In this document: positions 1-64,000 of the stretch, in pieces
How positions within the stretch are numbered: position 1 is the stretch's first letter
Layout: each line of letters opens with the position of its first letter
Assembly (NCBI GenBank): GCA_963971285.1
Contig: OZ020245.1
Span: forward strand, 23,078,983-23,142,982
Length of the DNA: 64,000 nt
Origin: Astropecten irregularis
Taxonomy: Eukaryota; Echinodermata; Asteroidea; Paxillosida; Astropectinidae
Direction: 5' to 3'
Made by a program: the position numbers and the translations under genes
Notes under the pieces: model-generated
The model's database searches: none
What the model was told of the DNA's origin: nothing
What the model saw: only the letters and a program-made list of their open reading frames with translations

Positions 1-1278
1 AAAATGCATAGACCCTAAAAAATAATAATAATGAAAAACGATAAAAACAAAAAACACATTTGAAACTGAAAAGAGGTATACCAAAGAGAACCAGACTCGT
101 TTATGGAGAGTATCAAAATCACTTTGACGAATTTATTTTAGCTTATTAAAAGAAGTTCCGATTTCTTGATAAATTCTATTTTATGACGCTCTGACGTGCT
201 TGTATATTAATAAAAAATTGCAGTGATCACTTTTTTGTTGTTTTTACTTTTTTGGTCATTTTTAGAAATAATTTTACGGTCGTGTTTACCAATAATAATT
301 AAATCCGACAAAATATGCCCAAATTTTGTACTCATTTCATCCTTCCTATTTAATCTTATTTGCTATAACCAATTGAAAAATACAAGTTAATCATATGGGA
401 AAATGTAGTTTTGGATCAATTGTCTGCGTTTATTTCGTATACATTTGTATTTCTGAAGTAACGTTCTCTAGCTCTGAAAAGGTGTACAATCAAAACAGAC
501 ACAGGAACGAAGATGTACCCACAATGTCTCCATTTAACAACTGGGAGACATCGGTCTAAGGTCTTCGAAATAGAAGTAATGTTTTCTTATCGGTTCGATA
601 AAGTAAATAATCGTACTTAAACGCTGCGAAGGCCCTGAGTAGTTGGGAGGGCTTTTTATAATGTTTTCACTCTCTCTATATACGAACTCTGGATCTCGAT
701 TCATGTTTAAAGAGTCAAGGAACCTGCGTGGACTCTATTTGTTTCCACTCTGTCCGTAGACATGCACGGACCTTAAAATACACTATAGCGCGATGGAAAA
801 GAAGGTATACACGGTATAAAGTATAGAGACGGAGGAGAATGCGAACTATAGAAGACTAAAAAGTGGCCGGATTCTGCAAATTCGGCAAACGAGGTTTCGT
901 CAAATTATTAACAGCCCCTAAAATAAACTCATTTGTGCGGCAATTTCCTGCGCGCCTGGACCGTGCGACAGGGCAAACATCGGGAGGGATATAGTCGGTG
1001 CTCGTGTACCCCCCGAAAAATGCTCCATATGGCTAGTCATTTATCTTCAGCCTCTCTCGCTCTTGCTCTATACTCGCTCACATCTCAACGATTGTATTGG
1101 AGGGACTGATGCGAGGGGCATGGGTGGGAAGATGATGAGGTATTGGCTGTTAAGAGACGACATCTTCCATTGCTTCATGCTCCAACGTGACACTATACCG
1201 ATCATGGCTTTTACCTGAAACCTGCATGCACCACTTTGATACATTTCATAGATCTAAATTACAACATACACTGTGGTC
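1..1278. other. Intergenic DNA, no feature seen
   Basis: AT-rich sequence with frequent stops in all frames. No homology-bearing ORF, inverted repeat or tandem array was recognised. A run of moderately GC-rich unique sequence lies at about 930-1140. Confidence 0.5.
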
Positions 1279-1648
1279 TTAAAGATAATATCATACTTTG
1301 GTAAGACACCAAAACAGAAATATTCACAGATTTACGTACCGTATGACTTACAGGGTATGAAGATAGCGGTGGTAGAAACATACCGTTGAATTTTTTCCGC
1401 CTGAAATGGTGTATTTATCCAGAAATTAGTTAAACAACGACCGAAAATCTTTTTGATCTTTTAAAAGATCAAAAATAAAAGAGAAAAGACTTAAGAAATA
1501 CTGTGGCCGTTTTTCACTGTTTTCTCAAAAAGTGGGCACCGTATGGGACTGAAATTTTCACAGATGACTATTACTGTATCGTCCTTGATATTTTTGCCCA
1601 TGAATCTGTGTTTCTTTGACAAAAACCAATGTACGATACTACCTTTAA
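1279..1648 (-). mobile_element. TTAA-flanked MITE, copy 1 (reverse orientation)
   Basis: A member of the commonest repeat family in the window. The family consensus is TTAA, then AGGTAATATCATACTTTGG, about 330 bp of non-coding sequence, then CCAAAGTATGATACTACCT and TTAA. This copy reads in reverse: the end carrying GGTAAGACACCAAAACAG comes first. It has no coding capacity. TTAA targets together with terminal inverted repeats of about 19 bp suggest a piggyBac-type non-autonomous element, but no transposase is present to prove the superfamily. It abuts copy 2 tail to head, sharing the TTAA at 1645-1648. Confidence 0.8.
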
Positions 1649-1915
1649 AGGTAATATCATACTTTGGTTTTTGTCAAAGAAACAGATTCATGGCCACAGT
1701 GGAAAACGGCCACAGTATTTCTTTAGTCTTTACTCTTTTATTTTTGATCTTTAAAAGATCAAACAGAATTTTAGTCGCTGGTTTTACTCCTTTCTGGATA
1801 ACAGCATTTCAGGCAGATTCTTTTAACGGTATGTTTGTACCATCAGTGTAAGTTATATGTAAATCTGTGAAAATTCCTGTTTCGGTATGCTACTAAAGTA
1901 TGATACTACCTTTAA
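1645..1915 (+). mobile_element. TTAA-flanked MITE, copy 2 (internal deletion)
   Basis: Forward copy of the same family, starting at the TTAA shared with copy 1 and ending at TTAA 1912-1915. It is about 100 bp shorter than the consensus because the segment between ATTCATGG and the CACAGTGGAAAACGGCC block is missing. The short ORF reading through it (1543-1851) is not a gene. Confidence 0.8.
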
Positions 1916-3375
1916 ACTATGTATTTTCTTTCACTAACTTGAAAAATCAAACTTGTAATCTGTATGCTTTTCAACTCGACCAAACGATCGAAATTTGTCA
2001 GTATTACTATATAAAACTATTACAATACGCGTCTCTGCAAAAACAAGAAATAGCTGTACATGTATAATGGCATACACGAAACTCAATTGTATCTGGTTAT
2101 ATGTTGAGATTTGTATTCGTTCTAACATTGGGTTCAATGGTATATTTGAACACCTACATTGTAGAATTACATCATGCATTCTTATGATGATTACTGTAAG
2201 ACATATATAGAGCTCGGTGATAATATACTGCCGTTTTTATGATTAAAACAAGATATAAACGGACAGTAATTAACGATAATGAAAAACCACTCTGGCCGAT
2301 ATGTGATATATTAGCTAATGATGCGATAAGTACATCGCCAGACAATGCAACAACCGTGTTATAATACCAAAGAACGGTCTGTTGCTATAGTATAGGCCTA
2401 TACAGTCTGCACGACCATATAGCTGCCATCTTCACTTCACCATCCCATCGGGTCTTTTAGCCTACATTTGGGGGGCTTTTCCCCACTCCACGGCTGATAA
2501 CACGGATACATTATCAATTAATTGAGCTATAGGCTTCTTAGTTTGACAAATTAGTAAAGGGTTCTCGAGTAGGGAGACCGGTGACCCTGGAAAGGCGGGA
2601 ACATTGGGCCGAGAGCGTGGCACAATAGATAAATGGAATTATCAAATACATTTAACTTGATTAAATGCATTTGGTCCTGTGTTACGGTGGTAGTAAATTA
2701 TGTTTTAAATTAATTATCGGTAAGTATCAATCACTCTTGTTGTGAGACGGCGAGTCAAATGAGCCAACACGTTAAGCGCATTATCTATAGGAGACAATAC
2801 GGGCTTAATCCTTTAGTGCTATATTGGTGATTGTAACACGTATTGCTCTGAGTTACGATACCCATGAACTCTTTGCTTGAACACTCAGACGGCCGTTATT
2901 ATCACAAATATTGGGTTGATGAGTAACCTTGCATGGGGGAATCTCTCTATATGACTTGAAGATTATACGGGTGGAGGATGGCGGCAATGTGATGAATATT
3001 GCAGGGGAGCGTTTAACTAATTAAGGCCCGGTCGGAGACGGTGATTTGACATTCACGCAGCCTGGGAAGAATCCCGGGCGGAATAAGCGTTGCCGGTCGT
3101 GTTTTTTTTATTTCATTTGGAGATTTTGATGTCCGCAAAAAGATGAAGACCAAAAAAAGACAAAATCAGGCTTATATATCGCTCTATCAAGTGACTTGTT
3201 GGCTATGTAAGTATAGCGAAGCAGACTGAGTATCATCCGACAGTTACACGACTGTCATGGTTTACATATTTTCTTTTAATGTATTTAATTTTCAAGTATT
3301 AATAGAAGTATCAATATAGTGAAATTTTGAATAAATTACAAAACCATTTTATAGTTAACACTTCATTTAAATAAT
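1916..3375. other. Intergenic DNA, no gene seen
   Basis: Unique AT-rich sequence. It contains one copy of the over-represented octamer TAGGCCTA (2393-2400). No other structure was recognised. Confidence 0.45.
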
Positions 3376-3665
3376 ACGGCCGGGGCATAGATGGCAAGTG
3401 TTAGGTACCGTCGTTTCTCACCAATGTGGCCCAGGTTCGATCCCAGAATTGGGTCATTTGTGAAAAAAGGTGTGCATTGGTTCTTTCCAATGCTACGAGG
3501 ATTATTCTCCACCAAAAATCAAACCTTTTCGATCTCAGGCTGTGTTCAGAGATTATATGATACATGGATTGATGTGGCTGGCAGCCAAAGGGCGCCAATG
3601 AATGCCGGCAACTCGATTACGTTCACTCACACTAGCTGAATATTCGCAGTAAGGATGATTTAATA
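3376..3665 (+). mobile_element. tRNA-derived SINE, family A, copy 1
   Basis: The head carries a Pol III B-box-like GGTTCGATCCC at about 3435. It is followed by the family body: GTTCTTTCCAATGCTACGAGG, a TTTTCGATCTCAGGC block, and GATGTGGCTGGCAGCCAAAGG near the 3' end. The same body recurs in reverse at 34694, 38609 and 62436. The head resembles a tRNA without folding as a complete one. The element ends in an AT-rich stretch. Short ORFs on both strands are accidental. Confidence 0.75.
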
Positions 3666-6618
3666 ATTTATTAAATTATCATTATTATCATGTCTTAAAA
3701 AGGGCGTTTTTCAATTATCATGAACAATAATCGATCATTAAGTCTATCCATTAACGCGCGAGGTGAATATTCACATTGGTATCAATTGTGATCAATTTTG
3801 TTCTAAATCAAATTCAATTAATTTCAATTGACGAAGTCTTGATGCATAAAACAGATTTCAAAACCTGAGGTAATTTAAGTTGCTGTTGTTGTTATCATCA
3901 TTACATTTGTTTTCGCATCACTTTTTTTTTTTTATCTTTCGACGGTATGGAAAGTGTAGAAAAAGTCTGAACAGGGAGAAATCACGAATTGAAATCGCCT
4001 GATGTTGAGCTAAATGAAAGAAAACAGCAGCAAAAAGACTTGTCTTTTGCTCAGAATTGTATCGATCCGGTGCGTGGACCGCCATCAAGAGTCAAGAAAA
4101 TCTCCAGAGTGAGCTAAGGGACGTTTCCTTGAAGAGTATAGTTACAGGTAGCTGTATATTTGAGATATGCAATCATAGCAGGTCATCTACACAGTGTACT
4201 ATAATAATGACCAATGCACTAATCGTTCAAATCTCATTTCACTTTGTCTGTTCACTCTTTTCATCGATTTAACTGCAACAAAATAATATAGTGTGTATAA
4301 TAGCCTAGGTTGTAATTGTCATACCTTTATATTCCTTGCCACGTTCACAGTGCCAGTATACGTGTACTATAATAATACAAGAGAAAAGTCAGTGAGAAAA
4401 GGTACAAAGGTGTACTGGGGTTGAATTTCACGGGGAAAAAAAGGCTTGGCGAAAAAAAATGTGGCGCAAAGATTGTGACGCATAAAGGGAGCAAGCAGCG
4501 AGCGTTGAAACGAACAAAACGGGATAATTGCGACAAGATGTTGTTACATCGATTTGCTGAGGCACTTGTTCATCCCTGTGTCTACCCCTCCCCATCACAC
4601 ACTCTCCCCCCTACCCTCTCTCTCTCCCTCTCTTCATCGGCCCTAAAGTCTCTTTATAATGCACGGGTTTCTGACACGCTGGAGCCCCCTTGTCACGCTG
4701 CTACAGTTGCCAAAGAAACTGGAGAGGCCCAACTCGACGAGAGGGAGAGAGCGTCGACAATGCACGGCTAACTGAGTGCAGAGGGGCCGCCGTTGATGTC
4801 CCAACAAACACGGGCCTTGTAATTCGAGGATGAACCGCACTCGCTACTCTAAATTGCCGTTCCTTTTGTGTCAATTTGGCGAAAAATGCCAGCAATCGTG
4901 ACGTGCAGGCACTGGCTATATAGGACCGCTGCAGCGATGGACGTGAATTTATTTTCCCCTCCTCCTCCTTTTTTTGGTGGGAAACTCGCTCCAAAGCTGG
5001 AAGCGAAAGGACGTGCTTGAATTCGTGACGATGCCTGTTATCAGCGCTGCCTAGTTGCACCATTAACTTGTACTATATTAGGCTATACTCATGATTTCGT
5101 AAGCACAGGGGCAAATGAATCTACGATTTAACTTTCAGAAGGTAGACCTAAGTTTAGGGTTGTCTTAAAGCTCCTAAACTAAAACAAATTACAGAGTAAC
5201 CAGCCATTGACCACTCAGTCTTCATCATGCTCAAAACGTAAGCATATATCCCGTACAATCTTGGCCAAATTGATCACATGTCAAGAAGATCAATTATAGG
5301 CCTAAAGAAATTTGGGAGGAGGACAATATTTGACTTGAAGTTTATAATATTAAGTCAAGTAGCAGACATGAAAAGTTCATAAGCACGAACTATAAGTATG
5401 GGATGTATATGCCTGGCACTTACTCCACAACAAACAACATCACTATTTATAACAAAGCAGGCCCTGCATAAAAAATATCAATATACATGTATAGGTCTAA
5501 TTGACGCCCTCTCGTTATTAAGAATAGTTGACTTTGATTTAACATTTAATGTAATTACAATGAGTAACGTTTCTTGAACTAGTGGCCCTTGGAAGGAGCA
5601 TCTACACATAATCAAAGTCATTCAATTGAAGTTCATCTAATTCATAACTATTAAGCTGTAGTGTTGCTTTAAAACAACAACCAAAGGAAAACATACACAC
5701 ACGGTCGAGTGGTAGGAAACCATGGCTATATAACTTAGGAGTAAAGGGGACAGCCATAGAGTGGTGAAGTAGGCTTTAGTGCCGGGGCAAGTGTCTTCAA
5801 CGGGCATACACTTCTACTCATGGGTTCTCCAAACATGACAAGGGAACACGATTAAAGTCACGTGCCCCCTCCACCCTCCCCGAGCACCCTCTCAATTGGT
5901 TTTTATAAGATTGGGTGCTTCATGTAGTATTAAGGTCCCTACTCACGGGGAAACTTGTCGTGTTATTGTGCAGTTCCGGTGTTTCATGTGCTATCAGGAG
6001 TGTTCACAGAGCGAAAAATAAGGGGGAAGAAGTGGAGGGTATAGGCAAACGTCGTCCGCATGCTCGTTGGAGTTTTTTAGTATTAATGGAAAGGGTTGGT
6101 AGTTTACTTTGAGAGGCCCTCTTGTAGGTAGCCATGAATGATAGCCATGCATCTTGTCACGGTATGACTTCTCTTCACTCTAATACGCGCTCTGAGAGTC
6201 CAGGGCCAGACGCACTTAACGCAGCATTATTGAAATAGAATAATGCATAACACGATTCGAGCACATGCACGCCGAACGACCTGGTTTTTGAAGCACTGAG
6301 AGGTATAAGGGTATGAGAGCCATCTAACCATTATAGCTAAGATTGAAACAAACTGTTGATGCAGCACATATACAAATGCCCTTCGAGTCAAATGTTCTCA
6401 TCATTATTTGGATAGCAAAGAGAAAGGTGTGTTGAGACACTCAACTTACATGGAATCAGGTATAAGGGTGCTTCGAATTATCATCAGGATGCTTAAGTTT
6501 CACTTACCCTTCAGAAATTCCAAGATGCAAGTTAGTAATGCTATACCTCCAGCTGCAAACAGTTAATTTCTGCAACGAAACAAACAACCGAAAAAAATAT
6601 GCTTACATAAGTTATACA
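3666..6618. other. Intergenic DNA with simple-sequence patches
   Basis: No coding exon was recognised. A pyrimidine-rich CT tract lies at about 4585-4640, in a locally GC-richer block (about 4560-5060) that gives overlapping ORFs of up to 120 codons. These have no recognisable domain and are open on both strands, as expected of low-complexity sequence. TAGGCCTA is at 5297-5304. Confidence 0.45.
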
Positions 6619-6862
6619 GGGGCCAATTTCACGGCGCTGCTTAGCACAAACATTTGCTAAGCATGACATTTCTGTCTTAATAAAAACAGAGTAAACAACA
6701 AAATGTCCATGTATTGTGTATCGCTTGTGATTGTTCTTATAGGCTGTTGTTCACTGACCATGAATATCAAATGAAATTTCTGACGGTGTTTGTTTTATTG
6801 GACAAGACATTTTTGTGCCAAGCACTGATTTGTGTGCTTAGTAGCTCCATGAAATTGGTCCC
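6619..6862. mobile_element. MITE with GGGGCCAATTTCA terminal inverted repeats
   Basis: The left end begins GGGGCCAATTTCACGGCGCT and continues with GCTTAGCACAAA. The right end is TTTGTG...TGCTTAGTAGCTCCATGAAATTGGTCCC, which is the imperfect reverse complement. The total is about 244 bp with no coding capacity. No clean target duplication is visible, so age or superfamily cannot be fixed. A degenerate right-end remnant (CATGGAATTGGTCCT) is seen near 24285. Confidence 0.65.
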
Positions 6863-9800
6863 AGATGTCTTTTCAAACATGTTAGCCTGTGAAATGACAT
6901 ATGACCACGTGATTCTTAAAGCTGACTATATACTCATTTACAAAACTTTTCTGTGACTTTCTACAGATCTGAACTATTTGATGTTTTACTCTTCACTCTT
7001 AAAAAAGCATTTCATGCATAAAAATGCCAAATTGTGTTTTCTCTCATAACTATCATTATAAAACCATTTATTTCATTTGAAACAAATGGGAAATACTTCT
7101 GTTTTCGACAATCACCTATTGTTTTGGCATTCCTTTAATTTGGGGGCCGGTGATTATAAAGTTAAGAAAATAGTTTATTTGTGTGCACAGTATAGCCACA
7201 AAGTGGGTATTCAGTCATATGAATACTAAAGTTCATCACAGACAATGGCAACAGAATTCTGAGATCTGAAAATGGAAACATGGGCACGGGGGGTGAAAGT
7301 CCTATGGCAATATACCCCCAAGTGCTTCTATTCTATTCATGTTATACATTCACTCAGGCTTGCATTATAGGCGCGATTTGCATTTAGTGCTCAGTTAAGA
7401 GCGTGCCTAATGTAAACACGACACAACCATGCTCTTGAAAATTGACGTCTGTGCAGATTCAGAGTGATAAAAATCCCTGTGTAGGATGAAAAGAGGGTAT
7501 ATGATGGTATAGAGGACCAAGCGGGGAGTCCACTCTACCCCCCATCAAACGTTTTATTTCTTCTCTCTTAGTCTTTTTCTCTTGCGAACCCCCCACCGTA
7601 CGGCGAGGGCCCCTGGCTGGCTGTAAGCTACCGCCACTCCCTACCCTGCAGGGCACGGTGCGCCGGCCCCGCAATGTACCCACCACAGACGGCGCGGCCC
7701 ATATGGTGAACGCGCTAAGAAAAACACCGAAAGTGACTGCGGGTCGTGGCCAAGGGAGAAGGGGAAAGAGAGAGAGAGAGAGAGAAAAGGGTAGGTACTC
7801 CCCGGTCGCAACTGCTAACATCTCCCCAACCAGCGTGTCGATATTGTCCATGCTTAATCGGCTGTGCACTGTATTTGTGCATGTAAAACCCACAACGGTA
7901 TTTGGACGGTAAAACAGGCCGTCGGTTGAGCCCTAGGGGTTAGGCTGATAAAATCTGATTGATAAAAGAAGAAAAAAAATGAAAATAAAGAAAAAAATTA
8001 TAGGAATTAAGAATAAAAAAAATCACAGCGTGTCGTTTTAACTGTGAAGAATAATGGGGAGCGTTTACTAGTCCTTGACAAAAAAAAAAACGATTTTCCG
8101 GGACGAGAGCCGCGCATTATCCCTAAGACACACTACACGTGTCAGGCCGGTCGCTTAACACATCACCCCCTACTGAATGTGCCTTAAATGCACTGACTTC
8201 TGGGGGCTGAATCGCACCACTTATCAAGGCATGATGTCTATCGCGTGCTTTGTTTTATATTATCAAGGAGAATAATAAAAAAGGCAAGGTATGAGAGTTA
8301 ATGAAGTGGTAAGTATTATGCCCACTGGGACCAGTGTACTGATGTAGATTGGCCATATAACATCCTGGTACCATACCCATGACAGCTGTGGTCCATAGTC
8401 ATGTTGTTGATTTAACAGTCAAATATAACATAGATGGTACGAGGCTATATAGCACTCACCATCAAACCCCCCTCCCCCCTTCTCCGACCCCCTGCACCAC
8501 CACCACTCTTAACTTGTCTTTTTGATTCATTCTCGTCAACCAAGCGTACTATTGTGGGTAAGTCCACACCGATCCAGCCAAGCGCAGTGGATGGATGGGG
8601 GGAGTATAAGCGACCGACCGGGGAGTGAAGCGAGCGAGCGAGCGAAGCCATCGTACGGGTCGCCCAGGGCTTCTCGCTGCCTTTCTCTCCCCCCGTCGTC
8701 CTACCCGGCACTCACGCCGCTGAGCCCCCGCTGATGGATGTGGCTGTCACTTTGTAAATGGACTGTCCAACGCCATCATCAGCGCAAACATTTAACGCTT
8801 CTTTCTTCTTGTTGCTTTCGATTTAGTTCGTCATTTTAGCGTCGATTACACGTGTTGTGACAAGGTCTTATTGAGCGTTGCACTTGGCCGACCCGTATTG
8901 ATGTGTTAATGGCGCTTGGTTATGTGCACATTGGTTCTGTCATATTTACTCGATGTAAAACATGCCCCAGACAAAGAACGTATATGAGCGAAAACAGAAG
9001 ATATGTCTTAAATAATTACTTATAAATATGCATGAAATACATGACACGCGGCACCATTTTTGTACCATTTAAAATAGGCATTTCCGCTCGAAGCGAGATA
9101 AATTATTCCTATAACTTTTGTTCTGCACAATCGTTTCATTTCTTATAATTAACTTATTTTTTAAACAACAAAATTAGATCCCTTGCCACTTCGGCGTCAA
9201 CACTGCCATGTTTTTCATTTATTTAAGAACAGGAAATGTCTTAACTTGGACTGCCTACAAATATTGGGGGGAAATGTCAAGTGGTTTGAAAACATCCCGC
9301 GCGAAATAAAACTGGCGAAAGTGTGCGTGAATTTTAATACGGTCTATTTTAACATTGCGCCTTGAGCATTAAAAATCTGCGGTATAAAATACAAAAAAAA
9401 AAAAAACAGTGGATAAGGACATTTAAAAAAAAAGCCTGCACTGATGATATTAGAGAACTATACTATAGTGTTATTTTGTATCGTTCTGAAGTGTTTGCCC
9501 GTAGTTTTATGCAAAGTGAGTCGGACTTCATTAGGTATGTACACACACTCCATTCGCCTGGCTTCGCCTAATGTACTGGGTTTGACCGCAGGGTTTAGTG
9601 AAACCTTTCAAAAGGTTCAAGTTTGTCTTGCCGTTTTTTTGTTCTTGGCCTGCGAGGCAGGAGAGCTGATGATTTTCTCATCTGCCTGACCCAAAGACTT
9701 GTCATTCATCTTTGATTTTTTTGGTTGACACAATGGCTACATGGTGTAGGTGCACTTAGAAGGGTAAAGTTTAAGCTGACTGGACAAGGCATTGCATGCT

Positions 9801-9972
9801 CTTTTAACTATCGGCGTATAATGGTTACCGTACACAAAACCATTGATAAATTGTATTATTTAATTTGTTTTACTTGCTCATCGAACTTAATTATTTAAGG
9901 TAATCGCGTTTAACTTGAATCTAAAGTGCTCACTATAGATCTTTCATAAACTGACCAGAAGTCGCTGTCTAT
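6863..9972. other. Intergenic DNA with two GC-rich blocks
   Basis: GC-rich blocks lie at about 7500-7800 (with an (AG)n run at about 7762-7787) and about 8440-8740 (with a GCGA-type repeat at 8630-8646). Each block throws overlapping ORFs on both strands (up to 144 codons) that lack any recognisable domain. They are the kind of unique GC-rich island that could be regulatory, but nothing in the sequence proves this. Confidence 0.4.
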
Positions 9973-10320
9973 TTAAAGGTAATATCATACTTTGGTTTTT
10001 GTAATACAGATTCATGGGCAAAAATATCAAGGAAGATACAATAACAGTCATCTGTGAAAATGTCAGTCCCATACAAGCCCACTTTTTGAGAAAACAGTGA
10101 AAAACGGCCACAGTATTTCTTTAGTCTTTCCATTGTTATTTTTTATCTTTAAAAGATACAAATTATGTTGGGTCATTACTCTTTTCTGGGTAAATAAACC
10201 ATTTCAGGCAGAAAAACGATAACGTTATGTATGTATATACCATCACCATCTTCATACCCTGTAATCATTTCTGTGGAATTTCTGTTTCGGTATGCTACCA
10301 AAGTATGATACTACCTTTAA
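9973..10320 (+). mobile_element. TTAA-flanked MITE, copy 3
   Basis: Forward, nearly full length. It begins TTAAAGGTAATATCATACTT and ends AAGTATGATACTACCTTTAA, with TTAA at 9973-9976 and 10317-10320. The internal landmark blocks (ATTCATGGGCAAAAATATCA, the CAGTCATCTGTGAAAA block and CATTTCAGGCAGAAA) are all present. Confidence 0.85.
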
Positions 10321-11132
10321 GGTCGGAGTTCCAATCCCGTCCAAGAAACATTGTAAAATTGTTTTCAGAATTAAATATACTGAAACAATACAGTTGTTTA
10401 GGCCTATACATCTGTTAGAAAAAGTGTTATACGACTAGTCTATGGCGCCAATACACTAAGCATACATAGTTGAAATCTGTTCACGTTCTGGTACGTAAAC
10501 TCTTTGCAAAGAGCATCGTAACACAAACTGTAAAAGTGTAGATATAGATTGCTGTACAATCGGTACAAGTAACCCAAGCATTTCACTCTGACAATCATGC
10601 CAAACAGAGCCATCTATTTCACAAAAATATGTCAGAATTCTGTGACTAAATCGATAAATCCACATAATGGCCCAATCCTGTCCGAAAAATTGTCATTTAT
10701 ATATGAAGGAAGCATACAAGTGTACCGACATAACATATCCACCATCTTGTAGGGAGGACATGGTGTTATAACAGATCGATGAACAAACCTGTCACTGTTA
10801 GCTAAATGAGTCAGTATCATCGACATTCTTCACACCAAATAGTCTTTGTAGAAAATATGTATAATCAGCAAAAAATTAGTGAGAAAACAGTCGCCAGCAA
10901 GTCATGTTATACGAGCAATAATGGTTAGTAACTTGCTTTTCAAAACATTGCTTTTCCATAGCATAAAATCTCTGGGTTTTTTTTCGTACAAATGGCATTT
11001 TGATAATGGCTTATAATATCAGCTACTCGGTTTATTGCGTCCGCAAATCACCGGGACAGAACAATAATGACCATTATTGTACACCATACATTCTTTTTGC
11101 AACTGCATGGTGCGCTCGCATTTAGTAAATGC
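10321..11132. other. Intergenic DNA
   Basis: Unique AT-rich sequence. TAGGCCTA is at 10399-10406. No gene seen. Confidence 0.45.
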
Positions 11133-11376
11133 TTAAAGGTAATTATCATACTTTGGTTTTTGTAAAAGAAATACAGATTCATGGTCACAAATATCAGGGA
11201 CGATACAGTAACAGTCATCTGTGAAAATTTCAGCCCCATACGGTTCCCACTCTTTGAGAAAACAGTGAAAACAGCCACAGTATTTCTTAAATCTTTTAAA
11301 GTTTTTTAAGTCTTTTAAAAGATCAAAAAGATTTTTGGTCGTTGTTTTACAAATTTCTGGATAAATACACCATTTC
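11133..11376 (+). mobile_element. TTAA-flanked MITE, copy 4 (3' truncated)
   Basis: Starts at TTAA 11133 and follows the family consensus up to GGATAAATACACCATTTC, where the match stops. The terminal 100 bp and the right inverted repeat are absent. Confidence 0.75.
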
Positions 11377-13865
11377 TTTTTATCGTTCTCAATTTTAAAA
11401 TCATATCGGGTTGTTTTTGTCTGGATGTTCAACGATTTTGAACGCCATATTTTGAGTTTATTGCAATGCATTTTTCTTCTTTAAAATTTCTCGATGAAAA
11501 ATAATAATAATAAAGATAAAAAAATACTAAAAGGACAACCCAAAATATGTATCACAAAAAAAAACAGCTTAAAAGATGTTTTGAAGCAGAAGATATTTTC
11601 AAAAAACACATTTCAGAAACGCGGCAATATATACAATTGACGTATTTACAAACTCCCCGTCAAATTATGCGTGAAGTTGGCAAATAAAAGCCATCCAAAC
11701 AACATCTTTTTCCTACTCAGAATTTGATCGACTGCACCAATCCAAATTGAAGCAACACTCACAAACTTTTTCGCATCCTTCACAGTTCCGCTGATTTCAT
11801 TATCCGTCCGTTCAAGCGACTTGGAGATTTGGTTGTTTTTTGTTTTTCGTCTTTTCTTCTTCCTGATGAGTAAATCTTAAGGCTAATAACTGTCACTTCC
11901 AGCACTTGGCAACTTCTTGGAGGGCGCTTGGGCACTTATCCCCTTAAGAACTTGACAAGTTTGAATTTAAAAAAAAAAGACGACGACGGCTAGAGAGAGA
12001 GAGTGAGCGAGTGAGAGAAAAAAGGCACCTCGGTCCGGATATGAAATTTCAAATTGCTGTTGACTAGATAGCCCCGGGGGGCTAACGCTGCGCTGTACGG
12101 CCAATAATTATGAACGTCTTGCATTCAGATACTCCGCTAAGACACACTCGAGTTTGTCTTTTTGCATCGGTAGCCCCCCCCCCCTGTGATATTAAGTCTC
12201 TGAGCATTATAGCATTATAAGAAAACCGCGGTATCAAACTCCTTCGCTTTTTCCCCGTGCCTTTTTTTATATTTTCTCTCTAGTCTTTCTCCCTATCTCC
12301 TGCCTTCTTTCTCGTTGATTTGTTCCCCTCCCACCCCTTCCAGACTGCAAGGAGAGAGATCTTACTCGTAAATTGATGAATTGCACTTCGCAATTGTCTT
12401 TCTTTGGACCTGAACTCGGCCGACGCCAAACGTGGGGGGATGGGGGATGGGGATGGCCCCCACGGCGATCGATTAAAGGCTAGCTTTGCTCGCGGGCCAG
12501 TGCCGGAAGTGACGGAAATGCCTTAATTGCAAAATGGCTTCTTGTTTTTTAGGGGGGAGGGGGGGGGGGGGGAGATTCGGAAAAAAAAAACTCCGGCCGG
12601 TTTTATTATATATACGCGTAAGCAACGGAGCGCGAAATTCTGTCCGGTGAAGTGGGTCCCCGTAATCATATAATCTAATGTGAATATGAGAAAGGGCGGT
12701 TTGTACAATTATACACGATACCTGATCTTATAAATAATGGACAAGACTTTGGATGTTATTATTGCATGGATGGCTTGCATCATGGGTTATTATTCTGTAC
12801 AGGGGAAATTGTGTAGTTGGGGGAAAATTGAGCTTAATACTTGTTTTTATAAAAGCATGCTAAGTAATTACGTGTCAAGCATATTGCTCATGTCAAAATT
12901 AACAAATGTATTCTAAGTATAAGCCAATTAAACGTATAAAGATTGTTATCTAATTTTGTAAGAAAGAAAACCAAAAGACAACTTAAAACAACAACCACAA
13001 CAGCAGATACAAAAGCCAACATTTTCAATCGTAATATGGAACATTTCAAAATCACCCAATTGTCAAGTTCACCAAATAATTTATACGAGTTACTGTTTTT
13101 ATAAACGTTTTAATTGATTCATGTGTCTGGTTGTTCCGTTTCTTTGACTGGTCGTTTTCTTTGGCTTTTCAGTTGTTGACTGTATGATATGTCCCATCAA
13201 TAAACACAGTAAAGAGTTCATTGTGTTTGCAATTAAACATCTAATTGATACTTAACTGATACATTTGACAAGTGATACAAAGTATGAGGACATTTTAAAC
13301 GAGCTTTTTGGCTGCCTCAAACCAAGCAAAAATGTAAACAACCTGCCATTATTATCTTGGATAAAGACAAAGTCAACCAAAAAACCACCTTGAGTGAAGC
13401 TTTCAAAAATTTGATTCGTTTCCATTTCTTTGTGGTAAACTTTATCTCTCTGTCTTTTTTTTTCGGACTCATTTGAATAATGCATAATTCATGAAGCTAT
13501 ATACAGTCATCATATTCCTATCCATGCCCGAGGCTGGCGTGTAGGTTTCATGTGCGAAAGTCAGGCTGGCCATTAAGGCACTCCAAAGTACCTGTCGGTT
13601 CAATACAAGGAAATGAACTGTATCGGCGGCTGTCGACCAGCATGAATATTCATTAGGTGAATACCATGCCAATCCGCCGGGCCTTGGCCGAAACAAAGAC
13701 AGATGCGATTCGGTTTAAACCGATACTTGAGAGTTGAGCTGGCATCGACACCTTCAAGTGACATTTGACTGCTGGCTTCGCCAGTTTATTAAAACAATAC
13801 AGGACAGTCATTCAGTCGCATTACAGACGCATGCCGGTATACGGGGAAAACAATAAATGGACCTC
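11377..13865. other. Intergenic DNA with homopolymer and purine tracts
   Basis: Unique sequence with a C run at about 12174-12184, a G-rich tract at about 12551-12573, and purine-rich (GA)n at about 11993-12018. No coding exon was recognised; the short ORFs are compositional. Confidence 0.4.
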
Positions 13866-14092
13866 TTTTTCCGAACCTCGGCTCAGGCTCAGGCTCCGGC
13901 TCAGGCTCCGACTCAGACTCCACTTTTGTATCAAAATAGAGACGTTTGGCAGCGGTTCTCTGGTTTGAAAAAGAATACAGAGCTTCAGCTTATATGAAAA
14001 ACCACAACCTATACTTTCAGCATATGGATTACAGAGACTAAGCTGGAGCCTGAGCCAGAGCCGGAGCAGAGGCTTGGAAAAGCTACAGCAAT
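13866..14092 (+). mobile_element. MITE with (GGCTCC)-like long terminal inverted repeats, copy 1
   Basis: The left arm (CGAACCTCGGCTCAGGCTC onward) is mirrored by a right arm of about 40 bp that ends CAGAGGCTTGGAAAAGC. The interior (GTATCAAAATAGAGACG, then GGTTCTCTGGTTTGAAAAAG, then a TGAAAAACCACAACC block) is shared, in inverted orientation, with a second copy at 41683-41898. The shared interior shows this is a dispersed element and not just a simple repeat. Confidence 0.65.
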
Positions 14093-14099
14093 TTGAAGG

Positions 14100-14290
14100 C
14101 AATCAAAAACACCATCACAAGACAACTCTAGTGCAACATCAAAATAAAGGCACTACACTGCGACAACAAATGGCAAAAAAACAACCGACGACAATAAAAA
14201 TACATACGACACTGAACGACAACAACGTATGACGATGACAACGACAACATACGACAACGACAGCAACGGCGGCGACACTGAAGATTACGC
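14100..14290. repeat. Low-complexity ACGACAACA-type tract
   Basis: Degenerate runs of ACGACAACA/ACGACGACA between the preceding MITE and the minisatellite. No precise period. Confidence 0.5.
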
Positions 14291-14340
14291 AGATATAGAA
14301 TAAAGGAGAGTTGCATTTATTGCACACAAATGAACTAGAT

Positions 14341-15142
14341 ACCGATATTTGGAGACTCAAATAGATGAACAACAAATGTGCCGAAATTTGGACACTCAAA
14401 TTGATGAACAACAAATGTGCCGAAATTTGGACACTCAAATAGATGAACAACAAATGTGCCGAAATTTGGACACTCAAATAAATGAACAAAAATGTGCCGA
14501 AATTTGGACACTCAAATAGATGAACAAAAATGTGCCGAAATTTGGACACTCAAATTGATGAACAACAAATGTGCCGAAATTTGGACACTCAAATAGATGA
14601 ACAAAAATGTGCCGAAATTTGGACACTCAAATTGATGAACAAAAATGTGCCGAAATTTGGACACTCAAATAGATGAACAAAAATGTGCCGAAATTTGGAC
14701 ACTCACTCAAATAGATGAACAAAAATGTGCCGAAATTTGGACACTCAAATTGATGAACAACAAATGTGCCGAAATTTGGACACTCAAATAAATGAACCAA
14801 ATTTGTGCCGAAATTTGGACACTCAAATAGATGAACAAAAAATGTGCCGAAATTTGGACACTCAAATAGATGAACAAAGAATGTGCCGACTTTTGGACAC
14901 TCAAATATTTGAAAAAAAAAATGTGCCGAAATTTGGACACTCACATATATGATCAAAAAAGGTGCCGAAATTTGGACACTCAAATAGATGAACAAAAAAT
15001 GTGCCGAAATTTGGATACTCAAATAAATGAACAAAAAATGTGCCGAAATTTGGACACTCAAACAGATGAACAAAACATGTACCGAAATTTGGACACTCAA
15101 ATAGATGAACAAAGAATATGCCGAAATTTGGACACTCAAACT
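14341..15142 (+). repeat. Minisatellite, ~38-41 bp unit, about 21 copies
   Basis: The repeated core is GTGCCGAAATTTGGACACTC, followed by AAATAGATGAACAAAAAAT with small length changes. I counted 21 units by the CCGAAATTTGG core; the outermost are most diverged. Many units are close to 39 bp, a multiple of three, so long repetitive ORFs appear on both strands (13-residue periods such as MCRNLDTQIDEQK on plus and FECPNFGTFFVHL on minus). There is no sign of selection for one frame: indels move the repeat between frames. It is best read as non-coding. Confidence 0.9.
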
Positions 15143-16667
15143 TGGAAGGACTAAAAACGCACCTAGAAATACAAGTGGAAAAAGCTTCTCGCTTTTAGTC
15201 AATATTTTCAAGCAAGTCTCATCACGCAGATACAAGACTGAAATTGGAGAACTTGATTTTGCCTTTGGTATTGAATGGTTGAAAGTGGGAATATAAGGAC
15301 ATAGAAATCTGCGACTCATACAGAATTAGAAAAAAAGTGCATCTTGTCTTCAAAATGCTACCTGAAGACGTGACTTCGATCCAGCTAGGGTGGATGTCTT
15401 CTTCTTCTTCTTCTTCTTCTTTTGCTTGCCTCACTAATAACAGATTCGTCAATACTATACACGCAACTCTGTGAATACTGCGGCAACGGAATTAGAGCAC
15501 GGTCAAGCACCACAAGCCTGGCAATATTGTGCCGTTTATCCCGCGAGGCATTTTGCCATCAGAAAGTCAAAGTAACGACACGACAGAATACAAACCGGAG
15601 GGGATAGAGAGAGAGAGATGGGGGAGGGGGAAGAGGGGGAGGGGAAAGGGGAGTGGAACAAGTTTCCAACGCGGACAATGTGTGGAATATATAGGCGTCC
15701 CAATGTCTACAGCATTCTGCAAGCGATGGGGGACTCTGGCGAGATGCAACATTGCATATTTCCTCTCCTGGTTGAAATTTAATCTAGTCTCGCTCTTTCC
15801 TCTTTCTCCCCCTCCCCCTACCCTCTGCCTTTTTCATTCCCCTTCATCTCTACACATCCCCGGGTTATTCTTTATCTCGTAGTGGTCTGTGTCTTTCCCC
15901 AACCTACTGAATCGAATGTAACTATGACAGGGACCAAGCATTTACATGGTGCGCCTGGCTCTTTCCCCCATGCAGTCTCTTGCAATTGAGTCTAGCTCAG
16001 GCCATCTCCGTGCCGTGTGTCTATTTACATTGTGCAGATAATTTGCTGTGATTTTCACCCGGTTAGAATTCGATCCGGCGCGGGGAATTATTATTAACTG
16101 GCAAGAAAGTGACGTTAATAACGCCGCTTTGGCCGTCAGGATTTCTTATACATTTTGTTTTATCTCTTTCTTATTGTCCGTGGCTGCTGCTGGCTTTATT
16201 GAGATAAAAACCACCAAATCAAATTCTGACAGCTAAGGCGGTTTACGGTATAAAACCGTCCCATGTTGTTATTATATACAAGAAGACGGTCAAATAAAAC
16301 TACCTAAGTTCAATCTCACGGTACTTCCATACAAATTTAATTTCGTTCAACATCGGGGTTTTCACCATTTCAGCAAGTAGGACTGTGGAGATGACTCAAT
16401 TTGCTTGACACTTTGACATGTCATTTCCAATTTTTCATTTGCACGGCGCAAAATGCTACAACTAAAGATTGTTTTTCTTTGGTCTTTGATTATTTTTTCC
16501 ACAATAAATGCTGAGGAGAATAAATCAGTTGGGTATCTTCATGATTTGAAGAATGAAAAGTGGTCATGAATGTAGCTTGTGTGTCATGATGATGCCACAT
16601 CTTTTCTATGTATGTAGGCATACCTTTAAATGGTGCTAAAGAAAAACTATAAAAAAATTATTTCTTT
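15143..16667. other. Intergenic DNA with (TTC)n and a purine/pyrimidine block
   Basis: A (TTC)n run lies at about 15398-15421. A strongly purine-rich stretch (about 15600-15660) is followed by a pyrimidine-rich one (about 15790-15850). No coding exon seen. Confidence 0.45.
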
Positions 16668-16856
16668 TAGAATGAGTAAGGCTTGCGGTGACACCATGTA
16701 TAAGAATCTCTTTTAGGAAGGTGTGTGGTCCTGAAAAGGACCGATGAGAGTGAATTCTCGACGTTTCGACTAGTGTGCTCTAGTCGTCCTCAGGAGAGAG
16801 AGTGTATCAAAAAGAGATTTGTGTACATGGTGCCACCACAAGCCTTACTCATTCTA
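16668..16856 (-). mobile_element. Penelope-like terminal repeat with inverted flanks and hammerhead-like motif
   Basis: Arms of about 46 bp (16668-16713 and 16811-16856: AGAATGAGTAAGGCTTGCGG versus its reverse complement near ACAAGCCTTACTCATTCTA) enclose a minus-strand motif. That motif is CTGAGGACGACTAG, a loop, then CTAGTCGAAACGTC. A stem closed by GAAAC-GTC after CTGANGA is the kind of hammerhead core known from the long terminal repeats of Penelope-like retroelements. The same family is present at 32340-32548. No reverse transcriptase or GIY-YIG ORF is nearby, so this is a fragment. The family name is an inference. Confidence 0.55.
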
Positions 16857-19800
16857 GTGTCTCCACCATGCAAAACTTCAAACCTTACTTAATTTCTTTT
16901 AAACGATCATTTTAAATTACCGTTCTTTGAAGATTAAGAACAAATACTGATAACGCAAAGCCAGAAATGAATTTCCAGTGTTAACAAAAATGATTTAATT
17001 TCGTCGTGTTGCGAATGGTCTGGGTCACGCTTTAGTTCACGCTTTGCAATTTTGTAGCTTGTGTTGAGTATGACGAATTGGTGCCCGGTAACTGTATGGA
17101 AACAATGCTTCAAAGTTGATTGGTTTATTCGAGATTGATTGACTTTAAATCATTTTGAAAAGGGTCAGCGTTCTTATTCGGAGTGCTACAATACGAAGCT
17201 TCATTTCAAAGTCATAGTTTGTGGGCAGATACCTTCTTGAAATGAAACAACAAGTCTTGATTAAAAAGGGTCCCATTGTTACAAATGGAGTAAATACACA
17301 GCCTTGTATATTTCAGGCCTATACTGTTACATGTTGCATGCATGATGCACTAACATCAAGATCGTAGGGACAGCTCTAAGGTGTTTAGATGAACCAGTTC
17401 ACTAAATATTGGCGCTAAATAACCACCGAGCTTCAACTAGTTAACTCCGCGGGGCAAATGGAGGAGCCGGAAATGCACACGTATGTAACATGCAGTTTAC
17501 TTGTCTAAATGCCCAGGCTAGGAGGGAAACACCGTGACAAAGTGGCCAGTTCTCCCCAGGCCGCATCCCATCTCTCTCCCCTCCCCTGCATGCCCCGCTC
17601 CCCTCATCACTCCGGTTTGCTCGCTCGCCCGCTCGCTCGCTCGGCTCCTCCACTCGCTACGACGGTGATCGTTCATGCAGGCCCGAAACACTCGGGCTTG
17701 AAGCTAGCCAACGGCTACAAATAAATTACCTTCTGCTTGCTGTAGGATCCTATGATTGATCGCACTCACAGGAAAGTCGTCATTATTTTATACACAAGAC
17801 TAGTACAGTGCGGTTGCTTGGGCGAGCCTAGCTGCCCCACACCGAAGCTTACTTATACACGCTACACGAATGCAGAAATCGGTAAACAGATCCGGAGGGC
17901 ACTACGGCGCTCTGGTCGGCTAGCTACTCTCCCTGTGTTCTACCATTCGCACGCGTCAATAATAATTGGCGTATCCAAAAAAAGAGAGAAAAAAGGTTGG
18001 AAAAGGGCAAAAAAAAGCTGTGCGGGGTGTGTTATGGTAATGACGAAGCCACTCAGTAGAGCGCATCACTTTATATCAAACCTTTACATCATCACTCTTC
18101 GACAAAGGCTAAAGCTATACATCTCATGTAAGATAGGTAATATGCACACAAGGTGATGCCAGTATCACCCAAACGCGCAGGCTAGGCATGCCTCCATTAT
18201 AATGCTCTGCCTTTCGCTGTCTATCTAGACTTCTTCTTAGAGTTCCGAGCCTGGGACTTGACACTTGACGACACGGGGCAGCTATAGACAAGATCCCCCA
18301 GATCCCACCGTGAGTTTGTGTGAGTTTCCCTCACGCCGTTTTGAACCAGAAGAGGCACGGCCACTTGTGCCAGATTTGCCCCTTCGTATATTCAAAGTCA
18401 AGCCACTTCATGTTCCAATCCTTGACATTACGTGGTTGGCACTTGTAGCTGACATAGTGTATAAACACCGTGGCCGGGGAAATGTAAGAATTCATGCCGC
18501 GTTCTGACCGTCCGCGCCGTACGGTGTGACCGTGCGTAGTTTGCTGACTCTTAACACCATGCTCTCTCTCTACCTAAACTCTTTCCCCCTACTCACCGCG
18601 TGCTCTGCCTTGGAGAGGAGACACACTCTCCGTTGATAGATTATTCGGCGGGAGATTTTCCGCTTGAGAAGGTTCGGCTTTATTGCCGAATTGTCCTCAT
18701 TCATATTAAGTATAATTTCACGCGCATTGACCACGGTGAATCCTTCAGGGCTATTTGAGCGAGGTCTTTCTATCTCTCGCTTCAGTTTTCAGTATGATCT
18801 AAAAGAAATCCTCGATCTCGTCATTAATGGACGATTGTTCGATAAAATTCTTGATTGATTTCAAAATGGATTCCGATGGTATTAAAAAAAGATCAGGATT
18901 GTATCGTTAGCGATGTTTCTCAATTAAAGCGTTTGTCTTTGGCATGTATACCGATCCGATAAACATACAAATAACAAATATTAAATATTTTCTTGTATGA
19001 TGGTGATTGTTCGCGACAATATTTAAATGCTATGAAATCGATGGAATTGGGCAAACTGTACCGATATAAAGCCGAGTTTACAATTTGAGTCTTTGCATGC
19101 TTGTTTATGGGATGGGAAAGCACGCAGTGTTATAATATTAGTGTTGGGTGCATACATCATGTAGGTGTATGTGATAAGTTGGGAATGGGAAATCTGGAAA
19201 ACGACTACATGTGTCAGGTTATGGCGGTTTTCGAAATGATATGAGATAATTGTGTATAAAGTTGACGTTATAGATCAGTGGCCGTTAGAATAAGACACAT
19301 TTAAGAGGAAAATGGGTTATTTTTGGGGAGAGTTGCGCGTATGTCTGCTCGCTTCTCACTCGGAACAATAATCCAGCCATTAGTTGCAATCTCGTATGAC
19401 CTTTCAGACGTTTCACAGTGACTCAAGCAGGATTCGAACCCGCGACCGAATCATTTGAGGTAACAGCGGGATCAGAGGGTCGGTAATACCCTTGTGATTC
19501 TTACGACTGAATCGTAGCTTACAATAATCAGTCAAGGCATTCAAGATTGATCACTGTCATATTCAAGACCATTTTTCTCAACAGAGCTCAATAGTTTTAG
19601 TGCTTGACATCAAATTATGTAAACAAGCATACTTTAGTAGGCATTGCATCTTTAAGTAAGAAACCAAAGCGGTATTTGAGTCCTATCTTAATCTAAGTTG
19701 CCCTCTTTGTTGAGCAGAAGTACCTATCAGAGTGTTTCCACTGGAAGGCAAATAATGAATATTGTGCTGTCGGAATCCCCCCCAACTTAAGAGCAGCGCG

Positions 19801-20823
19801 GACTTGTTTAGAGAGCGCCGCGGCACGCGGTGAGCTGAGGTGGATCATGCAGGCAAGCGTAGCTGATGCCGTTTGAATGGCCCCGGCCCCGGCCAGGCTC
19901 TGGTGTCCCACTTCCCGATCCATGTGTTATTATTTCTTTCCTTAGAAGAAAATCTGCCGGTCTAATAGCGAGGGTATACAGGGTCGAATTAATTCCACAA
20001 GAAGACACTAATGTACCTCTTGACGAACCCTGCGGATTCGGGTGCATTAACAAGGGAGACCCTATGAGCCATTGAAGAGAAGCTCGTAAGCGTTAAGAGC
20101 CTCCACTTGGTGTATAAGACTTCAGAAGAAGAAGAACAAGTGACAGTTCGGCGACATCTCATTATGGGCGGCACCTTGGCCTTCTTTTTGGGGGGCTTTT
20201 TTATCATCAGTGCAAGACACTTGTGGGGAGCTAAGAGTTCAAAGTATCTGGAGTAGGGAACGAGCTTCAAGCCACTCCGTCGCCAACGGTTCTCTCGGTG
20301 ATGCTGACCGTTTGAAATCAAGGAGCTCTCGAACCGAGACGAGGCAGGGTTGCTAAGAACAATGAGATATGTCTGGGAGGAGGGTTGATGGTGAGGTTGG
20401 TGATAGGAGAGAGAGGGGGGATTCAGTATGGCTTGCTGGTGCATGGGGGTCGTGGAGGCATCATTAACCCATTTTAAGGAGGGAGTTGGATATAGGCGCA
20501 TCGTTTGGTCGTCAGGTAAATCAACCACAGACGAGAGATATGGGTGCTGGGTGCAATATGCAGGCAGAGATTATTGTAGTCGCCTCTCTTATATTATGAC
20601 AAGATTATATTATTAAAATGACAAGTGATCACATTGTGTGGCGAAGCAGACGCTATACGCGTTCGGTAGAGCACCGCGCCCTCTTGCAAAAACTCATGTC
20701 CAGCCTCCGACTGACTGAAGTGTGGATATTAGAGTTTCTGTCACAAGTATCATCTAGCAAATTATACCGCGATGACCACAGTGCAGTGGACATTATTATG
20801 AAGATGTTCAGACTACTGTCACT
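16857..20823. other. Intergenic DNA with GC-rich islands
   Basis: GC-rich blocks at about 17490-17700 (with a CGCT/CGCC-type repeat at 17619-17645) and about 18290-18620. A weak reverse-strand B-box-like GGGTTCGAATCC is at about 19430-19441, possibly a SINE relic. The longest ORF here (19989-20528, minus, 179 codons) has no recognised domain. Not annotated as a gene. Confidence 0.4.
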
Positions 20824-21368
20824 CAGTGTTGGAGTACTGGTACTCGAGTAAAACTCGAGTACAGACAAATACTCGGCCCGTACTCGATTAAAAGTACTCG
20901 AAAATAAAATGTACTTGGCCCGTACTCGATTCCATGCACTCGTATTTTGGGAGTACTTGACCAATGACCATTTAGTGCACATTTAATTTTCGTTACAACA
21001 TCACGGTTGATAATGTTGCCGATTTTCGATAAATTATACAATGGGAGTATGAAGATCATCGGGAGTTGAGTATCAAATGGAGTAAGCAGCACAGTGTCAT
21101 TTGCAAGGTTTGAATTTCTGAGAAGACTGGCACAACATGATCAACATTCAATGATAAACATCTTTGTGAAACAAAATGCAATTTTTGCACTGTGCGTTGG
21201 TACTGTACTAGGACGCGGACTCGGACTTTGGTACTCGGACTCGGCCCTGTACTCGACATCGAATGTACTCGGACTCGACAGCAATGTACTCGGACTCCCC
21301 CCAGTACTCAGACCTTGAAGTACTCGGAGTACTCTGTACTCGGATCTGAGGACTCTACTCCAACACTG
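20824..21368. mobile_element. Putative hAT-like MITE built of TACTCG/ACTCGG subrepeats
   Basis: Begins CAGTGTTGGAGTAC and ends CTACTCCAACACTG, matching inverted repeats of 14 bp with one mismatch. Both subterminal regions (20830-20950 and 21200-21350) are packed with TACTCG and ACTCGGACTCGG motifs, a pattern typical of hAT non-autonomous elements. The flanking octamers (CTGTCACT and TTGTTAGG) match only partly, so the duplication has decayed or the assignment is wrong. Confidence 0.55.
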
Positions 21369-22825
21369 TTGTTAGGTATATTGGTCCATCAGTGAGTAAT
21401 GTCTGTGTTTCATTCTGACCACGGGAGGTTCTGATTTGTGATCTAGTCCAAGACTGAAAAACCAAACCATATCAATCAGAAACAGTAAGTCAATGAATAG
21501 ATTTGGTTTATAGTTTTCCTATTTCACCTTTTGTCACATCCATTCATGCGCGTTACGAACCATGCAGTTTTTTCGAATCAGTCAATACAAATGCAGTATT
21601 ATATATTTATTAAGTACTTCCCCCTTTAATCATAGTTTCCTTTTGTTAAAACCTACGGAAGAGCACCGGTAGAACAATCCAGTGTTTTAGTATACCCATA
21701 TCAATCAGTTAAAAAAATCACAACAAAACGGAACTAAATTTATAAAACTGTCTGACGATTTGCTTCGACAATTATTCATAAATCATATCAAACGATAGAC
21801 ATTAACGATGCAATTTATAATGTTGGTTCTCGAGTCTCGACATTGCATTTTTAATCATTTTGTTACTTTTTAAAGGTTTGTATATTGCCCTACTTTTGAT
21901 ACTTTAAATTAAAAAAAAAATCACTTCGTGAAGTTCATCATTGACATTTTGTCTTCACAAAGAAAAAAAAAACATATGAGAGGCGTATTAAAAAGACCAA
22001 AGACCAAATCAGCAGCCAAAAGAGGCCCAACAGACGTTATATGGGAGACACGGCAATTGTCATTTCGCGCTGATCAATTTATCGTATCAGTTATAGTGTG
22101 TCCAGCGGTATAAGGCCCACTCCAACATTTCATTATTATTAATCAAAATACTAGACCCGTTTCCAATCTGACGCCTTATATAAACATAACCTCTGAGCTT
22201 TGGTTTGTTCACTGTTACACGAATGTATACCTTTTACCCTCTTAGGGAAACCGACACTAAAACCTATATATCTCTTGCACAAGAGGAGATTTCTAGCGCC
22301 GTTTTTGTTTTTGTTTTTTATTTTACAGCCTTTCACTTATGACAGTCGTGTTGTATTGGCGATATTAAAAGTGCAATGAATGTCAGAGTATATAAAGAGG
22401 GTCGTTCTGGTAATAAAAACTTGGAAAACCCAGGGCATTTTACCATTAGTGTTGAGCGAATGCAATAAGTGACATATGGGCCAGTGCCTGGACTTTGGAC
22501 CGCGCCTGCTATATACAAGCCAACATTTATCACAGTCATAAAACCGTTTTAATCTCGAATACACATAATCTTGGTGTCCTATTATTAAAAGTCCGTGATT
22601 CAACGCCGTTATTAATAATTCTTCTATGAAGCATGCATGGAGTTTGAGAGGAACTTATTGAAAAAAATACTAATGACCGTAAAGAAAACTTTTCAGCAAA
22701 TGGATATTCAGGCAGGACACATGGTACAGAAGTTATTTGGGTTAAGATAAGTTTGAATTGGACTAATGGTCCTTGATTTCAAGATCACAGCTCACGGAAA
22801 CAGCTCGTATTTTCTCTTTCCTGTT
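21369..22825. other. Intergenic DNA, no feature seen
   Basis: AT-rich unique sequence. No exon, array or inverted repeat was recognised. Confidence 0.45.
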
Positions 22826-22945
22826 AGTATTCATCCTGCTAGGATCATAAACGCGCCTGGCCCTCCCAACTCTAAGCATTTTATAAATTTCAGGTCATTT
22901 TGGCTGATGAGCAGTTTGCTGCAGTTTATTACATGTACTAGTATT
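22826..22945 (+). mobile_element. Penelope-like terminus fragment, family 2, copy 1
   Basis: Contains CATCCTGCTAGGATCATAAA followed by CGCGCCTGGCCCTCC, then the family tail TAAGCATTTTATAAATTTCA, GGTCATTTTGGCTGATGAGC and CAGTTTATTACATGTA. The same order is seen at 49781-50010, where GATC-CGAAACGTC is better preserved. Decayed copy without ORFs. Confidence 0.5.
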
Positions 22946-24428
22946 CATTAAAAGTACGTTGGTTAAAATGTACTGAATTGCGACTCACCTGCTGTTGGCA
23001 TAGATGTATAACAACTCCTGATCTTCACTGATCATTAGCCTGATTCCTATCCAGGTATAGTTGCATGGTTCCCCCTACTTCAGGTCCGGGGCTGTTTCTG
23101 AAGAGTTGAGGCTAATGGCATCTGATCGCAACTATCACTGAAAGTGCAAGCAAAGAGAAACAAAACTGTGTCAGACATAAGGCTTTTATGTGTTGCATCA
23201 CAAACAAAAATTGACATGATAATTGCCGGTGGTAGAGGAAGGGGGGCTAGCCCGGTATTACAGTAAATCTTCCTCTTCCTTGCATTGTTGCTCATTTTTC
23301 AAGTAATGGATTCGTTTGTTTGTGTCAGTGTCTTGTCCTAGATCTCAGGCCTTCTTTGCCTCATTGGCAGACGCCAGTGAAACCCCCGACCGGCCCGGCC
23401 TGGGCCGTCTCCCCGGTCCCCCCTTGTCTGTTTGTCCTATAGCGGATACCCGGCTAATTACCCAAATACCATAATTGCACATTATCTGTTATTCACTGGT
23501 CATGCTGAGTTCCCCTCGCCTTTTGTCGCGGAGGGGTCGGGGCTATTGTGTCCACCTCTCCAACTTGAGTGGTGCGGAGACAGACCGAAGAATGAGAGCC
23601 CCGGCGAGACCCATTTTTGTGGGGGCTGAGGGTCGCCGACACGCCGGGCGACGGTTGGCCATTGATGGGTGGTCGATCCAAAGTCTCGGAGTCAAGAATC
23701 CCCAAACACCCAGACGAGTTATAGAGAATACATAAGCACCCCACCCCCAATCTCTTGCAGAAGAGTAACCTAACTGGAATTGATTTGTTTGTGACAAATC
23801 TCTCTTATACACTTACAGCACTACCGGCATAAACAACTCTCACATCGCTATTGCAACTCGCTTTAACGCCGAGCGATTTCAACAATGCCTGTACCCACTT
23901 CGTTGAAATATTCCCAACACGTCCCTAGTCTAGATACTGAATATCTAATGACAGTAACATCGCACAGGACAACAAAGGAGAAAACGTGTTCAATGAAGCT
24001 TTCAAAAAACAATACCAATGGCCTTCCCAGATCGACCACACAAAAGCTGTATACAAACTTCACAAGCTCCTGTTTGAGTCTTTCCCATACTTGTGTTCTC
24101 CCCGTGAACAGTTTCCTACAATATCAAACATGTTGAATGTTTTCTGTCTGAGGTTAAACCACAAGTAGCTGATTTAGCAGAACAATCAGGCAAAGTCGAG
24201 TACCAGTTAAACAATATGCATGTACATCGCACGCAATGTGTGCTGGTAGCCGGTGTTTGCTAACCATAACTGTTTGTGCAATATCATGGAATTGGTCCTC
24301 TGCGTTCTCATCTCAAAATCCTGTTATTTGTCCGATAATTCGAACGGTAAACTGAATTCCTCTGAATATCCAATGCAGTTCATCAATTAAAATTCCCCAA
24401 GCCTTTCAGAGTGGCTTTTAAGTAAAGC
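22946..24428. other. Intergenic DNA with GC-rich island
   Basis: A GC-rich block at about 23340-23700 includes GACCGGCCCGGCCTGGGCCG at about 23388. Overlapping ORFs on both strands are compositional. No exon recognised. Confidence 0.4.
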
Positions 24429-24632
24429 ATTTTCGGTAACATGTTGCCCAGTTAGGGCAACACACATGGGCAACACGACTTTACACTAGTAACATTTGGA
24501 CAAATAATTGTTATGTTTAATACCGAGATGTTGCTGCGACATGTTGCCCAACTCGTTTTGCTCTGCCTTTTTACACTGACAATATTTTCAGCAACAACGT
24601 ACCTGGGCAACATGTTACCATTACCGAAAATG
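24429..24632. mobile_element. Short inverted-repeat element (MITE candidate)
   Basis: Left end CATTTTCGGTAACATGTTGC, right end GCAACATGTTACCATTACCG followed by AAAATG. The right end is the reverse complement of the left apart from a small insertion. The interior carries further GGGCAAC and GTTGCCC units. Total about 204 bp, non-coding. Confidence 0.5.
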
Positions 24633-25257
24633 TTGAAAGTGTACACTCTGCTTAACTCTGACATTCCAGCTATACATGTCCCTTTTACATGTAGGCCTAC
24701 CTGCTTGGCTTCACCCTTACACAATTCTCCAAACTCGTCGAAAACAAAACCATTGAAAATATACACGTTTGGCAAGTACGGAATTCTAGATGCACTGAAT
24801 TAAGTGCATGGGTGACCGAACTCCTTGCTGCACGGGGACATAATTGTAACAGAGGAGTGCATATTATAGGTAATCTCCGCAACCTTTCGGAGTGAATGCT
24901 TCCACTTCCCTAACCTGACAAAATGAACACTGAAGGCGAGAATTACACACGACCTGAACATGTCCAATCGAGCTTTATGGACAGCTACATACCGAGTCCA
25001 ATGGAGTCATCACAGGAAGCACGTGTGCCCTGTTTATGTGCAGCGACACTGCAAGTCACAGAAGCGTGAATGATACACGAGAAAAGTGAAATAAATACAA
25101 CCCGATCTTCAACGCATGACTGCTTTCGGGTGTGTCATGTCTTCCACTTAATTCTCAGCTACTTACCAATAATATTCAGCGCTGTAGTAGAGACCTTCCT
25201 CCCGGGTCCGAGTTCCGGGTCCCGGTTTTTTTGTCACGCGACTCGAAGTAGGAGTCC
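24633..25257. other. Intergenic DNA
   Basis: Unique sequence with TAGGCCTA at 24692-24699. No gene seen. Confidence 0.45.
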
Positions 25258-25680
25258 TTGCCATTCTAGTCGGAGTCCGAGTCGGAGAGAGTCCTTGCTA
25301 TCCGAGTCGGAGTCTGAGTCGGAGCGAGTCCTTGCCATCCGAGTCGGAGTCCGAGTCGGAGCGAGTCCTTGTCATCCGAGGGGGAGTCTGAGTCGGAGCG
25401 AGTCCTTGCCATCCGAGTCGGAGTCCGAGTCGCAGCGAGTCCTTGCCATCCGAGTCGGAGTCTGAGTCGGAGCGAGTCCTTGCCATCCGAGTCGGAGTCC
25501 GAGTCGCAGCGAGTCCTTGCCATCCGAGTCGGAGTCTGAGTCGGAGGGAGTCCTTGCCATCCGAGTCGGAGTCCGAGTCGAAGCGAGTCCTTGCCATCCG
25601 AGTCGGAGTCTGAGTCGAAGCGAGTCCTTGCCATCCGAGTCGGAGTCCGAGTCGGAGTGCTTGCCATCCGAGTCCGGGTC
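25258..25680 (+). repeat. Minisatellite, 37-bp unit, about 11-12 copies
   Basis: The unit consists of GTCCTTGCCATCCGAGTCGG followed by AGTCCGAGTCGGAGCGA, with alternation of TCC/TCT and GGA/GCA/GAA variants. Starts spaced 37 bp apart are visible at about 25405, 25442, 25479, 25516, 25553, 25590 and 25627. Because 37 is not a multiple of three, each frame cycles through the repeat, giving Ser/Glu-rich ORFs on plus and Ser/Asp/Arg-rich ones on minus. These should not be taken as protein-coding. Confidence 0.9.
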
Positions 25681-27993
<2,313 letters not shown>

Positions 27994-27999
27994 GTTATA

Positions 28000-28090
28000 C
28001 AAATGAGGCTTGCCCTTCACTGACGTGTATCAGCACTGCATGCCCAGTGGTATTTGATATACTGTTTGTGAAGGGTAAGCCTCATTTTGC
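28000..28090. repeat. Inverted repeat (hairpin) next to the CAA tract
   Basis: The 20-bp arms CAAATGAGGCTTGCCCTTCA (28000-28019) and TGAAGGGTAAGCCTCATTTT (from about 28069) are complementary with few mismatches, around a 50-bp loop. The right arm and the sequence after it (CTCCCCGACGGAAAATCATT) recur in degraded form at about 28310-28353, flanking a SINE. Confidence 0.6.
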
Positions 28091-28154
28091 ATAGTTCTTT
28101 CTCCCCGACGGAAAATCATTAATAACAACGATTATTGCTGTACCCGTCGATTCA

Positions 28155-28355
28155 CTATGTTGACCCCAGCTAGCTTGGTGGTCTAGTGGTATGACATCTG
28201 CACTAGAAAGCAAGAGGCCGAGGGTCCGAATCCCACCTGGGCCAGCGCATACGGATGTTTTCGTGTGCACTCAAATTAGCAATGAGTAATCATGCAGTGC
28301 AGGTATCGGTGAAGGGCATAATTATATTTCCCCGACAAAAACTCATTAATGACAA
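28155..28355 (+). mobile_element. tRNA-derived SINE, family B
   Basis: A-box-like TAGTGGTATGACA (about 28185) and B-box-like GGTCCGAATCCC (about 28223) lie 35-40 bp apart, as in a Pol III tRNA promoter. The tail has GGTATCGGTGAAGGGCATAA and CCCCGACAAAAACTCATTAA. It does not fold as an intact tRNA: the variable region is odd and there is no clear acceptor stem. Confidence 0.6.
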
Positions 28356-29748
28356 AACAAAATAGAAACGACAGCATTTAAACACTTAGATCATTAACAT
28401 TACAAATCATTCTTATATATTTGTATAGATATCATTGGAAATGTTTACGGGAAAAGACACAAATAAGTCTATGTTATTGAAGCTATAGTTTGAATGGAAT
28501 AAGGTAAAAGAGGCGGTCAAACAAGACAGATTTTTCGTCTGACTTGATAGAATTAACCTTACAAAATGTCGATTCATACAGCTACCACTTGACAGCGATA
28601 CGTGAGGTGACTTTTAGCCAATGTCATCAGAATTAATGCCGAATAATGCCAAGGGGATACAGGGGTGCACTTCCCTCCTGTTAATGCTTTCCCCTACAAT
28701 TCCTCTTATTTTCCCACATCCCCGACACCCTGTCTACATTCTCTCTTTTTTGTGTTCGTCCTTGTGCTTTCCTCTTGATCAGATTCCACTCATACCAGTT
28801 AAGTATGCCACTAGCAACACGGGAATGTCCATCTCCCGTATGGACCGCGGCCCCGATATGCAGAAGCCGAGCTGTCAAGGCGGCGAGTGGCCGGGGGAAC
28901 GGCCGTGTAGCGATCCCGGGGCCGAGAGGCCCTAGTCCCCGGCTGTTCCCGGGATACTCCAATCTATGACTGCTCCGTTCTGTAGGTTTTTCCTTCCTTT
29001 ACAATTTATCTCAGTTCTCTCATTGCACGGATTTCCCGTTTATTTGCCATTCAAAGGTGTCGTGTAACGTGTCGAGCTGCACTCGTGAAAAATGTCCCGT
29101 AAGAAAGGCACAGATTTCTGCTCCATTTTATGAAAGACTTTGCTTGCTGCTTCTTCCCGGACACTGAATGTGTTTTGTGAAAATATCTTATATATCGGGT
29201 CAACTTCTTAATTGTTACGTTTTGATGCAAACTCCTCCCTTTGCAGAAGATTTTATAAAAATACAAAACGGTTATATTTGATGAAGAATAAACTTGGCAA
29301 TGAAGACGAAGAGGCAATGCCATGATCGATATAAAATTGTCCTTTTATTATAAAATAATGATTATAAATAAATACAATGAAACAATGAAACACGGAAAAC
29401 GAAAAAAGAAAAGAATAGAAACTGTTCTGATATTGTTTTGTCAATTTTGATCTATTCCTTAAAAAAAATCATTTGATCTTAGATTTAATTTCGAACGAAA
29501 ACTTGTAGTACAGCAGTTGGCATTGTTTGTTTTGGTCTCTTTTTGGCTTGTCTATTTGTCTTTGTTTTTCATCTATTCTTTTTTTCAAGAAAGCAGCCAT
29601 ACCAATCATTAAGAGGCATATTTTTGCGCTTACCTTTTTGAAACATTCTTGAAAAAAACCAAAAAAACAATTCCGGTAACTTCAAAAAGAGAAACAAAAA
29701 CAAACGCAACGAACGGATTTTAATTTAATTGAAAAGTGAACAAAGAAA
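28356..29748. other. Intergenic DNA with a GC-rich block
   Basis: GC-rich unique sequence at about 28835-28960 sits between AT-rich stretches. No exon recognised. Confidence 0.4.
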
Positions 29749-29920
29749 AATTGACTGGAGCGGGATTCGAACCGGCGACCTCCTGAATACCGTACAGGCG
29801 CTCTACCAACTGAGCCATCCAGCCCTATGTTGGTGGTGACCCCAATAGTCAACTATCCTTGTTCGGTTGGCAGTCAGAAGCCATGAAACCACGCACACAC
29901 CGCCACAACCCAGGGATTTT
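29749..29920 (-). mobile_element. tRNA-derived SINE head / tRNA pseudogene, minus strand
   Basis: On the minus strand the first 73 bases (29824 down to about 29752) are tRNA-like: GGGCTGGATGGCTCAGTTGG, a D-arm ending GAGC, and a T-arm GCCGGTTCGAATCCCGC. The acceptor stem pairs at 6 of 7 positions. The anticodon loop ACGGTAT would give GGT but lacks the conserved T33 (C instead). The anticodon stem has a T-T and the T stem a C-C mismatch. These defects argue for a SINE head or pseudogene rather than a working tRNA-Thr. Confidence 0.6.
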
Positions 29921-30969
29921 AATTTCATTTGAATTTGAACCAGTTCAATTTACTGTGTTTTTGAAGGTATTTTGATGCATTTTCGTGATGAATTCGTGGA
30001 GAATTTCACAGGAAGTTAAATGTTGATGTAAACTATCTTATTTTGTTCATTAACAATTCTAGACCTTATAAGTTTAGCATCATGAATTTTTCATCATTCA
30101 TCAAAGGAGATACATCCGATTCAATTTGTAAATTCTAAAAAAAGAAAGAAAGAACTATACGAACGACTGTTAAATGCAAATTATTTCCCGAGGAAAGAAA
30201 GCGAACGAACAGTCAAGTCAATCTAGCCATTTACCATCAGTTTCATTATTTGAGAGGTGTGCATGGCGCCCTCTTGCGGTCGAACTCCTCGCCTTAGTGC
30301 TCTATTTCCCTGGAAAAGCTCCCTAATAAGTGACATTACAGGAATGCTGCAGCCGGCTAAGACAGCACATCGCTGTGATGAGATCAAGAGAGATTCTCTT
30401 CAATCGTTAACCTAATTTCCAGAGTGTTGATAAATTGCAGCCAATATCTACTGAAACGCGGCGAGGTTTTTGGGAGCGCAAATGTAGATTTTAGGAATTA
30501 AAAACATTAGCGGAGGAGTCATGAAAAAAGGGGTAAAATTAATGATCTTGTGGAAGCCCCTTTACTCTCCAACATTTTAATTTTGCACTCGTGCAATAAG
30601 TTCTTGTCTTTCTTATTTATATCACTCTGTCCGAGAGACATTTATAATCTAAATGGTAAATCGTGACTGTAAATGGTTTAGTCCACAAACAGGGAACATG
30701 TTGATGGCAAACTATAGGCCACAGAGGGCTTAAATTAGGAGCTGGGAGACAATAACAAAAGTGACGAACTTACGATATTACTGGAAAGTATAATATGTAA
30801 TCTTCAGATAGATGAAGTAGCTAGCACTGTGCATTGGGCATCAAGAAAGCAAGAACACAAGTGTTGTTTTCGTAATGGATGATGTTATTGTTGTCTTTGC
30901 TGTCGTTGTTGTTGTTGGTGGTGTTGTTGTTGTCTCAAGTCTCATATCGCAAAAGTCCTGTACTGTATA
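29921..30969. other. Intergenic DNA
   Basis: AT-rich unique sequence with a short (TTG)n-like stretch at about 30900-30935. No exon recognised. Confidence 0.45.
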
Positions 30970-31150
30970 GCTACCATCAACCCACACACAGGCTAGTAAA
31001 GCTACCATCACACACAGGCTTCATACGTATACCGTCAACCACACACAGACTTCATACGTATACCTATCATCAATCACACACAGGCTTCATACGTATACCT
31101 ATCGTCATTAACACACACATGCAGGCTTCATGCGTATAGCTGCCATCAAC
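30970..31150 (+). repeat. Short tandem array, ~30-40 bp unit, about 6 copies
   Basis: The repeated unit is CACACACAGGCTTCATACGT followed by ATACCTATCATCAAC, with variable length. The last copies are most diverged. Non-coding. Confidence 0.8.
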
Positions 31151-31389
31151 CACTCCAAATTCTCAAATAATGAGGGCGCCCTTGTTTCAAGATGGACAGC
31201 GCACACAGATTTAATTTGGAAGACTATTATACGGATCTTGGACCACTCTTATGGTTGCCCATTTTGTGTATAGCGCCGTGTGCAGCGTGGCTGACATATT
31301 TGGTCCAGCTCCAGTTTAGGACCCACATTGTGCAATTCTCGCTCTCTGGATGATTCTGAAGAGTGACTGATTAAAATGAGACATAAGTT

Positions 31390-31650
31390 GGGGTGCTGTG
31401 GCCAAGTGGTCTAGTGTGTCATACTCAAGGTCTTGTGGTCAATCTACAGAGCCGTGGGTTCGAATCAAGCCATGGGTTAGCCTATGGTGCTTTGCGTTCT
31501 TGGGCAAGACACTTCGTCACATAGGCTAATTATTGCTCCTCTTTACCCAGGAGTAAATGGGCACGGTAGGGCGTGTGCAAGTTAATTAGCCTGAATAATG
31601 GACTTTGCAGCAGCCGGGGCTGTCTACTCTTCAGTTTGTTGAGACCCTTG
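31390..31650 (+). mobile_element. tRNA-derived SINE, family C
   Basis: The head is Leu/Ser-tRNA-like: GTGGCCAAGTGGTCTAGTG (A box, about 31400) and GTGGGTTCGAATC (B box, about 31456), with a long variable region. The body has TTCTTGGGCAAGACACTTCG at about 31498, a block shared by many invertebrate tRNA-SINEs, then TTACCCAGGAGTAAATGGG and GGACTTTGCAGCAGCCGGGG. The family likeness rests on memory of such SINEs, not on a search. Confidence 0.7.
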
Positions 31651-32339
31651 TCTCCGCGGTCATGAATGGCGCCCTCTCTGTTCAGATCGGGTGATCTGTA
31701 TTATGTTCTTTTTGCTCTCGACGGCTTTGAGAAATGGCGCCCTCTCTCCCTTGTGTTTGAAAAAGTAATAGCCTATAGCTTTTACCTTTTCCTGCTTTGT
31801 ATTTTACTAATCGCTATTGTCCAGAAGGGTTTGGTGGTCCATCTATAAAGATAAAAAGTCCATAATCTTGTTAAGTCTCTAAGAAAACAAAACACACACA
31901 AATAAACAGACAAAAGGGGAACACGTTTTAGGCCTATAATAATGCATTAGGATTCTACTGATAATGGTTGCAATACGTCGATAGGGGGCGCTGGTCATGA
32001 TGAGCAGCCTTTCAACAAGTCAACGTGAAGTGTATAATAGAGACATGAGTTTGGATGAGAATGAACAAATTCCATACTTCTGCAATTCATAACATTATCT
32101 ATTTAAAATACATGTATGGCCACACTCATTGGTTATCGAGTCCAGGGTATAGGTTTACACGTAAAATGTTTAACTCCTTTTGAGCAAAAATTAAGTTCAC
32201 AATAGTGTGTTAATTAATTTGTCCAGCTCTAAAATCTTACATAAATGAAGTTGCCCATTTGCAACTTGCAACTTCATGAATTCTTTCATGAAATCTGTTA
32301 TAAGACTTCAAAATATGCATGGTGGAGGTACTGAATAAG
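31651..32339. other. Intergenic DNA
   Basis: Unique AT-rich sequence. TAGGCCTA is at 31929-31936. No gene seen. Confidence 0.45.
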
Positions 32340-32548
32340 GTAAGATTTGCGTTAACACCATATACAAAAACCTCTTAAGTGTGTGGTTCTGAGAAGAACC
32401 GGTGGTGGTTAACACTCGACGTTCCGAACAGTGCGCTATGTTCGTCTTCAGGAGGGTGACACTGTTCGGAACGTTAGAATGTTAACCACCGATTCTTCTC
32501 AGAACTACACACTTGAGGTTTGCGGTAGCACCGTGTACAAAAACCTCA
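32340..32548 (-). mobile_element. Penelope-like terminal repeat arranged as a long hairpin
   Basis: Same family as 16668-16856. The arms at about 32369-32433 and 32459-32520 are complementary over about 60 bp (for example GTGGTTAACACTCGACGTTC versus GAACGTTAGAATGTTAACCA). They are flanked by imperfect direct copies of TTGCGTTAACACCATATACA and TTGCGGTAGCACCGTGTACA. The minus strand of the left arm reads CCTGAAGACGAACATAGCGC then TGTTCGGAACGTC, a damaged hammerhead-like core (GGAAC for GAAAC). Confidence 0.55.
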
Positions 32549-33290
32549 TGAAATATGTTGCTGTCCTCGGTGAGCATTCGTCTATGTAAGCCAGTGTTTC
32601 AATAGTGACGTGATTGTGGTTTGAAAGGGAATAAAGGTAATAGAATGGTTCACTTAGAATGAAAGCCGATAGGAGACAACCGTCAAACCGCCCAAACGCC
32701 AAGACACATCCTCCTATCGGACCTGTCAGCATCCTCACCAACCCCCATCATCCCTATCACTATCATTATCATCCGAGCTACATTATTGCTAGGTAGAAAC
32801 TAGAACCTGTATAAATCGCTGACAGGTAAAGGATTTGTCATTCTATAGGCACGGAAGGTTCAAACGGTCATGCTCTCGTGGATATTATGATTTGTGTGGA
32901 GTTTCCTTGAGACTTGAATCAAAATGAGAAAGCAGCCAGGACCATAGACCGGAGTCATTGTTAAAAAAACAAATGAATAAAATGACTTGAGCTGTGTCTA
33001 TGGGCAGAATAACTCTGCTGTCTTTGAATTATTCAGAATAACTCAATTCGAGTCATTGCGAGTGCAATCATGACAGCTGACTCTACTTGATTGGGGTTAA
33101 TAATTTCCATGAATATGGGCATTAAAGAGTTTAAAGCCGATTGAAATGAGAACTATAGTCATCGCCAGTACGTGTCGTGCATGGAATATTAGCTGGTACC
33201 CTGCGTGTGCATGCTGAGTGAAAACTGACCAAATGCAGTGATATCAGCTCATAGGCACAGTCGGGTGTCACGTTAGCATACAAGCCTGTG
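32549..33290. other. Intergenic DNA
   Basis: No exon or repeat recognised. Confidence 0.45.
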
Positions 33291-33497
33291 GGCCTTTACG
33301 ATACGGCAGGCTTGGGGTTAGGCTTTGGACTTATTTCGCTACCACCATTCTAGGCACACAAAACGAAATGTAGGGATTGTGCCGGCCACATGACGAAGCC
33401 GAAAAAAGACTCCAGCTTCGCCACGTATCTCAAGCCCTTCATTTCATTCAGGACACAATCCGCCAAGCCTAGCCTCAAGCTTCATGACGTAAAGGTC
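33291..33497. mobile_element. Inverted-repeat element (old MITE candidate)
   Basis: The left arm begins GGCCTTTACGATACGGCAGG and includes CTTGGGGTTAGGCTT. The right arm, AAGCCTAGCCTCAAGCTTCA followed by TGACGTAAAGGTC, is its imperfect reverse complement. About 207 bp, non-coding, no clear target duplication. Confidence 0.4.
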
Positions 33498-34693
33498 TAA
33501 TGACACCGCACATTCCCTGTGTTTCACCGTCTCTAGATTGTCTGTGGCTCTTCAGGTCTGCACTAATTAGTCCCATTCTACATCTCCGATAAATATTGGT
33601 TATTGGGTCAATACTTTGACGCTCTGTAATTGTGACAGGCTATCGATTCAATTATATCCGACCACAGTTTATAATTACTCGCAAATAGATCCTTGCCTTA
33701 AATCGATCTGGCAAAAAGACGTGTGACTGTATTATTATGTGAATGAGACTTGAAGAAAAAGATATTACTAGCTACAATAGCATTTTCATGAATGCCGGTC
33801 AAAAACCCTGACGCTTATCATTACTTTAGTTTGCATCTTAAGCTAGCTGTGAAAAATGGGCGGAGTCACCTTTGGAAAGGCTTAGGGAGGGACCAGTGTT
33901 GGCACTCGGTTGGTTAACTGCATGATGACGAAGCTTCTTGACGGCAAAAGCCTCACATCCCCGTTGACAGTCAGGGAAAACACACAGAAAGAAATAATAA
34001 CAGCCACGATGTGATGATCCATAATAGTCTTCGCTACGTGTCGTTCACTGTTTCCAAAGCAGAGCACTGCCTTTCGCAACGCCCACACACTCTCACAACT
34101 TCCGACTTGAAGCAACCCTGTATATACACAGCCACAATCCCCTCCTCTGCAATCAGCCAATTATGCTCGCCGTAATTACTTCCAATACGATTTCAATTCG
34201 ACCGCAGACATCTCCCGTGAGCCTTTTACTAGTTGTCACCGCCGCCGTATTCTGTGTCTTCTGACCCCATTGCTGACTGACAGAGAGACGGTGGTTATAC
34301 GGAGCGGCCAGGGGGCATAAAACGACTGTAAAGAGGATTACTGCAACTGAAGGGAGGGGGGAGTTTTAATAGGGAAACAAAAATGGATCGAAGGTTGAAA
34401 TACCGATCAGAGGTTGTGGACCTCTGTGCAAATTTCAGAGGAGGGGTCAGGGCTTGGACAGAGGGTATGACGAGGGGCCATCGATGGACACTCGTGGCCC
34501 GTAAGCTTGGGCAGCTATATTCAAAATGCATCAGCTTGCTGACCAATAATAACCATGATCAAATCTCCTGAAATAAGAGTATACAACAGATGAATAGTGC
34601 CTGAAGTGCCCTATATTAACATATCAAAGAAAGTCCTTTCCAGCTCTTTAAAATGACAATGAAATATAAGGTAAGTCTGTTTATAATAATAAT
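33498..34693. other. Intergenic DNA
   Basis: No exon or structured repeat recognised. ORFs of up to 92 codons lack recognisable domains. Confidence 0.45.
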
Positions 34694-35000
34694 TTGGGAG
34701 GCTTATCATTCTGGCCTTACTCACAGCTAGTGTGCTGAATTGCGAAGGATGCCGCTACAACGGGACCAAGTTGCCGGCATTCATGGGCGCCTTTGGCTGC
34801 CAGCCACATCAACCCCAAGTTAACACTGAGCACAGCCTGAGATCGAAAGTATTTGATTTTTGTGGAGGGAGGAAAACCGGAGAACCCAGTGAAAACTCTC
34901 GTATATAGTCGTAGCACAACTGTACTCACATCATGACCCAAACAGGGATCGAACCCGGGACACATTAATGAGAGGCGAGTGCCTAAAACGCTCAGTGCCA
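34694..35000 (-). mobile_element. tRNA-derived SINE, family A, copy 2
   Basis: Reverse of the 3376 copy. CAGGGATCGAACCCGGGACA (about 34944) is the complement of the B box, and GGCGCCTTTGGCTGCCAGCC and AGCACAGCCTGAGATCGAAA mark the body. The plus-strand left edge is ATTTGGGAGGCTTATCATTC, nearly the same as copy 3 (ATTTGGGAGGCTAATTATCC), which marks the true 3' end of the element. Confidence 0.8.
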
Positions 35001-36488
35001 CCCATGCCACCCATGCTTGCGGGGAATTTGTAGTGAAGGTTGATTTTAATGGTCCAAAAGATTTGTACAATTTCCCGCGGGATTCTGGATGTTATTTCAA
35101 CGAATGTTTTCTCACAAGAATAAAGGGGCTTGTCACGGAGCAATGAGACAAACTCATCGTGCGATAGCTGATATATACAAATCCATTTTTAATTTCGGCA
35201 ACAACGAGGTCAATATCTCCTTAGCCATAGACATGATCACTGCACACGCAAGTAGAATCATTTTAATTTATTAAATTAGTTAAGAAAAAAACAAACCCAA
35301 CAACAACGGCTGACGTAATTCGGGCCTGGGGTGAACAAAGTATTTATAATTGTTTTTCACGGGTTACCTATGATTTCTCATGTATTTATTGACTTTCAAA
35401 TGACCGTTATACACAATATGCCATTTCAAAATGTCAACGACACGTACATGTATCATGAATTAATTTTTGAAGATCTTGATTCTTGTGCAGCCTTGCACAT
35501 GCGCAGAACGAACTTGTGGCCTATTCCAATCTTCAGAAGGGAAAGTGGACTTAATGACACCGTCATCCCGTAAAAAAAAATACAGTTTCATTATCGAAGT
35601 GAAAAGAAGCTGTAATCCCTGACAGAAAAGTTCAAATGATGATCAAGCTGATGATGGCATTATGAGCTTACAAGACGGAGTAATACCGCCGGGGATTGCA
35701 ACCAGATCCGGGTGCGAAGCTGACGAGTGACTTGACCGGGCGTAACGCGGCCACTTCCCCCGATGATTACACGGCCCGTCCGCCGCTGAACACACACCAT
35801 CCGCGCGCGCTCAGGGTATAATTCATCAGCCTAAGTGATTCTCCTATGTCCCGTGCAGATGTATTTACCACTTGTAAATTGGTTAAAGACGTCCCGTGTC
35901 ACCATCAAACCAGCTATTTTCTTTCAGGAACCGTTTTCCTGAGCAATGAGCTTGATGGTTGACGGGTTGAATGAAAGAGTCTTGTATATGATTTATCTAT
36001 CGCGACTTAATCAGGGGTTTAGTTATATGAAAGACTATTTTTTTATGGAGCTTTCTTTTTTTTAATAAGCCTCAGCCCTCAGGTTATGTTGATATGGCTC
36101 GTAAAATACGTCGGATTGTTCAAGGTTGGTCATTTTCTATATTGCCGTTTTTAATTAATCAAGGCTTCTCCTTTTTTTTCTCCCCCGATTTATTTTTTTA
36201 TGAAGCACTTTGATTTACGACAAGGTTGTTTTTACTTGTCGTAAATAGGTCTTCAAAACACGGAGTTGAGTCGGTGAATATTTACAATCTGGATTTGAGG
36301 TTGCTATTAAGTATTACAAACCCAGTTTATTTTCTATTGGAAAAAGAAATGTTTTTAACGAACTCTAGTTCGTCGTCATTTCAAACAGGATAACTTATGT
36401 CTCAGTGTTGGTTTTTGTGTATAAAGATTTCTCCATTCTTTGTGCTAATTTATAATTCTTTTTTTCAGTCACAGAATATCTTTTGTCG
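35001..36488. other. Intergenic DNA
   Basis: A GC-rich patch lies at about 35690-35815. Otherwise unique AT-rich sequence. No exon recognised. Confidence 0.4.
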
Positions 36489-36718
36489 TACTCTCTAAAT
36501 GCAAAAGAGTGAAAGTCACTCTTGGAAAATTGAAGAGCCAACTCCTTTTTGAGCTGTCTTCCACTCTTTTAGAGTCAAGTTTGCATCGTTTGGAGTGATT
36601 TTTCACTCTGGCCCAGAGTGAAAACCACTCCAAAAGAGTTAAATATCCACACTCAAGAGCCATATTTTAGAAAGACAACTGGATTTTGAACGACTGGTAT
36701 TTGTCACTTAGAGAGTAA
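36489..36718. mobile_element. Possible MITE with TACTCTCTAA ends
   Basis: The ends TACTCTCTAAATGC (36489) and GTCACTTAGAGAGTA (36704-36718) are weakly inverted. The interior has repeated AGAGTGA/TCACTCT units that can fold back (GTGAAAGTCACTCTTGG, CACTCTGGCCCAGAGTG). The inverted repeat is short, so this is tentative. Confidence 0.35.
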
Positions 36719-38608
36719 ACTTAGATGAGGCAAGATAATAAAAGGGTTATATAACACAGATAGACACATGGTAGGTATGGGTAAATAATATCAATTAATA
36801 AATAAGAATGGGTACGTAGGGAGACATTTTCATAATGGGTACTTTTATAGGGAGGCAGTGTCATTATTACACTTGTCAATGCACAAAAACCCAAACACAC
36901 TTTCCCTTTTTCCTTTGTTAGCAACCCAGCTGAACCAAAGTTTATAGACAGAGGTTTTAGACTACGAGGATTAAAAGATATCATATCCGGCGGTACAATT
37001 CTTTCTCATTTTTAAGAAATTTTGAATATTTGATTAGGGAGATATCGAAATGACTCCCTATTGACCAATGTCTCACAAATGTTCACTTAAAGACGCTAAC
37101 CTGTCTCCCTATAACATGTAATTTACTAATTTAGGAAACAAGTTATGCAATTAGAAACTGAATCTGATCAAGGATGACGGTACGAGTGATCAGGAGGTCA
37201 GGGGTTCGAATCCAATCCAGCCAGCCAGGGATCGAATTATCTTGGTTGCCCACAGGTTACCGTGTTTACAACATTGATGAATGTGTCTCTGTTTCTTCCC
37301 CCATGGCCAAATCAGGCCTCTATTCATGATGTCATCATTGAACACGGCTAATATCATAAACGCGAACTTGTTTACCAGGTTTAAACCACCGTGTGTCTTC
37401 CTGAAACTTGCCCGTTGGTGGGTCTATGGTCTACACATGTAATCATACAATCGTGTATTATAATTTGTGACTAAAGCAGTTAATAACTGTTCTAGATATG
37501 CAGGAAAACAGACCCCCGGGGCTCTGTTAGTCCTCCAACCGAGACGGGTGCTTGTAAGTATCATAATGGGACCGGAACTTCTGTCACTGTATGCCATTGT
37601 GAGAGCAAAGACCATTTATCTTATTAACCTTATTAATATTAAGCAGCAATTCACAGTCATATATAGGCGGTAGATGGAGTCATAATAGGCTTGGGTATGG
37701 TGTAACTTGTTTGTACGTGACATTCAGTAATGTTTACTTCATTCTATAGAGGCCCGGAAAGGTTCAGAAAAGTTTATCGTTCCGGGTTCATAATGTAGAC
37801 ATAATGCTCAGTTGTAAAGACTGTGTATAAAACCGCTGATATCCTTGTGGTAATACGCCCTCCTGATGTGGCAGCAAACAAACAAATCTTACAAACAAAC
37901 AAATTAACAAACAATAACCAAATGAAATACATTTAAAAGGTAATTGCAGGTTAACATTGCTTAATTTGTCTGCGTTCTCCATCCTTAGTCAGAATCCCAC
38001 AATTATTGAATCCTAAAATCTCAATTTATTAACCTTTGTTCCCATCATGCATTATAAGCTAAGATGTCATGAGCTTGTAATTAACATAAATCTCATTTCA
38101 TTTCCTTGTTTATAAGCAGTGTGTACTGTATCTATTTTATTCATTGGAAAATTTTATTTTCATTCGAGAAAGATGTTGTTGGTTTGTGAAGTTGGTACGA
38201 AAGTGAACAATTGGTGGCGCTCTTCAAAAGTCTTCAATATCCAAAACAAAACAAAACACCTAAACATGCGTATTATGTCCGTGCATGACGGTAGTTCGAA
38301 TAAAACCCAACCCTATCCCTACCCTCTAGTGCCTCCCTGCGTCATGTCCCCAGGAATATCCGCTCTCCAATCGGCCTTCGATGTTCACAAGCCATCAAAA
38401 TAGTGGCTTAACTTCGATAACATTTCTGAGGGTCTTAAGCGATTTTTCGAGGGGGCATAGGACACAATGATGAACTGAGCATCAAAAAGGCAATTCTGTA
38501 AAATATCGAGATTTTGAAAATGGGTGAGGCATCCTGGGCCACTGAATTCGATTGGGGTCCCCTCCGCCTCACAGAGTTACGTCTACTAATACTAATACCG
38601 GCAATAAT
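36719..38608. other. Intergenic DNA with one SINE-like relic
   Basis: A B-box-like GGGGTTCGAATCC lies at about 37200, preceded by a weak tRNA-like head. It may be a decayed SINE. No exon recognised. Confidence 0.4.
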
Positions 38609-38912
38609 TATTTGGGAGGCTAATTATCCTTGTTCACAGCTGGGGTGCTGAATTGCGGAGGATGCGGCTACAATGTGATCGAGTTGCCGGCATTCATAGG
38701 CACCCTTGGCTGTCAGCCACATCAACCTATTATGAGATCGAAAGTGTTTGATTTTTGTGGAAAAAACCGGAAAACCCCGAGGTAAAAACCCTCGTAGCAT
38801 ATAGGAGAGAACCAACGCACGACTCTACTCATCACATAATGTCCAAAGACGGGATCGAACCCAGGCCACATTCATTTGATGAGAGGCCAGTGCCTAAAGC
38901 ACTTGCCACCTA
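38609..38912 (-). mobile_element. tRNA-derived SINE, family A, copy 3
   Basis: Reverse copy with the complement of the B box (GGGATCGAACCCAGGCCACA at about 38851). The body has CATAGGAGAGAACCAACGCA-like and TGAGATCGAAAGTGTTTGAT blocks. It ends at CACTTGCCACC, immediately followed by TAGGCCTA (38911-38918). Confidence 0.8.
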
Positions 38913-38918
38913 GGCCTA

Positions 38919-39917
38919 ATGAATTATAAGGGGTGGCATGATGTGCATGGATTCGGACTATACTTCATCTGATAATGTATATGCCATCATGCATTGGTAA
39001 ATTTCTTGCAGTATTTAAAGGGAGCATTATGATCTGCAAAGATGTGCGTTTTGGCTGAATTTGTTATACTATAAACAGAAGTGAAGGTCTTAAACTTCCT
39101 TACAGACGTTGTTTCATGTATCTCTTTACTTTTTGTTCATGATAGCAGAAATACGGCCGAAATAATCTTGCCCCCTCCGAATCCTTCACGGCTACACCAA
39201 GCTTTCGAAATGCTACTAAATCGTTCGGACGAAAGATCTTTTTAAAAGACACTAAATCTTGATTTTCTTGAAAAACCCAGGATCTGATGAATCAAGATTT
39301 CACATGGTGACTGTTTGCACTGTTTACGAACTGTTGAGTTCATTTTCTGTCTTAAACTGCTTTTTGGAGGCCTTGCAAATCATGTACGCTGCCTTTAAGA
39401 TTGTATACAGATTTCGTTTGTCAGTCAGCAGTCTGTCATTTGTTTGTTTGTCTGTCCGGCTTGGTCCGTCGTACATTGGTTGGAAGAGTGACAGTGTGTG
39501 CTTAAGTAAGAATCTTAACGCATAGGCCTACATGTACATTTATTGGAGGATAGTATCCATTTTATTTCATTCAATATTGATTGATCAGAATATACAATTA
39601 CTATAATATTTTGTTACTTATTATAAGATTTAACAAAAGACTTCAATTTAACATAATGGTGCTATTTTTATGCACATAGTAACGCACCCTATACTGTACA
39701 AGAAGTTCATTACATATTCTTACAATTTAGACAGTAGATAATGACCATTTAAAGAATTGTAGGCGTTCTATAATTTTAAATTATTATATAGACTTTTCAC
39801 GTGTGCTATCCAAATTCAACATTTTAACAATCTGATTTCACTTTTGTTTTTCGTAGAAGTTCGTGACGATGAAATAACTGCTTTTCCGATTGTTGCAGGT
39901 CCAAACAGCAGCACATT
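38919..39917. other. Intergenic DNA
   Basis: AT-rich. TAGGCCTA is at 39523-39530. The 88-codon ORF at 39259 has no recognisable domain. Confidence 0.45.
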
Positions 39918-40281
39918 TTAAAGGTAGTATCATACTTTGGTTTTTATCAAAGAAATACAGATTAATGGGCAAAAATATCAAGGAAGATACAGTCGCAGTC
40001 ATCGGTGAACATTTCAGTTCCATATACGGTGCCCACCTTTTGAGAAAACAGTGAAAACAGCCACAGTATTTTTTAAGTCTTTTCTCTTTTATTTCTTATC
40101 TTAAAAATAACAAACAGATTTTTGGTCGTTGTTTTACTAATTTCTGGATGAATACACCATTTCAGGCGGAATAATTTCAACGGTATGTTACTACCATCAC
40201 CATCTTCATACCATGTGAGTTATATGTAAATCTGTGAACATTTCTGTTTTGGTTTCTTACCAAAGTATGATACTACCTTTA
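39918..40281 (+). mobile_element. TTAA-flanked MITE, copy 5
   Basis: Full-length forward copy. It begins TTAAAGGTAGTATCATACTT and ends CCAAAGTATGATACTACCTT, with the right target decayed to TTAT. Confidence 0.85.
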
Positions 40282-40742
40282 TAGAAAAGATCGGAGGTAT
40301 ATTTGGGTGTTTAACACCTTTGTAGAAACTCACTTGGAAAGTTGGAAGTGATGAATTATTGTATATAAGGTAATGACTATTATAGTCATTATATCTGGTG
40401 ATATCAAATAGCACAGTGTCCTTCGCTTGTAGGTATATGAGCAATGGGCCTGCCATAGAATAATAGCGCTAATGGTGGGTTCACAATGGGCTTGAAATTT
40501 TGTGGGAGGGGCTTATAATAGAGAAAAATGGTTGTATCGCACTTTATTATGAAAAGTGACCCCAACACAACCGCTGCCAGGTGATGCCTCTTTATCTACA
40601 TTTGAGGACTGGATAATGGGCAAAAGAAATTGCGTAGATTGAAAAATAAATCAAAGAAAAATGCGTTTATCAGTTTTATCTGTAAAATTTACTCTCCTTT
40701 TTGTAATGATACGAAATCATAGAATGATCCTCCAAGCTCCTA

Positions 40743-41195
40743 TACAGGGTGTCCCCCCAAAAAAAATAAACCGCAAGAACTTGTGTCGAGAACTATTATA
40801 TAAAAATTTGAGCATAATTTGAATGAAATTGAGGGGGGGGGGGGGACTAAGACTGAATTACCCAACCCTCAAAACCAATTTTCACTTTTTTTAATGTGAC
40901 GAGTTTTAATAAATCAAATTAAATCAAATCAAATCAAATCAAATCAAATCAGATTTTTATCTTTCTTTCAATACACATAATGTGTATTGTGCAAATTTAT
41001 TTTTAAAGAGTACTTTTTCAATTTGTCATATTTTCGCAAATTTCAGCCGGCCCGATTTTGCTTAAATTCTACACGGTGATAGCCAAGACATGGCTGTATC
41101 ATATTAGCTGAATCTTGAAGTGATAAACAGTTTAATTTTAACATAATGGGCCCGTTCCCGACACAGTGTTGCGTTTTTTCTGGAACACCCTGAAT
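40743..41195. mobile_element. Tc1/mariner-type MITE
   Basis: The left end TACAGGGTGTCCCCCCAAAA and right end TTTTTTCTGGAACACCCTGA then ATA are inverted, with TA at both borders, as expected for Tc1/mariner targets. Near the middle an (AAATC)n array (about 40913-40951) expands the element to about 450 bp. No transposase ORF. Confidence 0.65.
40913..40951 (+). repeat. (AAATC)n microsatellite inside the mariner-type element
   Basis: About seven to eight AAATC units, the first imperfect. Confidence 0.85.
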
Positions 41196-41682
41196 AGACC
41201 TATATAATTTTCTATACACGTTCGATCAGGATTTGCTTACGGGTCTGTTTCAGCCTAGGGAGCATGTACTTCTGTTCACAGAAGTGAACAATTGTTGGGT
41301 TGAGTTTTGATCAAATGAAAGTCTTTTATAGCATTTCTTTCTAATGATAAAAATCTATTAAATATTTCGCCGCTATGATACACTCATCAAATCAAATTGG
41401 TCCACTGTTGCCCAGAAACCAGACAACTGTAACGTCGCAATACAATTGAATTTTATAAATAAGCCGACCAAACCCGTGGATGTACGTGAATTGGTAGTTT
41501 GCGTAGGGAGTTAACTTGCGAAAGTAATATTCCATAACTACCAATTATTATACTAAGTTGACTTAAGTATATTTTTCACACTCAGGCATAGGCCTACCCC
41601 TGCAGGGCATGCCTCTCTATGGTCCGAACGGGGTACATGCTCAACCCGACCCTAGTTGTACACAGTTACACGTATAGCAAGC
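41196..41682. other. Intergenic DNA
   Basis: Unique sequence. TAGGCCTA is at 41589-41596. No gene seen. Confidence 0.4.
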
Positions 41683-41696
41683 GCTTTCTCAAAGCT

Positions 41697-41730
<34 letters not shown>

Positions 41731-41898
41731 TTCGTCTCTGTTTTCATACGGTGAAAATATAGTTTGTGGTTTTCCATTGAAGCTGAAACTCTGTTGTCCT
41801 TTTCAAACCAGAGAGTCTACAGAGAAACTGCAGCCAAAAGCCTCTATTTTGATACCTGTAATTTTGAAATGGAGGCAGAGCCGGAGTCTGAAAAAGGC
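41683..41898 (-). mobile_element. MITE with (GGCTCC)-like long terminal inverted repeats, copy 2
   Basis: Inverted relative to the 13866 copy. The left arm CAAAGCTCGGCTCCGGCTCC extends into perfect (GGCTCC)n, and the right arm is GCAGAGCCGGAGTCTGAAAA. The interior (TGTGGTTTTCCATTGAAGCT, CAAACCAGAGAG, TCTATTTTGATAC) is the reverse complement of the first copy's interior. It lies about 470 bp past the stop codon of the homeobox gene. Confidence 0.65.
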
Positions 41899-41922
41899 CC
41901 TTGGTACCGTGGTCGTTTGTTT

Positions 41923-41928
41923 TTTAAT
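41923..41928 (-). promoter_or_regulatory. Candidate polyadenylation signal of the homeobox gene
   Basis: ATTAAA on the minus strand, about 440 nt downstream of the stop codon. It is the first AATAAA/ATTAAA-type hexamer I found on that strand after the stop. Nothing else supports it; the real 3' end needs transcript data. Confidence 0.2.
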
Positions 41929-42365
41929 AACAAGTCATATGACAACTTATAGTAACTTGCGAAGGCATGAATTTTGGCGAGAAACAATTTCGTATAAAAC
42001 CATTTTACTTACACAAGTCACAGCAGCTTTTGTTGTAACATTAGTGGTATTTTCTTTCATTACAGTTTTGTTAAAATCAAGATGCATCTTCTATCAAATC
42101 ACCATCTCGTTTCAAACCTTTGTATAATAATCCATGACAGGTACTTTACATACCCAACTTACACTGTAACTATTAATTACAACAACCATAATGAGCATGA
42201 TGGAACATAACTGCTACGCTAATCATTTTTCAGATGTACCCATTGTTGTCGGGATTCATTAAAACAAAACTGGAAGCATTCGCAATGGTTTCTGTACAAC
42301 TTTTTAAAGACAACCCACTGGAAAGCTAGTACAAGTTCAAACTGGCCAGAGATTGAATGTTTCTT

Positions 42366-42596
42366 TTAACGGTTGAACGAGAACGGGAGAGGGGTGAAAG
42401 CAGAGGCGCAGCCATCCACGGGCGAGGGAGACAGCGCCGGATGACCCATGGCAATCAGCGGGGAAGGCCCGCTAGCAGGTGCCGGTGAACTGCAGTGCTT
42501 CATCAGGGTCCCGTTGGGTGAGGATGGAGTCTCTTTGCTTGCTGCTTCTTTGTCGCGGCGTTCTCGGGCTCTCCGATTTTGAAACCAAATTTTAAC
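42366..42596 (-). CDS. msxlx: msxlx exon 3: homeodomain helix 3 and C-terminal tail
   Basis: Begins directly after a strong acceptor on the minus strand (pyrimidine-rich TTATCTTCATTTCCAG, 42597 upward) with codons for VKIWFQNRRARERRDKEAAS. It encodes homeodomain residues 45-60 and a 60-residue tail rich in Ser and Pro that ends FSFNR before TAA at 42366-42368. Phase 0 with exon 2. The splice falls between homeodomain residues 44 and 45, a position shared by many homeobox genes. The uninterrupted frame extends upstream into the intron but has no meaningful sequence there. Confidence 0.93.
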   Translation of the reverse strand, partial: VKIWFQNRRARERRDKEAASKETPSSPNGTLMKHCSSPAPASGPSPLIAMGHPALSPSPVDGCASAFTPLPFSFNR

Positions 42597-45500
42597 CTGG
42601 AAATGAAGATAACACAAAAGAAAAACAGAGATTTAATTGGTTTGCATCTTTTTAGAATTAGGCATATCCCGGATATGGCATTAGTCAGAAGTCATAAAGC
42701 TAATAAATATTTGTGTCGACTTATGACGTACGAGGTATTCATTGCATAATGCCACTATCTCATCATACATAATTATGCCGTTCATTTGACACATGAAATA
42801 TAATGTCGTTTATACGAAGATCAAAATAGTTCAAGTAAGTCGATGAAAAACCTTTTTACAACGTTTTAGCTAAATTAAATGTAATAATGTTCAAGTTTAC
42901 ACAAAATGTAACAATTAATATAGAATTGGTTTGTGGACCGGTGACAATGGGATGACTGCATAGAAATACCCCCCTTTGAAAATGAGTGTGGTTCTGAGAA
43001 AAACGGAAGTTCTGATTGAACGACACAAAGTTGGGGGCGCTGTTGAACAAGACTAATGACGCAAGCAATATTTAAGATAATAAATACGGGAAGAAAGTGA
43101 GGAATAAAACGGCATAAATAGGCTGACCTACGTTACATGGCATTCTGGCCAAAAAAGAGTTCTAGTTGAATGCAAGAAACATTACAATATAGAGGACAAC
43201 ATGGGTGAAGGTTACGTCTCGCCGTGAGGAAAAAAAACCCAGACGATATTTGTGATTTGAATTCCATCAATGTGTAACTCATTTTGGAATTGTGTAAATT
43301 TGCATAAAGCCAAAAAATCTGTCTGGATACACCCGAAACAGCAGTAGTGACGCTACAAACGAGCTAACTTTAATGGATTCAAGTTTGGATTGGCCCATTT
43401 GAATTTTAGTTACTGTTTTTTTAGTATGATAAAATATGATTTGTTGTTCAAAGTAATCATGTTTTGACAATGGCAAGATGTATGCCATGGCATCGCAAAA
43501 ACAAATCATTGCAATGCTATTATAAATATGGATAACTGCGAATAAACTGCTGGTAATTAAGCTTGAATTATTTACAAATCACTGTTTTCTGTTCGGTTAC
43601 TTTTTATGAAGATGATGAATCGACCATTCAGTTTCAAAATGCGCGAAAACTCACATGCTTTGGGGTATCAGGTGTATTAATATTTAAAAGTACAGTACAG
43701 GATTGGTAACATACCCAAACAGAAATATACACAGATTTACGAATAATTTACAGGGTATGAAGATGGTGCTAGTACCGTGAAAATATTTACGCCTGAATGA
43801 TGATATATCTATCCAGAAATTAGTAAAACAAAGATCGAAACCAGTTTTGATCTCGGGGTAAGATCAAAGCCATTCTTTATAAGTTTTATAAGAAAAACTG
43901 AATCGAGTTTTCGATATTTCCTCGTGAGTCATCAGATGTCCGATTGAGGTCAAATTTCTACATGCTTATGATGTCATGCACATGTTGGATCAGACAAAGT
44001 GTGAGTGCTGTTCTGTGATCTTTACCAATTATGTATTGTGCCTTTAAATCTATTTTGCAGTCCTTAGATTTAAAATGAAGAAACTTAAAAGCATTAATAA
44101 AAAGTATTCACAAGGCCAAAATAATCATATGTACGCGTAAGATAAAAGACGCAAATATTCATGGTAACAATCATTATAATCAGTGCGATTGAAAAAATTC
44201 ACTACTTCATCATAAAACTGCCGCGACGATAAAATTTTACGAGATTCTTGCCCTGCCCTCATACAAAAAAGAATCCTTGTTAAAAGATGGCCTTAATCTC
44301 CACGAGAGGCCTACATTAGTCATAGGGAGTTGCACACGTGAGCTATATGGGTTGATGAGCATTAGCGGCGTAGGCCTATAGATAGCAATGGGCTAGTACC
44401 CTATCACATGCATCGTGACGCTGCATGGAAGGATATGGGTACCAACGAAATTGCCATCGTTAAGGGGATATCATACTTTGGTTTTTATCACAGAAATACA
44501 GATTCATGGGCAATATATCAAGACAGATACAGTAACAGTCATCTGTGAAAATTTCAGTCCCATACGGAGCCCACTTTTTGAGAAAACAGTGAAAAAAACG
44601 GCCACAGTATTTCTTAAGTCTTTTCTCTTTTATTTTTGATCTTTTAAAAGATCAAAAAGATTTTCGGTCGTTGTTTTACTAATTTCTGGATAAATACACC
44701 AGGAGGAAAAATGTTAACGGTATGTTTCTACAACCACCATTTTCATGCTTTGTAAGTTATACGTAAATCTGTGAACATTTCTGTTGGTTTCTTATACCAA
44801 AGTATGATATTACCTTTAACTTGTTTAACCTTGTGGTTATTTGATAATTATAAAGAAACTTAGTTACTCTTATTTTTTTCGCTATGATGTCTTGCCTTTT
44901 GTTGTGATGTTTCTTTCTTTTACTTTTCCCTTTTTTTCTTTTTCGTTGGCTTTTTTTCTTTGCTTATATAAAGTTGTGTTTATGTCTCTGCTCCGATCCG
45001 CCGTTCGAACATTCAAGGAAGTACAGTGACTCATTTAAAACGACGATTGTATAATTGAGATCGGTCTCGATACGGCAAAGGGGATATTATTCAGAGGTAA
45101 AGAATATCCCAGTTATTGCCACGACTACGGAAAGTTGATCTCCGTGCGCCGTAGCCTCCATGACCGTGTGCCGTGAAACAAACAAAAAAGCCCCGCCACG
45201 ATGAGTGCGTCAGCATGGAATTCCCAGACGATTATTTTCCGTGCGGCAGAGTATCAACTAGCCAATAAACATACGGATCATGTCCGGGGTTTCCATATTG
45301 CGATGTTAACCCCCGTCTATACCGACCGAACCGACCGGGTTAAGTGGCCGGCTCGGGCCCGTGGACGACCCCGGCCCGACGTCTCAGGCTCGGGCGACGA
45401 GTTGCCTACTCTCTGCTAACTTGTTTATGACATGTCAAGTCAAGTGAAAGGGTGGCTCAATACCCGATAGGCTGTGTATACTTTTTTTTGTATACTTCCT

Positions 45501-48500
45501 CGGCAGACTCTGCAAGAGTTCACAGAAGTACATTATCTGGCTGGCTGATGACCTTTACGTCTTTTAGGATAACAACAATTCCTTGAATTAAAAAGTTATG
45601 AAAACTAACACCGCTATACTCTCAGATCAGTTGTTCAGCCTCATTTTTTCTCAGTGACTCTTTTTTTAAAGCTGAGCAAAAAGAAATGTTGACTCAGCCG
45701 GGAATAGAACCATACACCCATGTACTAAATTATAAACGATGTTCTATCCCTATTCCTACCTTCATCCTACATGTTCAATTGTGTCATCTTTCTGAACACC
45801 ATGGCCCTAAGTCATCCATAGCTCTACCATCGTTCCCAACTCTAGGACCCTATGATCTGGCCTTCAATCATATCGTCAACTAATTGTGTAAGGGGCACAG
45901 AATCTACAACCCAACGGTAAAATTCCTTACACGGTGAAGTTGTCTGTCCGTGCGGAGTGAACGTTAGCGACAGTTCTTTAAATTGTTTCTGTCAGCTTTT
46001 TAGGTTGAAACCGAAATTTTATCAATTATGATTCCAAACACAGCTGAAAAGTGTACAAGAGATTCAACAAAGAGTCCCGCGGACACTACGCTCTAGTTTC
46101 GCCAAAAGACCCATGGAAGGAAAGTCATAAAATATGCAAACGTTATTTTCAGACGGTTATCGGACAGAATGACAATCATCTCAATCCGTAGATTTGTTCC
46201 ATATCATTCTCCAATTGATTATTATCTATAGGCCTTAAGGAGGCTGGCATTCGACCTCGTGGGAGTTCTGGAGGACCTTTCTTGAATGTCTTTCATATTT
46301 AAAACGATAAAACGTCCCAAAGATTATAGATCAATATTGGAAAGATCAATATTTGCACGCCTTAAGTTCTACCAAGACTGACGAATCAACAAAATGAGCA
46401 ATGATACCAAAGCATTCAGCCCATCAGCAGAGCTAACCGAAAATCCACATTACAATAACTTGTGGAGGATCGAGAGCTCCGCCGGTTACCGGAGGCTATT
46501 TGGCCGAACATGTATAGCTAACAGGTACGGAACATGTATAAGGATTCATGGCCACTGCACATTGATCGTTCATATACCGTGTTTTGGAACCGTCTCCCCC
46601 GCCCCACGGGCCTAGACCAGCAAGGTTGGCCTGCTCTGGTCCGTCGCCGAGCGTACGGCAACGGCCAGCCGACGGGTCTGGTGTAGCCAATCTAGATGCA
46701 ATCAAGTGTACTAACGAGGTAACTCGATTGATTCCCTTGGGCGGTACACCGCCTCCAGTTCTCTTAAATAGGTTGGAATGGTGTGTTAATGCTTCTGTTT
46801 TACCGATGTCCTACATTATCATGTTGTTTGTGGTTTGGTGTTTTCTGCGGTACACGGCAATTGGGGAGGAAGGGTTAGTCAAGCAATATTTAATCAGAAT
46901 TGATGTCTGAAGATCAGGTTTCTAGACTGCTTACAATTAAGAGGCGAAATGTTTGTTTTAAACGTCCTCCACTCGGGAATTGAGGACATCTCTATTGGAA
47001 TTTCTCGGTAGTAAAGGTTGTTTAAAGCAGATCACATTTATTTCGTTTTTGCAACACCAACACGGATTTTGGCAAAAGTATCAGACTTATGGGAGACACG
47101 CATACTAGAAAGATTTTCATGAATTTTAGTATATGATTTTTCTCATCTTACAAATGTACTTGAATTTTTAGACTCCTGGTAATCCATTCTCATTTTCATT
47201 AATGACTACGTTAAAGAGACAACAGTGGGCGTAGTAATATTGTAAGAAAATTGTGAATTATGAAACTTTTTGATTTGTCATAAGAACAATTATAAACACA
47301 GAAACTTTGGCCTCGGGCTATTTGAGAGCTATAGATATTGCTGAGAATACACAATATTGAAACTAAACACATATTAGCCTTATTATTCATTCATGTGAAC
47401 AGGGAAAACGTAACATTAACACATACAAAAAGACACTCCCAATATACAGTAGCATAATATACCTCATGTGGTAATAGTAAGTAAAATTGGAGGAGAATTA
47501 CTCGGAGGGCAATTTGCTGGGGGCCGACTGACTGATTGAACCTTATAGCTCGATCGGTCCATCCACATGGTCCATCCGAATGGCATGGCTTTCAATCAAG
47601 TGAGCATGGGTGTATTAGCATAATTACTCCAGCTGCCAATCTACATCTGACGGTCAAACCTAGACGATTAGCTTGATAACCACCGGGGACAACCCTATGC
47701 ACCACTCGTGTATTTGTATCGCCAACTGAACGTAGCGGTGTGAATTAACCCGTCAGGGGCCTGGGCAAAAGACCTGGCCGATGACAGGCACAAGGAGCTT
47801 GGAGGAGATCGCCCACGGAGCGAGGACTCCATCATACAGAAAACCAGTATAGTCTGCACTCTGACTTCTATAATCCTTGTCCACCACACTGAACTCCGGG
47901 CCCAGAATTTTAGGGCGGGCCATGGAGAAATAAACTCCGGCGCGCATGGACCGCTTTCACTTCCCACCCGTCCCATCCGAGCCACCAACTGAACCCCGCG
48001 CCGGCCCGACATCCCAACCTCACCGGGCATTGTCGGTGTTCACCCACCGCGGTGTGGTAACAAGGACCACCAACCATGGAGGAAGCAGTGCTTGATCCCC
48101 CCCAGTGGCGTCGCCAAGGGGGGGGCCAGGGGGGGCACGTGCCCCCCCTGGAAAACCTCGTGCCCCCCCTCGTGCCCCCCCATTTGAAATTTGGGTTGGT
48201 GAAAAAAATATATAATATATAAAAAGTTTGCCCCCCAAACGATTGCTTGTGCCCCCCTTGTGCCCCCCCAGACTCAAAAGTCTGGTGACGCCACTGATCC
48301 CCCCATGCACCAACCAACCAATTCTCGGTCCCCCGTATATAGACCTGCCTCACTTAACTAAAACTGTCACTTATAATTAGCCCAAGAAAAAAAACACTAA
48401 CCACCCTGTTGTTTTTGTTTAAATAATGAGGAAACGAAGTGGCAAACAGGCCAGGCGATAAGTTGATTAACAAGGAGGGTAGGAAGCGAGATTGGAGCGT

Positions 48501-51500
48501 TGATGGATGTAATTTATGCCAATACGCGTAGCTTCAATGGGTCTAGCTACCTAATTACATTAGATAGAGCATTGATGCCCATAAATCACCACGTAATGAT
48601 AGGGGTCTAGTGCAACCAGTGTTGCGCAGTCGATGCCTTTTTGGTGAAGTTCTTTTTGCGCTAACAAAATTAGGCTACACGAAAGAATTATCTCTGTATA
48701 GGCAATTTAACTGGTTAAGTAGACATTAATATTCTATATCCAACTTCTAAGGCTGATTCGTTCAAATAGAAAAGCACTCTGTCGTTATGTTTTCCTGTTA
48801 AACACTCAACGACGAAAAGATTCAGTTCAAGCAAAGTTCAACTTTCAGTACAATTTCGCTAAAACCTTTTAATTTTACAAAAATCGGATATCTGATTCGA
48901 GAAATGAGTATGGGTATGTTCACACGAGCTGCTAACTTCGCTGGTAACTTAACAGTAACAATTTCTGGTCATTGGAACGCAGTTTTAGCTAATTTCGCCC
49001 AAGTCAGACGTTGAATACAATCATCCATAGACTAGAGCCAGGAACAAACTAGCTTTATGATTAAGCAAGAATAGTACCCCATGTTGTTTTAAACTTAAAC
49101 TGGAGATCATTCTGATGATAAATTACTCAAAATTATTCCGGGATACGTGCATGACATTTCGAGATTTTCTTGAATACAGTTTGCCATAAATTCTCACCAC
49201 TATTGCAGTATGATAACCAGACGTTCGTTGCATTGGTCCTGCAGACAAAGGGTGGTACAGTATGACCCTGGTTATGTTCTTGTCATTTTAATTGGAAACT
49301 ACGGTACATTGATAAACAAGTGGATAGTGTTGGATGACTGTATGGAGATTGCCCTTATGATAATTGACTGTGAGACAGTCGTAATGAGCTCCCTGTAAGA
49401 TCAGGCCTTATCTCGAGTTGCCGACTTGCCGAGATTAGGGAAGAATTTTGATGAGAGAATTTAAAGACGAAGGAGCTGTCTACCGTCTTGAGTAAATCGC
49501 GGGGCGATATCACGGTGTATACATCACACAGCCGTTGTGGTTGATCCCTATATACTACGCGGTGTCTTTCCTAATTACACCCTCCACTATACCAACATGC
49601 CTGTAGTATACCTAAGGTGACAGAAGGATGCTAATTGGTTGTTTTCGTGAAGAAAAGACAACTGCGTGTGAAATATTTAACACCCTCGATAATGATATCA
49701 GTTGATTGGGAATGAGTTCGACTCTGGCTCTGTGCAAAGCCGAATTACAACCTTGTTTTTTTTTCAGAGAGACAGAAAGCCTTTGAGAAAGATCATGCTA
49801 GGGGATCGAAACGTCAGGCCCTCCTACACTTCCAAGTATTTTATACATTTCAGGTAATTAGTTTGGTTGCTGAACAGTTTGCAGCAAGTGCCTTTGAGAA
49901 AGATCCTGCTAGGAACGATACGCGTCAGGCCCTCCTAACTCTAAGCATTTGATCTATTTTAGGTCATTTTGGCTGATGTTCAGTTTGCAGCAGTTTATTA
50001 CTTGTATTGAAGTTTTGGGAGATAGAAACTATATTGATCAGACCTTCAGAAGGGTTTGAGGGCGGGGCGGGGTAGGACCGGGGCCTTGTACTTGTACTCA
50101 CCCTGTTTTCAGAGAGGTTTAGGGCGGAGGAGAGCTCGGCCACGTCTATACTGCTGAGATAGTGCGTGCATCGGAACTTCTGCTCTAAGGTGGTGACTTG
50201 TGACGGAGAGAATGGGACCCGTGGATTGCGACCTAACTTCCTCTTCTTCGCTCCGTCCTTCCTTTTGGCTCCTGGGCACGAGGAAATAAAGTACAAATTC
50301 AAAAACCGATCTCAATGAACTAGGTTTAGTATTTTTTTAGTATAATTAATTTTAAAGGATTGCATTTGTTTGTTGACGGTAGTATCATACTTTGGTAAGA
50401 AATCAAAACAGAAATGTTCACATGCAGATTTACGTATAACTTACAGGGTCACAGTGAAGATGGTGGTGGTAGAAACATACCGTTAAGATTCTTCCGCCTT
50501 AAATGGTGTATTTATCCAGAAAATCTTTTTGATCATTTAAAAGATCAAAAATAAAAGAGAAAAGACTTAAGAAATACTGTGGCCGTTTTTCACTGTAAGT
50601 TCTAAAAAAGTGGGCACCGTATGGAACTGAAATTTTCACAGATGACTCGGTTACTGTATCCGTCGTGATATTTTTGCCCATGAATCTGTATTTCGTTGAT
50701 AAGAACCACCGTATGATATTGCCTTTAAGGATTGGTATTTCATATTTCATATTCAAAAAAGTTGAACTTAATTATAATTTAGACCGTAAAGTAAACATCA
50801 TGGCCTAGACTTCCCAATCCAACTATTAAGTTATCTTTTCAATTAGGCCTATGAGTTTATGCCGCCATAGTTCAAAGATTTCATTGTTCACCATGTCATT
50901 GATGCGTGGTCGCTGTTTACAAAAAAAGGGAAACATATTTTGTTTGGTTTCCGTATAGTGGAGTTACCCGGAGGAACCTCCACGGAGTTTAACTGACGCC
51001 CGTCCCCTGCCAGCACCATTCTCAGCACCCTAACCTTCTCTCGATATTGTGCCGGCGATCGTGATGTCGTCCAAACCAGGTTTTCGTGACACGAGGCAAT
51101 AACCATCCCCCAAAACCAACAATTACACCCTCCCACAACGGAAGCATAAAGAAACCCTTTCAAAAAGGAGACTGACTTTATCACAATATAAATATATAAA
51201 AAAAAACTATGATCGAATCGGAGTGACAAATATACCGAGCTGTAAGCTATCAATAAAAGAGATTTCTGTAGCAAAAAACTGTATAAAGGAAAGAAAAAAG
51301 GCAGAATAATATCAGGCTGCTTTTACACCTGGTAGCATAGGGCCTAAGTCTGACGAGAAATTAGGTCGGGCACAGCAAACCGGAACGGGACCACTTCAAC
51401 CCCGCGGCAATGTTGTTGTTGAAAATTCCCGTGGCGCGGTATAAAACACGACAGCTCTGTGTCGCTACAACCACACAATCGTTTACAAAATACACTTTCA

Positions 51501-54500
51501 GAATTCAGGTCAGTCAGAATAATGATAATCTGTGTATAGGCCATTTTGACGATGAAGATGATGATGATGTTGATTTGATGAAATCAGGCACTGATTACGG
51601 TGATGTTTATAATATAAGTATGGTAACTTTGAGGTTAATGGGACTTGGTATAGTTGGTATATATAATAGAGGCCTCCAAACGCCTGACCTTATTAGGCCG
51701 ACCCTGTCAACAATAAATCATACGCGAAAAATGATGACCTAGTACTATCAAGAGAAACTTTTGTTGAGACTTCTAACTTAATAAATGACCTCGGCAAATA
51801 TGGAGAGAGTTAGGTCAATAAGTGTTCTCTTATATAGATACATACAGGTGTATGTGGGAATCAAATGTCACTGGTCGAAGGTCTTGTGTCTTGTTATATC
51901 ACCTTATATGGACGGCTCATGTCCTATAGCAAAATGAGTGTTTGTATAACTGATGTCCTCGATAGTTTGCCGATTTGGATGAGTATACTTGGTAGTATCA
52001 TACTTTGGTAGAATACCGAAACAGAAATCTTCACAGATTTACCTATAACTCACAGTCACAGGGTATAGACCTAAAGATGCCGTAGAAACATACCGTTAAT
52101 CTTTTTCTGTCTTAAATGCTGTAGTCATCCAGAAAAGAGTCAAATCAATGACCAAAAACAATTTTGATATTTTAAAGAGAAATTATAACGGTGAAAAGAT
52201 TTTGTAAAAAATTATGTGGGCGTTCGTCTTTCACTGTTTCCTCAAAAAGTGGGCACCGTATGGGACTGAAACTTTCACAGAGGGCTGTTACTGTATCTTC
52301 CTTTATATTTTTGCCCATGAATCTGTATTTCTTTGACAAAAACCAAGGTATGATATTACCTTTAAGACAGATCCCCACACGCTGCATTAAAAAAGGCGGC
52401 CACGATGACATATCAGTATTGATCACGTGACTCAGATCCTCAATTATGCCTAAAATTGTTACATGTATTGCTCTTATCTTTTTACTATTTTGGAGCTATA
52501 GTTGGATTGAACAAGTTGAATCCCGATGCATTCTGGGATGTTTTTTTTTTTAACTTTTAAGAGTGACATAATAATGATTTCAATTGAGATGTTTGGTTGT
52601 GCAGATGTTTCCCTTCTAAATCCATTCAATTAACCGCGTGTATAATGGTGAACATGAACACACACAAAACACTGTCTGCTGCAAAATCTATAGCATGCGC
52701 ATTGGTCCGTTTCAACTGAGGGGCCATGTTGCTCTCATGTCGCCTTTTTCATATAAGGGGTTCGCCCGCTTTAAAGGTAATAACATACTTTGGTTTTTCA
52801 TTCATGGGTACAAATATCAAGACAAATACAATAACAGTCATCTGTGAAAATTTCAGTCCCATACGGTGCCCACTTTTTTGAGAAAACAGTGAAATACGGC
52901 AACAGTATTTCTACAGTCTTTTCTCTTTTATGTTTGATCTTTTAAAATATCAACAAGATTTTCGGTCAATGTTTTACTAATTTCTGGATAAATACATCAT
53001 TTCAGGCGGAAACATTATAAAGGTATGTTTCTACCACCACCATCTTCATACCCTGTAAGTTATACGTAAATCTGTGAACATTTCTGTTTTGGTTTCTTAC
53101 CAAAGTATGATACTACTGTACCTTTAAAGGTTTTGACAATTAATGGGATCTTTACAAATAACAGTCTCTAAACTGTCTTTTGCTAATGAGGTCGTAAGTC
53201 AGCGTGTTTGTATAATTATATTGACCGAACAAGTGCTGTAACTGTAAAAATGTGCCGTCGTCCCAAGCTATAATGTTGAAAGATTCTGTTTAGATATTGA
53301 CTTAACTTGGTGCCAGTACTTCTGGAGGGAACACCCATACCCCCTACACGCTAATCGATAGGGGGAGCCCAAGCTGTCCAATCGCCACTGGGTGTGGGGG
53401 AATCTATTGTACCCCCATTGAGACAAGGGGGGACGTCTGGCCATGGTCTGACTGATTGAAGTGACAGTCTAATGATGAAAGAAGACCCAATCAACAAAAG
53501 GGAGCAGACAGCCACATCAGTCAAACTCCTTTCTTGTCTTCGGTTTGGGGTTTTGTTTCCCTTTTTCAGTCAGGAGTGACTTGGCGGCCATTTTGGAAGG
53601 CCATTTTACAGATTGACATCTTTTGAATGGTTGTCATGAAATATATCAATATCGTCTTGTCAGGCAAGTAATCCAGACAAAACCAGCGAACATGCAATCA
53701 CCATTTATACACTGACCTATGTATGCCATCTTTATACGACACTTTGAAAGGACACCCGTTTTTATCAATTTATTCGAAGACATTCTTGTTTTTGGTCTTT
53801 AGTCATATAACTGTCGGATACAGTTTTGCATTCGCTTTTAGCGTATCCCGTCGTTTAAATTTTACAACAAATCTCAATATTATAGGCACATCTTTTTTAA
53901 AGGTAATTCCATGCTTTAGTTTTTGTCAAAAGAAACGCAGATTCATGGGCAAAAATATCAAGAGATTACAGTTACATTCATCTGTGAAATTTCCAGTCCG
54001 AAAGGTGTCCACCTTTTGAGAAAACAGTGAAAACGCTCACGGTATTTTCAAATATATTCACAGGAGTTTTGGTGGTGGTTGATTCGACTTATTTTTTCTG
54101 GGTAAAAAGAGCATTTCATGCCAGATAAATTTTAATGGTAAGTTTCTACCATCATCTTTACACCCTGTAAAAAGTGAGATTTATGTTTTGGAATGCTACC
54201 CACCTTAAAAGGAAACTGTAAAATCTGTACTAACGCGATTGTTTTCCACTCGCCAAGCATTTCTATGAACACTGTATATTTACCCACATCTAGATTAGTC
54301 CGATAAAGTTGCCAAATATTCATTTTTAGAAAATGCTATACATAATTTTGTATAAATCGTCCATAGCTCACATAGACGTTTCCAGTCATGAATACAATAT
54401 TATATCTATTTTTACTGAAAAACTTTCACAATTGATCAAGCAAAGGTAACGTGTATCACAAAATAAAAAAGCAGGCGATCAAATTGTTTTCACTATTACA

Positions 54501-57500
54501 AAATAATGGTCGACTGTCTTCCTTGTATATACCTCTATGAATTGGATGCGCAAAGTGAGAATGCCAGCAAAACAAATCAGATTCTTCTGCGCCTTGCGAA
54601 AGTAATACTGGCGAATTACTCCGCGAGTGGATTAGAGTACAGTAACGGGACAGTCAGAAGGTAGAATGCCGACCGATCACAGTCCCCTAAGTTATAAAGG
54701 ATGGTAATATAGGTAATGTACAGTGTGCGTAATCCAGAGCAAAGACATTCTAAAAGAAATATCATACTTTGGTTTTTATCCAAGAAATACAGATTCATGG
54801 GCTAAAATATCAAGACAGATACAGTAACAGTCATTTGTGAAAATTTCAGTCCCATACATACAGTGCCCACTTTTTGAGAAAACAGTGAAAAACAGCCACT
54901 AGTATTTCTTAAGTCTTTTCTCTTTTATTTTTGATCTTTTAAAAGATCAAAAAGATTTTCGGTCGTTGTTTCTAATTTCTGGATAAATACACCATTTCAG
55001 GCAGAAACAATTAACGGTATGTTTCTACCACCACAATCTTTATACCCTGTAAGTTATGCGTAAATCTGCGAACATTTCTGTTTAGGTTTTTTTGCCAAAT
55101 TATGATACTACTTTTCATAATTAGGCTCAAAGTTCAACTAGGATTTACTTAAAAATTATATTAGCAAGGATATGCACTGTGCTATATATGCACAATTTGA
55201 AAACCAGGCTGTTAGTAATTTGGATTTGATCTCAATATTTGATAATTTGAAACAATTTGGAAATCTCCCTTAAACGCGTTCATCAGAAGCCTCACTTTGT
55301 GTTTTCACTCAGACCTGTGCAGTGTATATAACGAATTGATTAAAGTAACATTACACTACCGATAACTTACAGCCCGGTGCCATAAATCAATTTTTGTTTA
55401 TTTTGAGAAATCGAGCAAGCTGGCCACTGAGTCAGCTCTCTCGTTTTCTCGCGTGTTTTTTTTTCTCTGATTAATTAAAACTGAGTTGATCTTCTTAATA
55501 TCTGCTTATGAGACATGCTTGATGTTCAGATATAGGTTAGTACACATAACGTCATCGCACTTCAATTAATTTCGACAAACATTTGCAAAATTGTTAATTT
55601 ATTGAATCTATACCAATTCTTCGGGTGTTCAATGTAGGAATTCAAACGTATAATTATTTGATTTGCTTTTCAAGTCGAGAAGTGTCGTTGGATGTTGTAC
55701 ATGTAATAGTATGTCGTATTGTAGGCCTGAAGGTGCAAGTGAGCAGCGAAAATGGTTTTACAAGACACGGGACAAAACGCCATTTTCCCCGCGGCGTGTG
55801 ATCTGTCACGCTGGCCTACGCGAAAATGATCATGGACGATGGTTTATAAATAATAAGCGATGACTGGTGCAAGCAAGAAACATGCGGGGTCTGATTAAGC
55901 AAGACAGCTTCAGACACTAGAATAAACCAGGCCAGTCCGTTGCCGTGGTTTCTCGTCAATTAAGGAGATAATTAATTACTGTACATTCTCATAAATTCAA
56001 CATGACGTACTGTGATAGGACTGTTGAGATAGTATCTGAAAACTAGGTATGATAGTAATGCAATGTAACAAAAACCAAGCAGGGGAAATTGTGATTATAA
56101 TAAGAACTTCATCAAAATGGTTGGATATTCTCCTTGTCTATATCTATCTAAATATCGTGTCTTTATAGGGAGCGATAGCTTATGTTCCAATTCGAGACAC
56201 TTATGGACAGTTTAGCTTGCCGTCGAGTTTAGTCTTCTATAGTACGAATGAATTTGAAATGTCTATATCACCTCAATGGTTCCTAAACTAAAGATGCGAT
56301 ACCCTCGCCAAGGTTTCTATGTTATCAATTCGTAAGTAAGTGTTATGTCGATACTATGGAGAGATATTTTTAGGAATCATTTTGAAACTGTAATCATCAC
56401 AGTTCTCACCTCGTGTCGGTTTCATCATAGAGCAGGGATCAAATTAATTTTTCAACATATAAATCTTATGCCCAAACTGACATTTTTTGTTCCAAACCTC
56501 AAAAGATTCATCCAGCAGGTTCTAAAATGCCCATTTTCAATTCAGGGCGTCAAGTGGCACAGTTGGTCCATGGCATTTCCTTCCGATTTTTAATTCTAAA
56601 AAATTACACCGTTTTGGGCACCTGAATCACCTTGGTTAAGTGCTTGATACAAAGTTATCGCTGTCGTCACTTTCGGCATTGTGTAATATATTACGAGAAC
56701 CCATTTCATTTCCAAGACCATGATAGAAAGATTTGGCTTATCATGGGATAACATAGATTCAGTAGTGTGTATTAATGTGCTCACTTCATTTTCATATTTT
56801 CATATTAGGCCTTAAATTTTCTTCGCGCTACAAGATCGGTAGCGTGTCTGCTGAATCCATAAGTGGTTAGTAGTGTGCATGGATATGTTGCTGTCAATTT
56901 GTAGCTGTAAATTTTTGATGATTTTTTAAAATGATTGTAGAGAATTAAAACAAAGAATTCTGTCAATGTTATGAATAATATTTTTTCTTAGAGTTAGAAG
57001 GGCCTGACGCGTTTCGATCCTATAGCAGGATCAAGCTAAATGGTATTTTTTTGATAATATTTTTTGAAATATCAAGGAAGATACAGTGACAGTCAGTGAT
57101 ATTCCCAGTCTCATACGGTGCCCACTTTTTGTGAAAACAGTGAAAGATTCACACAGTATTTTAAAATCATTATACAGGATTTTTGATCTTCCGATGATCA
57201 AAACTGTTTTTTGGTCATTGGTTTTACTCTTTTCTGGATAAATACAGCATTTCAGGCAGAAAAAAATTAACGGTATATTTCTACCATCACCACACCATCT
57301 TTATACCCGACGTTATATGAGTAATTCTGTGAAGATTTCTGTTTCGGTAAAAGTATGATAGTACCTTTAAGTTTAACCGTCAAGAGAAAAAAAAAGAAGA
57401 AGACTCAAAGCAGATAGATAAAACTTTAAACTGTTGAAGAGAATTTTGAAAATAATTTCTGTCACGGTTTTATCGATAACATTAATTGAAATGCATTTTT

Positions 57501-58591
57501 AGACAAGTGATGGATTTTTCAAGTGGGCTGTTCTCTTTCGAACATAAGCCGTTGAAAATCCTAGGAAAATAATTATCAGCGCATTTGTCCAATCTATAGT
57601 TTCAAAATAAATTTCAGACAATCCAGAATGGTTCAAGAAGTTACATTACACGAACAATTGTTTGGGAGTAAGATTGCTCAATACAGGTATTCCGAGCATG
57701 TTATGATAATAATTAGGCCTATAACCCCAAAACAACAGGTTATCGGAAATGTTTCGATAAAAACGAATTGGAAGCCATGTGTTATGATGTTAACTAAGAA
57801 GAAAGAAATAAAAACATAGATTGCAATTTGTTTCAGATGCAAGTATTAGCTTGTGGGGGCGTCCAGCATTGGCCTTATGTAAAGTTTGCATCAAAAAGTA
57901 TAGGCCTAAGTAAGTTTTAACCCTCTAAAAAGTAAAGAACAAAAATGAAGAAAATGTTTCAATTTCACTTACTTGGCAGACGAGGTGGCTTGTATCTTGT
58001 GCACTGCAACCACGAAAACCGAGTCAGAGGATTGTCCGTGTCTTCCTCATCCCCTTTGGGTGAGTTCAAACATTCTGTTTTGACTTGCACTGACGGCTCG
58101 TGCTGGTCCTCTACAGTGGAATCTTCGGCGACTGTCGCCGTCTTGCACGGCGTATCGTCCGGGCATTTTTCGCTGCGAGGGGAGTCCTCGTCCCGGCCCA
58201 AAATGCCGGCGATGGAAAAGTTCGTGACGCCCTTGCGACGGGGCGAGGTCGCGAGGGCCGTCCGGTAATGGGCTGCTCCGTGCAGGTGATGGGAGGGTTG
58301 ATGCTGGTGGTGATGCTGCTGCTGCTGTAGTTGATGCTGCTTGGACAGGAGAGCTGGAAAGTCCGAGTCCGTTCTCTGCGAGGTCTGCAGGTAAGCAGCG
58401 GAGAAATTGGCCATGGAGAAGCCGACCGGGAGGTGCGGTGGTACCCTCATGAGGGACAGGTTCGGGTACGGTATCTGACCCCCGGACGCTGCACCGGGCA
58501 CGCCGATGGAGAGGAGTCCGCTGCAGGGTAGTCCGGCCTGGAAAGCGGCTGGGTAGCCGGTACTAAGCAGAGCCATGCTCTGTCTTCTCAT
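42366..58591 (-). CDS. msxlx: Msxlx (MSX-like-X) homeobox transcription factor, three exons, 339 aa
   Basis: The joined coding sequence 58591-57973, 50271-50102, 42596-42366 is 1020 nt and ends in TAA. A sequence-specific nuclear DNA-binding factor is expected. Residues 125-131 (FSIAGIL) match an EH1-type Groucho/TLE-binding motif, so repression is likely. Residues 85-104 are Gln/His-rich. VKTE at 170-173 fits the SUMO-acceptor consensus. RFSWLQCTRYKPPRLPR (191-207) is a conserved pre-homeodomain block. Basic residues 209-218 look like a nuclear localisation signal. The homeodomain is residues 220-279, with R5, F8, L16, F20, W48, F49, Q50 and N51 all present. The tail 280-339 is Ser/Pro-rich. 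NPRVPF, KF, YLS, AELSSALNLSE and VKIWFQNRRA place it close to Msx, but the arm and RARERRDKEA end differ from true Msx, hence Msxlx. In ambulacrarians this gene is part of the nkx2.1-nkx2.2-msxlx-pax1/9-foxA pharyngeal cluster (known from the literature). The assignment is from recognition, not a tree; Msx proper or another NK-like class is the alternative. Confidence 0.85.
43705..43870 (-). mobile_element. TTAA-flanked MITE, copy 6 (truncated relic)
   Basis: Reverse copy. GGTAACATACCCAAACAGAA, CAGGGTATGAAGATGGTG and ATCCAGAAATTAGTAAAACA match the family, but both the terminal repeat and the second half are missing. The most decayed copy in the window. Confidence 0.6.
44460..44819 (+). mobile_element. 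TTAA-flanked MITE, copy 7
   Basis: Full-length forward copy bounded by TTAA (44460-44463 and 44816-44819). At its centre (44633-44658) is a perfect 26-bp palindrome made of TTTTTGATCTTTT and its complement. The element lies antisense to msxlx in intron 2. Confidence 0.85.
48095..48304. mobile_element. hAT-type MITE with perfect 8-bp target duplication
   Basis: CAGTGGCGTCGCCA at 48103 and TGGTGACGCCACTG ending at 48296 are inverted repeats. The element is flanked on both sides by ATCCCCCC (48095-48102 and 48297-48304), the 8-bp duplication expected of hAT transposition. The interior is GC-rich at both ends (runs of GTGCCCCCC and complements) around an AT core. Clean ends and target sites suggest a fairly recent insertion into intron 2. 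The ORFs through it (minus, up to 147 codons) are spurious. Confidence 0.85.
49781..50010 (+). mobile_element. Penelope-like terminus fragments, family 2, two tandem copies
   Basis: The first copy has GAGAAAGATCATGCTAGGGG then ATCGAAACGTCAGGCCCTCC (49784-49822). The second has GAGAAAGATCCTGCTAGGAA then CGATACGCGTCAGGCCCTCC (about 49896-49935), followed by the same tail as the 22826 copy (GGTCATTTTGGCTGATGTTC, CAGTTTATTACTTGTA). The GATCCT/AGGATC stem followed by GAAAC-GTC is hammerhead-like. Head-to-tail arrangement is usual for terminal repeats of Penelope-like elements. It ends 92 bp short of exon 2. Confidence 0.5.
50102..50271 (-). CDS. msxlx: msxlx exon 2: homeodomain N-terminal arm to helix 2
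   Basis: 170 nt. The acceptor ...TTTCCTCGTGCCCAG lies at 50272 upward. The first two bases GA complete an AGA (Arg) codon with the last base of exon 1, restoring the RLPR motif. It codes for AKRKDGAKKRKLGRNPRVPF, homeodomain helix 1 (SQVTTLEQKFRCTHYL) and helix 2 (SIDVAELSSALNLSENR), and ends AACAGG before GTGAGT. The exon ends at homeodomain residue 44, phase 0. Confidence 0.93.
50375..50728 (-). mobile_element. TTAA-flanked MITE, copy 8
   Basis: Reverse copy, starting ACGGTAGTATCATACTTTGG and ending at TTAA 50725-50728. A deletion removed part of the centre, although the ATCATTTAAAAGATCAAAAA palindrome is still recognisable. Left TTAA lost. Same strand as msxlx, about 100 bp inside intron 1 from exon 2. 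Confidence 0.8.
51990..52365 (-). mobile_element. TTAA-flanked MITE, copy 9
   Basis: Reverse copy from GGTAGTATCATACTTTGGTA to TTAA 52362-52365. Full length with scattered changes. Lies 405 bp from copy 10 in the opposite orientation, so the pair could fold back in the pre-mRNA. Confidence 0.8.
52771..53127 (+). mobile_element. TTAA-flanked MITE, copy 10
   Basis: Forward copy between TTAA 52771-52774 and 53124-53127. A small deletion removes the block after the left inverted repeat, and there is a 4-base CTGT-like insertion in the right repeat. Confidence 0.85.
53897..54208 (+). mobile_element. TTAA-flanked MITE, copy 11 (diverged)
   Basis: Forward copy starting TTAAAGGTAATTCCATGCTT, internally deleted and with a degraded right repeat (GGAATGCTACCCACCTTAA). 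One of the older copies. Confidence 0.7.
54750..55117 (+). mobile_element. TTAA-flanked MITE, copy 12
   Basis: Forward copy with both inverted repeats (ATATCATACTTTGGTTTTTA; CCAAATTATGATACTACTTT), though the TTAA targets have mutated (left TAAAAG). The perfect central palindrome is at 54928-54953. Confidence 0.8.
56990..57046 (-). mobile_element. Penelope-like terminus fragment, family 2, copy 4
   Basis: On the minus strand: TTGATCCTGCTATAGGATCG followed by AAACGCGTCAGGCCCTTCTA. Short fragment in msxlx intron 1, with an intact GATCC-GGATC stem and GAAAC. Confidence 0.5.
57067..57370 (+). mobile_element. TTAA-flanked MITE, copy 13 (5' truncated)
   Basis: Begins inside the family at AATATCAAGGAAGATACAGT, so it lacks the left inverted repeat. 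It ends AAAGTATGATAGTACCTTTAA with TTAA at 57367-57370. Counting this one, thirteen copies or fragments were located. Confidence 0.75.
57973..58591 (-). CDS. msxlx: msxlx exon 1: N-terminus with EH1-like motif
   Basis: The first ATG after the in-frame stop at 58715-58717 is at 58591. A second ATG at 58576 (MALLSTGYPA) has the better Kozak context (A at -3, G at +4), so translation may start there, five residues later. The frame stays open upstream of 58591 to the stop but has no other ATG. The exon codes for 206 residues plus one base: hydrophobic N-terminus, Gln/His tract, FSIAGIL motif, acidic linker (GDEEDTD) and the WLQCTRYKPPRLP block. It ends CCAA before GTAAGT. The first exon is markedly more GC-rich than the surrounding DNA. 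Confidence 0.92.
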
Positions 58592-58639
58592 GGGAACAGA
58601 TTCGCGTGCAGATCGCAAACCGAGGTGACACCGTGGTGG

Positions 58640-58645
58640 TATATA
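58640..58645 (-). promoter_or_regulatory. msxlx: Possible TATA element of msxlx
   Basis: CCCTATATACC on the minus strand, 50 nt upstream of the first ATG. If used, the 5' UTR would be only about 20-40 nt. It could equally be part of a longer 5' UTR; only transcript 5' ends can tell. Confidence 0.25.
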
Positions 58646-61600
58646 GGGCTTTGGAATGTTTCCACTTTGTACACGAAGAGTGTGACAGAACAGTACAACA
58701 ACTAAACATACATACTACACGCACAATCTGATAAAAAGTATCGCACTACCATCACTCCCTTAAAAAAAAACCCAACTCGTATTCAGACAATGATCAAGTT
58801 GGCCCGAGAATTGTATCCGTCTGTGGTTTATCGAAGTAGGCGATCTTGTTAGGAGATTCCTGAAGATCTCGGGTCTTTATAAGTAAACAAGTCCACTCGT
58901 TGAGAAGGAGAGAAGACCGATGCTTGCAGAGGATATTTACTCTTCACCGTGTTCACCGTATATCACGGTCATGGTTGAACAACCAGCCAGCCAGTTGCGT
59001 AGCTTTGTTGCTACAGTTGGCTACACGCAGCGCAAGAATTGGTTGGTCGTTGCTCATGCGCAGTAGGGATTGATTGTAAACATACAGCACGGGCAAGTTT
59101 CCGTTATCATTTTTACACCGTGTTTTCCAATTGCCCGTGGTGGGTCATTGCGCTCCACATCCAGGCAGATATTCAACTCCTTTTCTCGCTGAATGCTGGC
59201 AGGACCATCATGCATGTGTACACAATGAACAAGAACTACACTTGTTGTTCTGTTGTGTAGCAAAGCAAAAACAAATGGGGACATTATTACTAACATCGTC
59301 TTTAGTCATCTGAGGAGATCTATAGCGATGGGAACTTTGTTAACAACAAAACAAACAAACCTTGTTTACTTTAGAAAACTTTCTGTACATCAACGTGAGA
59401 TGCACCCCAGAACACTAATGCCATTGATGCAAGAAATATAAATTATGCAAACCTGTGCAGGGTTGAAAACAAAATGGAAATGTGAAACTAATTGGTTGCA
59501 CAGTGATTACATTATTGATTTGTTTATGTTGTGTTTAAAACAAGGCCGTCGCTTATATTAGTTATAGCTCGAATGGACATTTTCATTTCAATTAACAGAG
59601 AAGCAACAGAAATGGCATAATTTGCAAACAAGGGTTTTTTGGTTATCTCCTCTTGATTTGGCATAGATATAGGACTGAAGTTGTTTAGAAAGAACCATTG
59701 CCAAAATCTAACGAAACAATATAAGTATCCTTTAGAAATTGGAAAGTAGGATTCGTTCCATGATTCCAAACGGATCTAAATCGATTACAGAGATGTCAAA
59801 ACCGTCTCACGTCAGCGCAAGCAGTACAGTCACGGAAACTGTAAAAATTGGTAAAGTTTTTTTTAAAATCTAGTTTCAAGTGGACAAAATATTATGATGT
59901 TGCAGTCAGGCCATTTGCTCCGTGATACCCTCTGATTATTTTAACTTCATTCTGGTATCAGCTATAAAAGGCCAGCCATTTATTTGGCTATGACCAGATT
60001 TGCAGAATTTGGAGCATTTTTTTGTTACTCCCAAGTTCCTTGCAATCGGGCTCACCTCTCAGTCGGCTGATTTAGAGGGAAAAGCACACCCCAAATTGTC
60101 TGCATGGTTGGGCTTGTAACAGCATCACTGCTTGGCCTGGCACTGGCACCAACGCAGGACAATGATTCGTCTCATGTTTCAACCAGCCTTTCCGTGAAAT
60201 GCGCTCCCGATCAGAATTGCAATTCTTCCCCCCCAAAACGAGTCGCCCCCAAAAGAAAAAAAGAAGAAGTATATCTCCCCACCATCATACAATGTTTGAA
60301 GCGCGGTTTCCAGTAACGGAATTATTTACCGTGGATAGTAGATGATGAAGAGGGCCCCGGACTAAAGAGAAAGTGGTCTGAAACTAAACTCCTGAAATAA
60401 TTAGGCGACTGGCGACGGGCGCGGGCAAGCGGGGCTTGTCTCGGGGACATACTGGCCGCTTGATTCACCGAAACGCGATCGCAATGACATCGGAGGGGCC
60501 GCGTCGACTGCGAATCGACCGGGGGATGGTATATACTCGCTGTATATCATGGCTGAGTCACCGGCCGCAAAGTCATGGTTTGGGAAGTCATTAGAATATC
60601 AAATAAAAGGGAAGTTCTGCCGAAATCATGGCTATCTCATCGAACCCTGGTAGACAAATAATTATAATCATTCAAAACAATCAATAAACATGTTTTGAGA
60701 AATAAAGTACTTATGTTTCAATTGTTTTATCAATTCTAGTGGGTCAAGTCGGGTGAAATACGCTCAGTATAAGAACACTCGGAGAATTGCTGTTGATTTT
60801 TCAAAATGAATTCTCATGGTCAACCACTTTGACAAACCTCAGTAATAGAGCCATGTGAGTAGATGACGAAACATCAATTATAACCCTTTTCCAGGAACTT
60901 GCAGATTTTCATTGTGAGTTTTAAACAGCTAAGACTTCTTATAGAACATGTCAGTTAGATACAGACGACGACTTAGACAACAAAAAAACCGGTGCGGGAG
61001 ACATATTGCTCTGAATTCAATTTCTGATTTCAAGTAGACCGACCTAATTTTCCAATTTTCTAAGAAAAACAATATATACCATTTAGAGAGACCTTTATTT
61101 GTAGGAAAAGATAATTTGAACTCATTAAACAAAAATGTCGGTCTATACTGACCTATAGGCCAGTCATCAACGACTCAGCACAGCCCCGTCAAATTATTGC
61201 CGTATTTTCGTCAGCGGATGACTATCACAGCAATTGAAATATTGAACGAAAATGGAGAAAGATAAGGGGGGGGGGGGTGCATGGGGAGAGGGAGAAGAAA
61301 AAAAAACCTGGAAATGTAATATCTGAACCAAGAAATGCGAGTCTCGGCCGCAAGGTTGGATGGGATGAGCATCAGCGCCGAGGATTTATACCCATCATCA
61401 GTCCCCAAGATGGCAAGGCACACTCGGGCCTGGCGAAGGTTACTATTTTCAATTTAGAAAATTGTTCCAGGAGCGATGCTTGATATGACACGGACATTCG
61501 ACCTCAAAGCTAATTCATATCTTGGCGACGTCGCGTGAGCCGAGCACTAATCACCGCAGTGTGTGTGTGTGTGTATCTACAGGAGCACACACGATGAGAG

Positions 61601-62435
61601 CCGCGTACGACTGAAAAGACGAAGAGGATGAAGAAGTAGCAGAAGAAGATGATGAAGCAAAGGATGAGGAGGAGGAAGAAAAAAATCCCAGGCTTTAATC
61701 AAGAAACCGAGATCCATATAACAATTATATGAGGCGAGCTGCAAGCTAGCTATAACATCGCGAACCCGCCAGGAATGAACAGGCCTATGATATACTACAA
61801 AAAGCCATTTGGTGTTTTCATTACTACACACACGGGTGAATTATAACCTTTAGATTGGGAAGACAGTGCATGATGAGTTAGATTTCTTTGGCACGTGTAA
61901 TTACTGAGTATCCGATCATCGGCTGCCGGGATCGGTAAAGGGTCTGAGTAGCATCGCTCCCGCTATCTTCCAATCACTAACTCGGGGAAAGATGAGACGC
62001 CAATGGTGATTTTTAATGGCTCTTGTTATATACATTGCCTCATTTTGCCGAGGCCTGAAAATAGAAAGAAAGAAATTGATGGCCCGGCCGCGGACTTGAA
62101 AATAGTCTTAATCTAGGGGTATAGGCTAACAGAGAAAATACTGACGCTGTTTCTTGATGTGCTGCATGTCGATTATTCTTCGACTTAAAGTGGAGAAATA
62201 ATGTCAGGAATATGGCAACTTTTTAGATGGAAAAAGACGTCTGAAGGGGGCCTACCGCCATCATTTTCATAGCGAAAACGTTGTCAGTATTCCCCATAAT
62301 ACATGACCCTCATGTAGTCTTACAGCTTTTCATGTCATTTAGAAGTTCTCCTTTTGTGTGTACCGATATTTTCCACAAACATTAAACTTTTAATCCATTA
62401 GACGAAATGGCATTTGTCAAATTACCATTGAATCT
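58646..62435. other. Upstream intergenic region of msxlx
   Basis: No exon recognised. GC-richer unique blocks lie at about 60340-60560. A (GT)n run is at about 61558-61574, a purine-rich GAAGAGGATGAAGAAG-type tract at about 61617-61682, and a G run at about 61267-61277. The proximal 2 kb is the most likely place for promoter-near control elements, but no specific site can be proven by eye. Confidence 0.4.
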
Positions 62436-62757
62436 GGGAAGCTAATTACTCGCAGAATTGCGAATGATGCGGGCTATACAACATGATCGAGTTGCAGGCA
62501 TTCATGGGCGCCCTTGCAATGGCTGCCAGCCACATCAATCCACGATCATGAACACAGCCTGAGATCGAAAACGTTAGATTTTTTTGCGGGAGGGAGGAAG
62601 TATGGAGAACACTAAGAAAAACCCTAGTAGCATAGGAGAGAACCAACACACAACTCAGTGCTATACCTGTGCTAACTCATCACATTATGACCCGAGCCGG
62701 GATCGAACCCAAGCCACACTGGCGAGAGGCGACGGTGCCTGACACACTTGCCACTAT
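62436..62757 (-). mobile_element. tRNA-derived SINE, family A, copy 4
   Basis: Reverse copy with AGCCGGGATCGAACCCAAGC (complement of the B box, about 62695), GGAGAGAACCAACACACAAC, GAACACAGCCTGAGATCGAA and GGCGCCCTTGCAATGGCTGC blocks. Slightly longer than its relatives because of small insertions. Confidence 0.8.
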
Positions 62758-64000
62758 TAAGTCAAATGGGAACACGGCTTATGGCCCCATTTGAACATAA
62801 TACAGGCTGATAACAGCATATCTAATTGACTACGCTAAAATAACGAATTAAGAAACTGAAGGATGACTAGGCCTACAGAATTATAACCCATCACTGAAAA
62901 AGTCGTTGGGATGTGAAGTGATGGCATACTAACAGAGGGCAATTTGTGGGATATCAAATGCTTACTATTGGTAAACTGTGTGTATTAGCTGGATAAAGAG
63001 TGAGTATACAGCCTGTCGGTCACGCCGTACTAGTAGGTTAAGTAGAGGTCTATTGAAGTACATGATAGAAACGCATACAGATATAAGAATATGCTTTGTG
63101 TGTAGGAGCAAAATAGTTGAGGTATAGCATGGGGGGGGGGGTGATAAAGATCAGAAAAACGGTTTACTTTTCGGTCTTCATTTTCACTAACACCAAAATT
63201 TCTGTGAAATTTCCCCTTCGAAATGCAGTCATTGGAGAAACCTACAATTAAAAACATGAGTTCTAGCCTTTGTAAATTTGCTTGGAGTTGGGAGGGCCTG
63301 ACGCGTTTCGATCCTTGCAGGATCTTTATTTTTGTAAATTTGATGAAATCATCTTAGCAAGTTTCCACTTAATTCATTTTGGAAACTAGGCAATTGGCTG
63401 CAATGAATTTTACTCTTCAAAACAAATAATTATTGAATAAAGATTATTCAGCAAGATTTTGGAATCATTTTCAGTGATAATGTTGCTGTCCTTTGTTCTA
63501 TTGTATATAGCCTGGTGTACAGGTGGATACATTTTGAGATTTTTCAGCTTAGACATTTTTATCGACATGGAAACGTAAATTCGATTAGTATTAAAAATAG
63601 ATCCAAAATTAACACAAGTTGGGCAGCATTAACTTAAGAGCAATGTTCGGTATTTATAATTATTCTAGGCCTGATGCCATATAAAATAATGTTTTCAAAA
63701 TGTTTATAATCATTGTTTTGTCTCAAGTTTGATTAGTCAAAGAAGAAACTGAATTGGCTTTTGTGAGTCGTCATATAGCAGAGGGTGAGATTAAATTGAC
63801 AATTAGGAAGGATTACAATCGTATGATTGGTGTGAAACCACAACGATTGCCTGGGTGAATAATCCCCGTATATACCCACCAGAGCTGACGAGTGCACAGC
63901 GGGTACAACACCCATAAAACCATACAGTAATTAGCGCAGTAGATTGACCATAGGCCCTTACTTACCGCGCGCCAAGGCGATGAGGTGCAAACTAGCAATC
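62758..64000. other. Intergenic DNA with one short Penelope-like fragment
   Basis: TAGGCCTA is at 62868-62875 and a G run at about 63131-63140. No exon recognised up to the window edge. Confidence 0.45.
63285..63330 (-). mobile_element. Penelope-like terminus fragment, family 2, copy 5
   Basis: Minus strand: AAAGATCCTGCAAGGATCGA followed by AACGCGTCAGGCCCTCCCAA. The best preserved stem (GATCCT/AGGATC) followed by GAAACGCGTC. The rest of the element is missing. Confidence 0.5.

Follow-up and report, generated by a model that had tools for sequence, protein, structure and literature searches.

The question raised by this locus, a homeobox gene whose three coding exons are spread over the minus strand of the 64,000-nucleotide window (the whole stretch of DNA that was analysed, from Astropecten irregularis), is to which homeobox class it belongs and whether it still stands in its ancestral surroundings. 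It is almost certainly an intact Msxlx gene that still occupies its ancestral position within the pharyngeal (NK2) cluster, with a product that is most likely a sequence-specific repressor, and it is a clean further example of a known ancient gene rather than a new kind of gene. The initial annotation had described a complete three-exon gene encoding 339 residues, with an RLPR motif restored at the first exon border and the second border at homeodomain position 44/45, and all of this was reproduced: the exons, the phases of 1 and 0, and the splice sites match that description, the split codon at the exon 1/2 join yields the R of RLPR, and the exon 2/3 border falls between R44 and V45 (Table 1). 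The introns are long, with several interspersed repeats within them. From the first in-frame ATG (58591; C at -3, A at +4) the spliced open reading frames predict a protein of 339 residues, and from the second (58576, MALLS; A at -3, G at +4) one of 334; the second has the better context and is perhaps the true start, which is not decisive, and the start codon is a predicted one. The spliced protein contains one homeodomain (Pfam Homeodomain, E 2.8e-20), with three other Pfam families all under their own cut-offs, and exons 2 and 3 each match the MSX1 homeodomain in a tblastn search with an MSX1 query (E 8.6e-11 and 9.8e-6).

Table 1. Features of the predicted Msxlx gene (window positions) and of its neighbours on the same contig, C8 (contig positions)
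Feature	Position	Strand	Description or basis
Exon 1 (coding part)	58591-57973	minus	619 nt; residues 1-206 and first base of codon 207; donor gtaagt, phase 1
Intron 1	57972-50272	minus	7701 nt, phase 1
Exon 2	50271-50102	minus	170 nt; codon 207 (last 2 bases) to codon 263; homeodomain 1-44; donor gtgagt, phase 0
Intron 2	50101-42597	minus	7505 nt, phase 0; at homeodomain position 44/45
Exon 3	42596-42366	minus	231 nt including stop; homeodomain 45-60 and C terminus ending PFSFNR
Homeodomain residues 1-44	50233-50102	minus	spliced frame and Pfam
Homeodomain residues 45-60 (VKIWFQNRRARERRDK)	42596-42549	minus	spliced frame and Pfam
eh1-type motif FSIAGIL, residues 125-131	58219-58199	minus	putative Groucho/TLE docking site
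VKTE, residues 170-173	58084-58073	minus	putative sumoylation consensus, weak
WLQCTRYKPP, residues 194-203	58012-57983	minus	resembles WMQSPRFSPP of Msx1
nkx2.1	C8:22954661	minus	genome homeobox match
nkx2.2	C8:23053655	minus	genome homeobox match
Msxlx	C8:23121348-23137573	minus	window gene
cnga-like	C8:23158966-23163073	minus	match to CNGA query
pax1/9	C8:23247058-23247444	minus	match to PAX1 query
slc25a21-like	C8:23310122-23315884	minus	match to SLC25A21 query
foxa	C8:23444845-23445102	minus	match to FOXA query

A published gene with which the window gene can be compared exon by exon is amphioxus Msxlx (AmphiMsxlx), for which published primers (PMC2982225) encode YKPPKL, RKDGSK, LNLSEN, RARERR, and PVSFTY-stop. 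At the matching exon places the window gene reads YKPPRL, RKDGAK, LNLSEN, RARERR, and PFSFNR-stop, with LNLSEN (homeodomain 38-43) and RARERR (53-58) identical to the amphioxus peptides. Both genes have three exons with borders at YKPPxL and homeodomain 44/45; their exon 2 amplicons are of equal length (161 bases), and those of exon 3 nearly so (210 in amphioxus, 207 in the window). Exon 1 differs, the amphioxus probe being 514 bases as against 597 nt (primer at residue 7) or 378 nt (primer at residue 80) in the window, and the amphioxus forward primer (ALLSHL) fits ALLSTG after the second ATG and ALLSKQ (residues 80-85) equally, at 4/6 each. RARERR is found in the window's row alone among 40 homeodomain rows, with no other row having even 4/6 of its residues, though some of the 40 are too short to show the full motif (12 stop at position 44 or 53, one more at 57). 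A text search of the paper library did not return the peptide FQNRRARERR, a scan of viral contigs with the whole protein as query brought up 61 pattern matches, none of them a relative, and no chain named Msxlx appears among the 60 of 118 PDB matches listed, the best of which is Msx1 (1ig7). A whole-genome search with the window protein gave 31 matches, its own three exons first and then other homeobox genes, the best of them a true Msx at 50% identity; as far as that search reaches, Msxlx is single-copy. The Msxlx identity first proposed is supported because the amphioxus primer peptides and exon lengths, the separate true Msx in the genome, and the position between nkx2.2 and cnga-pax1/9 all agree. 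What carries the class call is linkage, the exclusion of other classes, and short peptides read from primers.

The homeodomain tree that had been suggested gave mixed support: the window homeodomain adjoins Msx (56 bootstrap, 98.8 SH-aLRT), but the tree alone cannot prove the Msxlx class because no full Msxlx of another species is among its rows, and over its 60 columns a grouping with NK2 is still allowed (p-AU 0.14). Its 40 rows comprise 37 homeobox genes of this genome, the window gene, MSX1, and NANOG, an earlier version of 31 rows having been built without nine exon-split genes. The genome homeobox search behind it scored 150 of 163 candidates and gave at least 100 matches; left out of the tree were L069, the remainder of the 100 listed matches, and L035, L036, and L062-L066, which by resemblance are presumably of POU, LIM, Cut, or other types.

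The tree also bears on an alternative that PMC10065570 brings up for the acorn worm gene, namely that invertebrate Msxlx is orthologous to NANOG, the class having changed beyond recognition in vertebrates rather than having been lost. The NANOG homeobox has a phase-0 intron at 44/45, as the window gene does, but the same phase-0 border is present in 10/10 other split homeobox genes read (chosen because their match ended at that border), and because of this it says little and was rejected as a class marker. A single clade of the window gene and NANOG is marginally rejected (p-AU 0.0487; 60 columns, with a single NANOG row), and orthology to NANOG is very unlikely, even though PMC10065570 reports the Msxlx of the acorn worm P. 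flava as closest to NANOG. That Msxlx was lost in vertebrates, as the initial annotation had it, is so stated in PMC2982225, PMC13088399, and PMC10065570.

A second alternative, that the window gene is a true Msx, duplicated and diverged, draws on the fact that Msx is the closest homeodomain outside the Msxlx class, being the nearest relative both in the genome and among the listed PDB matches. The resemblance extends beyond the homeodomain, since eh1, psi-K-x-E, and WxQxxRxxPP motifs stand in the window protein in the same order as in MSX1; in 2000 shuffles of residues 1-206 the FxIxxIL pattern did not arise (0/2000), nor did a WLQCTRYKPP-type motif (0/2000), while a sumoylation-type site as in VKTE turned up in 125/2000. 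Opposed to this is the true Msx that the genome carries elsewhere (C18:13691523), which keeps 56/60 homeodomain residues with human MSX1 and shares 33/60 with the window gene, and whose homeobox is unsplit, so that the near-identical, unsplit homeodomain of Msx is not what is found in the window, where the homeodomain is split at 44/45. That Msx, moreover, lies on C18 among genes that by resemblance are named NK3, NK4, and Lbx, whereas the window gene is linked to NK2 genes and its peptides agree with amphioxus Msxlx. Window Msxlx, the genome's own Msx (acceptor picked by eye), and human MSX1 nevertheless all have a phase-1 intron a short way upstream of the homeodomain; for MSX1, PMC4451150 places it between c.451 and c.452, at R151. 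On balance a second Msx copy is scarcely credible, and the reading as Msxlx stands.

Just as hard to credit is a pseudogene reading, under which the homeobox gene would be dead or mis-spliced, or the view that open reading frames were joined here by accident, for although the model was predicted from DNA alone and spans long introns holding repeats, all three exons are open with the stop where expected, their lengths equal or come near those of amphioxus Msxlx, they have 54-60% GC in a window of 40% GC, and their splice sites are among the region's top-scoring. By a simple consensus score, the donors of exons 1 and 2 rank 4th and 1st among 923 GT, and the acceptors 6th and 1st among 824 AG, on the same strand in 42300-58800. 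The splicing and transcription of Msxlx are predicted.

The surroundings of Msxlx on its contig show the order nkx2.1, nkx2.2, Msxlx, cnga, pax1/9, slc25a21, foxa, with all matches on the minus strand within 490 kb; foxa is named from its match to a FOXA query, and cnga, slc25a21, and pax1/9 are named from a query of one subfamily each. The nearest other homeobox matches on the contig, among those listed, are nkx2.2 at 67 kb and nkx2.1 at 167 kb. The published deuterostome order is xrn2-nkx2.1-nkx2.2-msx-cnga-pax1/9-slc25a21-mipol1-foxa-egln3 in PMC11175523, and over the seven genes compared (without xrn2, mipol1, and egln3) the present species shows no difference from the order given there and in PMC7978419. 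The sea urchin cluster, by contrast, is divided into three parts, one of them inverted (PMC11175523), and the sea cucumber A. japonicus has an altered order, where the present species has an unbroken run on one strand in the published order. It is possible, though rather doubtful, that the cluster keeps its order and its single strand not through gill slits, which this animal probably lacks, but through something else, such as enhancers common to the whole block; candidate places for such enhancers would be, for example, the two Msxlx introns of ~7.5 kb or the 42 kb on the 3' side of the gene. Any such hold is not general in echinoderms, given the broken cluster of the sea urchin and the changed order in the sea cucumber.

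In that 42 kb, no Pfam family was found in the 29 kb scanned. Indeed, in all six frames no family exceeded its cut-off in 59001-64000, 1-5000, 33001-38000, 18001-23000, 5001-10000, 28001-33000, or 37501-42300, the scan covering ~34 of the 64 kb (outside it lie 10001-18000, 23001-28000, and 42301-59000 except the spliced gene). Matches below cut-off to TARP, Patched, New_glue, and Trypan_PARP were taken as chance. Histone, NK2, Pax1, FoxA, and Msx queries returned from the window, beyond the Msxlx exons, only pieces at E 0.35-0.87.

The Msxlx product would most likely act as an Msx-like sequence-specific transcriptional repressor. Its Msx-like homeodomain carries I47, Q50, N51, and arm R5, and would bind TAAT-type sites, and the eh1 motif FSIAGIL would recruit Groucho/TLE. 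The eh1 route to Groucho is not settled even for Msx, because PMC13241535 reports the homeodomain as the part of MSX1 that binds Groucho. If amphioxus, acorn worm, and beetle are a guide, Msxlx probably has its role in anterior neural and foregut domains that are small and short-lived. The initial description of the class as little studied holds only in part, since published work describes expression in amphioxus, in acorn worm regeneration, and in Tribolium. A Drosophila Msxlx is also described in PMC13088399, and CG15696 is named as the insect Msxlx in PMC10726417, a correspondence in name.

For comparing invertebrates, in which the gene is kept, with vertebrates, which lost it, the locus supplies one more Msxlx that is clean and fully linked. 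It also connects Msx with Msxlx through a common intron phase and position and through common motifs outside the homeodomain. In addition, the unbroken pharyngeal run makes the role of Msxlx testable in an animal in which the supposed function of the cluster, the formation of gill slits, is probably absent.

The three open reading frames join, in phases 1 and 0 across GT-AG introns of 7701 and 7505 nt, into one predicted protein, just as the initial annotation had proposed; this protein is 339 residues long, its only homeodomain lies at residues 220-279 (Pfam, 2.8e-20), and the best solved relative is Msx1 (1ig7, 3.5e-14). The codon split at the exon 1/2 junction is that of R207, 13 residues N-terminal of the homeodomain, and the exon 2/3 border does fall at homeodomain position 44/45. 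With a simple consensus weight matrix, the donors rank 4th and 1st among 923 GT and the acceptors 6th and 1st among 824 AG of the same strand in 42300-58800. The gene model is confirmed as real and intact, its junctions being predicted from the sequence. Sequence context is poor around the first in-frame ATG (58591) and better around the second (58576, MALLSTGYP), where position -3 is A and +4 is G; this context alone leads us to prefer 58576, which would give a protein of 334 residues. The amphioxus exon 1 forward primer printed in PMC2982225, (G) GCA CTC CTA TCC CAC TTG, encodes ALLSHL, for which ALLSTG (7-12) and ALLSKQ (80-85) tie at 4/6 each, and the amphioxus exon 1 probe of 514 bases compares with 597 or 378 nt to YKPPRL here, depending on primer placement.

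Features of the window (plain coordinates) and of its contig, C8
Feature	Position	Strand	Basis
Msxlx exon 1	58591-57973	-	ORF in frame
Msxlx exon 2	50271-50102	-	ORF in frame
Msxlx exon 3	42596-42366	-	ORF in frame
Histone 3' stem-loop match	16702-16747	-	Rfam, 34.7 vs threshold 34 bits
tRNA-Thr	29752-29824	-	anticodon GGT
Interspersed-repeat stretches 1-6	1340-1890, 9962-10244, 11129-11376, 39913-40276, 43703-43774, 44512-44813	both	inverted pairs
Interspersed-repeat stretches 7-11	50455-50728, 52068-53116, 53892-54082, 54745-55092, 57066-57292	both	inverted pairs
Tandem array	14342-15140		39-bp unit x 20.5
Tandem array	25252-25682		37-bp unit x 11.8
Tandem array	27840-27993		ACA x 51.3
nkx2.1 homeodomain	C8:22954661	-	homeobox search
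nkx2.2 homeodomain	C8:23053655	-	homeobox search
Msxlx	C8:23121348-23137573	-	gene model
cnga-like cyclic-nucleotide-binding exons	C8:23158966-23163073	-	50-54% to a typed CNGA query
pax1/9 paired box	C8:23247058-23247444	-	96% to a typed PAX1 query
slc25a21-like exons	C8:23310122-23315884	-	50-86% to a typed SLC25A21 query
foxa forkhead	C8:23444845-23445102	-	89% to a typed FOXA query vs 71% FOXC, 65% FOXD

The gene is an ordinary member of a known, rather neglected class, and its identification as Msxlx is borne out by amphioxus primer peptides and exon lengths, by a separate true Msx and by its position in the pharyngeal cluster. PMC2982225 prints cloning primers for all three amphioxus Msxlx exons. 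In fitting frame, five of the six read YKPPKL at the end of exon 1, RKDGSK and LNLSEN in exon 2, and RARERR and PVSFTY-stop in exon 3, where the window gene has YKPPRL, RKDGAK, LNLSEN, RARERR and PFSFNR-stop; between primer positions, exon 2 spans 161 bases in both genes and exon 3 spans 207 here versus 210 in amphioxus. In a comparison of 40 homeodomain rows (the window gene, MSX1, NANOG and 37 further genes from the same genome), the whole LNLSEN occurs only in the window gene, with Gsx second at 5/6, and even four of the six residues of RARERR occur only there, though 13 of the rows are too short for the whole motif (12 stop at position 44 or 53, one at 57).

The genome (G000; 475.7 Mb in 168 contigs, with the window at C8:23078983-23142982) carries its true Msx at C18:13691523, on another contig; the homeodomain of that gene is unsplit and shares 56/60 positions with MSX1 (taken from 1ig7 apart from three end letters) and 33/60 with the window homeodomain. 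A protein search with Msxlx gave 31 matches, its own three exons at the top and other homeobox genes after, the best of them the true Msx (50% identity over 74 residues), so that Msxlx is single-copy as far as this search sees. A homeodomain tree, which the initial annotation had suggested, groups the window gene with the genome's own Msx and MSX1 at mixed support (40 rows, 60 columns; 56 bootstrap, 98.8 SH-aLRT), and cannot establish the class alone: grouping with NK2.1/NK2.2 was not rejected (p-AU 0.14), grouping with NANOG was marginally rejected (p-AU 0.0487), and an earlier 31-row tree gave the same neighbors without support. By itself the tree is weak evidence.

Kinship with Msx extends outside the homeodomain, as both genes have a phase-1 intron shortly upstream of it. 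In human MSX1, codon R151 is the one interrupted, with the intron between c.451 and c.452 (PMC4451150). The acceptor of the starfish's own Msx, TCAAATCCAG/GTACC, chosen by eye, is likewise in phase 1, and its exon 1 was not found within the 5 kb of sequence examined. The Msxlx protein carries FSIAGIL (eh1), VKTE and WLQCTRYKPP in the order in which MSX1 has FSVGGLL, VKAE and WMQSPRFSPP. Neither FxIxxIL nor the W motif arose in 2000 shuffles of residues 1-206 (0/2000 each), and the VKTE match carries little weight because a VKxE-type site arose in 125/2000. The 44/45 intron is ruled out as a class-specific mark by the same phase-0 border in ten other homeobox genes, selected because their match ended there; by resemblance nine are presumably Vax-like, Emx, Mnx, Hox2, Bar-like, Noto, Hhex, Cdx and Dlx, and the tenth is locus L069.

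The order along C8 fits, in all seven genes compared (nkx2.1 through slc25a21, and foxa), the ancestral deuterostome order inferred in PMC11175523 (xrn2, nkx2.1, nkx2.2, msx, cnga, pax1/9, slc25a21, mipol1, foxa, egln3). The cluster homeobox gene is called 'msx' there and msxlx in PMC7978419, and the latter name agrees with the C8 locus. The run of seven is unbroken, whereas the sea urchin cluster is described as split into three parts (PMC11175523) and that of the sea cucumber A. japonicus as altered in order (PMC5638244). A six-frame Pfam search of about 34 kb of the window outside the exons (1-10000, 18001-23000, 28001-42300 and 59001-64000) found no other gene in these parts.

Other features were seen in passing. 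The window has 38 inverted pairs, and the 25 longest show diverged copies, on both strands, of an apparently single interspersed repeat; these copies lie in at least 11 stretches, seven of the 11 within the two Msxlx introns. The histone-type stem-loop adjoins a CTGA...GAAAC stem arrangement resembling a small ribozyme; no ribozyme family reached the Rfam threshold in the window, and tblastn with typed histone queries found no histone genes there. The tRNA-Thr, whose GGT anticodon we take to be uncommon among animals, is possibly a tRNA-derived repeat. Elsewhere in the genome, a gap of about 3.7 Mb seems to divide the Hox cluster: on contig C14 a run of Hox1-to-Hox9/10-type homeodomains (15.45-15.82 Mb, minus strand) stands apart from three posterior-type, Hox11/13-like ones (19.50-19.60 Mb, strands mixed); class names for these loci (L004, L006, L002, L003, L058, L057, L007, L071 and L028-L030) are assumed from resemblance. 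This Hox complement is among the features that suggest an ambulacrarian, perhaps a sea star. Two loci whose homeodomains are split after about position 53, L061 (C24:8821977-8822335) and L060 (C14:17795479-17795837), could be of the Nedx, NK7 or Bari type.

Since the recognition helix retains I47, Q50 and N51 and the arm R5, general homeodomain knowledge suggests that Msxlx would bind TAAT-core sites. The eh1 motif is a known docking motif for Groucho/TLE, and FSIAGIL would therefore dock these corepressors, with repression as the likely output; one paper on MSX1 places Groucho contact in the homeodomain (PMC13241535). Msxlx is reported to be expressed in the anterior neural tube and left anterior gut diverticulum of amphioxus (PMC2982225), in the dorsal midline of regenerating acorn worms (PMC10065570) and, as spots, in the Tribolium head lobes (PMC13088399). 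For this class, the value of the starfish locus lies in a confirmed gene model, in an intron and motifs common to Msxlx and Msx, and in an unbroken run of cluster genes.
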